Source of the DNA: Streptomyces mobaraensis
GTDB taxonomy: Bacteria > Actinomycetota > Actinomycetes > Streptomycetales > Streptomycetaceae
Direction: 5' to 3'
Length of the DNA: 64,000 bases
Assembly (NCBI RefSeq): GCF_020099395.1
Contig: NZ_CP083590.1
Span: forward strand, 868,001 to 932,000
The notes beneath the pieces are model-generated. The model made no database searches. It saw nothing but the letters and a program-made list of their open reading frames with translations, and was not told the DNA's origin. Shown here in pieces: positions 1 to 64,000 of the stretch (its first letter is position 1; each line of letters opens with the position of its first letter). The translations under genes and the position numbers were made by a program.

Positions 1-84
1 TACGTTTGGGTCGATGTCGGAATCTTGCTCTTTCTCTCCGCGGACCACGCTGCCCCCTTCGGTTGCGGTCCGAACATGACAAGA

Positions 85-106
85 AGCCGCCCATCGTAGG
101 GCGGCT
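85..106. terminator. Rho-independent-type hairpin at left edge
   Basis: Perfect 8-bp arms (AGCCGCCC / GGGCGGCT) with a 6-nt loop. There is no clear T-run, which is common for high-GC actinobacterial terminators. It probably ends a transcript entering from outside the window. The call rests on the hairpin alone. Confidence 0.55.
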
Positions 107-214
107 CGGTGGTGCGGGACAGACCCCGTTCGGGGGGTGGGTGGGGATGAGGGTGGACGTGTCAGTGGAACGGATGGCGGTGGGCGACGGCCGTCCGCCG
201 CCCACCGTGCTCAC

Positions 215-394
215 TCAGTGCCGGCGGCCCCAGCTGAGGACGACCACCCACTCACGAGCCGGCGCCGGAGCGCTCCCCAGCACCTGCAGCACGGCCTCGA
301 CGAGGGGGCAATCGACCATGGCGGCCGCTGCGATCAAGAGCCAGAGGAGCAACCTCTTGGCACGTACCCGGATTTCACCTCCTCGCGGACGCAT
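215..394 (-). CDS. Possible small membrane protein, unrecognised
   Basis: A 59-residue reading frame starting at an ATG that follows GGAGGG closely. It has a basic N-terminus and one hydrophobic stretch (around residues 14-27, LLLWLLIAAAAM), then a short tail ending GRRH. I recognise no family. The Shine-Dalgarno spacing is tight, so a different start or a non-coding origin is quite possible. Only the hydrophobic segment and the start signal support it. Confidence 0.25.
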   Translation of the reverse strand: MRPRGGEIRVRAKRLLLWLLIAAAAMVDCPLVEAVLQVLGSAPAPAREWVVVLSWGRRH

Positions 395-1014
395 TCCCTC
401 CGCCTCGGAGGCAGGCATACTTAAACCGGAGGTCGAGGGCGCTCCTTCGCGCTGTCGGCTTTCACCCATGACCAATTTCCTCTCTCATCAGCGTGAATTG
501 GTTCATGTGAGGCGGCTACGGGCCGGAATCCCGTGGCCGCCTCGTCCATTTGGCAGCCGCTGCCACCGCCACAGAGCCACCTTAGCGCCGGCCGTTCACA
601 ACGCGCGCCACTCCGGCCGCAACACCACCGGCTCATGCAAATGCTCGGCACACGCAAAGTGGTTGGGGCGTATCACCCGTCAATACTCTCCGGGCGCATT
701 GCCCGAAATCTCTCCGTCGGGATTGAGTTCAGCATCATCGCAGCCTGTTCAGGATCGAATTCGACCGCAACAGACAGCGTCATCGACATCAGGATCCCGT
801 GTCAGGTCCACCACAAATCCGCTCGCTCCGATCAACGTCATCCTTCAGGGAGTCGCTGCACGTGCATCATGCAAAAACAGCAAATTGCACCAGCAAGCGT
901 GGGGGCCGCTCCCCCGCCCGTTTTCCCTGCGTATCGCCCCAACCCCGGCGCAGCGTGGGCCGTTTGCCGGAGCCCGCCCCCAATGAACGTGAGCCTCATC
1001 ACATCCATGGCGGC
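395..1014. other. 620-bp stretch without a convincing gene
   Basis: Lower GC than its surroundings and without clear codon-position bias; overlapping open frames here look random. It contains an imperfect inverted repeat at 467-477 / 496-507 (CATGACCAATT / AATTGGTTCATG, one base bulged) that could be a regulator site, and an A/T-rich patch near 868-895. It lies downstream of the GH15 gene's stop codon. I see no RNA gene. Confidence 0.4.
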
Positions 1015-2802
1015 TCAGCCGCCCGCCCAAGGCCCCGCAAGCCGCGCCGCGCACTCCAGCATCAGGGCGTGGACGAACGCCTGCGGCAGGTTCCCCCGCA
1101 GCTGGTGCTGCGCCACGTCGTACTCCTCCGAGTAGAGCCCGGCGGGGCCGCAGGCGGCGCGGTTGCGTTCGAACCAGCGGAAGGCGGATACCTCGCGGCC
1201 CTGCTGGTGTTCGGCCAGGGCGGTGATGAAACCGCAGAGGAGGAAGGCTCCTTCGGCCTTCTCCAGCGGCTGCTTGCCGTGGCGGAAGCGGTAGGCGTAG
1301 TGGTCCTCGGTGAGTTCGGCGACGTAGGCGCGGAGCGTGGCGAGGGTGCGGGGGTCGTCGGCGGGGATGGCGCCGCGCAGCGGGGGCAGGAGCAGGGCGC
1401 CGTCCAGGCCGGGGTCCTCGGGTGAGCGCTGCCAGCGGCCGGACGGGTGGAGGCAGTGGGCGGCGGTGTCCGCCACCAGGCGGTCGGCGAGGGCGCTCCA
1501 CTCGGCGGCCTGGCCGCCGGGGGCGACGCCGGCGGCGCACCGCAGGCCCGCCGCGCACGCCAGCCGGCTGTGTGCCCAGCGGCGGGGGCGCAGTTCCCAT
1601 ACGCCGGCGTCGGGTTCGTCGCGGCGGCGGGCGATGGTGCCGGCGGCGATCTCGGCGGCCCGCCAGCCGTGGGCGTCCAGCCGGTCGTGGCGTGCGGCGG
1701 TGCCCAGCAGGAGCAGGGCCTCGCCGAAGGCGTCGAGCTGGAACTGCCCGCTGACCTTGTTGCCGACGCGGTCGAAGCCGCCGGGGTAGCCCGGGAGGTC
1801 GAGTTCGCGTTCGTCGGGGATGACGTGCCCGTCCATGGTGTAGGCGGGGGCCATCCGGGGGCCGTCGTCGTGCAGGCGGGCGGTGACGAACCGGACGGCG
1901 TCGTCGAGCAGGGCCGTGTCCCCGGCGGCGGCGACGGCCTGGCCCGCGTAGCACTGGTCGCGGATCCACACGTAGCGGTAGTCGTAGTTGCGGCCCTCCT
2001 CGGCGCGTTCGGGGAGGCTGGTGGTGGCCGAGGCCACCATGCCGCCGGACGAGCCGGTCAGCCCGCGCAGGACGGTGTACGCGCGGCGGGCGTCGGTCCG
2101 GGCGACGGTGCCGTCGAGCGGCGGGACGGCGGCGTGCCAGGCGTCCTCGGTGGCCCGCCACAGGGCGTCGGGGTCCGGCGGGCGGTCGGGCAGCGGCCGG
2201 TCGCCGATCTCCAGGACGAGGTCGAGGCACTCGCCGGCCTCCACTCTCAGCTCCGTGACCAGCCGCCGGTCCCCGTCACCGGCCGGCCGAGGCTCGGGGA
2301 GGCGGCCGGACCAGCGCACGGCGAGGTCGCCGGCGTGTCCGGCCCACACTCCGGGGGCGCGGCGGGAGAAGCCGCGCAGCGGGTACCGGCCGAAGGCCGC
2401 GCACGGTTCGAGGGCGACGGACAGCCGGGCGGGGTGCCGGCAGGGCATGATCCGCCGGAGGAGGACGGCGTGGTGGGGGTCGCCGGGGAAGGCGAGGGCC
2501 TCCCGGCACTCGACGATGCCGTCGTCGGTGACCCAGCGGCTGCGCCAGATGAGCGTCCCCTCCTCGTAGTAACCGCCCCACACGCACCGCCCCACGGGGG
2601 TGACCAGGTAGACGCCGGTGCCGCCGACGAGGGTGGAGAAGACCGCGTCCGAGTCCCAGCGGGGGGCGCACATCCAGGCGTACTCGCCGCGGGGGCCCAC
2701 GATGACGCCGCGCTCGCCGTCGGCCAGCAGCGCGTACTGGCGCAGCGGCTGGGGCGCGAGGTTCCCTCCGTCAGGGGTGTGCTCTGGTGCGGTACCGGTC
2801 AT
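1015..2802 (-). CDS. Glycoside hydrolase family 15 protein (glucoamylase/trehalase-like)
   Basis: Predicted cytosolic exo-acting alpha-glucosidase or trehalase of 595 residues; there is no signal peptide. The N-terminal module shows the GH15 signature around [20 protein letters not shown]. The (alpha/alpha)6 barrel carries [13 protein letters not shown], a [15 protein letters not shown] segment where family members have the GN-QxQxDxYGE pattern, and the late EGAFLLCGF and LYSEEYD segments where the catalytic acids lie. The ATG at 2802 follows a GAAGAG site; an upstream extension of 24 Arg/Ala-rich residues looks non-coding. It is divergent from ctaD across about 250 bp. Substrate (trehalose, maltose or glycogen fragments) cannot be told from sequence. 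Confidence 0.9.
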
Positions 2803-3050
2803 CGCCACTCTTCGGCCGTCGTGCTCCCCCGCTCGTGCGGCCGCGGTGGCCCGCCGGGCCGTGCGGCGCCGCACGGAGCGCCGGTGATTGCCTAACCGCC
2901 GGGCGCGCGGGGCAAACCGGCGGAGGGCGGCGAGGGGCGACGGAGGGCGCCGGATGCCACTGCCGAGGTTTCGGACGTGTTCGCCCCGGCTACACCGCAG
3001 GCGCCGGTTTCCGCCCGGCTCGCGTACTTCCCCCGTGCCCCGGAGGCCCT

Positions 3051-4769
3051 ATGACGCACGTGGACGACCAGCGGTCCGGCCGGCCGGTGCCGGTCTCCGA
3101 GAACCCCCGTGTGCGGACGGGGAAGCGCCTCAGGGACTACGTGACCACCACCGATCACAAGACGATCGGCACTATGTACCTGGTCACCTCGTTCGGCTTC
3201 TTCCTGGTCGGCGGGGTGCTGGCCATGCTGATGCGCGCGGAGCTGGCGCGCCCGGGGCTGCAGATCGTCAGCACCACGCAGTACAACCAGCTGTTCACGA
3301 TCCACGGCACCGTCATGATGCTGCTCTTCGCGACGCCGACGTTCACAGGTTTCGCCAACGCCATCATGCCGTTGCAGATCGGCGCCCCGGACGTGGCGTT
3401 CCCCCGGCTCAACGCCCTGACGTACTGGCTGTTCCTGTTCGGCGGGCTCGTCGTGGTGTCCGGGCTGGTGGTGCCGGGCGGGGCGGCGTCCTTCGGCTGG
3501 TTCGCGTACACCCCGCTGAGCCGTGCGGTCCACTCCCCCGGTGCGGGCGGCGACCTGTGGGCCATGGGGCTGGTGCTGTCGGGGCTGAGCACGACGCTGG
3601 GGGCCGTCAACTTCATCGCCACGATCATCTGCCTCCGGGCGCCGGGTCTGACGATGTTCCGCATGCCGATCTTCACCTGGAACGTGCTCTTCACCTCCAT
3701 CCTGGTGCTGCTGGCGTTCCCGGTGCTGACGGCGGCGCTGCTCGCCCTGGAGGCGGACCGGAAGTTCGGGGCGCGCGTCTACGACCCGGCCACCGGCGGT
3801 TCGCTGCTGTGGCAGCACCTGTTCTGGTTCTTCGGGCATCCGGAGGTGTACATCGTCGCCCTGCCGTTCTTCGGCGTGGTGACCGAGATCATCCCGGTGT
3901 TCAGCCGGAAGCCGGTCTTCGGCTACGTCGGGATGGTCGGCGCGACGATCTCCATCACGATGCTCTCGGCGGTCGTGTGGGCGCACCACATGTTCGCCAC
4001 GGGCGCGGTCCTGCTGCCGTTCTTCTCGCTGATGTCGTTCCTGATCGCGGTGCCGACGGGCATCAAGTTCTTCAACTGGATCGGCACGATGTGGCGGGGC
4101 AGCATCTCGTTCGAGACGCCGATGGTGTGGGCGGTCGGTTTCCTCGTCACCTTCCTGCTGGGCGGGCTGAGCGGGGTGATGGTCGCCTCGCCGCCGCTCG
4201 ACTTCCATCTCACGGACTCGTACTTCGTCGTCGCCCATCTGCACTACGTCCTGTTCGGGACGATCGTCTTCGCCATGTTCGGCGGCTTCTACTTCTGGTG
4301 GCCCAAGATGACGGGCCGGATGCTGGACGAGCGGCTGGGCAAGGTGCACTTCTGGACGCTGTTCGTCGGCTTCCAGCTCACGTTCCTGGTGCAGCACTGG
4401 CTGGGCGAGGCGGGCATGCCCCGCCGTTACGCGGACTACCTGGCCGCCGACGGCTTCACGACCCTCAACACCGTCTCGTCGATCGGCGCGTTCCTGCTGG
4501 GCGGGTCGACGCTGCCGTTCCTCTACAACGTCTGGAAGACGGCCCGGTACGGAGAGCGGGTGGAGACCGACGATCCGTGGGGGTACGGGCGGTCGCTGGA
4601 GTGGGCGACGTCCTGTCCGCCGCCGCGCCACAACTTCGACGCGCTGCCCCGCATCCGCTCCGACTCCCCCGCCTTCGACCTGCACCACCCGGAGGCGCGC
4701 GAGGTCCGCCGCGGGGCGGGCGCGGCCGTGGAACCGACCCCCGATCCGCTGGGAGAGCAGCGCTCATGA
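3051..4769 (+). CDS. ctaD: Cytochrome c oxidase subunit I (aa3 type), accessory copy
   Basis: Catalytic haem-copper subunit of the aa3 oxidase, 572 residues, about 12 membrane spans. Metal ligands are present: His in [10 protein letters not shown] (low-spin haem), the HPEVY segment with the CuB His-Tyr pair and the D-channel-end Glu, VWAHHMF, and [11 protein letters not shown] near the C-terminus. The K-channel Lys is in [11 protein letters not shown]. It begins with a soluble N-terminus and ends with an acidic/Pro tail. Its stop overlaps the ctaF start (ATGA), so the two are coupled. No ctaC or ctaE lies beside it, so it must borrow subunits from elsewhere; it is probably a second, non-housekeeping ctaD. 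Confidence 0.95.
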
Positions 4770-5155
4770 AGTCCGAGGCGATCCTCTTCGCGGGTGTCGC
4801 GGTGTTCTTCCTGTTCACCGACGCCCTCTACACCTGGTGGGCGCGGGAGCCCGCGGGTACCGCCGCGCTGACCGTCTCCCTGCTGATGTCGAGCGTCATC
4901 GCGTTCTTCTGCGCGATGAACTACCGGCGCAAGGGCCGGCGCCCGGAGGACGTGCCCGGGGCGGAGGTGCGGGAGCGCGCGGGCACCGTCGACTTCTTCC
5001 CGCCGCACAGCGCCTACCCGCCGGTCACGGCCGTCGGCATGGCGCTGATGGGCGTCGGGATCGTCTACGGGCTGTGGCTGTTCCTCATCGGCTGCGGGGT
5101 CATGCTGGCGGGTCTGCTCGGGATGGTGTTCCAGTTCACCGACGTGGAGGTGTGA
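4766..5155 (+). CDS. ctaF: Cytochrome c oxidase subunit IV (actinobacterial type)
   Basis: Small integral membrane subunit of actinobacterial aa3 oxidases, 129 residues with about four hydrophobic spans: residues 5-22, 33-50, 88-105 and 107-125. The extramembrane loop contains [11 protein letters not shown], typical of the family. The ATG overlaps the ctaD stop by four bases, indicating translational coupling. It presumably stabilises the oxidase or its link to the bcc complex. It is convergent with qcrB, with only 22 bp between the stop codons. Confidence 0.9.
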
Positions 5156-5177
5156 ACGGCGCCTGTACGGCGGGCCC

Positions 5178-6809
5178 TCACTCCTCCGTCTCGGGCAGGG
5201 GACCCCGGGTCCGTCCGGTGATCTGCAGGCGCTGTTCGTCCGTCGCCGGCATGTCGACCCGGTCGCGGTAGTACCAGGCGTTCAGCGCCGCCCGCAGCCG
5301 CTCCCGCCGGGGCGCCCCCTCCGCCGGGCGGGCCAGGGGCGGCGGGACGTCCCGTACCAGCAGCTTGTAGCGGTGCGCGGCGTCGAGCGGCCGGTGCCGT
5401 TCGCCGAGGCCGCCGGACGCGTTCTGGCCGACGACGCCGGACTCCTCGCCCTCCTCCAGCAGCCGCCGGTCGTGGGCCTGCAGGGCGAGGCAGGCCCGCT
5501 TGGTCACCATGAAGGCGAGCACCGGGCCGGCGACCAGCGCCACCCGGAAGATCCAGGTCAGGGTCTCCACCGAGACCCGGAAGACGGACGCGGTCACGTC
5601 GTTGCCGCCCGCGGCCAGCAGCACCGCGTAGCAGACGAGGGCGGCCACGCCCAGGGCCGTCCGCACCGGGCGGTCCCGGGGCCGGTCGCACACGTGGTGC
5701 TCCGTCAGGTCGCCGGTGACCCACCGTTCGAAGAAGGGGTACAGGTAGAGCACCAGGAACAGCAGGGCGGGCAGCAGCACCGCCGGGACGACGACGTTCC
5801 ACATGATCGTGTGCCCGGCCAGGGCGTTCTCCCACGGCGGCATCAGCCGCAGGGCGCCCTCCAGGAAGCCGACGTACCAGTCGGGCTGGGCGTCGGTCGA
5901 CACCTGGTCCGTGCGGTAGGGGCCGAAGTCCCACACCGGGTTGATCTGGGCGACGCCGCCGAGCACCGCGAGCACCCCGAACACCATCAGGCACAGGCCG
6001 GCGGACTTGGTGACGAACTGCGGGACCATCGGCTGTCCGACGACGTTCCGGTTGGTCCTGCCCCGCCCGGACCAGTGGGTGTGCTTGAGGTAGACCACCA
6101 TCACCAGGTGCAGCCCGACCAGCGCCATCAGGGCCAGCGGGACGAAGTACACGTGCACGGCGTAGAGCCGGTGGATGATCGAGTGCCCGGGGTAGGAGCC
6201 GCCCCACAGGAGGAAGCCCAGGTAGGTGCCGGCCACGGGGATCGACGTCACGATCGTGTACGCGGTCCGCATCCCGGTGCCCGACAGCAGGTCGTCGGGC
6301 AGCGAGTACCCGCAGAACCCCTCCAGCAGGGACAGCAGGAACAGGGTGACGCCGACGACCCAGTTGAGCTCCCTGGGGCGGCGGAACGCGCCGGTGAAGA
6401 AGACGCGCAGCAGGTGCACCCCGAGGGCGGCGACGAAGACGAGGGCCGCCCAGTGGTGCGTCTGACGGATCAGCAGTCCGCCGCGCACGTCGAAGCTGAT
6501 GTGCAGCGTCGAGGCGTAGGCGTCGCTCACCAGGAGGCCGCGCAGCGGGCCGTACGAGCCGTCGTACACGCCCTCGGTCATGCTCGGGCTGAAGAACAGC
6601 GTCAGATAGCTGCCCGTGACCACCAGGACCACGAAGGAGTACAGCGCGAGCTCGCCGAGGAGGAAGGACCAGTGGTCCGGGAACGCCTTGCGGAGCAGCT
6701 GCCGCCCCGCCTCCGAGACCGGAGCCCGGCGGTCGAGCGCCACGTAGCCCATGACGGCCGCCTCACGCGCCCGCGCCTCGATCCTCGCCTTCCGCTTCCG
6801 CACCAGCAC
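5178..6809 (-). CDS. qcrB: Cytochrome bc1 complex cytochrome b subunit, accessory copy
   Basis: Di-haem quinol-oxidising subunit of the bcc complex, 543 residues. The N-terminal b domain carries [11 protein letters not shown], the haem-ligand helices ([12 protein letters not shown] ... [24 protein letters not shown]) and the [11 protein letters not shown] loop. The quinol-site motif is PDWY, the actinobacterial form of PEWY. I chose the GTG at 6809 because GAGGAG sits six bases upstream; the frame stays open further and another ATG lies at 6752. The gene faces ctaD-ctaF and has no qcrA or qcrC beside it, unlike a housekeeping qcrCAB operon, so it looks like part of a dispersed accessory respiratory set. 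Confidence 0.93.
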
Positions 6810-7034
6810 GCGCCGCTCCTCGTTCGTCCACCCGGGTACCCGGAGCATGGACGGCCGGCCGCCGGAACGCGGCGGGCGACACGGCCGGGCGGGGCCAGGG
6901 CCCTCCGTATGCCGCAAGCCGGTGGCGGGCCGGGCGCGCTGGCCCAAGTGGGCCCTTGGAGCGCGCCGTCCGATCGGGCGGGCCGGCGGCCGGGAAGGAG
7001 AAGGGCGGATCATCCGCCCTCTGGAGGGAGCAAG

Positions 7035-7571
7035 GTGCCGGAACGTCCCGACCTCATCGGCGAACTGACCGCCGACCACCGGGCGATCGACGCGCTGTTC
7101 GACGGCATCCGGGCGGCGGCGCCCGGCAGCCCCGAGCGCAAGGGCCTCGCCGACGACGTCACCGCCCGGCTCACGCGGCACACGGAGGCCGAGGAGCGGC
7201 ACCTCCACCCCGCGGTGCGCCGGTACGTGGCCGACGGCTCCGCGTGGGTGGAGCGGGAGCTCGCGGACCACGGCCGGATCGACGGCATCCTGCGGGAGGT
7301 GGCGGACCGGGGTCCGGAGGACCCGCTGTTCACCCGTTCGCTGGTGTCCCTCGTCGAAGAGGTGAGCCTGCACGTCCTGGAGGAAGAGGAGCGGCTGTTC
7401 CCCCGGTTGCGCGCCGTGTGCCCGCCGGGCGTGCTGCGGGATCTCGGCGGGCGGGTGCGGGCGGACCGGCGCGTGCCCGCCGTGCCGGTGGGCCCGCCGC
7501 CCCACGGCACGTGGGGCGCCCGCCTGTTGCGCGCGGTCCTCGGCACCGCTCCGGCCGGGCGGCGACGGTAG
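7035..7571 (+). CDS. Hemerythrin HHE domain protein
   Basis: Four-helix-bundle di-iron protein of 178 residues, probably sensing or buffering O2, NO or iron in the cytosol. His/Glu ligands fit the HHE pattern: DHRAID (about residue 16), [11 protein letters not shown] (about 51-61), ELADHGRID and [13 protein letters not shown]. The C-terminal 50 residues are basic and Pro/Gly-rich with no domain. The GTG at 7035 follows GGAGGGA at ideal spacing. It is divergent from qcrB, and its proximity to the respiratory genes suggests an oxygen- or NO-related role; that link is inferred from position only. Confidence 0.88.
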
Positions 7572-7585
7572 CGGAAGCCGCTTTT
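7570..7585 (+). terminator. Short hairpin plus T-run after hemerythrin
   Basis: Five-bp arms (AGCGG / CCGCT) with a 3-nt loop followed by four T, immediately at the hemerythrin stop codon. It is small but has the expected layout. Confidence 0.35.
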
Positions 7586-7800
7586 CCACAGGAGGGGCCG
7601 CCAGGTCGTCCACAGGAAGAACCGCGGGCCGACCGCGTTCGACGCGGTCCGAGTATCCTTCCCCACGGCCGTACAGCCGCTGTACGGAGCGACGAAGCGG
7701 AACGACGAGCCGGGCGACGGGCGAACGGCCGACATCGGGCGGCACGGGAGGCACGTCCCGTGTGCCGCCCCTTGGCGCGCCGGCGGGTGGGAGAGGCGAG

Positions 7801-12108
<4,308 letters not shown>

Positions 12109-12133
12109 CCGCCGGTCCGGCGCCCGCCGTCCA

Positions 12134-12181
12134 CCGCCCGTGCCGTTCATGCCGTCCGTGCCGTTCGTGCCGTTCGTGCCG
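12134..12181. repeat. Nine-bp tandem repeat in intergenic spacer
   Basis: About four to five copies of CCGTTCGTG (variants CCGTTCATG, CCGTCCGTG, CCGCCCGTG) lie head to tail between the kinase stop and the Shine-Dalgarno site of the next gene. Copy number in such a tract may vary between strains. Confidence 0.7.
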
Positions 12182-12200
12182 TCACCGAGGAGCGTCGTAA

Positions 12201-14867
12201 GTGGAAGAGGGACGGCGGGACGCCTCCTTGCGCGAGGATCACCCCGGCGGTAGCTCTTCGAGTGCCGGGCCCTCGGGGGGCGGCCGCGTGGGCGGCGGCT
12301 CCGCGGACGGCCGTTCCCCGGACGGCTTCCCGCGAGAGGTCCCGGGAAGCGTCCCGTCGCCGCCCGGCGGCGCCGCTCCGGCCGGGCCGGTGCCCGTGCC
12401 GCGCTCCGGCGTGGACGGCCCCCCGGCCGTCGCTGACGGCCCGGCCACTCCCGGTCTCCCCGGCGCGCCCGCGGGCGGACCCGGTGGCCGGGGCGCGTCC
12501 GCCGACGGCGACGATCCGCCCGCCTCCGGGCTCGGCCGGCTCGCCGCCACCGTGGCGCGGCTGCGCGAGGAGGTGCTGCGCGCGCACGCCGCGGCGGACG
12601 GGCGGGCGCTGCTGGAGATGGCCAAGGGCGTGCTGATGGAGCGGCTGCGGCTGAGCCCGGTGCAGGCCGCCCGGCAGCTGGACGAGCTGGCCGACGCCGC
12701 CGGCGTTCCCCCGCTGGAGCTCGCCGCCGACATCGTCAACCAGGCGGCGCGGGACCGGCTCTCCGACGCGGCGCGGGACTTCCTCGCCCGGGTGGGCGAC
12801 GGCGCGCGGGAACCGGCGGGTGACGGGTCGTCCGTCGCCGTGCGGCTGCGGACCGCCGAGAGCGGCGCGCTCGCCGCCGGGGACACCCAGGCCGTCGCCC
12901 GCGCGCTGCTGGAGCACGCCCTGACGCCGCTCGGCGCCACCGCCGTCGCCATCTGGGCGTCCGGTTCCGGCGGTTCCCTGCGCCTGGCGGGGTACGCGGG
13001 CATTCCGGCCGACGAGGCCGTGCGCTGGCACTACGTACCGCCGGGGGTGGCCACGCCCGCCCGCCGGGCGCTGGCCGCCCGCGACCAGCTGTGGTTCGAC
13101 GACCTGTCCGCCACCGGGCTGCCCTCCGTGGCCCACCGGCTGCTGCCGGCCGGCGGCCGGGTCGCGCTGCCGGTCGAGACGCAGGGGCGGATCCTCGGCG
13201 TGCTGGAGATCTGCTGGCCGGGCGCCCCGGCCCAGCGCCTGCCCGCCGTGCGGCGGCAGTTCGACGCGCTCGCCGAGCTCGTCGCGCACACCCTGGAGAC
13301 GCTGCCCGCCGGCCGTCCGGAGCCGGTGCCGGCCGATCCCGGCCCGGAGCTCGTCGAGCTGGCTGACAGCCTGTACGACCCGGCGCTGGTGCTGCGCGCC
13401 GAGTCGGACGAGCGGGGCCGCCTGGTGGACTTCCGGATCCGGCACGCCAATCCGCGCTTCACCGATCCGGGCGGCCGGCCGCGCGGCGCGGTCGCCGGTG
13501 CCCTGCTGCTGGAGGCGTATCCGCTGGCGGCGGAGGAGAACGGGCTGTTCGCCAAGGTGGAGCACGTGCACGCCACGGGTGAGCCGTTCCGCGCCGAGGG
13601 CATGCCGTTCACGGCGATCGTCGGGCAGGTGCGGGTGCCCACCACGGCGGACGTCAGCATCAGCCGGCACGGCCGGGAGGTGCTGCTGATCTGGCGGCTC
13701 GCCGGGGAGACGGCCCGGCTGGCCCATCTGCTGCGGCATGCCCAGCGGCTGGGCAGGATCGGCGGGTTCGAGGAGGACCTCACCACCGGGCGGATCATCT
13801 GGAGCGAGCAGCTGTTCTCGCTGCACGGGCTGCCCGCGACCGCGCCGGCGGTCCCGCTGGAGCAGCTCGCCAGTCTGGCCCACCCGGACGACACGGCGGC
13901 CATCGGCCGGTTCCTGCGGACGGTCCTGCACCACCGCAGGCCCGCGTCGACGGCCTTCCGGCTCCAGCGGCCGGACGGCATCACACGGCACATCCGCGTC
14001 GTCGCCGAGCCGGTCCTCGACGCCGACGGCCGACTGGTCGCGGTGCGCGGCGCGTTCCAGGACATCTCGGCGCAGCACTGGACGGAGGTGGCGCTGGCGG
14101 CCACCCGCGACCAGCTCGCGTACAGCGAGCAGCGGACGGCCGAGCGCAACCGGCTGGCCCGGCAGCTCCAGCAGGCCATCATGCCGCCCGCGCACGGTCC
14201 GATCGACGCCCCGGACCTGGACATCGCGGTGCGCTACCGCCCGGCGGAGGACGACAGTCTCGTCGGCGGCGACTGGTACGACGCGATCGTGCTGCCGTCG
14301 AAGCGGGTGCTGCTGTCGGTGGGGGACGTGGCCGGGCACGGTATCGAGGCGGCGACGGGCATGGTGGCGCTGCGCAACGCGCTGCGCGGCCTGGCGACGA
14401 CCGGCGCCGGCCCGGCCCAGCTGCTGGGCTGGCTCAACCTCGTCGCCCACCACCTGACCGACCAGGTGACCGCCACCGCGATCTGCGCGCTGTACGACAC
14501 GGAGACCCGGGTGCTGCGGTGGGCCCGCGCGGGCCATCTGCCGCCGGTGCTGATCCGCGGCGGGCGGGCGGAGACGGTCCCGCTGGTGCGGGGGCTGCTG
14601 CTGGGCGCCATCGGGGAGACGGAGTACGAGGAGGGCGAGATCCAGCTCGAACAGGACGATGTGCTGCTGCTGTACACGGACGGGCTGATCGAGCGGAAGG
14701 ACCGCTCCCTGGAGGACAGCCTGGAGCAGCTGGTGGCGCTCGCGGGCCGGGGCGGTGCCACGCTGGAGCAGCGGCTGGACCGGCTGCTCACCCACAGCGG
14801 TTCGGACACCGACGACGACACGTGCGTCGTCGGTGTCCGGCTGCGGTCGCCGGATCCGGTGGGCTGA
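12201..14867 (+). CDS. ANTAR-GAF-PAS-SpoIIE phosphatase
   Basis: An 888-residue PP2C-type Ser/Thr phosphatase likely acting on an anti-sigma-factor antagonist. After a Pro/Gly-rich 110-residue leader comes an ANTAR-like segment (about 115-195, with LLEMAKGVLMERLRLSPVQA), which in other proteins binds RNA hairpins. Next are a GAF domain (about 220-365), a PAS-like region (about 375-500), a second PAS (about 510-625) and a SpoIIE catalytic domain (about 650-885). The latter shows GGDWYDAI, GDVAGHGIEA, ARAGHLPPVL, YTDGLIERK and a final DDDTCVV, so metal-binding acids are intact. The GTG start has GAGGAG eight bases upstream. It lies directly behind the hybrid kinase and probably shares its signalling output. 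Confidence 0.9.
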   Translation: MEEGRRDASLREDHPGGSSSSAGPSGGGRVGGGSADGRSPDGFPREVPGSVPSPPGGAAPAGPVPVPRSGVDGPPAVADGPATPGLPGAPAGGPGGRGASADGDDPPASGLGRLAATVARLREEVLRAHAAADGRALLEMAKGVLMERLRLSPVQAARQLDELADAAGVPPLELAADIVNQAARDRLSDAARDFLARVGDGAREPAGDGSSVAVRLRTAESGALAAGDTQAVARALLEHALTPLGATAVAIWASGSGGSLRLAGYAGIPADEAVRWHYVPPGVATPARRALAARDQLWFDDLSATGLPSVAHRLLPAGGRVALPVETQGRILGVLEICWPGAPAQRLPAVRRQFDALAELVAHTLETLPAGRPEPVPADPGPELVELADSLYDPALVLRAESDERGRLVDFRIRHANPRFTDPGGRPRGAVAGALLLEAYPLAAEENGLFAKVEHVHATGEPFRAEGMPFTAIVGQVRVPTTADVSISRHGREVLLIWRLAGETARLAHLLRHAQRLGRIGGFEEDLTTGRIIWSEQLFSLHGLPATAPAVPLEQLASLAHPDDTAAIGRFLRTVLHHRRPASTAFRLQRPDGITRHIRVVAEPVLDADGRLVAVRGAFQDISAQHWTEVALAATRDQLAYSEQRTAERNRLARQLQQAIMPPAHGPIDAPDLDIAVRYRPAEDDSLVGGDWYDAIVLPSKRVLLSVGDVAGHGIEAATGMVALRNALRGLATTGAGPAQLLGWLNLVAHHLTDQVTATAICALYDTETRVLRWARAGHLPPVLIRGGRAETVPLVRGLLLGAIGETEYEEGEIQLEQDDVLLLYTDGLIERKDRSLEDSLEQLVALAGRGGATLEQRLDRLLTHSGSDTDDDTCVVGVRLRSPDPVG

Positions 14868-14905
14868 ACGGCCCGCCCACGCGCGTGGTGTGAGCGGGCC
14901 CGGGG

Positions 14906-16198
14906 TCAGGGGCGCGGTGCGTGCCGGGCGAGGTGGCGGGTGATGCGCCGGGCGGCGAACTCGGTGCCGGCGACGAAGCGGAGCATCGGCCCGAACATGG
15001 GCGCGGCCAGGGCGCCGGTGAAGTAGAGGCCGGGGACGGACGACCGGAAGGCGCCGGTCAGACGCGGGGCCCCCGAGCCCGGCACGCGGATCACCGCCCG
15101 GCGCAGAGGCGGGGGCAGGAAGGTGAGGGCGTCGAGGTCGACGCGGTAGCCGGTGGCGGCCAGTACGTGGTCGGCGACGAGCTCCCGGGGGGCGTCTCCC
15201 GGGCCCGTCAGCGTCATACGGGCCCGCTCCCCCACGGCGTCGGCGCGCTCGACGCGGCAGCCGGTGTGGACGGGGACGACGCCCTCGACGCGGTCGCGCA
15301 GCCACCAGCCGCCGGAGGGGCCCAGGGCGCGGCGGTGAATCAACAGCCGTGCGGGCGAGGGCAGTTGGCTGACCGCCTGGGGTGCGGCGCACAGTCCGGC
15401 CAGGATCCAGCCGGTGCCGAGCGGCGAGGCCGGCCGGGCGAGCCGGTCGAGGAGCGGCCGCTCGAGGACCGGGGTGTCGCCCCAGCGCACCCGTGGGGCG
15501 CGGACCAGGACGGACGGCCGGGCGCCGGCCTCGTGCAGCAGGGCGGCGCTCTCCAGGGCCGACTGCCCGCCGCCGACGACGGCGACCCGCAGCCCGGCGT
15601 ACCGGGAGAGGTCGGTGTGGTGGCTGGTGTGGGACAGCAGCGCGTCGGGGCCCGGACCTCCCGGGGCCAACCGCCGCAGCTCGCGCGGGATGTGGGCGAG
15701 CGCGCCCAGGCCGGTGGCGACGACCACCGCCGAGGCCGGCACCGGCTCGCCGTCGTGGAGCCGGACGGTGAAGCCGCCCGGATCGCGTTCGACGGACGTC
15801 ACCCGTCGCGGGTCGACGTCGTCGACGAACCTCGCGGCGAACCACATCCCGTAGGCGACGAAGACCTCGCAGGGGATGGGGGTGAGTTCGGTCAGCTCCG
15901 GTTCCCCGCGCTCGCGCCGGAAGTCGGCCAGCCGGCCGTCCGCCCGGGGCGTCGACAGGTCGGTGGCCGCGGGCGTGGATTTCAGGTACATGCCGGTCGC
16001 CATCGCGTGCCGCCAGCTGCCCATCACCTCGCCGAACACCCGTACCGCCAGGCCGCGTTCGCGGAGGTGCGCCGCGACCGACAGGCCGTAAGGGCCGGCT
16101 CCGATCACCACCACCGTACGGCCGCGGCGGTCCGCCGGGCCCCGGGCCGGAGCGCGCTCGGCCGAAGCGTGCGACCATCGCGGAATCGACTGCGTCAT
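14906..16198 (-). CDS. FAD/NAD(P)-binding oxidoreductase, flavin monooxygenase-like
   Basis: A 430-residue two-dinucleotide-fold flavoprotein. FAD motif IGAGPYGLSVAAHL lies at about residue 25 and the NAD(P)H motif VVGGGQSALESAALL at about 170. The early segment TGMYLKSTPAATDLS resembles the N-hydroxylating/Baeyer-Villiger-like single-component monooxygenases, and LAATGYRVD matches their ATG-type motif. I chose ATG 16198 because GGGGGACGG precedes it; the upstream 31 codons look non-coding. It is convergent with the phosphatase gene and divergent from an MFS gene. Substrate unknown; a simple reductase role cannot be excluded. Confidence 0.85.
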   Translation of the reverse strand: MTQSIPRWSHASAERAPARGPADRRGRTVVVIGAGPYGLSVAAHLRERGLAVRVFGEVMGSWRHAMATGMYLKSTPAATDLSTPRADGRLADFRRERGEPELTELTPIPCEVFVAYGMWFAARFVDDVDPRRVTSVERDPGGFTVRLHDGEPVPASAVVVATGLGALAHIPRELRRLAPGGPGPDALLSHTSHHTDLSRYAGLRVAVVGGGQSALESAALLHEAGARPSVLVRAPRVRWGDTPVLERPLLDRLARPASPLGTGWILAGLCAAPQAVSQLPSPARLLIHRRALGPSGGWWLRDRVEGVVPVHTGCRVERADAVGERARMTLTGPGDAPRELVADHVLAATGYRVDLDALTFLPPPLRRAVIRVPGSGAPRLTGAFRSSVPGLYFTGALAAPMFGPMLRFVAGTEFAARRITRHLARHAPRP

Positions 16199-16464
16199 CC
16201 GTCCCCCTGCTCGCCGGCGCACCGCCCACAGCGCGCGGGCCCACATGCTCCGGAGCCCCGGCGACAGGTCCACGGCTCCAAGCCCCCGCAACAGTCTGCC
16301 CTGCCCGGGGGCACCGTCACGCGGTTTTGTCGCTATTTGACGTTATCCGCCCAAACCCATCACGTGGGTGGACGGGGAGCGGGCGTCGCGTGACCGCCGC
16401 CACGTGAGCGAATTCACCGCCCAAAACGGACTTATCCTCTTATTGGCCCTCTTAAGCTGTACGG

Positions 16465-17856
16465 ATGCCCCCCGCCTCAGCCCCCACCTTGCCGACCCCT
16501 GCCCGCGTCCGGTTCCCCTCCCTGTCCCCTTCTCCCTCCCCCTCCGTGCCGGAGGAGCCCCCGGGCGGTCGGCGGGCCGCGCTGGTGTGGGGCGTCGGCG
16601 TGTGCGTGTACCTCGTCGCGATCGTCTTCCGGACCAGCCTCGGGGTCGCCGGGCTCGACGCCGCGGACCGCTTCCACATCAACGCGTCCGCGCTGTCGAC
16701 GTTCTCGATCCTCCAGCTGCTGATCTACGCGGGGATGCAGATCCCCGTCGGGCTGATGATCGACCGGCTCGGCCCCAAGCGCGTCCTCGTCCTCGGCGCC
16801 GCGCTGTTCACCGCCGGACAGCTCGGCTTCGCGCTGAGCCCGACGTACGGCACCGCGCTGGCGTCGCGCGCGCTGCTCGGCTGCGGGGACGCCATGACGT
16901 TCATCAGCGTGCTGCGGCTGGGCTCGCGGTGGTTCCCCGCCCACCGGGCGCCGGTGATCTCGCAGGTGGCGGCGCTGATCGGGACGGTCGGCAACCTCGT
17001 CTCCACGCTCGTCATCCCCCGGGCGCTGCACGGTCTCGGCTGGACCGTGACCTTCGCGGGCAGCGCGGCGGCCGGTGCCCTGGTGCTCGTCCTCACCCTG
17101 CTGTTCCTCCGGGACCACCCGGAGGGGCACACTCCGCCGCCCGTGCCGGCCGCGGGGGCCGCGTACGTCCGGCGGCAGATCGCCGCCGCCTGGCGGGAGC
17201 CGGGCACCCGGCTGGGCATGTGGGTGCACTTCACGGCCCAGTTCCCGGCCACGGTCTTCATGCTGCTGTGGGGGCTCCCGTTCCTCGTCCAGGCGCAGGG
17301 CCTGACCCGGGAGGCGGCCGGCGGGCTGCTCGCCCTGTCCGCGGTGTCCGCCATGGCCGTCGGGCCGGTGTACGGGCAGGTGGTCTCCCGCCGTCCCGCC
17401 GCCCGGACGGCGCTGGCGCTCGGCACGGTGGCCGCGACCGCCCTGGTGTGGGCGGCCGTGCTCGGCTGGCCGGGGGCGCACGCGCCGATGGGGCTGCTGG
17501 CGGCGCTCTGCCTGGTGCTCGGCGCGTGCGGCCCGGCGTCGCTGATCGGCTTCGACTGCGCCCGTCCCGCGAACCCGCCGGAGCGGCAGGGCACCGCGTC
17601 GGGCATCGTCAACATGGGCGGTTTCATCGCGTCGATGGCGACGCTGCTGGCCGTCGGCCTCCTGCTGGACGCCACCGGCGACGACTACCGGATCGCCTTC
17701 TCCTCGGTCTTCGTCGTCCAGGCGCTCGGCGTCTCCCGCATCCTCCGGCTCCGGCCGCGCGCCGCGGGGCGGGGCGGCGGGCGCGGGCGCACAGTCCTGG
17801 CCGGCGGGTTCGGCCGGGCCCGCGGCGGTGTCGAGCCGGTACGCGTTCCGGTCTGA
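16465..17856 (+). CDS. MFS transporter
   Basis: Twelve-span major facilitator permease, 463 residues. After a Pro/Ser-rich 30-residue N-terminus the first helix holds the family's N-terminal arginine segment (FRTSLGVAG). The loop 2/3 motif is DRLGPKRVL, matching the MFS signature A. A central cytosolic loop separates two six-helix halves. Overall pattern resembles metabolite or nitrate/sugar-phosphate type carriers more than drug exporters, but substrate cannot be assigned. The C-terminus is basic and Gly-rich. It is divergent from the FAD oxidoreductase with 266 bp between them; no clear Shine-Dalgarno precedes the ATG, so a leaderless transcript is possible. Confidence 0.85.
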   Translation: MPPASAPTLPTPARVRFPSLSPSPSPSVPEEPPGGRRAALVWGVGVCVYLVAIVFRTSLGVAGLDAADRFHINASALSTFSILQLLIYAGMQIPVGLMIDRLGPKRVLVLGAALFTAGQLGFALSPTYGTALASRALLGCGDAMTFISVLRLGSRWFPAHRAPVISQVAALIGTVGNLVSTLVIPRALHGLGWTVTFAGSAAAGALVLVLTLLFLRDHPEGHTPPPVPAAGAAYVRRQIAAAWREPGTRLGMWVHFTAQFPATVFMLLWGLPFLVQAQGLTREAAGGLLALSAVSAMAVGPVYGQVVSRRPAARTALALGTVAATALVWAAVLGWPGAHAPMGLLAALCLVLGACGPASLIGFDCARPANPPERQGTASGIVNMGGFIASMATLLAVGLLLDATGDDYRIAFSSVFVVQALGVSRILRLRPRAAGRGGGRGRTVLAGGFGRARGGVEPVRVPV

Positions 17857-17864
17857 ACGCGGGC

Positions 17865-17928
17865 GGCCGGCACCGGCGAGCCTGGTGATCCACGCCGGGC
17901 CGGCACCGGCCTGCCCGGTGATCCGCGC
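17865..17928. repeat. Two-copy 33-bp direct repeat between convergent genes
   Basis: Two near-identical copies begin GGCCGGCACCGGC and contain GGTGATCC; each also holds the palindrome GCCGGCACCGGC minus centre. The pair fills the space between the MFS stop and the TetR stop and may act as a bidirectional terminator. Confidence 0.5.
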
Positions 17929-17955
17929 GCCGGCACGGTGCCCCCGCCGTCCGTC

Positions 17956-18543
17956 TCAGTCCCGCAGCAGCCGAACCGCCGCCTCGACGAGGTACGCGTC
18001 CGTCGCCGCCGAGCGGTGGCCCGCGATGCCCGAGCGGAGGAGGGACGCGCCCTCGATCAGTGCCACGAAAGTCTCCGCGCGGCCCCGGCAGTGCTCGGCG
18101 GACCACTCCGGCCGGATGTCACGCACGTAGGCGGCCACGTGGTCCGCGTAGCGGCGGTAGAAGGCGCGGACCGCCCCCGCGATGGCCTCGTCCCGTGCGG
18201 CGAGGGCCCAGACCTCGACGAACAGCCGGACGAGGTGCGGGTCGTCCTGTTCGGCCAGGACGACGGCCACGGCCTCGGCCGGCGCGGCGCGGTCGGGGCC
18301 GCTGAGGCCGGCCGGGCCGGTCAGCCGCTCCAGCGAGCGGTCCAGCGCCCGTTCCAGGACGGCCCTGACGAGTTCCGCCCGGGTCGGGAAGTAGTGCTGG
18401 AGGTGCCCGAGGCGGACGCCCGCCTCGGCCGCGACGGCCCGCAGGGACGTGTCCGCGTTGCCCTGGGCGACGAGCACGGCCTCGGCGGCGTCGAGCAGGG
18501 CCGCCCGGCGGGCGCTGCCCTGCCGGGTCAGCTTGCCGGTCAC
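17956..18543 (-). CDS. TetR family transcriptional regulator
   Basis: A 195-residue repressor-type protein. The N-terminal helix-turn-helix (about residues 10-55) shows LLDAAEAVLVAQG, TSLRAVAAEAGV and GHLQHYFPTRAEL, standard TetR recognition features. The C-terminal ligand-binding region has no identifiable ligand. Its GTG overlaps the stop of the preceding oxidoreductase gene (GTGA), so the two form one operon with the regulator second. The inverted repeat just upstream of that operon (19635-19652) is its likely operator, which would make it autoregulatory. Confidence 0.9.
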   Translation of the reverse strand: MTGKLTRQGSARRAALLDAAEAVLVAQGNADTSLRAVAAEAGVRLGHLQHYFPTRAELVRAVLERALDRSLERLTGPAGLSGPDRAAPAEAVAVVLAEQDDPHLVRLFVEVWALAARDEAIAGAVRAFYRRYADHVAAYVRDIRPEWSAEHCRGRAETFVALIEGASLLRSGIAGHRSAATDAYLVEAAVRLLRD

Positions 18544-19625
18544 GCGACGCTCACCTCCACCCCGGCCCGTTCCAGCGCGGGGAGGACGTCGCGCGGGGCC
18601 GGGGTGTGCTCCGGGAAGACCAGCCCGGCGGGCGGCGGGGCACCGTCCTCGCCGAGCACCCGCCGGATGCCCGCGTAGGCCCCGACGGCGGTGAGGTGGG
18701 CCTGTCCGGCGGGGTCGGCGACCAGCGCCGAGCGGCACCCGCCCGCCCGGCCGCGGACGTCGACGCGGCAGCGGGCCACTCCCCCGCCGCCCGGCGCGTA
18801 CAGCAGTGAGCGCCGCAGTCCGGTGAACCGGTCGCCGCGCCCCCAGCGGAAGAAGCCCGTCCGTTTGAGTGCGAGCAGGGCGGCGGTCGAGGTGCCGGAG
18901 CTGAAGCCGATCCTGGTCGTCGCCGTCTCCACATCCAGCGACAGGGGCAGGGTGAACTGCTCCGGCGTGTCGATCCGCGCCACCTTCGTACGGTGTCCGC
19001 CGACGGTGACGCACCGGGCGTCGCTGAGCGGCACGGCCATGCGGCGCCGCCCGCCCTCGGTCACCTCGTAGTCCAGGCCCAGCCGGTCCATGAACTCCAC
19101 CGAGTCGGCGCCCGCCCGGTCCTTCAGGTCGTACCGGACGGCGATCTCCACGGCGGCGGCACCGCCCAGTTCGTCCGCCAGCGCCGCGGCGACCAGCGCG
19201 GTGACCCCTCCCATCCAGGCGGACGACAGCAGGACCGGGGCCCGGGGCGGCGCCAGGGCCGCGACGGCCGCCGCGCGCTGGAGCCGCGCGGTCCAGCGGG
19301 TGACGTCCACGTAGGGCACCCCGCCCCGGAGCGCGGCGCGCAGGATCCGGTCGTCGGGGTCGTTCACCGCGCCCACCACGGCCCGGACCCGGGCCCGGAA
19401 CGGCTCCGGATCCGTCAGGTCCCAGCGGCGCGCCTCCGCGCCGGTCTCCTCGGCCAGGGCCCTGCCCCGCCCGGGTGTGCGGCCGGTGAGCAGCAGCGGC
19501 CAGTGCGGCGCCGCCAGGCGGGCCAGCTCCGCGCCGACCGTCCCGTAACCGCCCGCCACGAGCACCGGGCCCGCCGGGTCGGCCTGTATGTCGTCGTCCA
19601 TGTCGCCGTGCATGTCGTCGTCCAT
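18540..19625 (-). CDS. Saccharopine dehydrogenase-like NAD(P)-binding oxidoreductase
   Basis: A 361-residue protein with an N-terminal Rossmann fold: VLVAGGYGTVGAELARL (about residues 21-37), with TGRTPGRG following as the adenosine-phosphate loop. The middle part, GVPYVDVTRWTARLQRAA and the VRYDLKDRAGADS region, matches saccharopine dehydrogenase-like proteins of unknown substrate. The N-terminus repeats MDDDMHGD/MDDD, so three in-frame ATG codons (19625, 19613, 19601) are candidate starts. It is the first gene of an operon with a TetR regulator and probably its main target. The real reaction is unknown; lysine metabolism should not be assumed. Confidence 0.8.
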   Translation of the reverse strand: MDDDMHGDMDDDIQADPAGPVLVAGGYGTVGAELARLAAPHWPLLLTGRTPGRGRALAEETGAEARRWDLTDPEPFRARVRAVVGAVNDPDDRILRAALRGGVPYVDVTRWTARLQRAAAVAALAPPRAPVLLSSAWMGGVTALVAAALADELGGAAAVEIAVRYDLKDRAGADSVEFMDRLGLDYEVTEGGRRRMAVPLSDARCVTVGGHRTKVARIDTPEQFTLPLSLDVETATTRIGFSSGTSTAALLALKRTGFFRWGRGDRFTGLRRSLLYAPGGGGVARCRVDVRGRAGGCRSALVADPAGQAHLTAVGAYAGIRRVLGEDGAPPPAGLVFPEHTPAPRDVLPALERAGVEVSVA

Positions 19626-19634
19626 GGCCCGAGG

Positions 19635-19652
19635 CTAGGTCATCCGACCTAG
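19635..19652. promoter_or_regulatory. Probable TetR operator
   Basis: Perfect 7-bp inverted repeat CTAGGTC-ATCC-GACCTAG placed nine bases upstream of the oxidoreductase start. A candidate -35 (TTGATC) and -10 (TAGCCT) on the minus strand flank or overlap it with 18-bp spacing, the arrangement expected for repression. The regulator encoded second in this operon is the obvious candidate to bind it. Confidence 0.7.
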
Positions 19653-19712
19653 AAAGATCAACGGCCTTACGGCGGGCGGGCGGTGGACGGCCGCTCGGGG
19701 CGACGCCGCCCG

Positions 19713-21188
19713 TCACCCCGCCCGTTCCGGTGCCGCGTCCGTGCGGCGGGCCGTCGGTGAGCGGCGGTAGAGCGGGACGGCGACGAGGAGGCAGACGGCG
19801 AAGGCGGCGGCCAGGCAGCGGAAGGCGGCGTGGTAGCCGGCGAGGTCGGCCTGGGCGCGGGCGGCCGCGTCCGGGCCGGCGCGCCCGGCGAGGCGGGCGG
19901 CGGCGGTGGCCGTGGAGACGGTGGTGAGCAGGGCCACGCCGATCGAACCGCCCGCGTACTGCATGGTGTTGACGGTCGCCGAGGCCACCCCGGAGTCGTC
20001 CGGTGCCACCCCGAGGGTGGCCAGGCTGGTGGTGGCCGTGATGATCGTGCCGAGTCCGGCGCCGGCGAGGACGAGCGCCGGGAGGACGGCGGTCGGGTAC
20101 GGGCTGTCGAGGCCGAGGGAGCCCAGCAGAAGGAGGCCGGAGGCGGCCAGGGCCGCGCCGGCCGCGATCACCGTCCGGGGCCCGAGGCGCGGCAGGAGGA
20201 CGCGGGTGGCCAGCGGCGACGTCGCGATGAGCGCGGCGATCATCGGGAGGTAGGCGAGCCCGGTCGCGGCCGGGCCGTACCCCAAGGAGCGCTGGAGATA
20301 GTAGGTGCCGAAGAGGAAGACGCCGAAGACCGCCGAGCTGGTCTGGAGGAGGGCGATCAGGGAGGCGGCCCGGTCGCGGTCCAGGACGACGCGCGGCGGC
20401 AGCAGCGGGTGCCGCGCCCGGGTCTGCCACCCGGCGAAGGCCGTGAGCAGGACGCTGGCGGCGGCGAGGAACCCCCAGGTGGCGACGGCGGACCACGGGT
20501 GGCTCCCGGCCGCGGCGAAGCCGTAGACCAGGCAGAACAGGCCGGTTCCGACGAGCAGGGTGCCGGGGACGTCGAGCCGGGAGGCGCGGGGGTGCCGGTC
20601 CCGGGCGAGGAGCAGCGCCCCGGCGGCCAGCGCCAGGCCGGCGACGACGGTGTTGGCGTACATGGCCCAGCGCCAGCCCAGGTACTGCGTCAGGACGCCG
20701 CCGAGCGGCATGCCCACCGCGCCGCCCGCACCGGCCGCCGCGCCCCAGACGCCGAACGCCGTCGCGCGCTCCCCCGGCTCGGTGAAGGTGATGCCGACGA
20801 GCGAGAGGGCGGCGGGGGCCAGCAGGGCGCTGGAGAGGCCCTGCCCGGCGCGGGCCGCGACGAGGACGCCGAAGCCGCCGGCCACGCCGGCGAGGGCGGA
20901 GGTGCCGGCGAACCCGGCCAGGCCGGCGAGGAAGGCGGCCCGCCGCCCGAACAGGTCGGCGATCCGGCCGCCGAGCAGCAGGAAGCTGCCGAAGGCGAGC
21001 GCGTAGGCGGTGACGATCCACTGCCGGCCGCCGTCGGAGAAGCCGAGGTCGGCCTGGGCCGAGGGCAGCGCGATGTTCATGACGGTGCCGTCGAGCACCA
21101 CCAGCAGCTGGGCCGTGCTCAGGACGCCCAGGATCCACCAGCGGCGGTGCGGCGCGGGGGCGGTGCGGTGCGGGGGCAGGGGCGGCAT
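19713..21188 (-). CDS. MFS transporter, DHA2 (EmrB/QacA) type drug:H+ antiporter
   Basis: A 491-residue, 14-span exporter. Helix 1 has VVLDGTVMNIALPSAQADL, characteristic of the DHA2 family; the loop 2/3 signature is GGRIADLFGRRAAF; GGAVGMPLGGVL fits the antiporter motif C area. The ATG at 21188 follows GGGAGAG. It lies downstream of a 419-bp divergent spacer with the flavin reductase gene and upstream of the TetR-controlled operon, 87 bp away. Its substrate may be a secondary metabolite, but this is inferred from family and context. Confidence 0.88.
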   Translation of the reverse strand: MPPLPPHRTAPAPHRRWWILGVLSTAQLLVVLDGTVMNIALPSAQADLGFSDGGRQWIVTAYALAFGSFLLLGGRIADLFGRRAAFLAGLAGFAGTSALAGVAGGFGVLVAARAGQGLSSALLAPAALSLVGITFTEPGERATAFGVWGAAAGAGGAVGMPLGGVLTQYLGWRWAMYANTVVAGLALAAGALLLARDRHPRASRLDVPGTLLVGTGLFCLVYGFAAAGSHPWSAVATWGFLAAASVLLTAFAGWQTRARHPLLPPRVVLDRDRAASLIALLQTSSAVFGVFLFGTYYLQRSLGYGPAATGLAYLPMIAALIATSPLATRVLLPRLGPRTVIAAGAALAASGLLLLGSLGLDSPYPTAVLPALVLAGAGLGTIITATTSLATLGVAPDDSGVASATVNTMQYAGGSIGVALLTTVSTATAAARLAGRAGPDAAARAQADLAGYHAAFRCLAAAFAVCLLVAVPLYRRSPTARRTDAAPERAG

Positions 21189-21607
21189 GGCGGTGGTCTC
21201 TCCCGGGGGGCGCGGGCGGGCGTGCGCGGGCCGGGCGGTCCGGCCGGGGGGCAGGGGCCGGACGCTTTTCGTCGTCCTGCGGGCCGACCATCCGAAGGGA
21301 CCGACGATCCGGCTCGGAAGGCGAAGGAAACACGCGGAATAGGCGGCGGCACGGGGAAATCGCCGCGCTTTCCAGCGTAAACGAGCCGCCGTTCCGAGCG
21401 GGTGAAGTCACCCCAAATCCCATGGTCCGTACAGCCAATAAACGGATCGTCCGACCGACTTCCGGTCCCCTATACCCCGTTGGAAGGGATTCCCCACGAC
21501 GGCGATAATCGTCGTAACGTCCTGGCGTATGGTCGAGGTGTGCTGGTCGCCTTGTCGACCCGCCCGCCCGGGGTCCCACCCGCGCGGGCCGGAGTGAGGA
21601 CGGACCG
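21189..21607. other. Divergent 419-bp intergenic region
   Basis: No gene seen. The central 21340-21530 part has lower GC. An imperfect inverted repeat lies at about 21496-21515 (ACGACGGCGAT / ATCGTCGT), close enough to the flavin reductase side to be a promoter element. It presumably holds promoters for both the MFS exporter and the flavin reductase. Confidence 0.4.
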
Positions 21608-22177
21608 ATGGAACACACGGCGGGTACCGGACTGGCGGAGCGGGATTTCCGGGCGGCGATGCGGCACCTGCCGACGGCCGTCGCGGTGCTGACGGTCCTC
21701 ACCCGGGCCGGGCCGGCCGGGATGACCGCCGGATCGGTCACCTCCGTTTCCATGGACCCCGAGCTGCTCTCCGTGTGCCTGCGCCGGGGCAGCCGGCTCT
21801 CCGGCGCGATCGCCGACTCGGGCGGGTTCGTCGTCAACCTGCTCCAGGAGCACCAGGCGCCGGTAGCCCGCTGGTTCGCCTCGTCCGAACGCTTCGGCGC
21901 GGGCGACGAGTTCCACGGGATCGGCTGGCACCCCGCGCCGAACGGGGGCCATCCGATCCTGGCGGACGCGGCCTGCGTGTTCGAGTGCCGTACGGAGGGC
22001 CAGGTGCCGAACGGCGACCACCTCCTCACGATCGGATGGGTGACCGCGTGCAAGGTGAAGCCGTCGGCGCGTCCGCTGCTCAGCTACCGGGGCCGGTTCC
22101 ACCGGATCGGCGGCGCTCCGGCCGAGGAGGTGCCGGCGCCGGGCGGGGCCGCGCGGACCGGGCCGTTCCGCACGTGA
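21608..22177 (+). CDS. Flavin reductase (HpaC/StyB-like)
   Basis: A 189-residue flavin-reductase-domain protein of the split-barrel FMN-binding fold. Typical features are RDFRAAMRHLPTAVAVLT near the N-terminus, GMTAGSVTSVSMDPELLSV (the FMN/FAD-binding strand), NLLQEHQ and WFASSERF, and a late GDHLLTIGWV. Such enzymes use NAD(P)H to supply reduced flavin to two-component monooxygenases. Two candidate partners lie 9-11 kb downstream: the StyA-like enzyme and the HpaB-like hydroxylase, neither of which has a reductase beside it. That partnership is inference. The Shine-Dalgarno region GGAGTGAGGA precedes the ATG. Confidence 0.88.
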   Translation: MEHTAGTGLAERDFRAAMRHLPTAVAVLTVLTRAGPAGMTAGSVTSVSMDPELLSVCLRRGSRLSGAIADSGGFVVNLLQEHQAPVARWFASSERFGAGDEFHGIGWHPAPNGGHPILADAACVFECRTEGQVPNGDHLLTIGWVTACKVKPSARPLLSYRGRFHRIGGAPAEEVPAPGGAARTGPFRT

Positions 22178-22199
22178 GGGGACGGGGCCGACGGTCGCG

Positions 22200-22409
22200 T
22201 GGAATGCCCTCACCGCCGCCGAACCGGCGTTCGCGGCGTCCGTGAAGGCGGCCTTCGACGCCGACCGCCCGGCCCTCCCGCCCGGCCCCGGCCCGGAGCC
22301 GCTGCGCCCCGGCATCGCCGAGGTGGCCACGGTGCGCGCCACCGAGCGGGGGGCCGTCGTACGGTCATGGCTCGCCGGGGGGACGCTGCGGGTGCGGCGC
22401 CGGGCGTGA
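22200..22409 (+). pseudogene. Pyridoxamine 5'-phosphate oxidase-like remnant
   Basis: The frame starting WNALTAAEPAFAASVKAAFD resembles the N-terminus of PPOX-fold proteins, and after a Pro-rich 20 residues it continues with AEVATVRATERGAVVRSW ... TLRVRRRA, resembling the C-terminus of the same family. The roughly 100-residue FMN-binding core is absent, and no start codon is available in frame. I read this as an internally deleted gene just behind the flavin reductase. Its tail overlaps the end of the convergent beta-helix gene. Resemblance is from memory of the family, not alignment. Confidence 0.45.
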
Positions 22410-24419
22410 GCCGTCGGCCGGCGGTCCCGGGCCGTCGGTCCTCGGTGCCGGGCGCGGACCGGCTGGGCGGATTCGGACGGCGACCGCGCCGGTCCATCCG
22501 CCGCCGGGCGCGGGGACGACGGGACGGCCGTCGACGGTGATTTCCAGTCTCATGCCGGGCGGTGCGGTCAGCCGGGCGGTGCGGTCCAGGCGGAGGGCCG
22601 ACAGATGGCAGGTGCCGGTGGGAGTCCACCGGCTGCCCGGGCCGAGGGTGAGGTCCACTCCGTTGTTGACCACCGGGGACGCCGTGTTGGTGACGACGCC
22701 CAGCTCCCGGAGGTGGGAGGCGTCGACGGCGGCGATCCGGTGCCGGGCGGTGGTGGCGGATACGACGCCCGTGAGGCGGGTACGGACGAGGGTGAGGCGC
22801 AGGCCGAGGCCGGGCAGCCGGCGGGTGCCGCCGCGCGTGCCGTTGAGGAAGTCCCCGGTCAGGTCGGTGTCGGTGAACTCGGCCGTGACCTCGGTGGGAT
22901 GGGGGGCCGTGGTGTCGGACCCGTCGGCGCGCACGGGTGGGCCGGGCGGGTCGCGGTAGACGCGGCCGACGATCTCCTGTGGCTCCGCGAGGCCGCGCGG
23001 GCCCGGGTCGTCGTCGTCCATGAGCTGCATCAGCACGCCGCCGGCCGACCGCAGGCGCGCGCCGCGGGAGCCGTCGACGGTGATCCGCGCGGGCTGCCCC
23101 TTGCCGAGGAGCACCGGGCCGACGGTGTCGAGCACGGTGCCGCCGTCGACGCGGAGGCGGCCGGGGCCGTGCCACATCACGCCGAAGCGGCGGGAGCGGA
23201 TGGTGGTGGCGCGCGGGGTGAGCGCGGCCGGTTCCGCCTCCGTCAGGCCCAGCCGCCAGTCAGCGGCGAGTCTCCGTACCGCTTCCCGGGTGCTGTCGCC
23301 GTAGTGCAGGGAACCGTCGCGGATGACGGCGGCGTAGTCGGCGACGTCGAGGTCGCAGCCCAGGAGGTGCTGGGTGACGCCGCCGCAGACGTAGGAGCCG
23401 TAGCCGCTGCGGGCCGTCGTCACCCGACTGTTGACCGCCGCGAGCCGGCTGCCGGCGCTGCCGCCCTCGGAGGACAGGACGCCCCAGCCCTCCGAGGTGA
23501 GGGTGGAGGCGAGGTAGGCGACGGTGGTGCCCCTGCCGCTGAGGTTGGTGGTACGGACGTTGCCGGTGATGCCGAGGAGCCAGGGCGCGGCCCTCATGTG
23601 GCGGGGGTCGACGGTGGGCCGGTAGCCGGCCGGCAGCGTGCCGTCGCGCGTGCGCAGCAGGGAGTTCCGGACGACGACCGTGGCGCCGCCGGTGGCGACC
23701 AGCGCGGCGCGCGTCACGCCGTGGCAGGTGATCCGGGCCCCGTCCACCACCAGGCGGGTCCCGGGGCCGGTGGCCGTGAGGGCGGCGCCGTAGCCGACGA
23801 AGTCGCAGCGGCCGTCGCCGGTGAGGTCGACGCGCGGGGCGCGCAGCAGGTACGAACCGCCGTCGACGTGGACGCCGTTGAAGACCGCGCCGGTGGAGAC
23901 GACGGTCAGGCCCTCGGCCGCCCACCGGCCGGCCCGGCCGCCGCGCCGCGCGGCGGGGACCGAACGGGCGGGGTCCGGGCCGTCGGCACCGACGTACAGG
24001 GCCTGCCGGAAGGGGAAGGTGAGGCCGTAGTGGCGGACGGTGTACCGCTCGGTCACGGTGACGGCCACGTCGCCGCGGTAGGTCCCCGGGGTGATCCGGA
24101 GCCGGCCGTCGGCTGTCGGCACGGTACCGGTCTCGACCCCGTCCACGGTGAGGGTCAGATCCTTGCCCTCGGGGGCGGTGAGGACGCCGTCGGGCTCGAC
24201 GGTGAGGCGGCGGAGGCGGGTGGTGCGGGCGAGGGTGACGGTATCGCCGGTGCGCACGGTGAGGGCGGTGAGGGCGGCCGGGGTTTCCGGGGGGTGGCCG
24301 GTCACGGTGGCCGAAGCACCGCGGAGGACGAAGGCCCCGCCCAGGGCGGCGCCGAGACCGAGGACGTGCCGCCGGGCGGGCCGGAGGGGCCCGGAGGGGG
24401 CGGGGGAATCCGGTGGCAT
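22365..24419 (-). CDS. Exported right-handed beta-helix-type protein, function unknown
   Basis: A 684-residue protein. Residues about 10-40 form a twin-arginine signal (RPARRHVLGLGAALGGAF), so export by Tat is expected. The rest alternates short strands with TG/DG turns: GDTVTLARTTRLRRLTV, VYLGC-type stretches such as VVVRNSLLRTRDG and TTVAYLASTLTSEG, as in parallel beta-helix proteins (pectate-lyase-like folds). No catalytic residues can be assigned. The ATG at 24419 follows GGGAGCACC; an upstream in-frame extension of 55 Arg/Ala-rich codons overlaps a tandem repeat and is unlikely coding. The C-terminus is Pro-rich. It is divergent from the biosynthetic operon and may be unrelated to it. 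Confidence 0.75.
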   Translation of the reverse strand: MPPDSPAPSGPLRPARRHVLGLGAALGGAFVLRGASATVTGHPPETPAALTALTVRTGDTVTLARTTRLRRLTVEPDGVLTAPEGKDLTLTVDGVETGTVPTADGRLRITPGTYRGDVAVTVTERYTVRHYGLTFPFRQALYVGADGPDPARSVPAARRGGRAGRWAAEGLTVVSTGAVFNGVHVDGGSYLLRAPRVDLTGDGRCDFVGYGAALTATGPGTRLVVDGARITCHGVTRAALVATGGATVVVRNSLLRTRDGTLPAGYRPTVDPRHMRAAPWLLGITGNVRTTNLSGRGTTVAYLASTLTSEGWGVLSSEGGSAGSRLAAVNSRVTTARSGYGSYVCGGVTQHLLGCDLDVADYAAVIRDGSLHYGDSTREAVRRLAADWRLGLTEAEPAALTPRATTIRSRRFGVMWHGPGRLRVDGGTVLDTVGPVLLGKGQPARITVDGSRGARLRSAGGVLMQLMDDDDPGPRGLAEPQEIVGRVYRDPPGPPVRADGSDTTAPHPTEVTAEFTDTDLTGDFLNGTRGGTRRLPGLGLRLTLVRTRLTGVVSATTARHRIAAVDASHLRELGVVTNTASPVVNNGVDLTLGPGSRWTPTGTCHLSALRLDRTARLTAPPGMRLEITVDGRPVVPAPGGGWTGAVAVRIRPAGPRPAPRTDGPGPPADGSRPAPHPQRPPGEP

Positions 24420-24760
24420 CTGCGGTGCTCCCTCACGTCGTTCGGCGACACGGGCCGCGGGGCGGTGCGCGCGGCGGCCGGTGCGCGCGGCGGCCGGTAC
24501 GGGCGACGACCGGTACGCGCGGCGGCCGGTGGCCTGGTCGGCCGATGCGCGATCGGCGGTTCGTCCCATGAATTCCGACGTCATTTATCCCAGGGCGACG
24601 CGGTATTCCGGTCGAATGACGCCGCAATTCAGGCGGGAATCCGTCATCGTATTGGCCTACGGATGCCACGTTCGGGTTCTCCTTCCTCCCGGCCCCTCAC
24701 CCGCGGCGGTGAAATCCGCCTACCATCCGGAGGGAAACCAGGATCGAGGGGGTCTCCGTA
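24420..24760. other. 341-bp divergent spacer upstream of biosynthetic operon
   Basis: Holds the 16-bp tandem array (24465-24528) on its left side and a distinctly lower-GC stretch at 24565-24665 on its right side, where promoters for the lyase operon are most likely. No gene seen. GAGGGGG about eight bases before ATG 24761 serves as ribosome binding site. Confidence 0.45.
24465..24528. repeat. Four-copy 16-bp tandem repeat
   Basis: Units at 24465, 24481, 24497 and 24513. The first two are identical (GTGCGCGCGGCGGCCG), the third differs at several bases, the fourth at one. Sixteen bases is about one and a half helical turns, so it is not simply in phase. It sits upstream of the beta-helix gene start. 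Confidence 0.8.
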
Positions 24761-26452
24761 ATGCCGTTGACGCCTACGCAGAATCCGCCGCGGGCCGGAA
24801 CGACCGGCGCGGCCCTGGTATTGGGATCCGACGCACTGCGCTCCGACGACGTCGCGGACTTCGCGCGGCGCCCCGAGGGGCGGGAGATCCGGCTCGACCC
24901 GGCCGCCGGGGCGCGGATGGCCGCCGCCCAGCGGGTCAAGGACAAGCTCGTCGCCTCCGGGCAGCCCGTGTACGGGGTGACCACCGGCTTCGGCGACAGC
25001 TGCGGGCGGCACATCGGGCCGGCGAAGGCCGCCGCCCTCCAACGCAACCTCATCTCCGGCCACTTGGCGGGGAGCGGCGACCCGGCACCGGCCGACGTGA
25101 CCCGGGCGACCATGCTGATCCGGGCCAACTGCCTGGCCCGCGGCTACTCCGGGGTGCGGGTCGCGCTGGTGGAGCTGCTGGCGGACTGTCTGCGCGAGGA
25201 CATCCTGCCGCTGATCCCGGAGCGGGGGTCGGTGGGCGCGAGCGGTGACCTCGTCCCGCTGGCGTACCTGGCCGACATGCTGACCGGCAACGGCCGGGTG
25301 CTGCACCGGGGCGAGCCCCGGTCCGCCGCCGCGGCGCTGCGCCGGGCCGGGCTCACCCCGGTGGAGCTGGCGCCGAAGGAGGGGCTGGCGCTGATCAACG
25401 GCACGTCGTTCATGAGCGGTTACGCGGTCGCGGCCGTCCGCGCGGCGCGCGAGCTGGCCGTCGTCGCGGACCTGTGCACGGCGTTGACGGCGGAGGCCGT
25501 CCAGGCCAGCAGCGGCCCGTTCGAACCGTTCCTGCACACGCACAAGCCGCATCCGGGCCAGCGGGCCAGCGCGGCGCGGATCCGCCGTCTGCTGGCGGGC
25601 TCCAAGCTGACCGTCGAGCACCAGGAGCGGGTCGGCGCCAACCCCCGGCTCGACGGCGCCGGTTACCAGATGTTGCGCACCGGACTACAGGACCGCTACT
25701 CCGTGCGCTGTGCGCCGCATGTGACCGGAGTGCTCAACGACACGCTGGACTGGGTCACCGACTGGCTCGACACCGAGATCAACTCCACCAACGACAACCC
25801 GCTGTTCGACCCGGTGGCCGGGGAGGTCCACCACGGCGGCAACTTCTACGGCGGCCACGTCGGGCAGGCGATGGACGCCCTCAAGCTCGCCGTGGCGAGC
25901 GTCGGTGACCTGCTGGACCGGCAGGTGGCGCTGGTCGTCGACGAGAAGAGCAACCAGGGACTGACCGCGAACCTGGTCCGCCCGACGGACGACACGGACG
26001 CCGACGCCGGCATCCACCACGGCTTCAAGGCCGCGCAGATCGCCTGCTCCTCCCTGGCCGCCGAGGCGTTGAAGAACACCGCGCCGGCGACGGCGTTCTC
26101 CCGCTCGACCGAGTCCCACAACCAGGACAAGGTGAGCATGGCCTCCATCGCCGCCCGCGACGCCCGGCGGGCCGTCGAACTGGTCGAGAACATCGCCGCG
26201 ATCGCCCTGGCCGCGCTGTGCCAGGCGGTGGACCTGCGGGGCCACGACCGGATGGCCCCCGCCACGCGGGCCGCCCGCGACCTGGTACGGACGGTGGTCC
26301 CGTTCGTCGACCGGGACCGGCGGCTCGACGTCGACCTGGCCGGTCTCGTCGGCCTGATCCGGTCCGGGCGGCTCACCGCGCCGCTCGCGGCACCCGACGC
26401 CGAGGCGGCCGACGGGCTGCCCGCACAGCAGGGGAGGTCCCATGTCCGGTGA
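24761..26452 (+). CDS. MIO-dependent aromatic amino acid ammonia-lyase/aminomutase
   Basis: A 563-residue member of the HAL/PAL/TAL/aminomutase superfamily. The prosthetic MIO group forms from Ala160-Ser161-Gly162 in GSVGASGDLVPL. The catalytic Tyr is in VYGVTTGFG, and the inner-loop LINGTS, YSVRCAPHVTG, ELN-type EINSTNDNPLF and NQDKVSM motifs are present. At the position that sets substrate choice (LQRNLISGHLAG) the pair reads Gly100-His101, closer to the Ser-His pair of histidine lyases than to His-Leu (tyrosine) or Phe-Leu (phenylalanine). Context, however, argues for an aromatic product: it heads an operon with ACP, ketosynthase, ligase and hydroxylases rather than hut genes. It overlaps the ACP gene by 11 bp. 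Lyase versus 2,3-aminomutase cannot be separated by eye. Confidence 0.9.
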   Translation: MPLTPTQNPPRAGTTGAALVLGSDALRSDDVADFARRPEGREIRLDPAAGARMAAAQRVKDKLVASGQPVYGVTTGFGDSCGRHIGPAKAAALQRNLISGHLAGSGDPAPADVTRATMLIRANCLARGYSGVRVALVELLADCLREDILPLIPERGSVGASGDLVPLAYLADMLTGNGRVLHRGEPRSAAAALRRAGLTPVELAPKEGLALINGTSFMSGYAVAAVRAARELAVVADLCTALTAEAVQASSGPFEPFLHTHKPHPGQRASAARIRRLLAGSKLTVEHQERVGANPRLDGAGYQMLRTGLQDRYSVRCAPHVTGVLNDTLDWVTDWLDTEINSTNDNPLFDPVAGEVHHGGNFYGGHVGQAMDALKLAVASVGDLLDRQVALVVDEKSNQGLTANLVRPTDDTDADAGIHHGFKAAQIACSSLAAEALKNTAPATAFSRSTESHNQDKVSMASIAARDARRAVELVENIAAIALAALCQAVDLRGHDRMAPATRAARDLVRTVVPFVDRDRRLDVDLAGLVGLIRSGRLTAPLAAPDAEAADGLPAQQGRSHVR

Positions 26453-26813
26453 ACCGCACGCCGCGAAACCGCGCGCCGACGCACCGCGCGTCAGTGAACC
26501 GCGCGCCGCCGAGTCCGTCGTCCGCGCGACCGTCGGGGCGGTCCTCGGCACGTCGGCGGCCGAGTGGCCCCGCGACCGCCCGCTGGACGAACTGCCGGAC
26601 GCGATCTACGACAGCCTGGCCCAACTGGAAGTCCTCACACGGGTGGAGCGGGCCCTCGGACTCCCGCCCCGGCCCGTCGAACCGGACCGGCTGCGGACCA
26701 TCCGCGCCATCGTGGCCCTCGTCACGGAGCCCGCCGACGGGCCCGCCGGGAACCCCGCGGCCGCGCGCGCCCCGGCGGAGGCGCGGCGGGCGGCCGGGGG
26801 CGGTGCCGCGTGA
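26442..26813 (+). CDS. Acyl carrier protein
   Basis: A 123-residue carrier protein. The phosphopantetheine attachment site is Ser58 in DAIYDSLAQLEVLTRVE, with the surrounding helices ESVVRATVGAVLG and RTIRAIVALV. Both ends carry low-complexity Ala/Pro/Arg tails, making it longer than the usual 80-90 residues. It overlaps the lyase upstream by 11 bp and the ketosynthase downstream by 4 bp, so it is co-translated with both. It would hold the starter or growing chain for the fused ketosynthase; the ligase two genes on is the likely loading enzyme. Confidence 0.88.
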   Translation: MSGEPHAAKPRADAPRVSEPRAAESVVRATVGAVLGTSAAEWPRDRPLDELPDAIYDSLAQLEVLTRVERALGLPPRPVEPDRLRTIRAIVALVTEPADGPAGNPAAARAPAEARRAAGGGAA

Positions 26814-29269
26814 GCCCCGCCCGACGGCCCGCCGCGCCGCCGCGCGTCGCCGTCACCGGGGTGTACCTGGCCACCGGGCTGGGCGTCGGGACGGAGGAGG
26901 TCTGGCGGGCCGTGTGCGCCGGCGACTCGGCCCTCGGGCGGTGCTCGGACCTGGCGGACGTGGTGGCGGCACGGCTCCCGGCGGCGTCGTGGCCGGGGGC
27001 CAAGGGGGTGGCAGGCGCCCCGGGCGCGGCAAGCGCTGAGAGCACCCGCGCCGTCACGCCGCCCGGGGACGCCGAGAGCCCCGAGACCACAGGCCGTACC
27101 GAGCCTTCCGCCCCCACCGAACCCCCCGACGCCGCCTTCCTCATCCGCCAGGCCGGCCGCGGCGCCCTGCGGCACGCCGCGCTCGCCCCCGACTCCCTCG
27201 ACCCGTACGAGATCGGCCTCGCCCTCGGGACCAACGCCGGCTCCGAGGAGCTCTGGAAGCGCTACCGGGCGGCCACCGGCCCCGCCCCGCACCCGGCGCA
27301 CACCGTGGCCGACGAGCTCGGGGCGGCCGTCGGCGCCCGGGGGCCGAAGGCGGTCTTCGCCACCGGGTGTGTCGCCGGTGCCAACGCCGTCGGGTACGCG
27401 TACGACGCCGTCGCCGCCGGGCGGGCCACGGTGATGCTGGTGGGCGGGTACGAGGCGCTGAACGTCACCACCGTCGCCACGTTCGCCAGCTGGAAGTCGA
27501 TCGACTCCGCACCCTGCGCGCCCTACGCCCGCAGCGGCGGGCTGAGCCTCGGGGAGGCGGTGGCGTTCCTGGTGCTGGAGTCGGAGGGTTCGGCGCGGGC
27601 GCGCGGGGTGCCGGTCCTCGCCTGGCTGCGCGGCTACGGGCTGACCAGCGACGCCCACCACATCACCGCGCCGCCGCCGGACGGCGCCGGCCTGCGGAAC
27701 GCGATGCTCGGCGCGCTGGGCCGGGCGGGTCTCGGCCCGGACGCGGTCGGCTACGTCAACGGTCACGGCACCGGGACGCCGGCCAACGACACGGCCGAAC
27801 TCAGCGCCATGCGGGCGGTGTTCACCGGTCCGCACCCGCCGCCGATGAGCAGTTCCAAGCCGCAGGTCGGGCACACGCTGGGGGCCTGTGGCGCCGTCGA
27901 GGCGGTGCTGACGGCGCTGGCGCTGCGGGACGGGCTCCTCCCGCCGACCGCCAACGCGGACGCGACACCGGTCTGGGACGTCGTCCCGCGCACCGCCCGG
28001 CGGGCCGGCGTCCGGGTCGCCCTGTCCAACTCGATCGCGTTCGGCGGCGCCTGCTGCTCGCTGGTCCTGTCCCGGGACGGTGGCGAAGGACCTCAGCCGT
28101 CCGCCACGGAGCTCGTGTTCACCGGCGCCGGGGTGGTCTCCCCACTGGGGCTCGGGCGGCGCGCGTTCCTCACCGCCCTGCGTGGCCCCGCCCCGGCCGG
28201 CCCGCCCCGCGTACCGGAGGACCTGGCCGGCCACCTCGCCCCGGGCCACCGGTCGCGGGTCGACGCCCTGGGCGCGCTGACGGTGGCCGCCGCGCGCATG
28301 GCCTGGGACGAGGCGGGGCTGCGGGACGGCGCGCGGGTCGGCGTCGTCGTGGCGACCGCCGCCGGCCCGATCGGGACCGTGGAACTGCTCAACGAGACCG
28401 TCCGCCGAGAGGGCCCGGAGTACGTCAGCGCCGTGCACGCGCCGAACATCGTCACCAGCGTGACGGCCGGCTACGCCACCCTGGAACTGGGCCTGGGCGG
28501 CCCGCTCTCGGCCGTCTCCACCGGTGACGCCTCGGGGCTGGTCGCCCTGGGCCACGCGGCCGACCTGATCCGCGCGGGCCAGGCCGACGCCGTCGTCGTC
28601 GTGGCGGCCGACGAGGTCACCGGCACGCTCGCCCGGGCGTTCGGCGCCTACGGGCTGCGCGGCCCCGGCCCGTCCCGGCCGTACGCGCGGACGCCGGCCC
28701 CCGGCCCGGTCGCGCCGGCGGCGGCGGCCGTGGTGCTGGAGGCGGCCGGCCACGCCCGGGCCCGGGGCGCGGACGCGCTCGGCGCGCTGCTCGGGCACGC
28801 GGTGACCTCGGGTCCCGGGCGGGCGTCCGGCGCGCCGCTGTGCGCCGAGACCTGGTCCCGGGCGCTGGACCTCGCCCTGCGCGGCCTCGGCCCGCACCGG
28901 GCCCGCACGGGCGGCACGGAGGACGTGGACGTCTACGGGTGCGCCCACGGCGTACCGGCCCTGGACGAGGCCGAACTGGCCGCCGTCGCCTCCTGCCTCA
29001 AGCCGGCCGGCACCCGGCTGACCGCCCTCGCGGGGGCGGTCGGGCACTGTCAGGCGGCCGGCCCGCTGCTGTCCCTCGTCGCCGCGCTCGACGGCTGCGG
29101 CGGCGGCCGGCTGCCGTACGCGACGGAGCCGCCCGATCCGCTGCCCGGCGCCCGCGCCTTCCTCTCGGACGAGCGGGCGGCCGGGCCGCGCCGCGCCCTG
29201 GTGACCGCCGCCTCCTGGGGTGGCACGTACGCGGCCGCGGTGGTGGGCCCGGCCGGTGGGGAGCGGTGA
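26810..29269 (+). CDS. Fused ketosynthase plus chain-length-factor-like protein
   Basis: An 819-residue protein with two thiolase-fold ketosynthase domains in one chain. The first (about 10-425) is intact: Cys187 in ATGCVAGAN, His319 in GHGTGTPAND, Lys350 and His355 in KPQVGHTLGACG. The second (about 435-810) lacks the triad: Asp573 stands where Cys would be (STGDASG), YGCAHG replaces HGTGT, though AGAVGHCQAAG persists. This is the KS-alpha/KS-beta division of type II systems, normally two genes, here joined. CLFs usually have Gln at the Cys position, so Asp is odd. Residues 50-110 hold an extra Thr/Pro/Glu-rich insertion. Start GTG overlaps the ACP stop (GTGA). It presumably elongates an aryl or acyl starter by one or more malonyl units. 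Confidence 0.88.
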   Translation: MSPARRPAAPPRVAVTGVYLATGLGVGTEEVWRAVCAGDSALGRCSDLADVVAARLPAASWPGAKGVAGAPGAASAESTRAVTPPGDAESPETTGRTEPSAPTEPPDAAFLIRQAGRGALRHAALAPDSLDPYEIGLALGTNAGSEELWKRYRAATGPAPHPAHTVADELGAAVGARGPKAVFATGCVAGANAVGYAYDAVAAGRATVMLVGGYEALNVTTVATFASWKSIDSAPCAPYARSGGLSLGEAVAFLVLESEGSARARGVPVLAWLRGYGLTSDAHHITAPPPDGAGLRNAMLGALGRAGLGPDAVGYVNGHGTGTPANDTAELSAMRAVFTGPHPPPMSSSKPQVGHTLGACGAVEAVLTALALRDGLLPPTANADATPVWDVVPRTARRAGVRVALSNSIAFGGACCSLVLSRDGGEGPQPSATELVFTGAGVVSPLGLGRRAFLTALRGPAPAGPPRVPEDLAGHLAPGHRSRVDALGALTVAAARMAWDEAGLRDGARVGVVVATAAGPIGTVELLNETVRREGPEYVSAVHAPNIVTSVTAGYATLELGLGGPLSAVSTGDASGLVALGHAADLIRAGQADAVVVVAADEVTGTLARAFGAYGLRGPGPSRPYARTPAPGPVAPAAAAVVLEAAGHARARGADALGALLGHAVTSGPGRASGAPLCAETWSRALDLALRGLGPHRARTGGTEDVDVYGCAHGVPALDEAELAAVASCLKPAGTRLTALAGAVGHCQAAGPLLSLVAALDGCGGGRLPYATEPPDPLPGARAFLSDERAAGPRRALVTAASWGGTYAAAVVGPAGGER

Positions 29270-30393
29270 TGGAGGGGTATCTGGAGCCGTCGCCGCGCGA
29301 GTTCCTCGCCGAGGTGCTGGCCGCGCCGGACCGGCCGCCGGGACCGTCGGTCGTCCGCTGGGACGGGCTGGGGGCGGGGGCGGCCGCGCGGCTGGTGGCG
29401 GAGGTGGTGCCGGACCTCGTCGAGGTGTGCACCTCCGGCAGCACGGGTCCCGCCGTCCGCTGGCGGCACAGCAGATGGCAGCTGTGGACGGAGGCGCGCC
29501 TGCTGGCCGGGCTGGTCCGCGCCGACCGCCCCCGGGCGGTGCTGTCCTTCGCTCCCCCGGCCCACCTCTACGGCCTGGTCGCCACCGTGCTGCTGCCCGC
29601 CGCGCTCGGCGTCCCCCTCTGCTACTGGCCCCGGTACGGGCTGCCGGTGCCCGCCCTCGACGCGGGCCGGTGGCTGGTGGCCGCCATCCCGTGGGCGTTC
29701 CCCGTCCTGCTCCGTGACCCGTCGGTGCTGGGCCGGCGCGAGCACGTCACCGTCCTGCACAGCACCGCGACGCTGCCGGCGACGGCCGGGGAGTTCGCCG
29801 CGGCGACCGGCCCCGGGCGGATGCGGCTGATCGAGGTGTTCGGGTCGACGGAGACCGGCGCCATCGCCCACCGGCAGCGGACCGGGCCGGCGCTCCGGTC
29901 CCCGGCGGCGGGGGCGCCGGAGCCCTGGACGCTGCTGGACGACGTCCGCTTCGCCCCCGGGCCCGCCGGCCGGCTCACCGTCGCCGGCCCCCGGCTCGCC
30001 CTCGGCCCGGACGGCCGGCCGCTGCCCCGGTGGACCACCGACGACCACGTCCGGCGGCTGGACGGCCGCACCTTCCGGTTCCACGGCCGCCGCTCCCGGC
30101 TGATCAAGGTCAACGGCCGCCGGATCGACCTCGATGTGCTGGAGGAGCGGCTGCGCGCCGCCCTGGCCTGCGCCGACCTCGCCTGTGTGCCCGTCGCCGA
30201 CCCGCTCCGCGGCGAGCACGTCGAACTGCTCGTCGCCGCCCCCGGCGAGCCGTGCCTGGTCCCCCGGCGGACGACCGAGGTGCTGCGCGAACTCGGCGTC
30301 ACCGTCGGGCGGATCACCATCGTGGACCGCATCGACCGCGGCGCCACCGGCAAGCTCCGGGGCCCCGCCGCCCGGCGGGTGGTGGGCCCATGA
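29269..30393 (+). CDS. Adenylate-forming ligase (acyl-CoA/acyl-ACP synthetase-like)
   Basis: A 374-residue ANL-superfamily enzyme, well short of the usual 500-550. Motifs: VCTSGSTGPAVRW (ATP phosphate loop, lacking the usual Lys after Pro), FGSTETGAIAHRQ (adenine-binding region), TTDDHVRRLDG (ribose-binding Asp) and GRRSRLIKVNGRRID (hinge and C-terminal domain). It begins at the A of the preceding TGA (TGATG) and overlaps the next start by four bases. The short N-terminal part resembles the compact ligases of aryl-polyene clusters. Likely role is to activate the aromatic acid from the lyase and load it on the ACP; CoA as acceptor is an alternative. Confidence 0.85.
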   Translation: MEGYLEPSPREFLAEVLAAPDRPPGPSVVRWDGLGAGAAARLVAEVVPDLVEVCTSGSTGPAVRWRHSRWQLWTEARLLAGLVRADRPRAVLSFAPPAHLYGLVATVLLPAALGVPLCYWPRYGLPVPALDAGRWLVAAIPWAFPVLLRDPSVLGRREHVTVLHSTATLPATAGEFAAATGPGRMRLIEVFGSTETGAIAHRQRTGPALRSPAAGAPEPWTLLDDVRFAPGPAGRLTVAGPRLALGPDGRPLPRWTTDDHVRRLDGRTFRFHGRRSRLIKVNGRRIDLDVLEERLRAALACADLACVPVADPLRGEHVELLVAAPGEPCLVPRRTTEVLRELGVTVGRITIVDRIDRGATGKLRGPAARRVVGP

Positions 30394-31682
30394 GGATCGC
30401 CATCGCCGGGGACGGCGTCGCCGGCCTCCACCTCGCCCTGCGGCTGCTCCAACTCGGCGTCGACGCCACCCTGTTCGGGGCGCGGGCGCCGGAGGACGTG
30501 CGGCGCGGCCGGGCGCTGAACTTCGTGGCCCGCTCGGGGAGCACCCGCCGCCGCGAGGCCCTGCTGGGCGTCGACTTCTGGACCGCGCCGGACACCCTGG
30601 CCCAGACCCGGACGGTCACCGTCCACGGCCCGGAGCCGCTGTCCTTCCGCGCCGATCCCCATCCCGCGTACAGCATGGTCGACTTCCGGCTCTACCTGCC
30701 CGCGCTGGTCGAGGAGTACGTGGCGCGGGGCGGCCGGCACGTCGTCACCGAGCTCACCGCGCGGACCGTCCGCGGCCTCGCCGACGGGTACGACCTGGTC
30801 GTCGTCGCGGGCGGCCGGGCGGCCGGCGAGCTGTTCCCCCGGGACCCCCGGCGCTCCCCGTTCGACGCCCCACAGCGGGTGCTGTGCGGCGGGCTGTACC
30901 GGGGCATCGCGGAGGCGGTCCCCCGGAGCATCGAGTTCCACGCCGTGCCGCGGGTGGGCGAGGTGCTGCGGATGCCGTTCGTCTGCGCGGACGGCCGCGT
31001 CGACGTCCTCGGCCTGGAGGCCGTCCCGGGCGGCCCGCTGGAAAGCGTCTGCCGCACCCCGTACGCCCAGGACCCGGACCGCTTCCACACCGTCGTGCTC
31101 GACGCGCTCCGCCGCCATGTGCCCGGGCTGCGCGAGCGGATCGACGAGCGGGAGTTCCGGCTGAACGGGCCGGGCGACCTCGTCCAGGGCGGGGTGGTGC
31201 CGGTGGTGCGCCGGGCGTGGCGGCCGCTGGCCGGCGGCACGTGGGCGTTCGCGCTGGGGGACGCGTGGTGCGTCAACGACCCCATCACCGCGCAGGGCGC
31301 CAACCTGGCCTCGTACTGCGCCCTGGAGTTCGCCGAGGAGGTGGCCGCCGGGCCGCCGTTCGACGAGGCGTTCTGCCGGGCCGCGGAGGAGCGGATGCGG
31401 CCGTACGCGGAGAGCGTGGCGCAGTGGACCGCCGCGTTCGTGCGGCCGCCCACCCCGCAGTTGCTGGAGCTGTTCCGGGCGGCGGCCGCGGATCCGGCGG
31501 TGGCCACGGCCTTCGCCGCCAACTTCGACGATCCGCCGGCCATGTGGCACAGCATCGCCACCCCCGAGCGGACCGCCGCCTTCCTCGCCGGTGTCCGCGG
31601 GCGGTCCGCGGCGCCGGCTTCCGGAGCACCCAGCGAACGGAGGACGTCGCCATGGGCCGGCTTGACGACAAGACCGTCCTGA
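30390..31682 (+). CDS. StyA-like (styrene/indole monooxygenase type) FAD-dependent monooxygenase
   Basis: A 430-residue group E flavin monooxygenase-like protein. The FAD motif IAGDGVAGLHLALRL is at residue 4. Several StyA-type segments follow: VDFRLYLPALVEEY, LCGGLYRGI, DLVQGGVVPVVR, DPITAQGANLASYCA and the late NFDDPPAMWHSIATPERT. Enzymes of this type have no NAD(P)H site and take reduced FAD from a separate reductase; the flavin reductase at 21608-22177 is the only visible candidate. They epoxidise styrenes or oxidise indoles and sulfides. In this operon the substrate could be an alkenyl aromatic such as a cinnamoyl- or styryl-type intermediate (inference). It is coupled upstream by ATGA and overlaps the SDR gene by 31 bp. 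Confidence 0.85.
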   Translation: MRIAIAGDGVAGLHLALRLLQLGVDATLFGARAPEDVRRGRALNFVARSGSTRRREALLGVDFWTAPDTLAQTRTVTVHGPEPLSFRADPHPAYSMVDFRLYLPALVEEYVARGGRHVVTELTARTVRGLADGYDLVVVAGGRAAGELFPRDPRRSPFDAPQRVLCGGLYRGIAEAVPRSIEFHAVPRVGEVLRMPFVCADGRVDVLGLEAVPGGPLESVCRTPYAQDPDRFHTVVLDALRRHVPGLRERIDEREFRLNGPGDLVQGGVVPVVRRAWRPLAGGTWAFALGDAWCVNDPITAQGANLASYCALEFAEEVAAGPPFDEAFCRAAEERMRPYAESVAQWTAAFVRPPTPQLLELFRAAAADPAVATAFAANFDDPPAMWHSIATPERTAAFLAGVRGRSAAPASGAPSERRTSPWAGLTTRPS

Positions 31683-32422
31683 TCAGCGGGACCAGTTCGG
31701 GGATTGGCCGGGCGACGGCCGTGGAGTTCGCCCGGGAGGGCGCCCGCGTCGTCGGGTGCGGGCGCGATCCCCGGACGGCGGAGGAGACGGTCCGGCTGGT
31801 GAGGGAGGCGGGCGGGGAGATGGTGTCGCTCGCTCCGGTCGACCTGGCGACGCGGGAGGGCGCCGAGGCGTGGATCGGCTTCGCCGTGGACGCGTTCGGC
31901 CCGTTCGACGTCCTGTGCAACAACGCGTCGTCGCTGCGGAACGCGCCGTTCGACCGGCTCGGCCCGGACGACTGGGAGCACACTCTCCGCAACGAGCTCG
32001 ACCTCGTCTACCTGTGCACCCGGGCCGCGTGGCCGCATCTGGTCGCGCGGGGCGGCGGGGTCGTCCTCAACATCGCGTCCATCTCCGGCTCGCGCGGCGC
32101 CCTCTTCGTCCAGCAGGCGGCGCACGGCGCGGCGAAGGGGGGCGTGCTCGCGCTGACGCGGCATCTGTGCGGCGCGGGCGCGGCGCACGGGATCCGGGTC
32201 AACTCCATCAGCCCCGGGCTGATCCGGACCCGTGCGACGGCCCCGCACATCGACGACCCGGGCGGCGGGGTGCCCGGCCTGCTGCGGCGGATCCCGGCCG
32301 GGCGGGTGGGCCGGCCCGAGGAGGTGGCCGCGCTCGCGGCGTTCCTCGCGTCGGACGCGGCGGCGTACGTCAACGGCGCGGACGTCGTCGTGGACGGGGG
32401 CGTCAGCGCGATGGCGGGCTGA
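31652..32422 (+). CDS. SDR family oxidoreductase with altered catalytic site
   Basis: A 256-residue classical-length short-chain dehydrogenase/reductase. The cofactor motif is ISGTSSGIGRA and the NNAS motif is present. The catalytic Ser145 and Lys162 are in place, but the Tyr of YxxxK is His158 (HGAAK). The late segment SISPGLIRT and the C-terminal YVNGADVVVDGG are normal. In FabG-like enzymes the Tyr is the acid/base, so activity may be reduced, changed or absent. The ATG at 31652 follows GGAGGACGT and lies inside the end of the StyA-like gene. In context a beta-ketoacyl reductase or an alcohol/epoxide-converting enzyme would fit. Confidence 0.88.
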   Translation: MGRLDDKTVLISGTSSGIGRATAVEFAREGARVVGCGRDPRTAEETVRLVREAGGEMVSLAPVDLATREGAEAWIGFAVDAFGPFDVLCNNASSLRNAPFDRLGPDDWEHTLRNELDLVYLCTRAAWPHLVARGGGVVLNIASISGSRGALFVQQAAHGAAKGGVLALTRHLCGAGAAHGIRVNSISPGLIRTRATAPHIDDPGGGVPGLLRRIPAGRVGRPEEVAALAAFLASDAAAYVNGADVVVDGGVSAMAG

Positions 32423-32546
32423 CGCCGGGCGCGGCCGGGGCCGCGCGCCCCCGGCACGGAACGAGGGAAACCGGGGACGCGGAGGGGGCACGGGAACGCG
32501 GGAACGACGACAACGACCGGCAGTCAACCGCCAGGAGGCACCGCCC

Positions 32547-34103
32547 ATGCCCGACCAGCACGTCAGTTCCCCGGCCCCCGCCCCGCCACGCCCCGACGGC
32601 GGCCGCGCCGTCGAACGGCCGCCCACCGGCGCCGAGTACCTGGAGAGCCTGCGGGACGGCCGCGAGGTGTGGATCTACGGCGAGCGCGTCGCGGACGTCA
32701 CCGCCCACCCGGCGTTCCGCAACAGCGCCCGGACGCTGGCCCGGCTCTACGACGCCCTCCACGACCCGGCGCTGCGCGGGGTGCTCACCGTGGACAGCGA
32801 CGCGGGCGGGACGGTCACCCACCCGTTCTTCCGGGCGCCGCGCGGGACGGCGGACCTGCGGGCCGCGCGGGACGCCATCGCGGTGTGGCAGCGGATGACG
32901 TACGGCTGGATGGGCCGGACGCCGGACTACAAGGCGTCGTTCATGGCGACGCTGGGCGCCGACCCGGGTTTCTACGGCCCGTTCGCGGCCAACGCCTCGG
33001 CCTGGTACGCGCGGGCGCAGAACCGGGTGCTGTTCCTGAGCCACGCCCTCGTCGACCCCCCGGTGAGCCGCCACGCGGAGAAGGGGGCGGGCGCGGGGCT
33101 CCGCGTCCGGGTGGTGGCGGAGACGGCCGACGGGATCGTGGTGAGCGGGGCGAAGGGGATCGCCACGGGGGCGGCCCTGACGCAGTACGCGTTCGTGAGC
33201 CACACCGGTCCGCGGCCGGACGACCCGGCGCAGGCGGTGTCGTTCGTCGCGCCGCTGCACACCCCGGGGCTCAAGGTCGTCTGCCGGGCGGGGTACGAGC
33301 TCCGGGACGGCCGGTCGGACAGCCCGTTCGACCATCCGCTGTCCAGCCGGTTCGACGAGAACGACGCCCTGCTGCTCTTCGACCGCGCGGTGGTGCCCTG
33401 GTCGGACGTGCTGATCCACCGTGACGTCGAGCGGGCCGGGGCGTTCGCCCACGGGAGCGGGTTCCTGCCGCGGTTCCTGTTCCACAGCGCCGTCCGGATG
33501 TCGGTGAAGCTGGACTTCCTGTGCGGGCTGCTGCTGAAGGCCGTCCGCAGCAACGGCAGCGACGTCCACCCGGGGGTGCGGTCGGGCGTCGGCGAGGCGC
33601 TGGCGTGGCGGCACACCGTGCACGCGCTGGTGACGGCCATGACCGAGCGGTCCGAGCCGTGGGCGCGGGGCCGCGTGCACCCTCCGCTGGCGCCCTGCCT
33701 CGCCTACCGGGTGCTGGCCCCGACCGCGTACCGGACGGTCCGGCAGCTCATCCAGCGGCTGGTCGCCGGCCCCCTCATCAGTACCGTGTCCCACCCGGCC
33801 GATTTCCGCGCCCCGGGTCTCCGGCCGCTCCTGGACGTCTACTTGCGGGGCGCGGACGGGGGCGGCGCCGAGGAGCGCGCCAAGCTGATGAAGCTGGTGT
33901 GGGACGGCGTGGGCAGCGAGTTCGCGAGCCGGCACGAGCTCTACGAGAGCCTGCACGCGGCCAACCCGGAGGTGACCCGCTTCGAGACGTACCAGTTCGC
34001 GGAGCGCACCGGGCTCCGGGACGAGCTGTGCGGCTTCGTGGACCGGTGCCTGTCCGAGTACGACGCCGAGGGCTGGACGGTGCCGTATCTGAGGGACGAG
34101 TGA
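32547..34103 (+). CDS. hpaB: HpaB-type FADH2-dependent aromatic hydroxylase
   Basis: A 518-residue 4-hydroxyphenylacetate 3-monooxygenase-family oxygenase. Diagnostic segments from the N-terminus: EYLESLRDGREVWIYGERV, HPAFRNSA, YGWMGRTPDYKASF, GFYGPFAANASAWYARAQ, GAKGIATGAALTQYAF, PLSSRFDENDALL, GSEFASRHELYE and CLSEYDAEGWTVPYL. The family ortho-hydroxylates phenols to catechols, on free acids or on carrier-bound beta-tyrosine in enediyne pathways, using FADH2 from a reductase. There are 124 bp between it and the SDR gene, with a good AGGAGG site. It closes the biosynthetic operon; a hairpin follows its stop codon by five bases. A tyrosine-derived substrate is implied. Confidence 0.93.
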   Translation: MPDQHVSSPAPAPPRPDGGRAVERPPTGAEYLESLRDGREVWIYGERVADVTAHPAFRNSARTLARLYDALHDPALRGVLTVDSDAGGTVTHPFFRAPRGTADLRAARDAIAVWQRMTYGWMGRTPDYKASFMATLGADPGFYGPFAANASAWYARAQNRVLFLSHALVDPPVSRHAEKGAGAGLRVRVVAETADGIVVSGAKGIATGAALTQYAFVSHTGPRPDDPAQAVSFVAPLHTPGLKVVCRAGYELRDGRSDSPFDHPLSSRFDENDALLLFDRAVVPWSDVLIHRDVERAGAFAHGSGFLPRFLFHSAVRMSVKLDFLCGLLLKAVRSNGSDVHPGVRSGVGEALAWRHTVHALVTAMTERSEPWARGRVHPPLAPCLAYRVLAPTAYRTVRQLIQRLVAGPLISTVSHPADFRAPGLRPLLDVYLRGADGGGAEERAKLMKLVWDGVGSEFASRHELYESLHAANPEVTRFETYQFAERTGLRDELCGFVDRCLSEYDAEGWTVPYLRDE

Positions 34104-34107
34104 GGGG

Positions 34108-34164
34108 CACGGACGGCGACCGCCCTCAAAGCACCCCCGTGGCTTTGAGCGGTCGCCGTCCGTG
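34108..34164. terminator. Strong hairpin ending biosynthetic operon
   Basis: About 24 paired bases with one bulged C: left arm begins CACGGACGGCGACCGC and continues CTCAAAGC, right arm begins GCTTTGAG and ends GGTCGCCGTCCGTG; the loop is about eight bases. No T-run follows. It starts five bases after the HpaB stop. Confidence 0.85.
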
Positions 34165-34391
34165 TCATCGCGGACGTTAGTCATCCGGATCCGGCCATGG
34201 CAACTTGCTGCCCCAAGTCGCAATGTATTGCACCCAAAGTCGGTCCATATCCGTCTTCCCTCCGTCTCCACTCTCGACAAATCCGGCAATCATCCACAGA
34301 ACGCGGCTTTGTCTCCGGGGTACTTCCATGGCCGGGCCGTTCCCCGGCCGGTTAGAGTCCTCGGGTCGGAGCGTGCGCGAGAGGGTGGACG

Positions 34392-34847
34392 ATGCAGCAG
34401 GGGGGAGCGCCCGCGGAGGGCGGGGAACACCCGTCCCTGGAGGCGCGGATCACCGCGGCCAAGGCGGACGTCGCCCGGCGCCTGCGGTACGTGCGCCAGC
34501 ACCATCCCGACGGCCCGTTCACCCTCGCCGGGCTGGCGGAACGCGCCGGGGTCTCCAAACGGACGCTCTCCCAGGCCGAGTCGGCGGACGGCTCCAACCT
34601 CACCCTGGAGACCCTGCTCAAGGTCAGCGACAGCCTGGGCATCCCACGGCCCGCCTACTTCCTCGACGAGCAGGTCTTCCGGCAGGTCAACAGCGAACTC
34701 GCGGGCGGCGGGCCCGGGTCGGAGGCCCCGCCGGCGCGGGTGGACCAGCTGTCCCGCATGCTGAACGACATCCTCGACACCGCCGCCCGGGCCCGGTGCG
34801 CCTTACGGGACCTGCCCGCCGGGGAGAACGCCGGCGGGGGCGCCTGA
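34392..34847 (+). CDS. XRE/Cro-type helix-turn-helix regulator with TTA codon
   Basis: A 151-residue DNA-binding protein. Residues about 20-85 form the HTH: RRLRYVRQHHPDG, FTLAGLAERAGVSKRTLSQAE and NLTLETLLKVSDSLGIP, the XRE pattern with recognition helix around GVSKRTLSQ. The C-terminal part is Gly/Ala-rich with a weak helix. Codon 138 (34803-34805) is TTA, the rare leucine codon read by the bldA tRNA in Streptomyces, so translation is probably developmentally controlled. Upstream, the near-palindrome GCAAT-GT-ATTGC at 34220-34231 could be its own site. It follows the biosynthetic operon's terminator and converges on a phosphatase gene; a role in regulating the operon is possible but unproven. 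Confidence 0.85.
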   Translation: MQQGGAPAEGGEHPSLEARITAAKADVARRLRYVRQHHPDGPFTLAGLAERAGVSKRTLSQAESADGSNLTLETLLKVSDSLGIPRPAYFLDEQVFRQVNSELAGGGPGSEAPPARVDQLSRMLNDILDTAARARCALRDLPAGENAGGGA

Positions 34848-34869
34848 CCTCCCGTCGGACGGCGTCCGC

Positions 34870-36939
34870 TCAGCCTCCGGCCTCCGCGATCAGCAGCGCC
34901 ACATCGTCGTCGCTCCCCTGGCGGAACACCGAGAGCAGCAGGTCGCAGGTCTCCTCCAGGCCGGTCCTGGGCGCGTCGAGGACGCGGACGAGCTCGGCGA
35001 GGCGGACGTCCAGGGCCTCGTCGCGGGTCTCCACCAGGCCGTCCGTGTACAGGACGAGCCGGTCGCCCGGGGCGAGGTCCACGGCCACGCTCTCGAAGGG
35101 GACCCCGCCCACGCCCAGCGGGGCGCCGGTGGGCAGGTCGAGCAGGACGGGCGGGCCGCCGTCGCGCAGCAGGACGGGCGGGAGGTGCCCGGCGTTGGCC
35201 ACGCAGCACCGGCCGCCCTCGGGGTCGTACACGGCGTAGACGCAGGTGGCGATCTGCTGGTCCAGACCGGTGGCGGCGCGGTCGAGGTGGCGGAGCACCT
35301 GGGCCGGGTCGAGGCCGAGGCCGGAGAGGGTCCGGGCGGCGGTGCGGAGCTGGCCCATGGCGGCGGCCGCGGTGATGCCGCTGCCCATGACGTCGCCGAC
35401 GACCAGGGCGCTCTTGCCGCCGTCCTGCGGGACGACGTCGAACCAGTCGCCGCCCACCTGACCGGCCGTGCCGGCCGGCTGGTAGCGGTACGCGACCTCC
35501 AGACCCGGCGGGCTGGGCGGGCGCTGGGGCAGCAGGGTGCGCTGGAGGCTGAGCACGGCGGCGCGCTCCCGCTGGTACCAGCGGGCGTTGTCGATGCAGA
35601 CGGCGGCGCGGGCGGCCAGTTCGCCCGCCAGCACCACGTCGTCGTCGGTGAACGGGACGGGGTTGTCGGTGCGCTTGAGGTCCAGCGCGCCGAGCACCTC
35701 GCCGCGGGCGATCAGCGGCACGGCGATGTACGAGTGCAGCCCGGCCCGGGCCAGGACGGCCGCGGCCTTCCCGTCGCGGGCGATGCGCGGCAGGTCGCGG
35801 GTGCCGACGCGGGGCAGGTGGACCGGGCGGCCGGTGGCCACGCACTCGGCGACCAGCCGGTCGGCCGGGTAGTGGGCGAGCTCACCGGTCGGGTCGGCGG
35901 CCCGGGCCGCGTCGACGGCGCCCGCGGTGCCGGCCGAGGCGACCGCCAGCGCCCGGATCGCGGTCGCCCGGCCCGCAGGCGCGCGGTTGCCCTCCAGGGC
36001 GGCGTCCAGCACGTCCACGGCGGCGACGTCGGCCAGCGCCGGGACGACGACCCCGGCCAGCTCGTGGGCGGTCTGGTCGAGGTCGAGGGTGGTGCCGATG
36101 AGCACCGAGGCGTCGGCGATCAGGGCGAGCCGGCGCCGGGCCTCCGCGGCGGCCAGGTCGGCACGGTAGCGGTCGGTGACGTCCACGACGGACGCGGCGA
36201 CGCCGAGGATGTGCCCGCCCGCGTCCTCCAGCCGGTAGTAGGAGACCAGCCGGGCCCGGTCGTCCTCGCCCCCGCCGATGCCGCCCGCCACGAACCGGTC
36301 CAGCTCCGGCTCGCCGGTGGCGAGCACCCGGCGCATGGTGGCCTCGCTCCCCTCGACGTCGACGAACGGCAGCACCTCGCCGATCCGGCGCCCGAGGTGG
36401 TGCTCGGCGGGGAAGCCGTGGATGCGCTCCAGGGCGGGGTTGACCATCACGTAGCGCAGCTCGGTGTCGAGGACGGCGAGGCCGATCGGGGACTGGGCCA
36501 CCAGGCGCAGCGAGAGCGCCAGGTCGCGTTCCAGGTCGCGCAGGACCTCCCGGTCGGTGGCGATGCCGAGGGCGTACATGCTGCCGTGCGGGCCCTCCAG
36601 CCGGACGTTGCGCAGCTCGACCAGGCGGGGGCCGCCGTCCTTGTGCCGGACAGGGAAGACGCCGGCCCAGCTCTCGCCCTCGCCCATCACCCGGTCGAAC
36701 AGGTCGAGGACGACGGCGAGGTCCTCCTCGGCGACCAGCAGCCGGGCGGCGTACTGGCCGAGCGCCTCGGCCGGGGTCCAGCCGAAGAGGTCCTGGGCCT
36801 GCGGGCTCCACAGGATGATCCGGCCCTCGCGGTCGAGGACCACGGCGGCCACGCTGAGCACGTCGAGGAGGCCGCCCGCCTCGTCCCAGGCGGGCCGGGT
36901 CCGGCCGGGGCCGGTCCGGAATCCGTCGGTGGTGCCCAT
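34870..36939 (-). CDS. PAS-PAS-GAF-SpoIIE protein phosphatase
   Basis: A 689-residue RsbU-like PP2C phosphatase. PAS 1 is at about 25-135 (VLDREGRIILWSPQAQDLFGW), PAS 2 at about 145-270 (VLDTELRYVMVNPALERIHGF), GAF at about 285-455 and SpoIIE at about 475-685. The catalytic acids are intact: GGDWFDVV, VGDVMGSGI, NAGHLPPVLL, YTDGLVETRD and DDDVALL. The ATG at 36939 has AAGGAGG nine bases upstream. The gene 170 bp upstream on the same strand encodes an anti-sigma-type kinase, so the pair resembles a partner-switching module. The signal sensed is unknown. Confidence 0.92.
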   Translation of the reverse strand: MGTTDGFRTGPGRTRPAWDEAGGLLDVLSVAAVVLDREGRIILWSPQAQDLFGWTPAEALGQYAARLLVAEEDLAVVLDLFDRVMGEGESWAGVFPVRHKDGGPRLVELRNVRLEGPHGSMYALGIATDREVLRDLERDLALSLRLVAQSPIGLAVLDTELRYVMVNPALERIHGFPAEHHLGRRIGEVLPFVDVEGSEATMRRVLATGEPELDRFVAGGIGGGEDDRARLVSYYRLEDAGGHILGVAASVVDVTDRYRADLAAAEARRRLALIADASVLIGTTLDLDQTAHELAGVVVPALADVAAVDVLDAALEGNRAPAGRATAIRALAVASAGTAGAVDAARAADPTGELAHYPADRLVAECVATGRPVHLPRVGTRDLPRIARDGKAAAVLARAGLHSYIAVPLIARGEVLGALDLKRTDNPVPFTDDDVVLAGELAARAAVCIDNARWYQRERAAVLSLQRTLLPQRPPSPPGLEVAYRYQPAGTAGQVGGDWFDVVPQDGGKSALVVGDVMGSGITAAAAMGQLRTAARTLSGLGLDPAQVLRHLDRAATGLDQQIATCVYAVYDPEGGRCCVANAGHLPPVLLRDGGPPVLLDLPTGAPLGVGGVPFESVAVDLAPGDRLVLYTDGLVETRDEALDVRLAELVRVLDAPRTGLEETCDLLLSVFRQGSDDDVALLIAEAGG

Positions 36940-37108
36940 GCGAGGTCCTCCTTGCGCCCGCGCGCGGTGGGGGCGGCCTCGGGGTGCCGGTGGGCGTCGC
37001 GCCCGGCCCGGTCCCGCCGCTCGCGCCGCCGTCCGCCGCGCCGCGCTCTCCATCGTCCCTCGGATCCCGCGCGGCGCGCAGCCGGGCGCTCGCGGCGGGG
37101 CGGCGGGG

Positions 37109-37717
37109 TCAGGCGTCCGCGGGGCCGCCGGAGGGGCCTCCGGTGGCGCGGGGGCCGTCCGGGAGCGGCAGGGCGAACCACACGGTCTTGCCCGCCGGGG
37201 AGGCGTCGTGCCCCCAGCGGTCGGCGATCTGCTCGACGAGCCACATGCCGCGGCCGTTCTCGCTGTCCTTCGCGGCGAGCGAGCAGCGCGGCAGGGCGCC
37301 GCCGCGGTCGGTGACCCGGGCGACCAGGTGGGCGGGGGTGCGGGAGAGGGACAGCTCGACGTCGCCGGTGCCCTCGGGGACGTGCACGATCGCGTTGGTG
37401 ACCAGCTCGGAGAGCAGGAGGGCGGTGTCGTCCGTCAGCGCGTCCAGTCCCCACTCGGCCAGCAGGCGCCGGGAGAAGGCGCGGGCGGTGGCGACGGAGC
37501 GGGGGGAGGCGGGGAGCGAGATCGCGTGGGCCGGGCGGTACGGGACGGCGGCCCGGGGCCGCGGGTCGGCGGCGGTGGCGGACGGCCCGCCCGGGAGACC
37601 GCGGTCCCACGGACCGCGCCACGGTGTGGCCGGCGGGGGGACGACCGCGTCCGGGGTGCCGAGGACGGCGTCCGCCGGGGGCGCGGGGCTCAGGGTGTCA
37701 CGGCTGGAAGCAGACAT
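37109..37717 (-). CDS. ATP-binding anti-sigma-factor-like protein (HATPase_c, RsbW type)
   Basis: A 202-residue protein with one GHKL ATPase domain in the C-terminal 120 residues: SVATARAFSRRLLAEWGLD, the N-box LLLSELVTNAIVH, VTDRGGALP and GRGMWLVEQIADRWG with the G-loop. The N-terminal third is Pro/Ala-rich and disordered. Such proteins bind or phosphorylate sigma-factor antagonists; the SpoIIE phosphatase downstream is its probable counter-enzyme. Start is uncertain: ATG 37717 was chosen, but an in-frame GTG at 37792, 25 bases after a TATAGA-like element, could give a longer, possibly leaderless product. Confidence 0.8.
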   Translation of the reverse strand: MSASSRDTLSPAPPADAVLGTPDAVVPPPATPWRGPWDRGLPGGPSATAADPRPRAAVPYRPAHAISLPASPRSVATARAFSRRLLAEWGLDALTDDTALLLSELVTNAIVHVPEGTGDVELSLSRTPAHLVARVTDRGGALPRCSLAAKDSENGRGMWLVEQIADRWGHDASPAGKTVWFALPLPDGPRATGGPSGGPADA

Positions 37718-37808
37718 GAGGCTCTGTGCGATCGAGGGGGGACGCGAAGGCGGGCCGTGGGGGGCCGCGGGCTTCGCGGTGGTCTTCCCCACACTGGCGT
37801 GATTTCCG

Positions 37809-37829
37809 CCAGAGGTCTATACCCTCTGG
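37809..37829. promoter_or_regulatory. Inverted repeat upstream of anti-sigma-like gene
   Basis: Perfect 7-bp arms CCAGAGG / CCTCTGG around TCTATAC. On the minus strand the centre reads GTATAGA, usable as a -10 element, so a regulator bound here would cover the promoter of the HATPase gene. Confidence 0.5.
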
Positions 37830-37981
37830 GTCACGATGGCCCTGCGGAGCGCTATGTTCGCAGGTGACGGGCGCTTAACGGGGCCTAAAGTCATGGTGAA
37901 CGCGGGGTGTGGTCCGCACTCCCCATGGCCGGGCGGTGGCGGCCGGGACCGGGCGGGCGCCCGGCCCGGCCGCAGTTTCCG

Positions 37982-38632
37982 CTACCTGCTCGGGCACTCC
38001 TTCCACGCCAGGTGGTAGATCGTGTTGATGCTGCCGTCCGTCGAGTCCATGGTCATGAAGCTGTTGGTCTTGGAGGGGTCGGACGTGCCGGCGTTGACGC
38101 GGAGTTCCGTGTTGATGTTGAAGTTGCGCCGCTCGCCGCAGGGCGCCCACACCAGGGAGCCCACCGGGACGGAGTCGGTGGCCTGCCAGTTGTCGCCGTA
38201 CGCGCCTCTGAAGGTGTGGGAGCTGGGTGTCGTCTGCGAGGAGCCCTGGAAGTAGTACGACGCCTTCTCGGTGCCGGTCGCCCCGGGCTCCAGCTTGGCG
38301 TAGCCGCGGTAGTCGGCGCTGGCGATGGCGTAGGTGAAGCCCTGCGGTACGTGCACGATCAGGTTGAGCTGGCAGTTCTTGCGGAAGTCGGTCGGCTTGG
38401 AGCCCACGCCGACCTGGGCCAGGTAGTCGCTGTAGGTGACGGTGAAGGCGGTGTTGTCGGGAGACACCGCGATGGCGGCCGTTCCGGCCGGACAGCCGGA
38501 GCCGTTGACCGTCGCGATCTCGATGACGATCTTGTCCGGCGGTGGGTTGGTGATGACCGAGGGCTGCTGGGTGCCGAACGCCGAGGCGAGCAGCGTGGCG
38601 ATCGCGCCGGCGGTGACCAGACCTGCGGGCAT
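37982..38632 (-). CDS. Secreted DUF4360 family protein
   Basis: A 216-residue protein with a short signal sequence (MPAGLVTAGAIATLLASAFG) and cleavage expected near residue 20. The mature part is strand-rich with the family's recognisable blocks: PPDKIVIEIATVNGSGCPAG, DNTAFTVTYSDYLAQVG, FRKNCQLNL, FTYAIASADYRGY and NFNINTELRVNAG. Three conserved Cys (GCPAG, KNCQL, APCGE) and a near-terminal KEC could form disulfides. Function of DUF4360 is unknown; it is common in streptomycetes and fungi. The ATG at 38632 follows TTGGAGC. It stands alone, divergent from the M48 protease. Confidence 0.9.
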   Translation of the reverse strand: MPAGLVTAGAIATLLASAFGTQQPSVITNPPPDKIVIEIATVNGSGCPAGTAAIAVSPDNTAFTVTYSDYLAQVGVGSKPTDFRKNCQLNLIVHVPQGFTYAIASADYRGYAKLEPGATGTEKASYYFQGSSQTTPSSHTFRGAYGDNWQATDSVPVGSLVWAPCGERRNFNINTELRVNAGTSDPSKTNSFMTMDSTDGSINTIYHLAWKECPSR

Positions 38633-38993
38633 GGTGCTCCAATCGGTTGCCTTCGGGCGGCGCGGGCGGCCCGAGGGGACGAGGGGAACCGGACCGGAAG
38701 AAGACGGGTCAGGAGCGTCGACAAGGCATGCCCATGACAATCTTCACGGCCCGCTGGGACGAGGAGCGTTCGAATGATAGGGAGCCCCACGGGGGTTGGC
38801 TAGGTCTCCCGCCGGAGGCGCTCCGCCCCGCACTCCGTGACCATTTCGGAATTCAATGTTCCGCCCCCGCCTCCGCCCCGCTCCCCCATCATCCCGCGCC
38901 CGCAAAACATTTGCCGCCCCAAACACACGTACGACATAATGACGGCCTTTCACCACCGTTCATTTCTCTTACCCGGGTGAGGGCCACTGCCCG
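38633..38993. other. 361-bp divergent spacer
   Basis: No gene seen. The right half is lower in GC and carries the candidate promoter for the M48 gene at 38911-38940; the left half serves the DUF4360 gene. Confidence 0.4.
38911..38940 (+). promoter_or_regulatory. Candidate sigma-70-type promoter for M48 peptidase gene
   Basis: TTGCCG (-35) and CATAAT (-10) are 18 bp apart in an AT-richer patch, placing a transcription start about 45 bp before the ATG at 38994. Sequence match only. Confidence 0.45.
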
Positions 38994-40571
38994 ATGGGCG
39001 TTTCTCTTCGCGCGTTCCGCGCGCTCGTTCTCCTTTTCGGTTTCTATCTGTTCTGCCTCGCGGTGCTCTGTGTCCTGGTCGGCACCGGGGTGTTCGTGTA
39101 CTGGTCGCTCGGCGCGCACCCCGCGACGCTGAAGCTCATCGCCCTCCCCCTGCTGCTGACCGTCCCGCTGGTCCGGGGCATGCTGCACCTCCGCACGCCG
39201 GGGGACGACGGCGAGGACGGCCTGCCCGTCACCGAGGCGGAGCAGCCCCGGCTGTGGGCGGCCGTCCGCGAGGTGGCCGCCACGGCCGGGACCCGGGCGC
39301 CCGACGAGATCCTCCTCATCGGCGGGGTGAACGCGGCGGTCTCCGAGAACTCCCGCTTCCTGGGCCTCGTTCCGGGCCGCCGCCGGCTCTATCTCGGGAT
39401 ACCGCTGATGACCGGGCTGACGGAGAGTCAGCTGCGTGCCGTACTCGGCCATGAATTCGGTCACTACTGCAATGCCGACACCCGGATCTCCGCCATCACC
39501 CTGCGCGGCCGGCACGCGCTCGCCCGGACGGTGACGGCCTTCCGGCGGCAATCCGAGAAACGGGTGGAGAAGGAGCTCACGAAACAGCGGGCGGCGGCCG
39601 AGAAGCGGGCCCTCAAGGGCCGGAAGCCCAAGAAGACCGGCGTCAACGGCGCCGGGCGAAGCTACCGCCTGATGGCGCGCCTCTTCGTCGGCTACGCCAA
39701 GTTCTATCTGCGGGCCACCCGCGGCGCCGGCCGCCGGCAGGAACTCGCCGCCGACCGGGTGGCGGTGCGCGTCGCGGGCCGGGACGCCGCCGCGTCCGCG
39801 CTGCGGCGCACCGCCGCCCTCGCCGCCCTGCACGACTTCTACCTCGACGGCTACGCCACACTGGGCCTCCCGGCCGGACTGCTGCCGCCCGAGGGGCAGT
39901 TCTACGGCGGCCTCGGGCACCTGCTCGCGGCGCCGGGCCGGTACGCGGAGTTCGAGCGGCTGGCCCGCGAGCTGCCCGAGGGCGAGCCGTCGCCCTACGA
40001 CGCACACCCGCCGATGGCCGAACGCGTCGCGCTGATCGAGGCGTTGCCCGACGACGGCCGCGCCACGGGCGGGCCCGAGCGGTGGTCCCTGGAGCTCCTC
40101 GACGCCCCGGAGCGGCTGCTGGTCCGGCTGGAGGAGGCGACGCTGGCGCCCGAGGTGCTGCGGCTGCGCCGCGCCTCGTGGCCGGAGCTCGTGCACTTCG
40201 GGATCCGCGCCCACCGGGCGGCCGAGGCGGAACGGCTGCGCGCCGCCACCGCCGCGTACACCGGCGGCGACGGTTCGCTGCGCGCCCTGCTCGACGCGGC
40301 CGACGGCGGCCTCCTGTGGCACGTCGCCGCCCGGCTGGCCGGCGAGGACGGCGGGGCCGGCGCGCGGGCCGAACTGCTGCGCGGCCTGCACGCGCTCGTG
40401 GTGCTGGAGCTCGTCGACGCGGGCTGGGCCGGCTGGGAGCTGTCCTGGTCGGACGCGGCCCGGCTGCGCCTGCCCGAGGGCTACGGGGAGCTGGTGCCGG
40501 CCGCGGTGGAGGCGGTGGCCGCCGAGGTCCCGGACACCCGGCCGCTGCGTTCGCTGCTGCCCGCGGCCTAA
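38994..40571 (+). CDS. M48 family zinc metallopeptidase, membrane-anchored
   Basis: A 525-residue protease. Two N-terminal membrane spans (about 10-35 and 44-62) precede the catalytic domain. The zinc motif HEFGH is at His153-Glu154-His157, within AVLGHEFGHYCNADTRIS; a later third-ligand Glu is probably in GRRQELAADRVAV. Residues about 190-215 are a Lys/Glu-rich helix. The C-terminal 230 residues contain DAHPPMAERVALI, also seen in other M48 proteins, then an Ala/Leu-rich helical region. Relatives remove misfolded membrane proteins or process peptides. GAGGG lies ten bases before the ATG. It is a single-gene unit by spacing. Confidence 0.9.
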   Translation: MGVSLRAFRALVLLFGFYLFCLAVLCVLVGTGVFVYWSLGAHPATLKLIALPLLLTVPLVRGMLHLRTPGDDGEDGLPVTEAEQPRLWAAVREVAATAGTRAPDEILLIGGVNAAVSENSRFLGLVPGRRRLYLGIPLMTGLTESQLRAVLGHEFGHYCNADTRISAITLRGRHALARTVTAFRRQSEKRVEKELTKQRAAAEKRALKGRKPKKTGVNGAGRSYRLMARLFVGYAKFYLRATRGAGRRQELAADRVAVRVAGRDAAASALRRTAALAALHDFYLDGYATLGLPAGLLPPEGQFYGGLGHLLAAPGRYAEFERLARELPEGEPSPYDAHPPMAERVALIEALPDDGRATGGPERWSLELLDAPERLLVRLEEATLAPEVLRLRRASWPELVHFGIRAHRAAEAERLRAATAAYTGGDGSLRALLDAADGGLLWHVAARLAGEDGGAGARAELLRGLHALVVLELVDAGWAGWELSWSDAARLRLPEGYGELVPAAVEAVAAEVPDTRPLRSLLPAA

Positions 40572-40686
40572 ACGTCCCGCAGGGAATGGGAAGGGGAAGG
40601 GGCCCCGGCGTTCGGCCGCGCGGGCCCCTGGCAGAGTGTCACCGTCCCATCAGCCGTTTCGGCCATTCACCGCACCGAAGGACCAC

Positions 40687-41646
40687 ATGATGACGCTCCG
40701 CTGCACCGTGCTCGACGACTACCAGGGCGTCGCCCTCTCCACGGCCGACTGGTCGGCCCTCGGCGACGCCGTCGACGTACGGGTCCTGCGCGAGCACATC
40801 GCGGGGCACGACCGGCTCGCCGAGGAGCTGGCCGACAGCGAGGTCGTCGTCATCATGCGGGAACGCACCCCGTTCCCCGCCGAGTTGTTCGCCCGGCTGC
40901 CGAAGCTGCGGCTGCTGATCACCTCCGGCATGCGGAACGCGTCCGTCGACCTCGACGCGGCGGCCCGGCACGGCGTCACCGTCTGCGGGACGGACAGCAA
41001 CCCCGAGCCGCCCGTCGAGCTGACCTGGGCCCTGCTCCTGGGGCTGGCCCGCGGCCTGGTCCGGGAGAACACGGCGCTGCGCGACGGCGGCCCCTGGCAG
41101 AGCACCGTCGGCGCGGACCTGCACGGCCGGCGGCTGGGGCTGCTGGGGCTGGGCAAGACCGGCAGCAAGATGGCGCGGATCGGGCGGGCGTTCGGGATGG
41201 AGGTGGCGGCCTGGAGCCCGAACCTCACCGACGAGCGGGCCGCCGCCGCGGACGCCGTCCGGGTCACCAGGGAAGAGCTCTTCTCGGACAGCGACTTCGT
41301 CTCCGTCCACCTGGTGCTGGGCGAGCGGACCCGCGGGCTGGTCGGCGAGACGGAGCTCGGGCTGATGCGGCCGACGGCCTACCTCGTCAACACCTCGCGG
41401 GCGGCCATCGTGGACCAGGACGCGCTGGCCCGCGCCCTGCGCGCCGGCCGGATCGCCGGGGCGGGGGTCGACGTCTTCGACGAGGAGCCGCTCCCCGCCG
41501 ACCACCCCTTCCGCACTCTCCCCCGGCTGCTGGCCACCCCGCACCTGGGCTATGTCACCCAGCGCAACTACACGGCGTACTTCACCCAGGCCGTGGAGGA
41601 CATCACCGCCTTCCTGGCGGGCGAGCCGGTCCGCCGCCTGGCCTGA
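40687..41646 (+). CDS. D-2-hydroxyacid dehydrogenase family protein
   Basis: A 319-residue NAD-dependent dehydrogenase of the D-isomer-specific family. The Rossmann motif is GRRLGLLGLGKTGSKMA (about residue 140). Catalytic Arg is in NTSRAAIVD, Glu in GAGVDVFDEEPLP, His in ATPHLGYVT. Residues 75-110 give the substrate loop (LLITSGMRNASVDL). It could reduce 2-ketoacids such as phosphoglycerate- or phenylpyruvate-type substrates; the true substrate is unclear. Start MMT at 40687 follows GAAGGA. The following 760 bp are non-coding tandem repeat, so it ends its transcription unit. Confidence 0.9.
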   Translation: MMTLRCTVLDDYQGVALSTADWSALGDAVDVRVLREHIAGHDRLAEELADSEVVVIMRERTPFPAELFARLPKLRLLITSGMRNASVDLDAAARHGVTVCGTDSNPEPPVELTWALLLGLARGLVRENTALRDGGPWQSTVGADLHGRRLGLLGLGKTGSKMARIGRAFGMEVAAWSPNLTDERAAAADAVRVTREELFSDSDFVSVHLVLGERTRGLVGETELGLMRPTAYLVNTSRAAIVDQDALARALRAGRIAGAGVDVFDEEPLPADHPFRTLPRLLATPHLGYVTQRNYTAYFTQAVEDITAFLAGEPVRRLA

Positions 41647-41692
41647 CCCCTCGGCCGCCCGTGGGGCGGCGGCGAACGGGCGCGCGGGGGCC

Positions 41693-42365
41693 GTCCCGGC
41701 GGGGACGAGCGCCCGCGTGGCGGGGCCACCAACCCACCGCCGGCGGCGACCAGCCCCGGCACGAAGGCCCGCCCCGGCGTTGACGACCCACCCTCGGCAG
41801 CGGCGCCGCCCCGGCGGGAACGGCCGCCCGCATGGTGGGGCCACCGCCCTCACGCCGAAAGCTGCTCGCCCCGGCGGGAACGACCGCCCGCGCGGCGGGG
41901 CCACCAACCCACCGCCGGCGGCGACCAGCCCCGGCACGAAGGCCCGCCCCGGCGTTGACGACCCACCCTCGGCAGCGGCGCCGCCCCGGCGGGAACGGCC
42001 GCCCGCATGGTGGGGCCACCGCCCTCACGCCGAAAGCTGCTCGCCCCGGCGGGAACGGCCGCCCGCGCGGCAGGGCCACCAACCCACCGCCGGCGGCGAC
42101 CAGCCCCGGCACGAAGGCCCGCCCCGGCGTTGCCGACCCATCCCTCGGCAGCGGCGCCCCCGGCAGGGAAGGACCACCCGCATGGTGGGGCCACCGCCCT
42201 CACGCCGAAAGCTGCTCGCCCCGGCGGGAACGACGGCCCGCGCGGCAGGGCCACCAACCCACCGCCGGCGGCGACTTGCCTCGGACCGGAGGCCCGCCCC
42301 GGCGTTGCCGACCCATCCCTCGGCAGCGGCGCCGCCCCGGTGGGAACCACCCGCACGGCGGCGAC
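41693..42365. repeat. Four-copy 175-bp tandem repeat array
   Basis: The anchor GCCACCAACCCACC recurs at 41725, 41900, 42075 and 42250, spaced exactly 175 bp. A second anchor, ATGGTGGGGCCACC, recurs at 41832, 42007 and 42182 with the same period. Inner copies are almost identical; the outer ones decay. Within each unit shorter related blocks such as CCCCGGCGGGAACG recur, so it is a nested array. Because 175 is not a multiple of three, no frame is preserved and long open frames here are artefacts of GC content. It separates the convergent dehydrogenase and ATP-grasp genes. Confidence 0.93.
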
Positions 42366-42410
42366 AGACGGGCCGGCCGCCGTGTCAACGACCAGGCCGT
42401 CAGGGGCCTT

Positions 42411-43688
42411 TCACCCGTCCGTCGCCAGCGCCAGCGCCCCCTCGTCCGCCTCCGTGTCGAAGACGACCCGCCCGGCCAGCCGCGTCGCGATCTCGTCCCG
42501 TTCCGCGGGCGAGTCGGCGCCGGTGACGAAGACGCCGGAGCGGGTGAAGGAGTCCTTCTCCGGGGGGATGACGTCGCCGGGCCGGACCCGGAGGTCGGCG
42601 GCGAGGACGGCGGGGTGCGCGGCGAGTTCGTCCCAGCCGCGTACGGCGCGGAGCCGGCCGGGCGGGGCGAAGAGGAAGTCGACGCGGGCGGCCCGGCCCG
42701 GCGCGGGGAGCGGCGGGGGCGTCCGGCCGAGCAGGTCGTCGACGAGGGTGCCGTAGAGCTCCAGGCCGGGGCGGGTGTGCTCGACGAGGGCGTGGATGAA
42801 GTCGCCGCCGCCGCGGCAGTGGAACTCGCCGAGGACGATGCCGGTGGCGGTCACCCAGAGTTCGATGTGGAAGACGCCGCGGGTGATGCCGACGGCCTTG
42901 AGGCCGCGGGCCACCGTGTCGCGGGCGAGGCGGTCCGTCGCCGGGGCGAGGCCGGCGGGCTGCTGCTGGCTGGTGGAGATGAAGCCGTCGGTGACGGCCT
43001 TCCGGGTCAGGGCGAGCACCTGTGGTTCGCCGCCGAGGACGATGCCCTCGGCCGAGTACTCGTCGCCGGCGACGAAGGTCTCGACGAGGAAGTAGGGGGA
43101 GGCCGGCAGCGGGCTCATGGCTTCCGACGGGAGGCGGAACTTCCGTACGGCCTCCGGCAGTTGCCCAGGTCCGTCGATGAGCGAGACGCCGATGCTGGCG
43201 AGGCCGTCGCGCGGTTTGACGACCCAGGGGCCGGGGCCGGTCTCCGCCAGGAAGCGCTCCGCCTCGGCGACGCCGGAGCAGACGGCGGTGCGGGGCTGCG
43301 GGAAGCCCGCCTCGCGGAGCCGCTGCCGGCACAGGTCCTTGGTGCGGACGCACCGCACCGCGTCGGGGTCGTTGCCCGCGAGGCCGAGCTCCTGGGCGAT
43401 GACGGCGGTCGGCAGCACCGACAGTTCGCGGACGGTGAGGACGGCGTCGACGGGCGGGCGGGTGGCGGCCCAGGCCCGGCAGGCCTCGGGGTGGTGGACG
43501 TCGAGGGCGACCACCTCGTCGACGTGGGCGAGGTCCCGGGCGGTGGCGGACCGCAGGTTCTCGGGGGTGTCGGCGCCCACCAGGGTGACGCCGCGCCGCC
43601 GGGCCTGTTCGCTCAGCCGCCGGATCTGGTCCTGGCCCCAGGCCGGCATTCCGGTGTTTCCCATGACGAGGAGCGTCACATCTGCCAT
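42411..43688 (-). CDS. ATP-grasp domain protein (paralogue 1)
   Basis: A 425-residue ATP-grasp ligase. The N-terminal pre-ATP-grasp domain begins VTLLVMGNTG; the ATP-grasp core runs from about 110 to 330 with RTKDLCRQRLREAGFPQP, the nucleotide-binding Lys in PWVVKPRDGLASIGVS, FLVETFVAGDEYSAEG, and metal-binding residues in FHIELWVT and GEFHCRGGGDF. The C-terminal third is a lid-like extension. Such enzymes join a carboxylate to an amine or thiol through an acyl phosphate. A close paralogue lies at 59729-61015, same strand, with matching N-terminus and motifs. Substrates are unknown. Two 12-bp direct repeats lie just upstream of its start. Confidence 0.87.
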   Translation of the reverse strand: MADVTLLVMGNTGMPAWGQDQIRRLSEQARRRGVTLVGADTPENLRSATARDLAHVDEVVALDVHHPEACRAWAATRPPVDAVLTVRELSVLPTAVIAQELGLAGNDPDAVRCVRTKDLCRQRLREAGFPQPRTAVCSGVAEAERFLAETGPGPWVVKPRDGLASIGVSLIDGPGQLPEAVRKFRLPSEAMSPLPASPYFLVETFVAGDEYSAEGIVLGGEPQVLALTRKAVTDGFISTSQQQPAGLAPATDRLARDTVARGLKAVGITRGVFHIELWVTATGIVLGEFHCRGGGDFIHALVEHTRPGLELYGTLVDDLLGRTPPPLPAPGRAARVDFLFAPPGRLRAVRGWDELAAHPAVLAADLRVRPGDVIPPEKDSFTRSGVFVTGADSPAERDEIATRLAGRVVFDTEADEGALALATDG

Positions 43689-43710
43689 ACGACCGGCTCA
43701 CTTCCTCTGG

Positions 43711-43734
43711 CGACTGATCGGTCGACTGATCGGA
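43711..43734. promoter_or_regulatory. Paired 12-bp direct repeat upstream of ATP-grasp gene
   Basis: CGACTGATCGGT is followed directly by CGACTGATCGGA, 23 bases upstream of the ATP-grasp start. Adjacent identical half-sites at such a position suggest a regulator site. Confidence 0.45.
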
Positions 43735-43965
43735 TTGCAGGGATTCCTGACGAAGCGTAGCGGTTCGCCGTGGTTCGGGGAGGGTGGCCGGACGGGTGTC
43801 GTACCGGCGGACGACGCGAGGGCCGCCGCCGGGGAACGGCCGGCGCCCTTTCGGCCAGCGTCGGGAAAAGGCGCCCGGCGGACTGGCCGCCGAACACCGC
43901 AGCCCTCCCATGCCGTTTGCATATTCAGCATGCAACCAGTCTTCGTGGAGCGTGTGCGCGTATTC

Positions 43966-43980
43966 CCGGAGTCACTCCGG
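43966..43980. promoter_or_regulatory. Perfect 15-bp palindrome
   Basis: CCGGAG-TCA-CTCCGG in the spacer between the ATP-grasp gene and the redox operon. It may be an operator or a short terminator for an unseen transcript; no neighbouring regulator gene identifies it. Confidence 0.45.
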
Positions 43981-44300
43981 AAAGGATTCCGCAAGAGCCG
44001 GGAGAAGGGATTCTCCGTCCACCGCGCGGCGCTGGTGACGGCCCGCCTCAGCTGCCCCATGGCGGGGAACGCCTTCCGGCCAGACACGGCCGATTGACAG
44101 CCGGAACGGCCCTCCCTAGCGTCGTGGGCGTCATGCTTCCCGAAGGCGCGTGCCTCTCGCCGCCGCCTTCGCGCCGGCCGTTCCCGCGCTTTCCGGAAAA
44201 TCTCCGGACGCGGCGGAACGGCCGACTGCCGTGCCTCTCCTCCGCACCGTCCTCCCACCATGCCGTCCACTCCGTGGATTCCCGCTCTGGAGGCGCCCGT

Positions 44301-46202
44301 ATGGCACCGGATCCCCTGCTCTCCCACCCGGATTTCACCGGCGCGGATCTGTCCGTGCTGGCGGAAATCGAAATGGATCTGGCCGAACGCCTGGACATGC
44401 TGGGCGATGACGGCGATCTCGTCGTGGTGGCCGGCCTGGTGGCCGCGCGCGTCGTGGACGCCGCCGTCCTGGAGAAAATCGTCGACGACCGCTCCGGGGC
44501 CGGGCGGCCGCTCGATCTCGCCGCGCACGGAATTCCGGCCGGGGAATTCTCGCGTTTCCAGCGGCTCTGGTACCACTTCAAGGTGCCGTACGCGCGGGCG
44601 TCGCTGGTCTGGTGGCACCTGTTCTGCCTGGCCCTCGGGCGCGGTGCCGCCGTGGACGAGGCGCTGGAGCGGATGACCGGCTGGCTCGCCCCGCTGCACG
44701 GCGCCGTGCCCGACGCCCTCGCGCGGGCCGGTGTCGCGACCGGTCTCCCCGGGGACACGGTGGTCGTCACGGCGGATGAGACGGGCGGGCTGCGGTCGCT
44801 CACCGCGGCCGTCCGGCTGGACGCGCCGCTGGTCGTGGTGGACGACGTACGGGCGGCCGTGGCGGCCGGCCGGGCGCTCGGCCGCCGGGTGGTCACCGCC
44901 GACCCGGAGGCCGGTCCCGGGCCGGCGGGCGGGCGCGCCGCCCTGTGGCTCGGCCCGCCAGCCGCCCTGGACGGCCTGCCGGACCGGGCCCGCCGGGACT
45001 GGGAGGCCCTGTCCGCGGAGGAACGGGAGGAGCTGCTGGCCGGCTTCGAGCGCCGGATCACGTCCGTCGAGCGGGTCCGGCTGCACGCCGGCGAGACGGA
45101 ACTCGACAACCGGGCCGTCGCCGCCGAGATCGCCGCCTGCCGCGCCCTGCCGCCGGACGGGTGGAGCGGTACGCGGCTGGTGCTGGCGACGCTGCTGCGG
45201 TGCTGGCAGGAGGCCGGGTTCGTACTTCAGGAGCTCAACCAGTCACTGCTGTCGTTCGCCTCCCTCTCCCTGTTCCTGCTGCGCAAGTCCCGCGGCTACG
45301 CCCGGCTGCTGGGCGAGGCCGAGCCGCCGGACGCGACGGCCCCCGACGTCCTGGCGGCGGCCCGCCGGCTGGGCGGGCTGCGCACCCGCGTCGAGGAGCG
45401 GTACGAGCGGTGCCTGCACTTCGACGGCAGCAACTGGGAGCGCCGCGAGTTCCTGCTGCCGCTGTCGGTGTACCGGCGCAGCGCGCGCGTCCCCGACGGG
45501 CTGCCGGAGCGGCTGTACGCCGAGACGGGCGCGGAGTTCACCGGCCGCACGGGATCGGCCGAGGAGTGGGACGCCTTCCTGGAACGGGCGCTGGAGGCGG
45601 GGAGTTCGCCGACGCGGGCGCTGCAGGCGGTGGCGCACTGGGCGGCGGACGCCGAGGACCTGCCGGTGGACCTGGCGGTGTTCACGGTGCCGGTGGGCCG
45701 GAAGCTGGACGAGCCGTGGACGATGGAGTTCACGGACCTGTTCTGCTACACGGGGTTCCGCAGCGGCTTCCGCCCGGAGGACTTCGGCATCGCCAACGGC
45801 CGGGTGCTGATGTACAACGTCATCGCGCAGCGGATGCGCTACAACGCGGTGAAGAAGGCGCAGAACTACGCGCCGGTCATGCGGTTCTCGCCGCAGGGGT
45901 TCAACCTGCCGGACATCGCCGTCGCCGAGGACGCGTTCCACGGCGGGCACGCCGCGGCGGGCATCCGGCTGGCCTGCCGGCTCCCCATCACCGTCCGGTA
46001 CCGCGACCGCGACTGGAACGGGCTGGCGGACGTCCGGCTGAACCGGTCGGCGTACAGCCGGGAGAACCGGTTCCGGCCGCGGGACATGGTGCTCGGCCAC
46101 CGCTACGCGGACTGGGCGAAGGGACTGGCCGACGCGGTGTACCGCAGGGGTCTGTCCTTCGACGACAAGTGGACCGACAAGGTGAAGGACCTCGACCTGT
46201 GA
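44301..46202 (+). CDS. Unrecognised 633-residue protein heading redox operon
   Basis: I do not recognise this family. There is no signal peptide or clear membrane span. The N-terminal 150 residues look helical (WYHFKVPYARASLVWWHLFCLALG). Residues about 155-245 resemble a small alternating beta/alpha region. A long helical region (about 250-400) contains LLRCWQEAGFVLQELNQSLLSF. The C-terminal 190 residues are best conserved in appearance, with aromatic-rich blocks EFTDLFCYTGFRSGFRPEDFG, NAVKKAQNYAPVMRFSPQGF and DWNGLADVRLNRSAYSREN. The ATG follows GGAGG nine bases upstream, and the stop overlaps the Rieske start (GTGA), so it is co-translated with iron-sulfur proteins. A role as catalytic or scaffold subunit of an oxidative system is inference from that coupling. 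Confidence 0.85.
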   Translation: MAPDPLLSHPDFTGADLSVLAEIEMDLAERLDMLGDDGDLVVVAGLVAARVVDAAVLEKIVDDRSGAGRPLDLAAHGIPAGEFSRFQRLWYHFKVPYARASLVWWHLFCLALGRGAAVDEALERMTGWLAPLHGAVPDALARAGVATGLPGDTVVVTADETGGLRSLTAAVRLDAPLVVVDDVRAAVAAGRALGRRVVTADPEAGPGPAGGRAALWLGPPAALDGLPDRARRDWEALSAEEREELLAGFERRITSVERVRLHAGETELDNRAVAAEIAACRALPPDGWSGTRLVLATLLRCWQEAGFVLQELNQSLLSFASLSLFLLRKSRGYARLLGEAEPPDATAPDVLAAARRLGGLRTRVEERYERCLHFDGSNWERREFLLPLSVYRRSARVPDGLPERLYAETGAEFTGRTGSAEEWDAFLERALEAGSSPTRALQAVAHWAADAEDLPVDLAVFTVPVGRKLDEPWTMEFTDLFCYTGFRSGFRPEDFGIANGRVLMYNVIAQRMRYNAVKKAQNYAPVMRFSPQGFNLPDIAVAEDAFHGGHAAAGIRLACRLPITVRYRDRDWNGLADVRLNRSAYSRENRFRPRDMVLGHRYADWAKGLADAVYRRGLSFDDKWTDKVKDLDL

Positions 46203-46531
46203 GGGCGGAACGGGTGCGGGGCGAGGCGGCGGCGGACCGGGACGCGGCGGCCCCGGCGGCGGCCGAGGCGGTGGTCGAGGCGCTGCCGGACGGCAAGGGG
46301 TGCGTGGTGCGGCTGGGCGACCGGACGGTCCGGGTCCCGGCGCGCTGCCCGCACCGCGGCGCGCCGCTCGCGGCCGCGCTGGTGACCGGCACGTTCCTGG
46401 AGTGCCCCTGGCACGGGGCCACCTTCGACCTGCGCACCGGCCACCGGGTGCGCGGTCCGCACTGCGCCGACCTGGCCGTCCGGCCCGTACCGGCGGACGG
46501 CACGGCGAACGAGGAGGAGGGAAGCACGTGA
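46199..46531 (+). CDS. Rieske [2Fe-2S] ferredoxin-like protein
   Basis: A 110-residue soluble Rieske protein. Ligands are CPHRGAPL (Cys-X-His, about residues 50-52) and CPWHGATF (Cys-X2-His, about 69-72). The first 25 residues are an Ala/Glu-rich tail. It lacks the hydrophobic anchor and disulfide Cys of bc1 Rieske proteins, so it fits an electron-transfer ferredoxin for an oxygenase or reductase. GTG overlaps the upstream stop, and its own stop overlaps the ferredoxin GTG. Partner is probably the unrecognised 633-residue protein or the DUF3050 enzyme. Confidence 0.9.
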   Translation: MRAERVRGEAAADRDAAAPAAAEAVVEALPDGKGCVVRLGDRTVRVPARCPHRGAPLAAALVTGTFLECPWHGATFDLRTGHRVRGPHCADLAVRPVPADGTANEEEGST

Positions 46532-46785
46532 CGTACGTGATCACCGAGCCGTGTATCGACGTCAAGGACGGCGCCTGTGTGGATGTCTGTCCCGTCGACT
46601 GTATCGAGGGCGCCGAGGCGGAGGCGCCCCAGTTCTACATCGATCCCGCCCGCTGCGTCGACTGCGACCTGTGCGCCACCGTCTGCCCGGTGGACGCGAT
46701 CTTCCGCGAGGAGGAACTGCCGGAGGAGTGGGGGCACTTCACGGCCGTCAACGCCGACTACTTCACCGAGCGGGCGGAGGCGTGA
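46528..46785 (+). CDS. 7Fe (3Fe-4S/4Fe-4S) bacterial-type ferredoxin
   Basis: An 85-residue ferredoxin. Cluster ligands: C-X7-C-X3-CP in [18 protein letters not shown] and C-X2-C-X2-C-X3-CP in [17 protein letters not shown]. The wider spacing of the first motif fits a [3Fe-4S] site and the second a [4Fe-4S] site, as in FdxA. The C-terminal [12 protein letters not shown] is also typical. GTG 46528 has GAGGAGGAGG upstream. It would deliver electrons to the Rieske protein or an oxygenase in the same operon. Confidence 0.93.
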
Positions 46786-46787
46786 CG

Positions 46788-47348
46788 ATGGCGCGTTCCG
46801 ATGCCGACGACCTGTCCATCATCCGGTGGGCCAACGCGCAGATCGGCGACCTGGCCACCTCGCTGCACATCCCGCACGGCGAGCGGCCGGTGCACATGCA
46901 CGGCGCGGACGCCACCGGGCGCGGCCTGGTGAGCAACGGCGCGATCGGGGCGGACGTCATCCGGCTGCCGGCCGGGGCCGGCTTCCCGCCGCACACCCAC
47001 CCCGGCCACCACGTCCTGGTGGTCCTGGGCGGTCTCGGCACCATCACCTACAACGGACGCGTCCACCCCACCGAGGCGGGCCAGATCTACCTGGTCGAGG
47101 GGGCCGTGTCGCACGCCGTCGGCGCGATCTCGGACCATGTGCTGCTGGCCGTCGGCGCCCCGCACATGCCGGTGGAGTCCGAGCGGCGGATGGAGGTCGT
47201 GGTCTACGAGGAGGTGCTGAGCGAGATCGGCAACCTGCACTGCCTCATCTGCGACCTGAAGTCCCAGCTGCCCGCGTACCTGCACGACGTGGGGTGCGCG
47301 CACTGCCCCTGCCACGACTGCGCGGTCCCGGACCCGACCCGGCGCTGA
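46788..47348 (+). CDS. Cupin domain protein with Cys-rich C-terminal tail
   Basis: A 186-residue single-cupin protein. Motif 1 is [18 protein letters not shown], with metal His residues, and motif 2 lies around [14 protein letters not shown]. The N-terminal part holds [13 protein letters not shown], a further possible metal cluster. The last 40 residues are unusual for a cupin: CLIC, then CAHCPCHDC, six cysteines that could bind zinc or an iron-sulfur cluster. ATG 46788 (GGAGG seven bases upstream) was chosen over GTG 46782. It may be a dioxygenase or a metal- or redox-responsive regulator-like protein in the redox operon; not distinguishable by eye. Confidence 0.85.
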
Positions 47349-47389
47349 CCGGTCCCACCCGACACCTCTCCCGGCCCCAGGAGTCGTCC

Positions 47390-48208
47390 ATGGCCACCTC
47401 GCGTTACCACACCCAGGTCACCCACCCGGGACTGACCGCGCTCAGAGCGGAGATCGAACCCGCCCGCAAGGGCGTCCTCGCCCACCCGATGTACCACAGC
47501 GTCACCACCCCGGAGGCGGCGCGGATCTTCATGGAGCACCACGTGTTCGCCGTCTGGGACTTCATGTCCCTCCTCACCAGCCTGCAACGGCAGTTGACCT
47601 GTGTGGAGGTGCCCTGGGTGCCGAGCGGCCCGGTGGCCAGCCGCCGGCTCATCAACGAGATCACGCTCGTGGAGGAGAGCGACGCGTACGGCGACGGCTT
47701 CATCAGCCACTTCGAGCTCTACCGGGCCGCGATGGACGACGTGGGCGCGGACACCGGCCCCGTCGACGCGTTCGTCCGGGAACTGCGCTCCGGCACGCCG
47801 GTGTCCGAGGCGCTGCGCACGGCGCGGGTGCCCGAGCCGTCGGCCCGGTTCGTCGAGGGCACCTGGACGGTGCTGGAGACGGCACCTGTGCACTGCCAGG
47901 CGGCGGTGTTCGCGTTCGGGCGCGAGGACCTGATCCCGGAGATGTTCGAGCAGGTCGTGCGCATCGAGGACGCGGACGGGCGGCTGGCCCGGTTCCGGGA
48001 CTACCTGGAGCGGCACATCGAGGTCGACGCGGACGAGCACACGCCCATGGCGATGCACATGCTGGTCGACGTGTGCGGGGACGAGACCGAGAAGTGGAAG
48101 CGCTGCGCGGACGCGGTCCGCTCGGCGCTGCACGCACGGGCCGATTTGTGGACGGCGATCACCGACGCGATCGTGACGGGGTGTCCTCCCAGCTCGTCCG
48201 GCGCTTGA
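47390..48208 (+). CDS. DUF3050 family protein (haem-oxygenase-like fold)
   Basis: A 272-residue, all-helical protein matching DUF3050. Recognisable blocks: [59 protein letters not shown] and [17 protein letters not shown]. The spaced Glu/His residues (EHH, EESD, HFE, DEH) are consistent with a di-metal haem-oxygenase-like oxidase; that assignment is inference. Six C-terminal codons (agc through tga, SSSGA plus stop) come from an intergenic repeat copy at 48190-48209, so the natural C-terminus was probably replaced. ATG is preceded by AGGAGT. It follows the cupin gene by 41 bp. Confidence 0.88.
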
Positions 48209-48310
48209 GTCGCTGGCCCCCACCAGCCCGTCCGGCGTTTGAGGACAACCGCGCGGAGCGCGGTTGCGGGGGTGCGGGGGCGCAGCCCCCGCAGGAAACG
48301 GTGAAAGGGC
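48190..48310. repeat. Streptomyces-type intergenic repeat, one full and one partial copy
   Basis: A 20-bp partial copy (48190-48209, CAGCTCGTCCGGCGCTTGAG) is followed by a longer one from 48224 beginning CAGCCCGTCCGGCGTTTGAG. The latter includes the stem CCGCGCGGAGCGCGG and a second hairpin around GCGGGGGCGCAGCCCCCGC, then AGGAAACGGTGAAA. It matches one arm of the large inverted repeat at 52760-53013. Confidence 0.85.
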
Positions 48311-48373
48311 GGGTCAGGGGCGATTCCCCCGCGGACCGCAGGGCCGCCCGCGCCGCGCAGAGAGGAGACCCGA

Positions 48374-49723
48374 GTGCTCACCGACCCCCGCACCGGCCGC
48401 CCCCGCCCGCACCCGGCCGCGTCCGGCGGCCCGGGCACGGCGGAGTCCGCCGACACCGCCGTGGCCGCCGCGCGGCACGCACTCCCCGGCTGGTCCGGGC
48501 TGACGGCCAGGGAACGCGGCCGCCGACTCCTCCGGTTCGCGACACGAATGGAGGACGCGGCCGGCGAGTACGCGGCAGCCGAACAGGCGGGCACCGGCAA
48601 GCCATTCGCCGACGCCGCCGCCGAAATAGCGCAATGCGCCGACCTCATCCGCTTCTACGCCGGCGCGGCCCGCACCGACCTCGCCCCGGCCGGAGGCCAC
48701 CGGCTGCCGGCCCGGGAGAGCTGGGTCCGGTGGGAGCCGCTGGGCATGGTGGCCGCGGTGGTGCCGTGGAACTACCCCCTGCTGATGGCGGTCTGGCGGT
48801 TCGCCCCGGCGCTGGCGGCCGGCAACACGGTCGTCGTCAAGCCGGCGGAGACGACGCCGGACAGCGCCCTGCTGGCCGCCCGGCACGCGCATGAGGAGCT
48901 GGGGCCGGGCGTGCTGACCGCACTGCCCGGCGGGCGGGAGACCGGCCGGCGGCTCGTGGGGAACGAGGGCGTGGACGCCATCGCGTTCACCGGCAGCCGG
49001 GCGGGCGGGCTGGACGTGGCGGCCCGTGCCGGGGTGCGCCGGGTCAGCCTCGAACTGGGCGGCAACTGCCCGGTGTTGGTGCTGCCGGACGCCCCCGCGT
49101 ACACCTGGGAGCGGCTGGCGGACGCCTGTGTGTACAACGCGGGCCAGTCCTGCGCGGCCCCGGCCCGGGTGCTCACCCCGCGATCGTCCTACGAGCGGAC
49201 GGTGGCCGGGCTGGCCGGCGCGCTGGCCGCTCGTCGGGCGGGACCGGACTTCGGTCCGCTGAACAACCCCGAGCAGCTCAAGCGGTTCGACGGGCTGCTG
49301 ACGGCGAGCCGGGCCGGCGTCCGGCACGTCGGGCCCGTCGCGCCCACCGAGGACGAGCGGGACGGCTACTGGCGGCCGGCCACGCTCCTCGCCGGCCTGC
49401 CGGACGACGATCCGGCCGTGTGCGAGGAGGTGTTCGGGCCGGTGCTCACCGTGCAGGCCGTGCCGGACGAGGAGGCGCTGGTGCGGACGGCCAACGGGAT
49501 GCCGCACGCGCTCGCGGCGAGCGTGTGGGGCGCGTCGGTGCCCGTGGTCCTGCGGCTGGCGGCCGCGCTGGACGCGGGTGAGGTGTGGGTCAACTGCCAC
49601 CTGGAGCAGACGGCCGAACTCCCGCACGGCGGGCGGCGGCAGTCCGGTCAGGGCACCGATCTGAGCGTGCTGGCGCTGGCCGAGTACCAGCGGCCGAAGA
49701 CCGTCACGGTGGCCCTGGAGTGA
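48374..49723 (+). CDS. Aldehyde dehydrogenase family protein
   Basis: A 449-residue NAD(P)-dependent aldehyde dehydrogenase, slightly short at the N-terminus. Motifs: GMVAAVVPWNYPLLMAVW (cofactor and oxyanion Asn), VVVKPAETTP, AFTGSRAGG, catalytic Glu in SLELGGNCPV, catalytic Cys in NAGQSCAAPARVL, and EEVFGPVLTV. The sequence is nearest in feel to aminobutyraldehyde/betaine-aldehyde types, but the substrate is open. GTG 48374 follows GAGGAG. It is about 165 bp beyond the DUF3050 gene across the repeat, so it may form a separate unit; its product could be the last step of the redox pathway. Confidence 0.92.
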   Translation: MLTDPRTGRPRPHPAASGGPGTAESADTAVAAARHALPGWSGLTARERGRRLLRFATRMEDAAGEYAAAEQAGTGKPFADAAAEIAQCADLIRFYAGAARTDLAPAGGHRLPARESWVRWEPLGMVAAVVPWNYPLLMAVWRFAPALAAGNTVVVKPAETTPDSALLAARHAHEELGPGVLTALPGGRETGRRLVGNEGVDAIAFTGSRAGGLDVAARAGVRRVSLELGGNCPVLVLPDAPAYTWERLADACVYNAGQSCAAPARVLTPRSSYERTVAGLAGALAARRAGPDFGPLNNPEQLKRFDGLLTASRAGVRHVGPVAPTEDERDGYWRPATLLAGLPDDDPAVCEEVFGPVLTVQAVPDEEALVRTANGMPHALAASVWGASVPVVLRLAAALDAGEVWVNCHLEQTAELPHGGRRQSGQGTDLSVLALAEYQRPKTVTVALE

Positions 49724-49753
49724 CCTCCTGGCACGAACCCCTGGAATGACCTC
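49713..49753. promoter_or_regulatory. Direct repeat upstream of lanthipeptide operon
   Basis: CCCTGGAGTGACCTC (49713) and CCCTGGAATGACCTC (49739) match at 14 of 15 bases, 26 bp apart, between the aldehyde dehydrogenase end and the LanKC start. RamR is known to bind upstream of ramC in S. coelicolor, so this is a candidate site for the RamR-like protein; the match itself is only to each other. Confidence 0.4.
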
Positions 49754-49860
49754 TTCCACCATGCGTTTCGCACGGCCCATTGGTGACACGTGTGACTGTT
49801 CCGGCTCCCCCCGGCGTGGAAATCTCGACGCATCGCAGCCGAGGTGCCGAGGGGGATCGC

Positions 49861-52509
49861 ATGGACAAGCGGTACGAGGTCTACAGCCTGGCCGACCGGC
49901 ACTTCTACGAGACCCCGGACCGTCTGCCCGCCCTCGCCGGAACCGCCACGGAGGACGGCCTGTTCGAGACCGCCCGGCGGCCGGTGCCGGACGGCTGGGC
50001 CACCGCCCGCAGCGGCGACTGGCTGAACCTCTTCCCGGCGGGCCCGGACGGCGGGCCGCTCCCCGGGCAGCCGCTCCAGGGCTGGAAGATCCACGTCTCC
50101 GCGACCGCCGGCACGGCGGACAAGACGGCGGCCGACGTCTGGGACTACTGCGTGCCCCGGGGCATCCCGTTCAAGTTCGTGCCCGGGCCGCACCTGCTGC
50201 ACCTGCGCAACACCAAGTACGCGGGCCGCGACCACAGCGGCAAGTTCGTCACCGTCTACCCGGCGGACGAGGAGCAGCTGCGCACGACGCTGGAGGAGCT
50301 GGACGCGGTCCTCGGCGGCCGGCCCGGGCCGTACATCCTCACCGACCTCCGCTGGAACGCGGGCCCGCTCTACGTCCGGTACGGCGCGTTCGCCCGCCGC
50401 TTCTGCGTCGACGAGCGCGGCACGCTCGTCCCGGCGATCGAGGACGGCGCGGGCCGGCTCGTCCCGGACTCGCGGGACCCGGCGTTCCGGGTGCCGTCCT
50501 GGGTGACCCTCCCGGCGTTCCTCGCACCCCACCTCACGGCCCGCAACGCCACCACGGTGGCCGACCTGCCGTACCGCATCGAGAAGGCGCTGCACTTCTC
50601 CAACGGCGGCGGCGTCTACCGCGGCACCGACACCCGCGACGGGCGGAAGGTCGTCCTCAAGGAGGGCCGGCCGTACGCCGGGCTCGCCAACGACGGGGCG
50701 GACGCCGTCGCCCGGCTGGAGCGCGAGCGCGACGCGCTGGAGCGGCTCGCGGGCCTGGACGCCGCGCCCGGGCTGCGCGACTGGTTCACGCTCGGCGAGC
50801 ACAGTTTCCTGGTGATGGACTTCGTCGAGGGCAGACCGCTCAACTCCTTCTTCGCCGAACGCCATCCGCTGCTCGCCGCGGAGCCGGACCCGGCCGCCGT
50901 CGCCGCGTACACCGCGTGGGCGCTGCGGATCCACCGGGCGGTGGAGGAGGCCGTCGAGGCCCTCCATTCCCGCGGGGTCGTCTTCAACGACCTGCACATG
51001 TTCAACATCATGGTGGCGCCCGACGAACGGTCGGTCACCCTCATCGACTTCGAGGCCGCCGCGCCGGTGAGCGAGCACGGCCGGCAGGTCGTCGCCCACC
51101 CCGGCTTCTTCGCGCCCCCGGACCGCCGGGGCCGGGACGTGGACCGGTACGCGCTGGCGTGCCTGCGGCTGGCCCTGTTCCTGCCGGTCACCACCCTCTT
51201 CGTCATCGACCGGGAGCACGCCGTACACCTCGCCGAGGTGATCACCGCCCAGTTCCCGGGCGTGCCGCGGGAGTTCCTGGACGAGGCGGTCGCGGAGATC
51301 ACCCGGGACGTCACGGAGATCACCCGGGACACGGCGGCCTCGCCGGCGCCCCGCTCCCCGGCCCGGCCGCCCCGCCCGGCCGACTGGCCCGCGAGCCGCG
51401 ACTCCATGATCCGCGCGCTCCTCGCCTCCGCCACGCCCGAGCGCGACGACCGCCTGTTCCCGGGCGACATCGCCCAGTTCGGCGACGGCGGCGGACTCGG
51501 CCTGGCCCACGGCGCGGCCGGAGTGCTGTACGCCCTCGCCGAAGCGGGCGCGCCCCGCTACGAGGCGGGCGAACAGTGGCTGCTCGACCACACCGACCCG
51601 CTGCCGCCCGGCACCCCGCTCGGCCTGTACGACGGCGTCGCCGGCACCGCCCTCGTCCTCGACCGGCTCGGCCACACCGGGCGCGCCCTCGACCTCACCG
51701 AGGCGGTCCTGCGCGAGAACTGGCCCCAGCTCTCCGCCGACCTCAACGGCGGCCTGTCCGGGCTCGGACTCCTCCTCGACCACCTCGCCGGCACCACCGG
51801 GAACACCGCCCTGCGCGACCACGCCCTGCGGGCCGCCCAGATCCTCGCCGACCGCCTCACGGCCGACCACGGCGACACCGACGGGCCGGCGGGCGGCCGC
51901 CGCGCCGGACTGCTGCGCGGCGCGACCGGCCCCGCCCTCCTCTTCCTCCGGCTGTACGACCGGACGGGCGCGCCCGACCTGCTGGACCTGGCCGGCCGGG
52001 CGCTCCGCGCGGACCTCGCCCGCTGCGTCACCACCGGCAACGGAACGCTGGAGGTCGACGAGGGCCGGCGGACCATGCCGTACGTCGGCGACGGGAGCGC
52101 GGGCATCGGGATGGTCCTCGACGACTACCTCGCGGCGGCCGGCGGGGACCCCGATCCGGCCCTGGCCGCCGCCCGAGACGGCATCCTGGCCGCGGCCCGG
52201 GCCCGCTTCTACGCCCAGCCGGGACTGTTCCAGGGCCGTGCCGGCATGATCCTGCACCTCGCCCGCACCACCGCCCCCGGCGCCGCTCCCGGGCCGGTGG
52301 CCACGCAGGTGGCCGCCCTGGACTGGTACGCCATGGGCTACCGGGGCGAACTCGCCTTCCCCGGCCACCAGATGATGCGGCTCTCCATGGACCTCGCCAC
52401 CGGAACGGCCGGCTGCCTCCTGGCCCTGACCGCCGCCCTCGGCGACCGCCCGGCCCACCTGCCGTTCCTCCCGCCCCTCCCGGGCGCCCGCCCGGTCACG
52501 GGCCCCTGA
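49861..52509 (+). CDS. ramC: Class III lanthipeptide synthetase LanKC (RamC/AmfT-like)
   Basis: An 882-residue three-domain enzyme that phosphorylates Ser, eliminates phosphate and cyclises. The N-terminal lyase domain spans about 1-225 (start MDKRYEVYSLADRHFYET). The kinase domain spans about 230-500: nucleotide Lys in VVLKEGRPYAG, catalytic loop GVVFNDLHMFNIMV, metal-binding DFE in LIDFEAAAP. The LanC-like domain spans about 530-880 and lacks the Cys-Cys-His zinc ligands of classes I and II, having LLRGATGPALLF and GYRGELAFPGHQMM instead, as expected for class III. ATG follows GAGGGGG. The 38-residue precursor gene is 65 bp downstream, followed by exporter genes, the ramCSAB order. Product would be a morphogenetic, surfactant-like peptide. 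Confidence 0.95.
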   Translation: MDKRYEVYSLADRHFYETPDRLPALAGTATEDGLFETARRPVPDGWATARSGDWLNLFPAGPDGGPLPGQPLQGWKIHVSATAGTADKTAADVWDYCVPRGIPFKFVPGPHLLHLRNTKYAGRDHSGKFVTVYPADEEQLRTTLEELDAVLGGRPGPYILTDLRWNAGPLYVRYGAFARRFCVDERGTLVPAIEDGAGRLVPDSRDPAFRVPSWVTLPAFLAPHLTARNATTVADLPYRIEKALHFSNGGGVYRGTDTRDGRKVVLKEGRPYAGLANDGADAVARLERERDALERLAGLDAAPGLRDWFTLGEHSFLVMDFVEGRPLNSFFAERHPLLAAEPDPAAVAAYTAWALRIHRAVEEAVEALHSRGVVFNDLHMFNIMVAPDERSVTLIDFEAAAPVSEHGRQVVAHPGFFAPPDRRGRDVDRYALACLRLALFLPVTTLFVIDREHAVHLAEVITAQFPGVPREFLDEAVAEITRDVTEITRDTAASPAPRSPARPPRPADWPASRDSMIRALLASATPERDDRLFPGDIAQFGDGGGLGLAHGAAGVLYALAEAGAPRYEAGEQWLLDHTDPLPPGTPLGLYDGVAGTALVLDRLGHTGRALDLTEAVLRENWPQLSADLNGGLSGLGLLLDHLAGTTGNTALRDHALRAAQILADRLTADHGDTDGPAGGRRAGLLRGATGPALLFLRLYDRTGAPDLLDLAGRALRADLARCVTTGNGTLEVDEGRRTMPYVGDGSAGIGMVLDDYLAAAGGDPDPALAAARDGILAAARARFYAQPGLFQGRAGMILHLARTTAPGAAPGPVATQVAALDWYAMGYRGELAFPGHQMMRLSMDLATGTAGCLLALTAALGDRPAHLPFLPPLPGARPVTGP

Positions 52510-52574
52510 ACCCGGCACCGCCGCTCGGCGGGGCCGTAGCACAGCACCGACAGTCCCCGAGAAAGGACATGATC

Positions 52575-52691
52575 ATGGCGCTTCTCGACCTGCAGAACAT
52601 GGAGTCCGACGAGCTGCACGGCGGTGGCGGGCAGAGCACGGTGAGCCTGCTCTCCTGCGTCAGCGCGGCGAGCGTTCTCGTCTGTCTGTGA
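52575..52691 (+). CDS. ramS: SapB/AmfS family class III lanthipeptide precursor
   Basis: A 38-residue peptide too short for most gene callers. The leader MALLDLQNMESDELHGGGG carries the LLDLQ box recognised by class III synthetases. The core has two Ser-X2-Ser-X3-Cys motifs: Ser21-Ser24-Cys28 and Ser30-Ser33-Cys37, each able to form a labionin or lanthionine ring, separated by one residue (Val29). The core is hydrophobic (LL, VLV), fitting a surfactant role in aerial growth. ATG 52575 was chosen because GAAAGGA is seven bases upstream; ATG 52569 is too close. A large inverted repeat follows the stop and separates it from the exporter genes. Confidence 0.95.
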   Translation: MALLDLQNMESDELHGGGGQSTVSLLSCVSAASVLVCL

Positions 52692-52759
52692 CGCGACGGG
52701 TCTGAGACCCCGGCCGGTCCCCCTCCGCGGGGGCCGGCCGGGGTCCGGCCGTAAGCGGT

Positions 52760-53013
52760 GGGGTGCCCCGGTCCCTCCCCCAGAGGGGGGACCCCCATTT
52801 CACCGTTTCTTGCGGGGGCTGTGCCCCCGCACCCCCGAAACCGCGCTCCGCGCGGTCGTCCTCTATCGCCGGACGGGCTGGAGTGGGTGCCCTATTCAGC
52901 CCGTCCGGCGATAGAGGACGAGCGGCGAAGCCGCGAAAAGCGGGGTCTGGGGCGCAGCCCCAGGAAACGGCGAAATGGGGGTCCCCCCTCTGGGGGAGGG
53001 ACAGGGGCACCCC
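52760..53013. repeat. 254-bp imperfect inverted repeat between precursor and exporter genes
   Basis: Left arm 52760-52880, right arm 52897-53013, 16-nt loop. The arms end in CGCCGGACGGGCTG / CAGCCCGTCCGGCG and begin in GGGGTGCC / GGCACCCC; pairing is near complete over the first 45 and the last 35 bases and imperfect in the middle. Smaller hairpins lie within each arm (GCGGGGGCTGTGCCCCCGC; CTGGGGCGCAGCCCCAG). The right arm matches the repeat at 48224. It is a paired insertion of the common Streptomyces intergenic element and probably attenuates transcription into the exporter genes. Confidence 0.93.
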
Positions 53014-53044
53014 AACCCCACCCCCACCACGAGGACGGTGACCC

Positions 53045-54725
53045 ATGACGCCCGGCGACCGGCTCCTGCTGGCCACCACACGACACGGCGCGGGCCGAGC
53101 CGCCATCCTCACGCTGCTCTCCCTCGCCTCGGCCGGCACGGCCCTCCTCCTCCCGGCGGCCCTCGGCCGCGCCGTGGACCGACTACTGGCCCACGACGGC
53201 GCAGCCACCCGCTGGGTGGCACTTTGCGCCATCCTGCTCGCCGTCCCCCGCCGCCCTCGACGCCCTCGCCGACCTCCTGGCCGGCACCACCGCCGCCCGC
53301 GCCACCGCCTGGCTGCGCCACCGTCTCCTCCGCCACATCCTGGCCACCGGCCCACGCGCCACCGCCGACGCCCCGCCCGGGGACCTGGTGACCCGCCTCG
53401 TCGGGAACACGGCCGACGCGGGCGCCGCGCCCGGCGCGCTCGCCGCGGCCGTGGCGTCGCTGGCCGCACCGCTGGGCGCCGTCGTCGCCCTGGCCCTCAT
53501 CGACCCCTGGCTCGCCGCCGCGTTCCTGGCGGGCGCGCCCCTGCTCGTCCTCCTCCTGCGCGCGTTCGCCCGCGCCTCCACCGACTGCGCCGCCCGCTAC
53601 CAGCGGCTCCAGGGCGACATCGCGGGGCGGCTGGCCGAGGCCCTGACGGGGGCGAGGACCATCGCCGCCGCCGGCACGGCCGACCGCGAACGCGCCCGGA
53701 TCCTGCGCCCGTTGAGCGGCCTGTCCCGGCAGGGGCACCGGATCTGGCGGGTCCAGGGCCGGGCCGCCGCCCGCGCCGTCACCCTCGTACCGCTGCTCAA
53801 GATCGCCGTCCTCGCCGTCGCCGGACTGCGGCTGTCCCAGGGGCGGATCAGCGTGGGCGACGTCCTGGCGGCCTCCCGGTACGCGGTGCTGGCCACCGGA
53901 GTGGGCATGCTCGTCGGGCAGTTGGGCGGGCTGGTGCGGGCCCGGGCCGCCGCCCGCCGGCTGGCCGAGGTGCTGGCCGTCCCCGCCCCGGCGTACGGGA
54001 CCCGGCCGGCGCCGCCCGGCGACGGCACCCTGGAACTGCGCGGCGTGACCGCCGTACGCGGCGACCGGATCATCCTGTGCGACGTCGACCTCACCGTCCC
54101 GGGCGGCACGTCGGTGGCCGTCGTCGGCCGGTCGGGCACCGGCAAGTCGGTGCTGGCCGCGCTCGCCGGCCGGCTCGCCGACCCGGACGCCGGGACGGTC
54201 GCGCTGGACGGCGTCCCGCTGCCGGAACTGAGCCACGACGCGCTGCGGCACTCCGTCGGCTACGCCTTCGAGCGGCCGGCCCTCCTCGGGGGCACGATCG
54301 GCGGCACGATCGCCTTCGGCGCGGCCGACCCGGGGCACGAGGCGGTGACCGCCGCCGCCCGCGCGGCCTGCGCGGACGGCTTCGTCCGCCGGCTGCCGGA
54401 GGGGTACGCGACGCCGTGCGCGGCGGCTCCCCTGTCCGGCGGCGAGGCCCAACGCCTGGGACTGGCACGGGCGTTCGCGCACGCGGAACGCGTCCTCGTG
54501 CTCGACGACGCCACCTCCAGCCTGGACTCCCCCACGGAACGCGAGGTCGGCCGCGCGCTGCTGCACGACGTCGCCGCCCGCACCCGGCTGATCGTCGCCC
54601 ACCGCGCGTCGACGGCCGCCCGCGCGGACCGCGTCGTCTGGCTCGACGACGGCCGGGTGCGGGCGGCCGGGCCGCACGCGGAGCTGTGGCGGCTGCCCGA
54701 GTACCGGGCGGTGTTCGGTGCCTGA
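53045..54725 (+). CDS. ramA: ABC transporter (RamA/AmfB-like), frameshifted as given
   Basis: Half-size ABC exporter with six membrane spans and a nucleotide-binding domain, about 559 residues if corrected. Residues 1-67 (MTPGDRLLLATTRHG ... CAILLAV) are read in one frame; from about 53250 the coding frame shifts by one, continuing AALDALADLLAGTTAARA. Removing one C from the five-C run at 53245-53249 restores a single frame. NBD motifs: VVGRSGTGKS, LSGGEAQRLGLARA and VLVLDDATSSLD, where the second Asp replaces the catalytic Glu, so its ATP site is probably degenerate. Start has GAGGA upstream. It overlaps the next gene by eight bases. It should export the lanthipeptide with its partner. Whether the frameshift is real, an assembly error or phase variation is unknown. 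Confidence 0.85.
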
Positions 54726-57172
54726 GCCGCGGCCGGGCCGTACGCCGTCGACCGCCCGGCAGGGGCTGCGGTTCCTCGCCGCCCGGCGGGCCGCCCTGGC
54801 CCGGCTCGCCGGCTGGTCGGTGCTGGAGGCGGGGCACACCTTCGCCCTGGGCTTCGCGCTGGCCCGGGCCCTGGATCGGGGGTTCCTCGCCGGCCGGGCG
54901 GCCACCGGCCTCGGCTGGCTCGGCCTGGCGGCGCTCGCCGTCCTCGCCGGGGCGTACGGCACCGGGCGCACCTACCGCGCCACCGCCGACCTGGTGGAGC
55001 CGCTGCGCGACGGCCTCGTCCGGCGCGTGGTCGGCCGGGCCCTCGGGGACGGCGACGGCGCGGCGGTCTCCCGCCTCACCCACCAGGTGGAGATCGCCCG
55101 CGACACGTTCGCCGGGCTGGTGATGGTCTCCCGTTCATTCGTCTTCACGGCCGGCGGCGCACTGGCCGGGCTGTGCGCCCTCGCGCCCGCCCTGCTGCTG
55201 GCCGTGGTGCCGCCGCTGCTGCTGGGGCTGCTGCTGTTCCTGGTGACGCTACGGGTCCTGGCCCGCCGCCAGGAGGCCGTCCTGGTGGCGGACGAGGCGC
55301 TCGCGCGCTCCCTCGGCGACGTGGCGCGCGGGCTGCGGGACATCACGGCGGGCGGCGCGGAGCGGCGCGTCGCCGCCGCGACCGGCGCCCTCGTCGACGC
55401 CGAACGCGACGCGGCCCGCGCCCTGGCCCGCTGGTCCCTGGTCCGCGTCGCCGCCCTGACCCTCGCGGGCCGCCTCCCGGTGATCCTGCTTCTGGTCCTG
55501 GCCCCCTGGCTCCTGGACCACGGCACCACCCCCGGCGCCTTCGTCGGCGCGCTGGCCTACGTGACCCAGTCCCTCCTCCCGGCGGTCCAGGAACTCGTGC
55601 ACGGCCTGGGCGCGAGCGGGGCACGACTCGCCGTCGTCATACGGCGATTGACGGCGGGGCCGTCCGGCGAGGCCCTCCCCCGACTCCAGCCGGCACCGGG
55701 GGCGAGCCCGGCGGCGGCGGCGAACGAGCCGCCGGCCCCGGTCGCCACCCACGGTCCGGCGCCCGCGCCCCGGGCGACCACACCCGCGCCGACCGCGACG
55801 GCGGCCCGGCAGGGCCCGGGGCACGCCGTGCGGGCCGAGGGAACGACGGCGACCACGCGCCGTGCGCCGGACCGTACCGGGAACCGACGGCCGGCCGGCA
55901 TCCGGCGCGGACCGGCGCAGGCGTCCGCGAACGCGGCACGGCAAGGCCCGGGCCCCGTCTCACAGCCCGACGGTCCGGCCTCGGCCACATCCCCCGAGCC
56001 TGCGGCGAAGGCGGCCCGGCAAGGCCCGGGGCACATCCCGGGGGCCGCCGGAACGGCGGCAGGCGCGCGGCCCGCGCCGGCGGCGGACAACGCGCCGGAT
56101 CACGGCGGTGACCGGCCGCCGGCAGGCGGGCCATACGATCCGGACGCGCCGAGGGCGAAGGCGGTCCCACGCACCCGGGGGCGCCCCCCCGCAGCCCGGC
56201 GACACCACCGCGGCCACGCCGGCCGGGCCCGCGACGGAGGCGCCGTCCGCGCACCGCCCCGGCCCCGCCGGACCCGCGCACCGGGCGCCGTCCACCCCCA
56301 CCCCCGCCCTCGCGTTCCGCGGCGTCACCTTCGCCTACGGCCCGCACGCCGCCCCCGTCGTCCACTCCCTGGACCTGGTCATTCCGCCGGGGACCCGGCT
56401 CGCCGTCGTGGGCCCGAGCGGGATCGGGAAGTCGACGCTGACCGGGCTGGCGGCCGGGCTGCTGGTGCCCGCCGACGGTGACGTCACCGTCGGCGGGCTG
56501 CCCGCGCGGGACGCGGCGGCGCGGGCGGGGCGGGTGCTGATTCCGCAGGAGGCGTATGTGTTCTCGGGGACGTTGGCCGAGAACCTCGGCTATTTCCGGC
56601 CGGATCCGGTGCCGGAGGACGAGCTGTGGGCGGCGGTACGAGCCGTCGGCATGGCCGGACTGGCCGAGCGGCTGGGCGGGTTGGGGGCGGACGTGGCGCC
56701 CGCCGGGCTCTCCGCGGGCGAGCGGCAGTGGATCGCGCTGGCGCGGGCGTATCTGTCGCCGGCGCCCCTGGCGCTGCTGGACGAGGCGACCTGCCACCTC
56801 GATCCGGCCGCCGAGGCCCGCGCCGAGGACGCGTTCGCCCGGCGGCCGGGCGGCACCCTGGTCGTCGTCGCGCACCGGGCCGCGTCGGCGCTCCGCGCGG
56901 ACCGGGTGCTGGTGATGGACGGGCCGCACACGGTGTGCGGGGACCACGCGGAGCTGCTCCGCGCGTCCCCGCTGTACCGCGACCTGATGGCGGACGCGGC
57001 GGCCGGGGGGCCGTCAGACCCAGCCGGCTCCCTGGGCGACCCTTATGGCGTCCACCCGGTTGCGCGCACCGGTCTTCCGGGTGATGGCGCACATGTAGTT
57101 GCGCACGGTGCCATGCGACAGGTGCAGGCTGCGGGCGATCTCCCCGACGCCGGCGCCCTCGGCGGCGAGTGA
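54718..57172 (+). CDS. ramB: ABC transporter (RamB/AmfA-like), frameshifted as given
   Basis: Second exporter half. The membrane domain (about residues 1-315) is read from GTG 54718. A long Ala/Pro/Gly-rich linker of roughly 190 residues follows, containing three AARQGPG repeats, unusual for this family. The nucleotide-binding domain is in the next frame; deleting one C from the seven-C run at 56184-56190 joins them (about 817 residues). NBD motifs are canonical: VVGPSGIGKSTLTG, LSAGERQWIALARA, LALLDEATCHLD, VVVAHRA. The open frame continues about 160 bp past the expected end, antisense to the RamR-like gene. With RamA it forms a heterodimer with one consensus ATP site. Confidence 0.8.
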
Positions 57173-57622
57173 GAGGACGGTCAGCTCGCGGCGGGTGAGC
57201 GGGATCTCGGACGCCTCCAGGAAGCCGAAGCCGAGGGATTCGTCGATGTAGCGCTCGCCTTTGGCGACGTGCCGGATGCCCTCGACCAGCCGGTCCGGTG
57301 AAGCGTTTTTGCTCAAGTACCCCAAGGCGCCCTCCTCGTACGCCCGGCGCAGGGGCCCCGGCCGTTCGGCGGTGGCCAGGGCGAGCAGGGCCGGACGCGT
57401 GTCCCCCTCGGCGCACCCGCCGGACAGTTCGCGCAGGCCCGGTCCGGCCGCGTGGGGGCTGTCCATGTCGACGACGCAGACGCGTGGCCGTACCGTCCGC
57501 GCGGTGAGGACCGCGCGGCGCCACGGCGCGGCGTGCACCTCGAACTCCGGTTCTCTTCCGATCAGTTCCATGAGGGCGGTGCGCAACAGCGAGGTGTCGT
57601 GCACCAGGAGAACTCGAATCAC
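57014..57622 (-). CDS. ramR: RamR-like LuxR-family response regulator
   Basis: A 202-residue two-domain regulator. The receiver domain (about 1-115) starts VIRVLLVHDTSLLRTALMEL; the phospho-acceptor-type Asp is in VCVVDMDSP and the late Lys in GYLSKNASP, but the usual acidic pair near the N-terminus is reduced to a single Asp, so phosphorylation may not control it. The LuxR HTH (about 135-198) has LTRRELTVLSLAAEGAGVGE and LHLSHGTVRNYMCAITRKTG. RamR in S. coelicolor activates the ramCSAB operon; gene position here supports the same role. GTG 57622 follows GGGTGGGACGG. It is convergent with the exporter gene, whose frame overlaps it at the end. Confidence 0.88.
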   Translation of the reverse strand: MIRVLLVHDTSLLRTALMELIGREPEFEVHAAPWRRAVLTARTVRPRVCVVDMDSPHAAGPGLRELSGGCAEGDTRPALLALATAERPGPLRRAYEEGALGYLSKNASPDRLVEGIRHVAKGERYIDESLGFGFLEASEIPLTRRELTVLSLAAEGAGVGEIARSLHLSHGTVRNYMCAITRKTGARNRVDAIRVAQGAGWV

Positions 57623-58136
57623 GGATTCCGTCCCACCCTTCCCGTTTTCCCCCGTTGTGCGACTTGCTCGGGGCACGTCAACAATTCATACCGGCGTGTG
57701 CCACGGTCACGGGCGGGGATCACTGACCCGCAGGGGGCGCAAGGGCGCAAAACTTCCGTCACGCACGCCCCAAGTTCACTCGAACGCGCCTCCCGGAACC
57801 CTTGAAAGAGCAGTATCTCCCCCTGCCTGCAAGGGTCGCGTCCTTCGGGAACGCGTTCTTCCGGACCGCGTCCTTCGGGCGCGGGGCGTAAGGCGGCGGG
57901 TGTCGTCCCCGGTCTTTCGGCAGGCATTGACCTCGTCCCTGGTTGAGGTTGCACGATCCCGGGGCGGGCGGAGCGATCTTGCCTTTCCCGCCGCCGCGCC
58001 GCCCCGGACGAAGAGGAACACTCACTGATCACGGTCGAAATCCGGTCCGCCATCGTGTGCCCCTGTTGCCCCTCGGGCAAGCCTGGCCGGGAATATGCGG
58101 TCCGGTTTTCGGACGACTCCCCGAACGAGGAAACCC
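57623..58136. other. 514-bp region upstream of RamR-like gene
   Basis: No gene seen. GC is lower at 57640-57720, where the regulator's promoter is expected. A 15-bp tandem repeat lies at 57837-57881. The right end holds a GAGGA site for the decayed MFS gene. Confidence 0.45.
57837..57881. repeat. Three-copy 15-bp tandem repeat
   Basis: Units start at 57837, 57852 and 57867: CGCGTCCTTCGGGAA, CGCGTTCTTCCGGAC and CGCGTCCTTCGGGCG. It is about 215 bp upstream of the RamR-like start and could be a regulator array or decayed sequence. Confidence 0.7.
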
Positions 58137-58870
58137 ATGACCGCTTCCGGTCCTCCGCGCGGGAACGGCTCGGGCGCGCCGCGCTCGCCCTGCCCACCGT
58201 CGTGATCGCCCTCGGCATGACCGTGTCCGGCCTCCCGGTCCCGCGGCCGAGCGCGGCCCCGGAGCCCACCGGAGCCCCGACTGCCGTGGACCACCGACCC
58301 CTTCGGTTTCCCGACAGCCGGACCCCTGACCGCGACGGGAGCGGCCGGCGACCGCTTCGGGCGGCGCCGGGTGACGCTCCGCGCAGCCACCGCGTTCGGT
58401 GCGGCGTCCGGGCTCGCGGCGTTCCCGGTCGGCGTGGGGACGCCCATCGCGGTACGCGCCCTGACGGGCGTCGTGGGGGCGACGACGATGCCGTCCGCCG
58501 TGTCCCCGGTGAGCGCGCTGTTCCGGGACGCGCCCCGGCGTACGGTCACCGTCAGCGCCCGGGGCTCCGGCTCCCCCGCGGGTACCGCGCTCGCCCCGGC
58601 GACCGGCGGGGCGCCGCTCGAACACCCGTGGCGGGGTCCGGTGTTCCTCCTGCCTCCGCCGCCGCGCCGCTCCCGTTGGTGCTCGGGCCGCCGCTGCCGC
58701 CAGAGAACCACGGCGCGCCGCCGGGCGGCCTCGGCCCGCCCCGCGCGGGCGCGCCGCCGGGCTCGACGCCCGCCGTCGCCTACGGCCTGGAGAAGGGCGC
58801 GGTTCGACGCCGTGGAGCCCGACCCCGCCGCCGTCTTCGCGGGAGACGCCGTCCCGACCCGGACCGGCCC
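58137..58870 (+). pseudogene. Decayed MFS exporter (DHA2 type)
   Basis: Pieces of one EmrB/QacA-like transporter appear in order but in changing frames. MTASGPP starts at ATG 58137 behind GAGGA; ALALPTVVIALGMTVSGL follows in another frame; then GDRFGRRRVTLRAATAFGAA, RALTGVVGATTMPSAVSPV and ALFRDAPRR back in the first; then PLVLGPPLPPE in the second again. At least three frameshifts and a truncated C-terminal half make it non-functional. It sits between the lanthipeptide cluster and the methyltransferase/ATP-grasp pair, which suggests an old exporter of a neighbouring pathway. Confidence 0.75.
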
Positions 58871-58931
58871 GGGCACCGGGTCCGGTGACCCGCCGGCCGA
58901 GCGGGCGGACGCGTCGCCCGCGTCCCGTCCC

Positions 58932-59729
58932 TCACCCCCCGGCCGTGCCCGTGAAGCGGGCCAGGACGTACAGGGCGGGCCCGGACAGATCGCCCTCTGA
59001 GACGTCTGAGGCCTCAGCGGCCTCCGGGGTGCTCGGGGCGTCCGTGTCGTCGTACATGCCCAGCACCCGGAACCCGTGCTCCGCCAGGTGGTGCTCCAGC
59101 TCCATCGGGTACAGCAGCCGGAAGCGGACGTGGTCCGTCAGCGGTGCCCGCCCGGGGACGCGCCACAGCCGTCTGCGGGTGAGGAGCTGCCGGCGGCGGT
59201 CGAGGGTGTACGTGGCCTGGGCGGTCGCGGTGAAGGACGGGGCGGTGAGGGTGAAGTGGCGCTGGAACGCGGCGTCCTCGGGGTCGGCGAGCGGGTTCGG
59301 CACATGGACGAACAGCAGGGCGCCGGGCCGCGCGTGGGCGGCGAAGGTCTGCACCGCGCGCGACACGTCCGCGTTGGCGTGCAGGTTGGACAGCGCCCAG
59401 CCGAAGCAGGTGACGGCGTCGAAGGTACGGCCCAGGCGCAGGCTCCGCATGTCGCCGACGCGGTAGTCGGGGCCGGGCCGCCGCTCGCGGGCGAACGCGA
59501 GCATGCCCTCCTGGCAGTCGAAGCCGACGCTGTCCACCCCCGCCCCGGTGAAGTACTCGACGTGCCGGCCGGTGCCGCAGCCCGCGTCGAGCAGCGTCCG
59601 GATGCCGCCGGGGGCATGCGCGGCGAACAGCCGTTCGCAGAACCGGGGGATGTCCTTCTCCGTCCCCGGGTACATCTCCTCGTACAGCTCCGGGTGGTCG
59701 TAGAGCAGGTTGCTCAGCAGAGGGTCCAT
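58932..59729 (-). CDS. Class I SAM-dependent methyltransferase
   Basis: A 265-residue methyltransferase. Motif I is LLDAGCGTGRHVEYF (about residue 48), the acidic loop FDCQEGMLAFAR follows, and DAVTCFGWALSNLH forms motif IV. The early SNLLYDHPELYEEMYPG block resembles the family of small-molecule N- or O-methyltransferases with a short N-terminal helix. Start ATG 59729 overlaps the preceding ATP-grasp stop by one base (TGATG), so the two are co-translated and probably act on the same metabolite. The C-terminal 30 residues are Ser/Thr/Ala-rich. Confidence 0.88.
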   Translation of the reverse strand: MDPLLSNLLYDHPELYEEMYPGTEKDIPRFCERLFAAHAPGGIRTLLDAGCGTGRHVEYFTGAGVDSVGFDCQEGMLAFARERRPGPDYRVGDMRSLRLGRTFDAVTCFGWALSNLHANADVSRAVQTFAAHARPGALLFVHVPNPLADPEDAAFQRHFTLTAPSFTATAQATYTLDRRRQLLTRRRLWRVPGRAPLTDHVRFRLLYPMELEHHLAEHGFRVLGMYDDTDAPSTPEAAEASDVSEGDLSGPALYVLARFTGTAGG

Positions 59730-61015
59730 CACTGCCTCTCACACGGCGGTGTCTCTCGCACGGCGGTGCCGCCTGGTTCGGTGTCGAAGGTGATGCGCGC
59801 CACCAGCCCGGCCACCAGGGCGTCGAGGGCGTCCGCGTCCGGGGCGGCGGCGACGAAGACCGCGGGCCGGGAGTACGAGTCCCGGGCGGGCCCGATGACG
59901 TCGCCGGGCGCGACGTGGAGGTGGGCCGCCAGCACGGCCGGGTGCCGGCGGACCTCGTCCCAGCCGTGGACGGCGCGCAGCCGGCCGGGCGGCGCGAGGG
60001 GGAACTCGGCGTGGGCCGCGCCGGACGCGGCGGGTATGGGCGCCGGGGCGCGGCCGAGCAGGTCGTCGACGAGGGTGCCGTACAACTCCAGCCCGGGGCG
60101 GGTGTGTTCGACGAGGGCGTGGATGTAGTCGCCGCCGCCGCGGTCGTGCAGTTCGCCGAGGACGATGCCGTCGGGGGTCACCCAGAACTCGACGTGGAAG
60201 ATCCCCCGGGTGACGCCGGCGGCCGTGAGCGCGCGGGCGACCGCGTCGGCCGCCTCCCCGGCCGTCGCCTCGTCCAGCCCGGCGGGCACCCGCTGGCTGG
60301 TCTCGACGAATCCCTCGCCGGTCCCCTTGCGGGTGAGGGCGAGAACGCGGGGGACGCCGCCGACGAGGACGCCCTCGGCAGAGTACTCGGCGCCCTCGAC
60401 GAAGGTCTCCACGAGGAAGCCGGCGGACGCGGGCAGCGCCCCCATGGCCGCCGGCGGCGACCCGAACTTCCGCATCGCCTCCGGCAGTTGCGCGATCCGC
60501 TCGATCCGGGACACGCCGATGCCGGCCAAGCCGTCGCGCGGCTTGACGATCCACGGGCCGGGAGGGTGCGCGCGCAGGAACCGCTCGGCGTCGGCGCGGT
60601 CCGCGCAGAGCGCGGTACGGGGCTGGGCGAAGCCGGCCGCGCGCAACCGCTCGCGGCACAGGTCCTTGTTGCGGACCCGGCACACGGCCTCGGGGTCGTT
60701 GCCCGCGACGCCCAGCTCACGGGCGATCACCGCGGCGGGCAGGACGGACAGTTCGCGGATCGTGACCACCGCCGACACGGCGGGCCGGCCGACGGCCCAG
60801 GCCCGGCAGGCGTCGGCGTCGTGGACCTCCAGCGGCAGCACCGTGTCGTAGCGGGCCAGCTCCTCCGGCACCGCCGTCCGCAGGTTGCCCGGGGTGTCGG
60901 CGCCGACCAGGGCGAGCCCGCGGCGCCGGGCCTGCTCGCACAGCCGCCGCAGCTGGTCGCGGGCCCAGGGCGTCAGGGCGGTGCAGCCCAGGACGAGGAG
61001 CGTCTCCTCCGTCAC
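59729..61015 (-). CDS. ATP-grasp domain protein (paralogue 2)
   Basis: A 428-residue homologue of the protein at 42411-43688, alignable over its full length by eye: VTEETLLVLGCTALTPWARDQ, ELGVAGNDPEAVCRVRNKDL, PWIVKPRDGLAGIGVSRI, FLVETFVEGAEYSAEG, FHVEFWVT and RGGGDYIHALVEHTRPG. The nucleotide Lys and metal-binding residues are kept. GTG 61015 was chosen because it aligns with the start of the paralogue and has GGGAG upstream; GTG 61036 is possible. A methyltransferase follows with one-base overlap. Likely forms an amide or ester bond on a small molecule; the pairing with a methyltransferase distinguishes it from the solitary paralogue. Confidence 0.87.
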   Translation of the reverse strand: MTEETLLVLGCTALTPWARDQLRRLCEQARRRGLALVGADTPGNLRTAVPEELARYDTVLPLEVHDADACRAWAVGRPAVSAVVTIRELSVLPAAVIARELGVAGNDPEAVCRVRNKDLCRERLRAAGFAQPRTALCADRADAERFLRAHPPGPWIVKPRDGLAGIGVSRIERIAQLPEAMRKFGSPPAAMGALPASAGFLVETFVEGAEYSAEGVLVGGVPRVLALTRKGTGEGFVETSQRVPAGLDEATAGEAADAVARALTAAGVTRGIFHVEFWVTPDGIVLGELHDRGGGDYIHALVEHTRPGLELYGTLVDDLLGRAPAPIPAASGAAHAEFPLAPPGRLRAVHGWDEVRRHPAVLAAHLHVAPGDVIGPARDSYSRPAVFVAAAPDADALDALVAGLVARITFDTEPGGTAVRETPPCERQ

Positions 61016-61384
61016 GCCGACCGACTCCCTCTCCACCGAAGGTGCCGACGGGCCGCCGCACGGGTCACGGACGCGCCGTCGGGCAGGGCCCTACGAGTAT
61101 GCGCACCCGTGGGGTACCTGCCAACCACGGACGGCCGCACGGGCGCGCCGGGGGTCGGGAAGCGGCCACGGGCGGACGGACGGCCGTGGGGCGCGGCTTC
61201 GGGGTACGGCCCTGGACGCCGGCCGCCGCCTGAACCGGTGGGCCCGCGGCCCGGCTCGCCGGGTGCCGGCCCCGGCGGCCGGCCGCCACCGGGCGGCAGG
61301 AAGCGTGAACCGGTCCGACCGCCACTCGCCGGGTGTACCCCGCCCGAACCCAAGCCCTCCGGGGGAGGGGCCGCGTGCCGAGAT
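61016..61384. other. Non-coding, repeat-poor spacer
   Basis: Very high GC and Gly/Pro/Arg open frames on both strands but no Shine-Dalgarno-linked start or recognisable motif. Leads into transposase and kinase remnants; probably decayed sequence. Confidence 0.4.
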
Positions 61385-61515
61385 GTCCCGCGGGGAGCGG
61401 CGCAGACGGTCCAGCTCGGAGAGGCGTTTGCCGGCGGGGCCGTCGGGCTCCTCGGCGAAGTGGCCGAAGTGTCTGCGCTGTTCGTCGGTCAGAAAGTTGG
61501 TGGGCGCGCGCCTGC
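61385..61515 (-). pseudogene. Possible Tn3-family transposase N-terminal remnant
   Basis: The frame PTNFLTDEQRRHFGHFAEEP resembles the conserved start of DUF4158/Tn3-type transposases (FLTDEQ, Y/F-G-x-F). It has no start codon in context and degrades after about 40 residues. Short, so the call is tentative. Confidence 0.4.
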
Positions 61516-61624
61516 TCCTTGATCGACGGCAGTCGCGCGCGATGATCGCAGCCATGACAAGGACACGGACCGGAGCAGGGATAACGGCCCCGTGGAGCGG
61601 GAGGGCCTGGTAAAGCGGCGCCGG

Positions 61625-62035
61625 TCAGCCGACAGGAGCGAGCACGGCGTCGAGGTCGCCGGCGTAGACGAGGGCGCCCTCGTCGGGCGCCGGCGGCTCG
61701 AAGCGGACGAGGAAGTCGTCCAGCGCCTGGGGGCTGACGGTCAGCGCGTTGGCATCCTCGCGGCGGTTCCGGTCGGCGAGGCGTCGCAGCAGCTCATCCT
61801 TCTCGACGGATAGATAGACCAGCCGGCACCGGCCGCCCGCGGCCTCCACCAGCTTCTTCCAGGCGTCGCGGTCTTCGCGCAGCCACAGGCCGTGGTCGAG
61901 GACGACGTCGTCCCCGGCCGCAAGGTGTTCGGCGAGCCGGCGGCGGACCGCGTCGACGACGGGGCGTTCGCGCTCGAAGTAGGTGTGCTCGGGGTAGGGC
62001 CGGTGGTTCCAGCGGGCGGTGCGGCTGCCCACCGA
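61625..62035 (-). pseudogene. 5'-truncated AAA/zeta-like small-molecule kinase
   Basis: The C-terminal 130 residues of an ATP-binding kinase-like protein: HRPYPEHTYFERERPVV, DDVVLDHGLWLREDRDAW (the family's DHG-W-R block), CRLVYLSVEKDELLRRLADRN and LTVSPQALDDFLVRFEPP. The N-terminal P-loop (GxxGxGKS) that must precede it is missing, replaced near 62035 by sequence of the head-to-head regulator fragment. Without the Walker A it cannot bind ATP normally. Confidence 0.7.
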
Positions 62036-62277
62036 ACACCTGGAGGTCCAGCTCGCCTTCCCCGCCGCCCTCGACCCGGTCGTGTGGGGCACTGAGACCT
62101 CCATGAGCGCCGAGGCGTCCCCACTGCGGACCGCCCCCGTGCGGCGGGACGAGAACGGGACGCGGCTGTTCTCCTGGACGACCTCCACACCGCCCCTGCA
62201 CGCCCGGTACCGTCTCGAATGGCGGTTCCGAGCGGCCCGGCCTGAACCCCAAGACGAGCGACAGGGAGCTGACGTGA
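62036..62277 (+). pseudogene. C-terminal fragment of an HTH-type regulator
   Basis: The frame containing LAFPAALDPVVWGTETSMSA and ending ARYRLEWRFR resembles the C-terminus of helix-turn-helix proteins often found beside peptide deformylase genes in streptomycetes (from memory). No N-terminal part is present. After WRFR the reading frame slips; in the next frame it ends PGLNPKTSDRELT with a TGA overlapping the deformylase GTG (GTGA), the likely ancestral coupling. Confidence 0.5.
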
Positions 62278-62843
62278 CGACGGTGCGGCCCAGCGAGCAG
62301 ATGCGTGACCTCGGCGTCGTGCAGTACGGCGCCCCCGTCCTCGCAGAGGCCGCCCGGCCCTTCGGCCTGCCGGACGAGAAGGACGCCGCCGAGCAGATCG
62401 TCGAGTCGCTGTTCGCCTCCATGGAGCGGATCGCGCGCGTGCATCCCTTCGCCAAGGGCATGGGGATCGCGGCGCCGCAGATCGGCATCGGCCGGGCGGC
62501 GGCCGTCGTCCAGCCCGCCGACCCCGCCGCCGCGGCGATCGTCCTGCTCAACTCCCGCATCACTGCCCGCTCGGAGGAGATGGACGAGCAGTACGAGGGC
62601 TGCCTGTCGTTCTTCGACGTCCGCGGCATGGTCCCGCGCCCCCTGACGATCACGGTGGTGACCACCGCCATGGACGGCACCGAGGTCACCACGGTGTACG
62701 AGCGGGGCCTGGCCCGGCTCGTCGCTCACGAGATCGACCACCTGGACGGCCTGCTCTACACCGCCCGGATGCGGCCTGGCGTCGAGCCGATCCCGGTGGA
62801 GGAGTACCGGCAGACCGGCCGCGGGTGGGCGTACGACCAGTAG
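62274..62843 (+). CDS. def: Peptide deformylase
   Basis: A 189-residue metal-dependent deformylase that removes N-formyl groups from new proteins. The three motifs are complete: GMGIAAPQIG (about residue 60), EGCLSF with metal Cys110, and HEIDH with His152, Glu153 and His156. Length is normal. GTG 62274 follows AGGGAG. The frame is open upstream and would fuse it to a regulator fragment, but the start signal marks a separate protein. Streptomycetes carry several def genes; this copy next to an NRPS-like gene and other decayed genes is probably not the housekeeping one. Confidence 0.93.
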   Translation: MTTVRPSEQMRDLGVVQYGAPVLAEAARPFGLPDEKDAAEQIVESLFASMERIARVHPFAKGMGIAAPQIGIGRAAAVVQPADPAAAAIVLLNSRITARSEEMDEQYEGCLSFFDVRGMVPRPLTITVVTTAMDGTEVTTVYERGLARLVAHEIDHLDGLLYTARMRPGVEPIPVEEYRQTGRGWAYDQ

Positions 62844-62988
62844 CCCCTCGCACGTGCCCTGGGCCGGGCCGGGCTCGTTGGGCCTGGTGTGACCGACGAG
62901 CTGATCGCGACAGCACAGCGCACCTGGTATTTCTCCACGATCTCGACGCCCCGGAGGCGGGTCGCCGAGGTCGTTGGACACCTGACGC

Positions 62989-64000
62989 TCAGCCGGCCCC
63001 CCACCTCGCCTCCAGGGCCGCGATCGCCGCCTCGTCCAGGGTGACCAGCGGGAAGTCGGAGGGCGTGTGCCCGCCCGCGTCCGGCCGGTCGAGGCGGGCG
63101 GCGAGGTGTTCCAGGGCCTCCCGCCAGGCCGCCACGTCCGGGACGTCCGGGGCTTCGGCGGTGCGGTGGACGGTCAGCGTCAGACCGCCGTCCGGGGCCG
63201 TCCCTTCCACGTGAAGGTGGAGCGGACCGTGTGGCGGGACGGGCGGGGGCGCCGGCCACTCGTCGGCGGGAGCGGGCGCCCAGTCGCCCGTCCCGGCCGG
63301 CGGGCGGTGGACGGACGTCCAGTGCGCGTCCGGGGCGTCCGCCGCGCCCGGCCCGGTGCGCAGCAGCTCCTTGACCCGCTTGAGCAGCACGTCGTCACCG
63401 CCCGGCCGGTGCGGCCCCGGCGGCAGCCGGACGGCGACGTCCCGCCCGAACGGGCCGACGGTGGCGGTGAACGGCCCCCGTTCGGCGCGCACGACGCCCA
63501 CCGCCAGGCCGGGCGAGGCGAGGGCGAGGCCGGTGAGGAGCACGTCGTCCAGGCTCGCGTGGAAGCGGGCCGCGACGCGGGCGAGGGCCGCGGCGAGCTC
63601 GGGCGGGGCCAGTTCGGCCGTCGTGGCGACGGTCGCGGGCGTGCCGGTGCCCGCGGCTCCGGCGCTCGCGGCCCCGGCGCTCGTCTGAGCGAGCGCCCAG
63701 GCCGCGAACGGCGCCGGTTCCGGGTCGAGTTCACCGCCCCCGGCGGCGGTGGCGAGATCGGCGGCGAGGAGGCGGACGGACTCCTCGTCCGCGGCCGCCG
63801 GATGCACGGTGAGCAGCAACCGGCCCTGGTCGCGCGGGCCGCGGTCCCACCAGAGGGCGTCGAGGAGGACGCCGCGCTCCGGCGCGAGCCGGTCCTGGGC
63901 GGCGGCAGCCTCGGCGGTGAGGTCAGGCCGCTCGCCGGTGATCCGGGTCGGCACGGCGGCGGGGTGCGGGGTGCCCGGAGCGGCGGGGCCGGGAGCGGCG
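62989..64000 (-). CDS. NRPS condensation/epimerisation-type domain, C-terminal part (runs off window)
   Basis: At least 337 residues, open to the window edge, so the start is missing. Order of features matches the C-terminal two thirds of an NRPS condensation/epimerisation domain: VLLDALWWDRGPRDQGRLLL, then LTVHPAAADEESVRLLAADL where HHxxxDG should be, a GPFTATVGPFGRDVAVRLPPG block, LLKRVKELLRTGPG, and the family's end motif GGHTPSDFPLVTLDEAAI. The catalytic His-His and Asp-Gly are lost (HPAAADEE), so this domain is probably inactive. Residues about 95-130 are Ala/Thr-rich. The 145 bp after its stop up to the deformylase show no gene. Confidence 0.75.
   Translation of the reverse strand, partial: AAPGPAAPGTPHPAAVPTRITGERPDLTAEAAAAQDRLAPERGVLLDALWWDRGPRDQGRLLLTVHPAAADEESVRLLAADLATAAGGGELDPEPAPFAAWALAQTSAGAASAGAAGTGTPATVATTAELAPPELAAALARVAARFHASLDDVLLTGLALASPGLAVGVVRAERGPFTATVGPFGRDVAVRLPPGPHRPGGDDVLLKRVKELLRTGPGAADAPDAHWTSVHRPPAGTGDWAPAPADEWPAPPPVPPHGPLHLHVEGTAPDGGLTLTVHRTAEAPDVPDVAAWREALEHLAARLDRPDAGGHTPSDFPLVTLDEAAIAALEARWGAG

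Follow-up and report, generated by a model that had tools for sequence, protein, structure and literature searches.

A compact operon of Streptomyces mobaraensis that may encode a type II polyketide line primed by a phenylpropenoic acid

A seven-gene operon and its conserved surroundings

The window analyzed here is a stretch of 64,000 nucleotides from Streptomyces mobaraensis (contig NZ_CP083590.1, positions 868,001 to 932,000), and all coordinates below refer to it. Seven open frames, all on the plus strand between positions 24761 and 34103, follow one another in the order MIO lyase, acyl carrier protein (ACP), KS-CLF, ligase, StyA-like oxygenase, SDR and hpaB. Pfam and NCBIfam profiles recovered the same seven families that the initial annotation had named; the ACP falls below its Pfam cut-off, with the carrier serine present. 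The operon and the features around it are as follows.

19713-21188, minus strand: MFS transporter (PF07690, 161 bits)
21608-22177, plus strand: flavin reductase, 189 aa (PF01613, 131 bits)
22365-24584, minus strand: 739-aa protein without a family
24761-26452, plus strand: MIO aromatic amino acid lyase, 563 aa (PF00221, 550 bits, cut-off 27.3)
26442-26813, plus strand: free-standing ACP, 123 aa (PF00550, 19.0 bits, below the cut-off of 20.8)
26810-29269, plus strand: KS-CLF fusion, 819 aa, GTG start (PF00109/PF02801)
29269-30393, plus strand: compact AMP-forming acyl ligase, 374 aa (PF00501, 37 bits)
30390-31682, plus strand: StyA-like FAD monooxygenase, 430 aa (Smoa_sbd PF17885, 91 bits, cut-off 25)
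31652-32422, plus strand: SDR, 256 aa (adh_short_C2 PF13561, 180 bits)
32547-34103, plus strand: HpaB-type FADH2-dependent phenol 3-hydroxylase, 518 aa (HpaB_N/HpaB PF11794/PF03241, 285/167 bits)
about 34106-34166, plus strand: long hairpin (fold −59.2 kcal/mol, z −5.1)
34392-34847, plus strand: HTH (XRE-type) regulator (PF01381, 30 bits)

The first six genes overlap in succession by 11, 4, 1, 4 and 31 bp, and hpaB alone follows after a gap of 124 bp. The initial annotation was thus right about an overlapping set with a close follower but had counted five overlapping genes and two followers. The strong hairpin that it placed at the end of the set does lie 3' of hpaB. This hairpin lacks a T-run, is absent from the output of a terminator scan, and is a possible transcription end.

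Of 392 genomes of the genus, 3 carry the whole operon, counting the one analyzed here; it also occurs in one locus besides these, L001. Four copies were compared, namely those of the window, L001, L064 and L065. The gene order is identical in the latter three, so the arrangement is not a matter of chance. A similar hairpin follows hpaB in L001 and L064, and none was seen in the stretch folded after hpaB of L065. The flavin reductase gene, located 2.6 kb before the operon, adjoins all four copies, and its product is 79-98% identical at the same place in L001, L064 and L065. The 739-residue protein, for which no Pfam or NCBIfam match was obtained at 1e-3, also keeps its place in these three loci (60-90% identity), as does the MFS transporter, a possible exporter (78-97% identity; cut by the locus end in L064). 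The HTH regulator, possibly a regulator of the cluster, recurs in L001 and L064. It has no tblastn match at 1e-5 in L065, where the gene after hpaB is a different one, whose HTH_3 match is sub-threshold (17.5 bits, cut-off 23). The operon contains no gene for a malonyltransferase, dehydratase, thioesterase or cyclase, and no dehydratase was found among the 19 window proteins scanned.

The lyase and related loci

The lyase belongs to the PF00221 superfamily and carries the MIO triad Ala160-Ser161-Gly162. Its score with the BagA/FevW tyrosine ammonia-lyase model (NF041222, 674.4 bits, cut-off 1000) is far higher than with the HAL, TAM and PAL models, including those for histidine ammonia-lyase (TIGR01225, 445 bits, cut-off 539.15) and tyrosine 2,3-aminomutase (TIGR03832, 381 bits, cut-off 501). 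These profile scores suggest that the enzyme is probably a tyrosine (or DOPA) ammonia-lyase, a substrate assignment that is tentative because the cut-off of neither NF041222 nor TIGR03832 is reached. The other PF00221 gene of the same genome is HutH (687 bits, cut-off 539), and the operon lyase is therefore not the housekeeping histidase. Gly100-His101 occupies the presumed selectivity position. The residue equivalent to Gly100 is Gly in 8 and Tyr or Phe in 112 of the best 120 homologues, and the eight Gly-bearing lyases are the closest ones among them. In one of these eight, P0125, Gly replaces the MIO serine, which counts against the pathway that we propose below.

Sixteen other loci were examined around lyases that are 53-60% identical to the operon lyase. 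Three of them (L090, L093 and L094) encode an ACP and a compact ligase near lyases of 56% identity, and BagA/FevW was the best NCBIfam model for the lyases of L090 and L094 in a scan of L077, L090 and L094 only. None of the 16 loci yielded a match to StyA-like or HpaB proteins at 1e-4, a further point against the proposed pathway.

The ACP, KS-CLF and ligase

The operon encodes what defines a minimal type II polyketide synthase (PKS): a KS with its active site, a CLF without the Cys, and an ACP with the phosphopantetheine serine. The KS half has an intact Cys187-His319-Lys350-His355 set, which is invariant in a 46-row alignment. In the CLF half, Asp573 stands at the place of the Cys and His746 is kept; Asp is found at this place in all of P0001-P0009 (120 proteins were listed, P0001 being the operon's own). 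An AF2 model of the fusion shows two thiolase-type halves (pLDDT 87.3). There is precedent for a KS joined to its CLF in a single polypeptide, and the protein is only 33-45% identical to the KS-CLFs aligned from outside its own clade. P0065 and P0067-P0069 are KS proteins with a shortened CLF. The carrier serine of the ACP is Ser58, within DSL, and the seven further ACPs in the alignment all share it.

Among NCBIfam models, the ligase fits that of 4-coumarate-CoA ligase best (TIGR02372, 54.7 bits, cut-off 334.7). The protein was aligned with the ligases beside the ACP and lyase genes of L090, L093 and L094, and it probably loads an aryl acid on the ACP. In the L001 ligase, Glu replaces the Lys of the TGK motif near the C-terminus, which we also count against our reading.

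Oxygenases, flavin reductase and SDR

The StyA-like protein scores 350.6 bits with the StyA model NF045732 (cut-off 550). Its PDB matches are 9j0h (376 bits), a code under which our literature search found no publication, and styrene monooxygenase A (3ihm, 239 bits). Its family membership leads us to predict that it is an epoxidase of a styryl double bond. The HpaB protein reaches 539 bits with the HpaB-2 model TIGR02310 (cut-off 885) and matches PDB entries 6b1b (508 bits) and 4oo2 (490 bits), the latter of which we take to be SgcC. The flavin reductase is below the cut-offs of the HsaB, FerA, HpaC and StyB models (79.7 bits for StyB, cut-off 200). It is predicted to be a candidate supplier of reduced flavin to both oxygenases; for C-1027, too, it has been proposed that two oxygenases share a single reductase, according to excerpts of PMC6165268. 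The lyase, ligase, StyA-like protein, HpaB and flavin reductase all fall short of every curated NCBIfam cut-off, and this too weighs against the pathway below.

The SDR has the fold of its family and an intact cofactor motif, GTSSGIG. His158 is found where the catalytic Tyr of YxxxK is expected, and Lys162 is kept. Eight of 14 aligned SDRs have His at this place (the four operon copies and four proteins from another locus type), and the remaining six, which were drawn from KS or StyA loci and are not a random sample, all have Tyr. Each of the four operon copies aligned conserves GxxxGIG and the Lys, which makes NAD(P)-dependent activity probable. Since the catalytic Tyr is missing, ketoreduction may be absent. 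In further genomes, only the SDR gene has a match at the DNA level. The initial annotation made no mention of this His, of the Asp in the CLF half, of the lyase Gly or of the flavin reductase at 21608-22177.

A proposed pathway and its alternatives

The genes, the intact KS residues, the conservation and the linkage are direct observations, from which we infer every substrate, the order of steps, how often the chain is extended and what is finally made. On balance we favor, with somewhat better than even confidence, a small type II PKS line primed by a phenylpropenoic acid. Deamination by the MIO lyase would yield p-coumarate from L-tyrosine (or caffeate from L-DOPA), and HpaB would 3-hydroxylate the free acid, the ACP-bound acid or tyrosine itself to give the catechol. 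The acid would be adenylated by the compact ligase and loaded on the ACP. The KS half would then condense this starter with malonyl-ACP, most likely once, to 3-oxo-5-arylpent-4-enoyl-ACP, a host enzyme providing malonyl transfer. The SDR may act on the keto group or on a carbonyl that arises later. The StyA-like enzyme would epoxidize the double bond of the styryl unit, and both oxygenases would draw on the reductase encoded at 21608. Host enzymes or spontaneous ring closure could release the product, a small catechol in the form of a lactone, diol or acid. In favor of this line we count the BagA-type score of the lyase, the intact KS residues with the Cys replaced in the CLF half, the ACP and compact ligase near related lyases in L090, L093 and L094, the linkage of the flavin reductase in the four loci compared, and the steps proposed for tur. 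Besides the points already listed against it, the missing catalytic Tyr of the SDR and the lack of malonyltransferase, dehydratase and thioesterase genes in the operon speak against it. Of the two routes offered by the initial annotation, the one in which a cinnamate-type acid is loaded, hydroxylated, extended and epoxidized is the better fit.

Its other route, an aminomutase making β-tyrosine that is carried by the ligase and ACP and receives its hydroxyl from HpaB, much as SgcC acts in enediyne chemistry, is disfavored, and we regard such a pathway as very unlikely. The best PDB match of the lyase is indeed a tyrosine aminomutase (297 bits), and the presumed SgcC structure scores nearly as well with HpaB as 6b1b does. 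However, the lyase fits the BagA/FevW model (674 bits) better than TIGR03832 (381 bits), the ligase is closest to a 4-coumarate-CoA ligase, and a StyA-family epoxidase needs a double bond, which β-tyrosine lacks. An SDR without the catalytic Tyr in an operon without dehydratase, thioesterase and cyclase genes would be compatible with at least two extensions without reduction and closure to a hispidin-like styrylpyrone or another polyketone, the SDR doing something else. The conserved cofactor motif and Lys of the SDR argue against this reading, as does a literature search for a bacterial type II styrylpyrone, in which none of the three papers listed dealt with such a system, judged by titles and abstract openings; we consider it possible but rather improbable.

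Aryl polyene clusters have a dedicated dehydratase, and the initial annotation held that its absence argues against a standard aryl polyene. That absence says little, since fatty acid synthase is the proposed source of the dehydratase for cma (excerpts of PMC10777205). A host dehydratase could serve in the same way if the KS-CLF built a longer polyene with host FabG and FabZ, giving an aryl-polyene-like pigment epoxidized at its aryl end. Distant fused KS-CLFs do sit with MCAT, FabG, ACP, FabZ and more on the Priestia plasmid NZ_CP120620, and with two SDRs, GCV_T, ACPS and a thioesterase in L070. We nevertheless judge a polyene unlikely, as the reducing genes dedicated to the Priestia set have no counterpart in the operon except the His-bearing SDR, and its KS-CLF shares only 33-45% identity with the aligned ones beyond its own clade.

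A bolder version of the phenylpropenoate-primed line is a dedicated caffeoyl (DOPA-derived) one, in which the Gly100 lyase would accept DOPA, the Ser-His-Lys SDR would represent a distinct reductase class, and the StyA-like enzyme would epoxidize a chain made by the single-chain KS-CLF. The products would be catechols of bacterial origin related to the styryl-lactone epoxides of plants. We offer this as speculation and have low confidence in it. With seven genes and one reductase, the system is of a size that allows reconstruction in a laboratory host. Such a reconstruction would address the priming of a type II PKS with phenylpropenoate, the role of an SDR with His for the catalytic Tyr, and whether a StyA-type enzyme epoxidizes styryl chains, free or bound to a carrier, as part of biosynthesis and not of degradation. 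A DOPA-accepting ammonia-lyase, if true, would be a direct route to caffeate.

Comparison with known systems

The gene set was not recognized in the literature searched (titles and abstract openings among the matches listed, with subscription journals largely outside, which is no proof of absence). Within these bounds the initial claim that it matches no named product holds, but its logic has close published relatives in turnagainolide (tur) and cma/ava. Papers in this section are cited from excerpts. In Bacillus subtilis, the ligase, HAL, FabG, ACP and two KSs of tur1-tur6 are proposed to make a 3-hydroxy-5-phenylpent-4-enoyl unit (PMC12094020). That cluster, like the operon, encodes an MIO lyase, AMP ligase, ACP, KS pair and reductase together (Table 2 of PMC12094020), a likeness of gene content to the published table and not to tur sequences. 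In contrast to the one KS-CLF chain and His-bearing SDR here, its KSs are separate genes and its reductase is a FabG; NRPS genes follow, and the gene table lists no HpaB, StyA or flavin reductase (PMC12094020). Siderochelin, as cited within PMC12094020, involves a type II PKS making a diketide.

The cma/ava systems make p-coumaric and avenalumic acid (PMC10777205). They share with the operon an AMP ligase that loads an aryl acid on an ACP, and a KS with a CLF, but use 3-amino-4-hydroxybenzoate as starter, two ACPs and diazotization enzymes, and their gene table contains no MIO lyase, HpaB or StyA (PMC10777205). The lyase and HpaB recall saccharomicin sam8/sam5, where a tyrosine ammonia-lyase and a 4-coumarate 3-hydroxylase give caffeic acid, whose polyketide extension is not described in the excerpts of PMC3469384. 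The nearest named lyase model is that of bagremycin/ferroverdin BagA/FevV (NF041222, again below its cut-off), and there p-coumarate is decarboxylated to p-vinylphenol (PMC6692506).

The StyA-like protein shares its domain family and two-component FAD logic with styrene monooxygenase StyA/StyB, from which it differs in falling below the StyA cut-off and in having a reductase gene 2.6 kb before the operon whose product has a low StyB score. The KS-CLF of the Priestia plasmid is also fused, is about 29% identical, and belongs to a set with MCAT, FabG and FabZ. KS and CLF likewise share one chain in the PfaC didomain of PUFA synthases, which acts in PUFA synthesis (PMC12895367).

Operon layout and distribution

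All seven families reported in the initial annotation (MIO lyase, ACP, KS-CLF, ligase, StyA-like protein, SDR, and HpaB) are present with open reading frames, and the hairpin placed after them was also found. Successive genes overlap by 11, 4, 1, 4, and 31 bp, and hpaB starts 124 bp after the preceding SDR gene.

24761-34103 (+): seven-gene operon
about 34106-34166: hairpin after the operon
22365-24584: gene for a 739-aa protein without a family match in Pfam or NCBIfam
12201-14867, 34870-37053, and 37982-38740: two PAS/GAF-SpoIIE phosphatase genes and one DUF4360 gene

A DNA search (E up to 1e-50), which would miss strongly diverged copies, detected some piece of the operon in 94 of 392 genomes of the genus. 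Three of these carry the whole operon: the source genome (G000), G075 (locus L064, the nearest copy, 96% over the operon), and G327 (locus L065, in two pieces). Scanning genome contigs returned one locus with a complete operon, L001, and eight with a KS, SDR, or MFS match only. When the KS-CLF protein was compared with 61 genomes, a close match was obtained in its own genome only, the next best being 45% identical over residues 103-815 (G001). The StyA-like protein matched 6 of 200 genomes of the family at 1e-60, with 49% identity for the best match outside its own genome. Protein searches recovered close KS-CLF relatives (P0002-P0009, 67-87% identical) from S. mobaraensis, S. albireticuli (twice), S. 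griseocarneus, two more Streptomyces, one Kitasatospora, and one unnamed source. Genes for a flavin reductase, the 739-aa protein, and an MFS transporter flank the operon in all four loci (the window, L001, L064, and L065). The operon is real and conserved. Identity of the 739-aa protein was below that of the operon proteins in every comparison made.

Lyase and loading of the starter

Two routes had been proposed initially: (a) loading of a cinnamate-type acid on the ACP, followed by hydroxylation, extension, and epoxidation, or (b) formation of beta-tyrosine by an aminomutase. Among NCBIfam models, the lyase scores highest with that for the BagA/FevW tyrosine ammonia-lyase (at 674 bits, below its cut-off), compared with 381 bits for tyrosine aminomutase. 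Two histidase models scored 448 and 445 bits and PAL 368 bits; the lyase reaches the cut-off of none of these models. The aminomutase route is disfavoured by these scores, and the cinnamate-type route is favoured. The only other PF00221 match in the genome is HutH (687 bits). The best-scoring model, NF041222, is named BagA/FevW, whereas a table in PMC6692506 assigns the tyrosine ammonia-lyase to FevV and the bagremycin synthetase to FevW.

Of the best 120 lyase homologues, 107 have Tyr at position 100, 5 have Phe, and 8, which are the closest proteins (P0121-P0128), have Gly; the following residue is His in 116. We take this pair to be the site of side-chain selection in ammonia-lyases. A small residue at position 100 could let in a larger ring, such as that of DOPA. 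The Gly100 lyases allow no simple story, because one of the eight, P0125 from Kitasatospora sp. NPDC051984 (77% identical to the window's lyase), has Gly for the MIO serine (Ala-Gly-Gly rather than Ala-Ser-Gly).

A lyase-ligase-ACP loading cassette is supported by three of 16 lyase loci (L090, L093, and L094), in which compact ligases of the same build, each with an adjoining ACP gene, lie near the lyase. The TGK-motif Lys near the ligase C-terminus, presumably the catalytic Lys, is kept in six of seven aligned ligases and is Glu in L001. A small allene-oxide-cyclase-like/dirigent-like barrel protein directly adjoins the lyase at L093:10786-11343 and L094:9034-9543, loci that also hold the ACP and compact ligase; L093 additionally contains a Trp-halogenase-like gene and an A-PCP-TE gene. 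These two loci possibly encode a different phenylpropanoid pathway.

KS-CLF and tailoring enzymes

Cys187, His319, Lys350, and His355 are all kept in the KS half, and Asp573 replaces Cys in the CLF half. At this CLF position, 43 of the 120 listed proteins (the window's included) have Cys, 24 have His, 13 have Gly, and 9 have Asp, the Asp carriers being P0001 (the window's protein) to P0009; 12 of the listed proteins are under 700 aa long. An AlphaFold2 model built from 46 sequences has two thiolase-type halves (mean pLDDT 87.3, pTM 0.92). In a tree of 87 KS halves, the window's clade joins P0043 and four short-CLF proteins, a join that may be false because long branches meet there. These four (P0065 and P0067-P0069, 519-526 aa) keep just the first part of the CLF. 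Streptomyces NBC_00178, the source of P0067, also encodes a lyase (P0167, 61-62% identical), and the contigs of the two proteins are equally long.

The SDR has an intact cofactor motif and Lys162, and His158 replaces Tyr in all four operon copies. The same replacement occurs in four SDRs (61-63% identical) of another locus type (L068, L069, L080, and L081), and the other six aligned SDRs have Tyr. His is thus a stable feature of this SDR lineage. The SDR gene of L068 is followed by a VOC (glyoxalase-type) gene, with a gene for an FAA hydrolase about 6 kb off.

The StyA-like protein belongs to PF17885 and scores under the StyA cut-off; the genome holds two more PF17885 matches. Two StyA-like genes near each other and an SDR gene occur in L066 and in L067. 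Structures 6b1b and 4oo2 match HpaB about equally well, so that both free and carrier-bound substrates are possible. PMC6165268 describes, for C-1027, a proposal that one flavin reductase supplies two oxygenases. A locus in another genome of the genus (L076:9378-16478) combines an HpaB that shares 62% identity with that of the window, a distant MIO lyase, a KS, a WS/DGAT match, and, in overlapping frames, a carrier-protein match and a male-sterility-type reductase.

Proposed pathway and comparison with known systems

The operon is a predicted aryl-primed type II PKS and a new variant of that type. Tyrosine would be converted to p-coumarate or caffeate, which the ligase would put on the ACP for a single extension by KS-CLF. 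The SDR would then act, followed by epoxidation; on chemical grounds, ring closure of a 3-hydroxy-4,5-epoxide would be expected to give a hydroxylated lactone. The lack of a dehydratase or thioesterase gene in the operon does not decide the product.

KS and CLF on one chain were known before: PMC12895367 describes this arrangement for the PUFA synthase protein PfaC. A fused KS-CLF is likewise encoded on a Priestia megaterium plasmid (NZ_CP120620, L010:6377-14007), where it is accompanied by MCAT, FabG, ACP, FabZ, PPTase, a thioesterase, and a GcvT-like protein; L070, too, has a GcvT-like gene upstream of its fused KS-CLF. For the turnagainolide (tur) cluster of Bacillus subtilis, PMC12094020 links cluster and product through a knock-out of tur7 (NRPS), and its authors propose the diketide steps, in which a ligase, HAL, FabG, ACP, and KS pair give 3-hydroxy-5-phenylpent-4-enoate. 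The start proposed there is the same as that proposed here for the operon.
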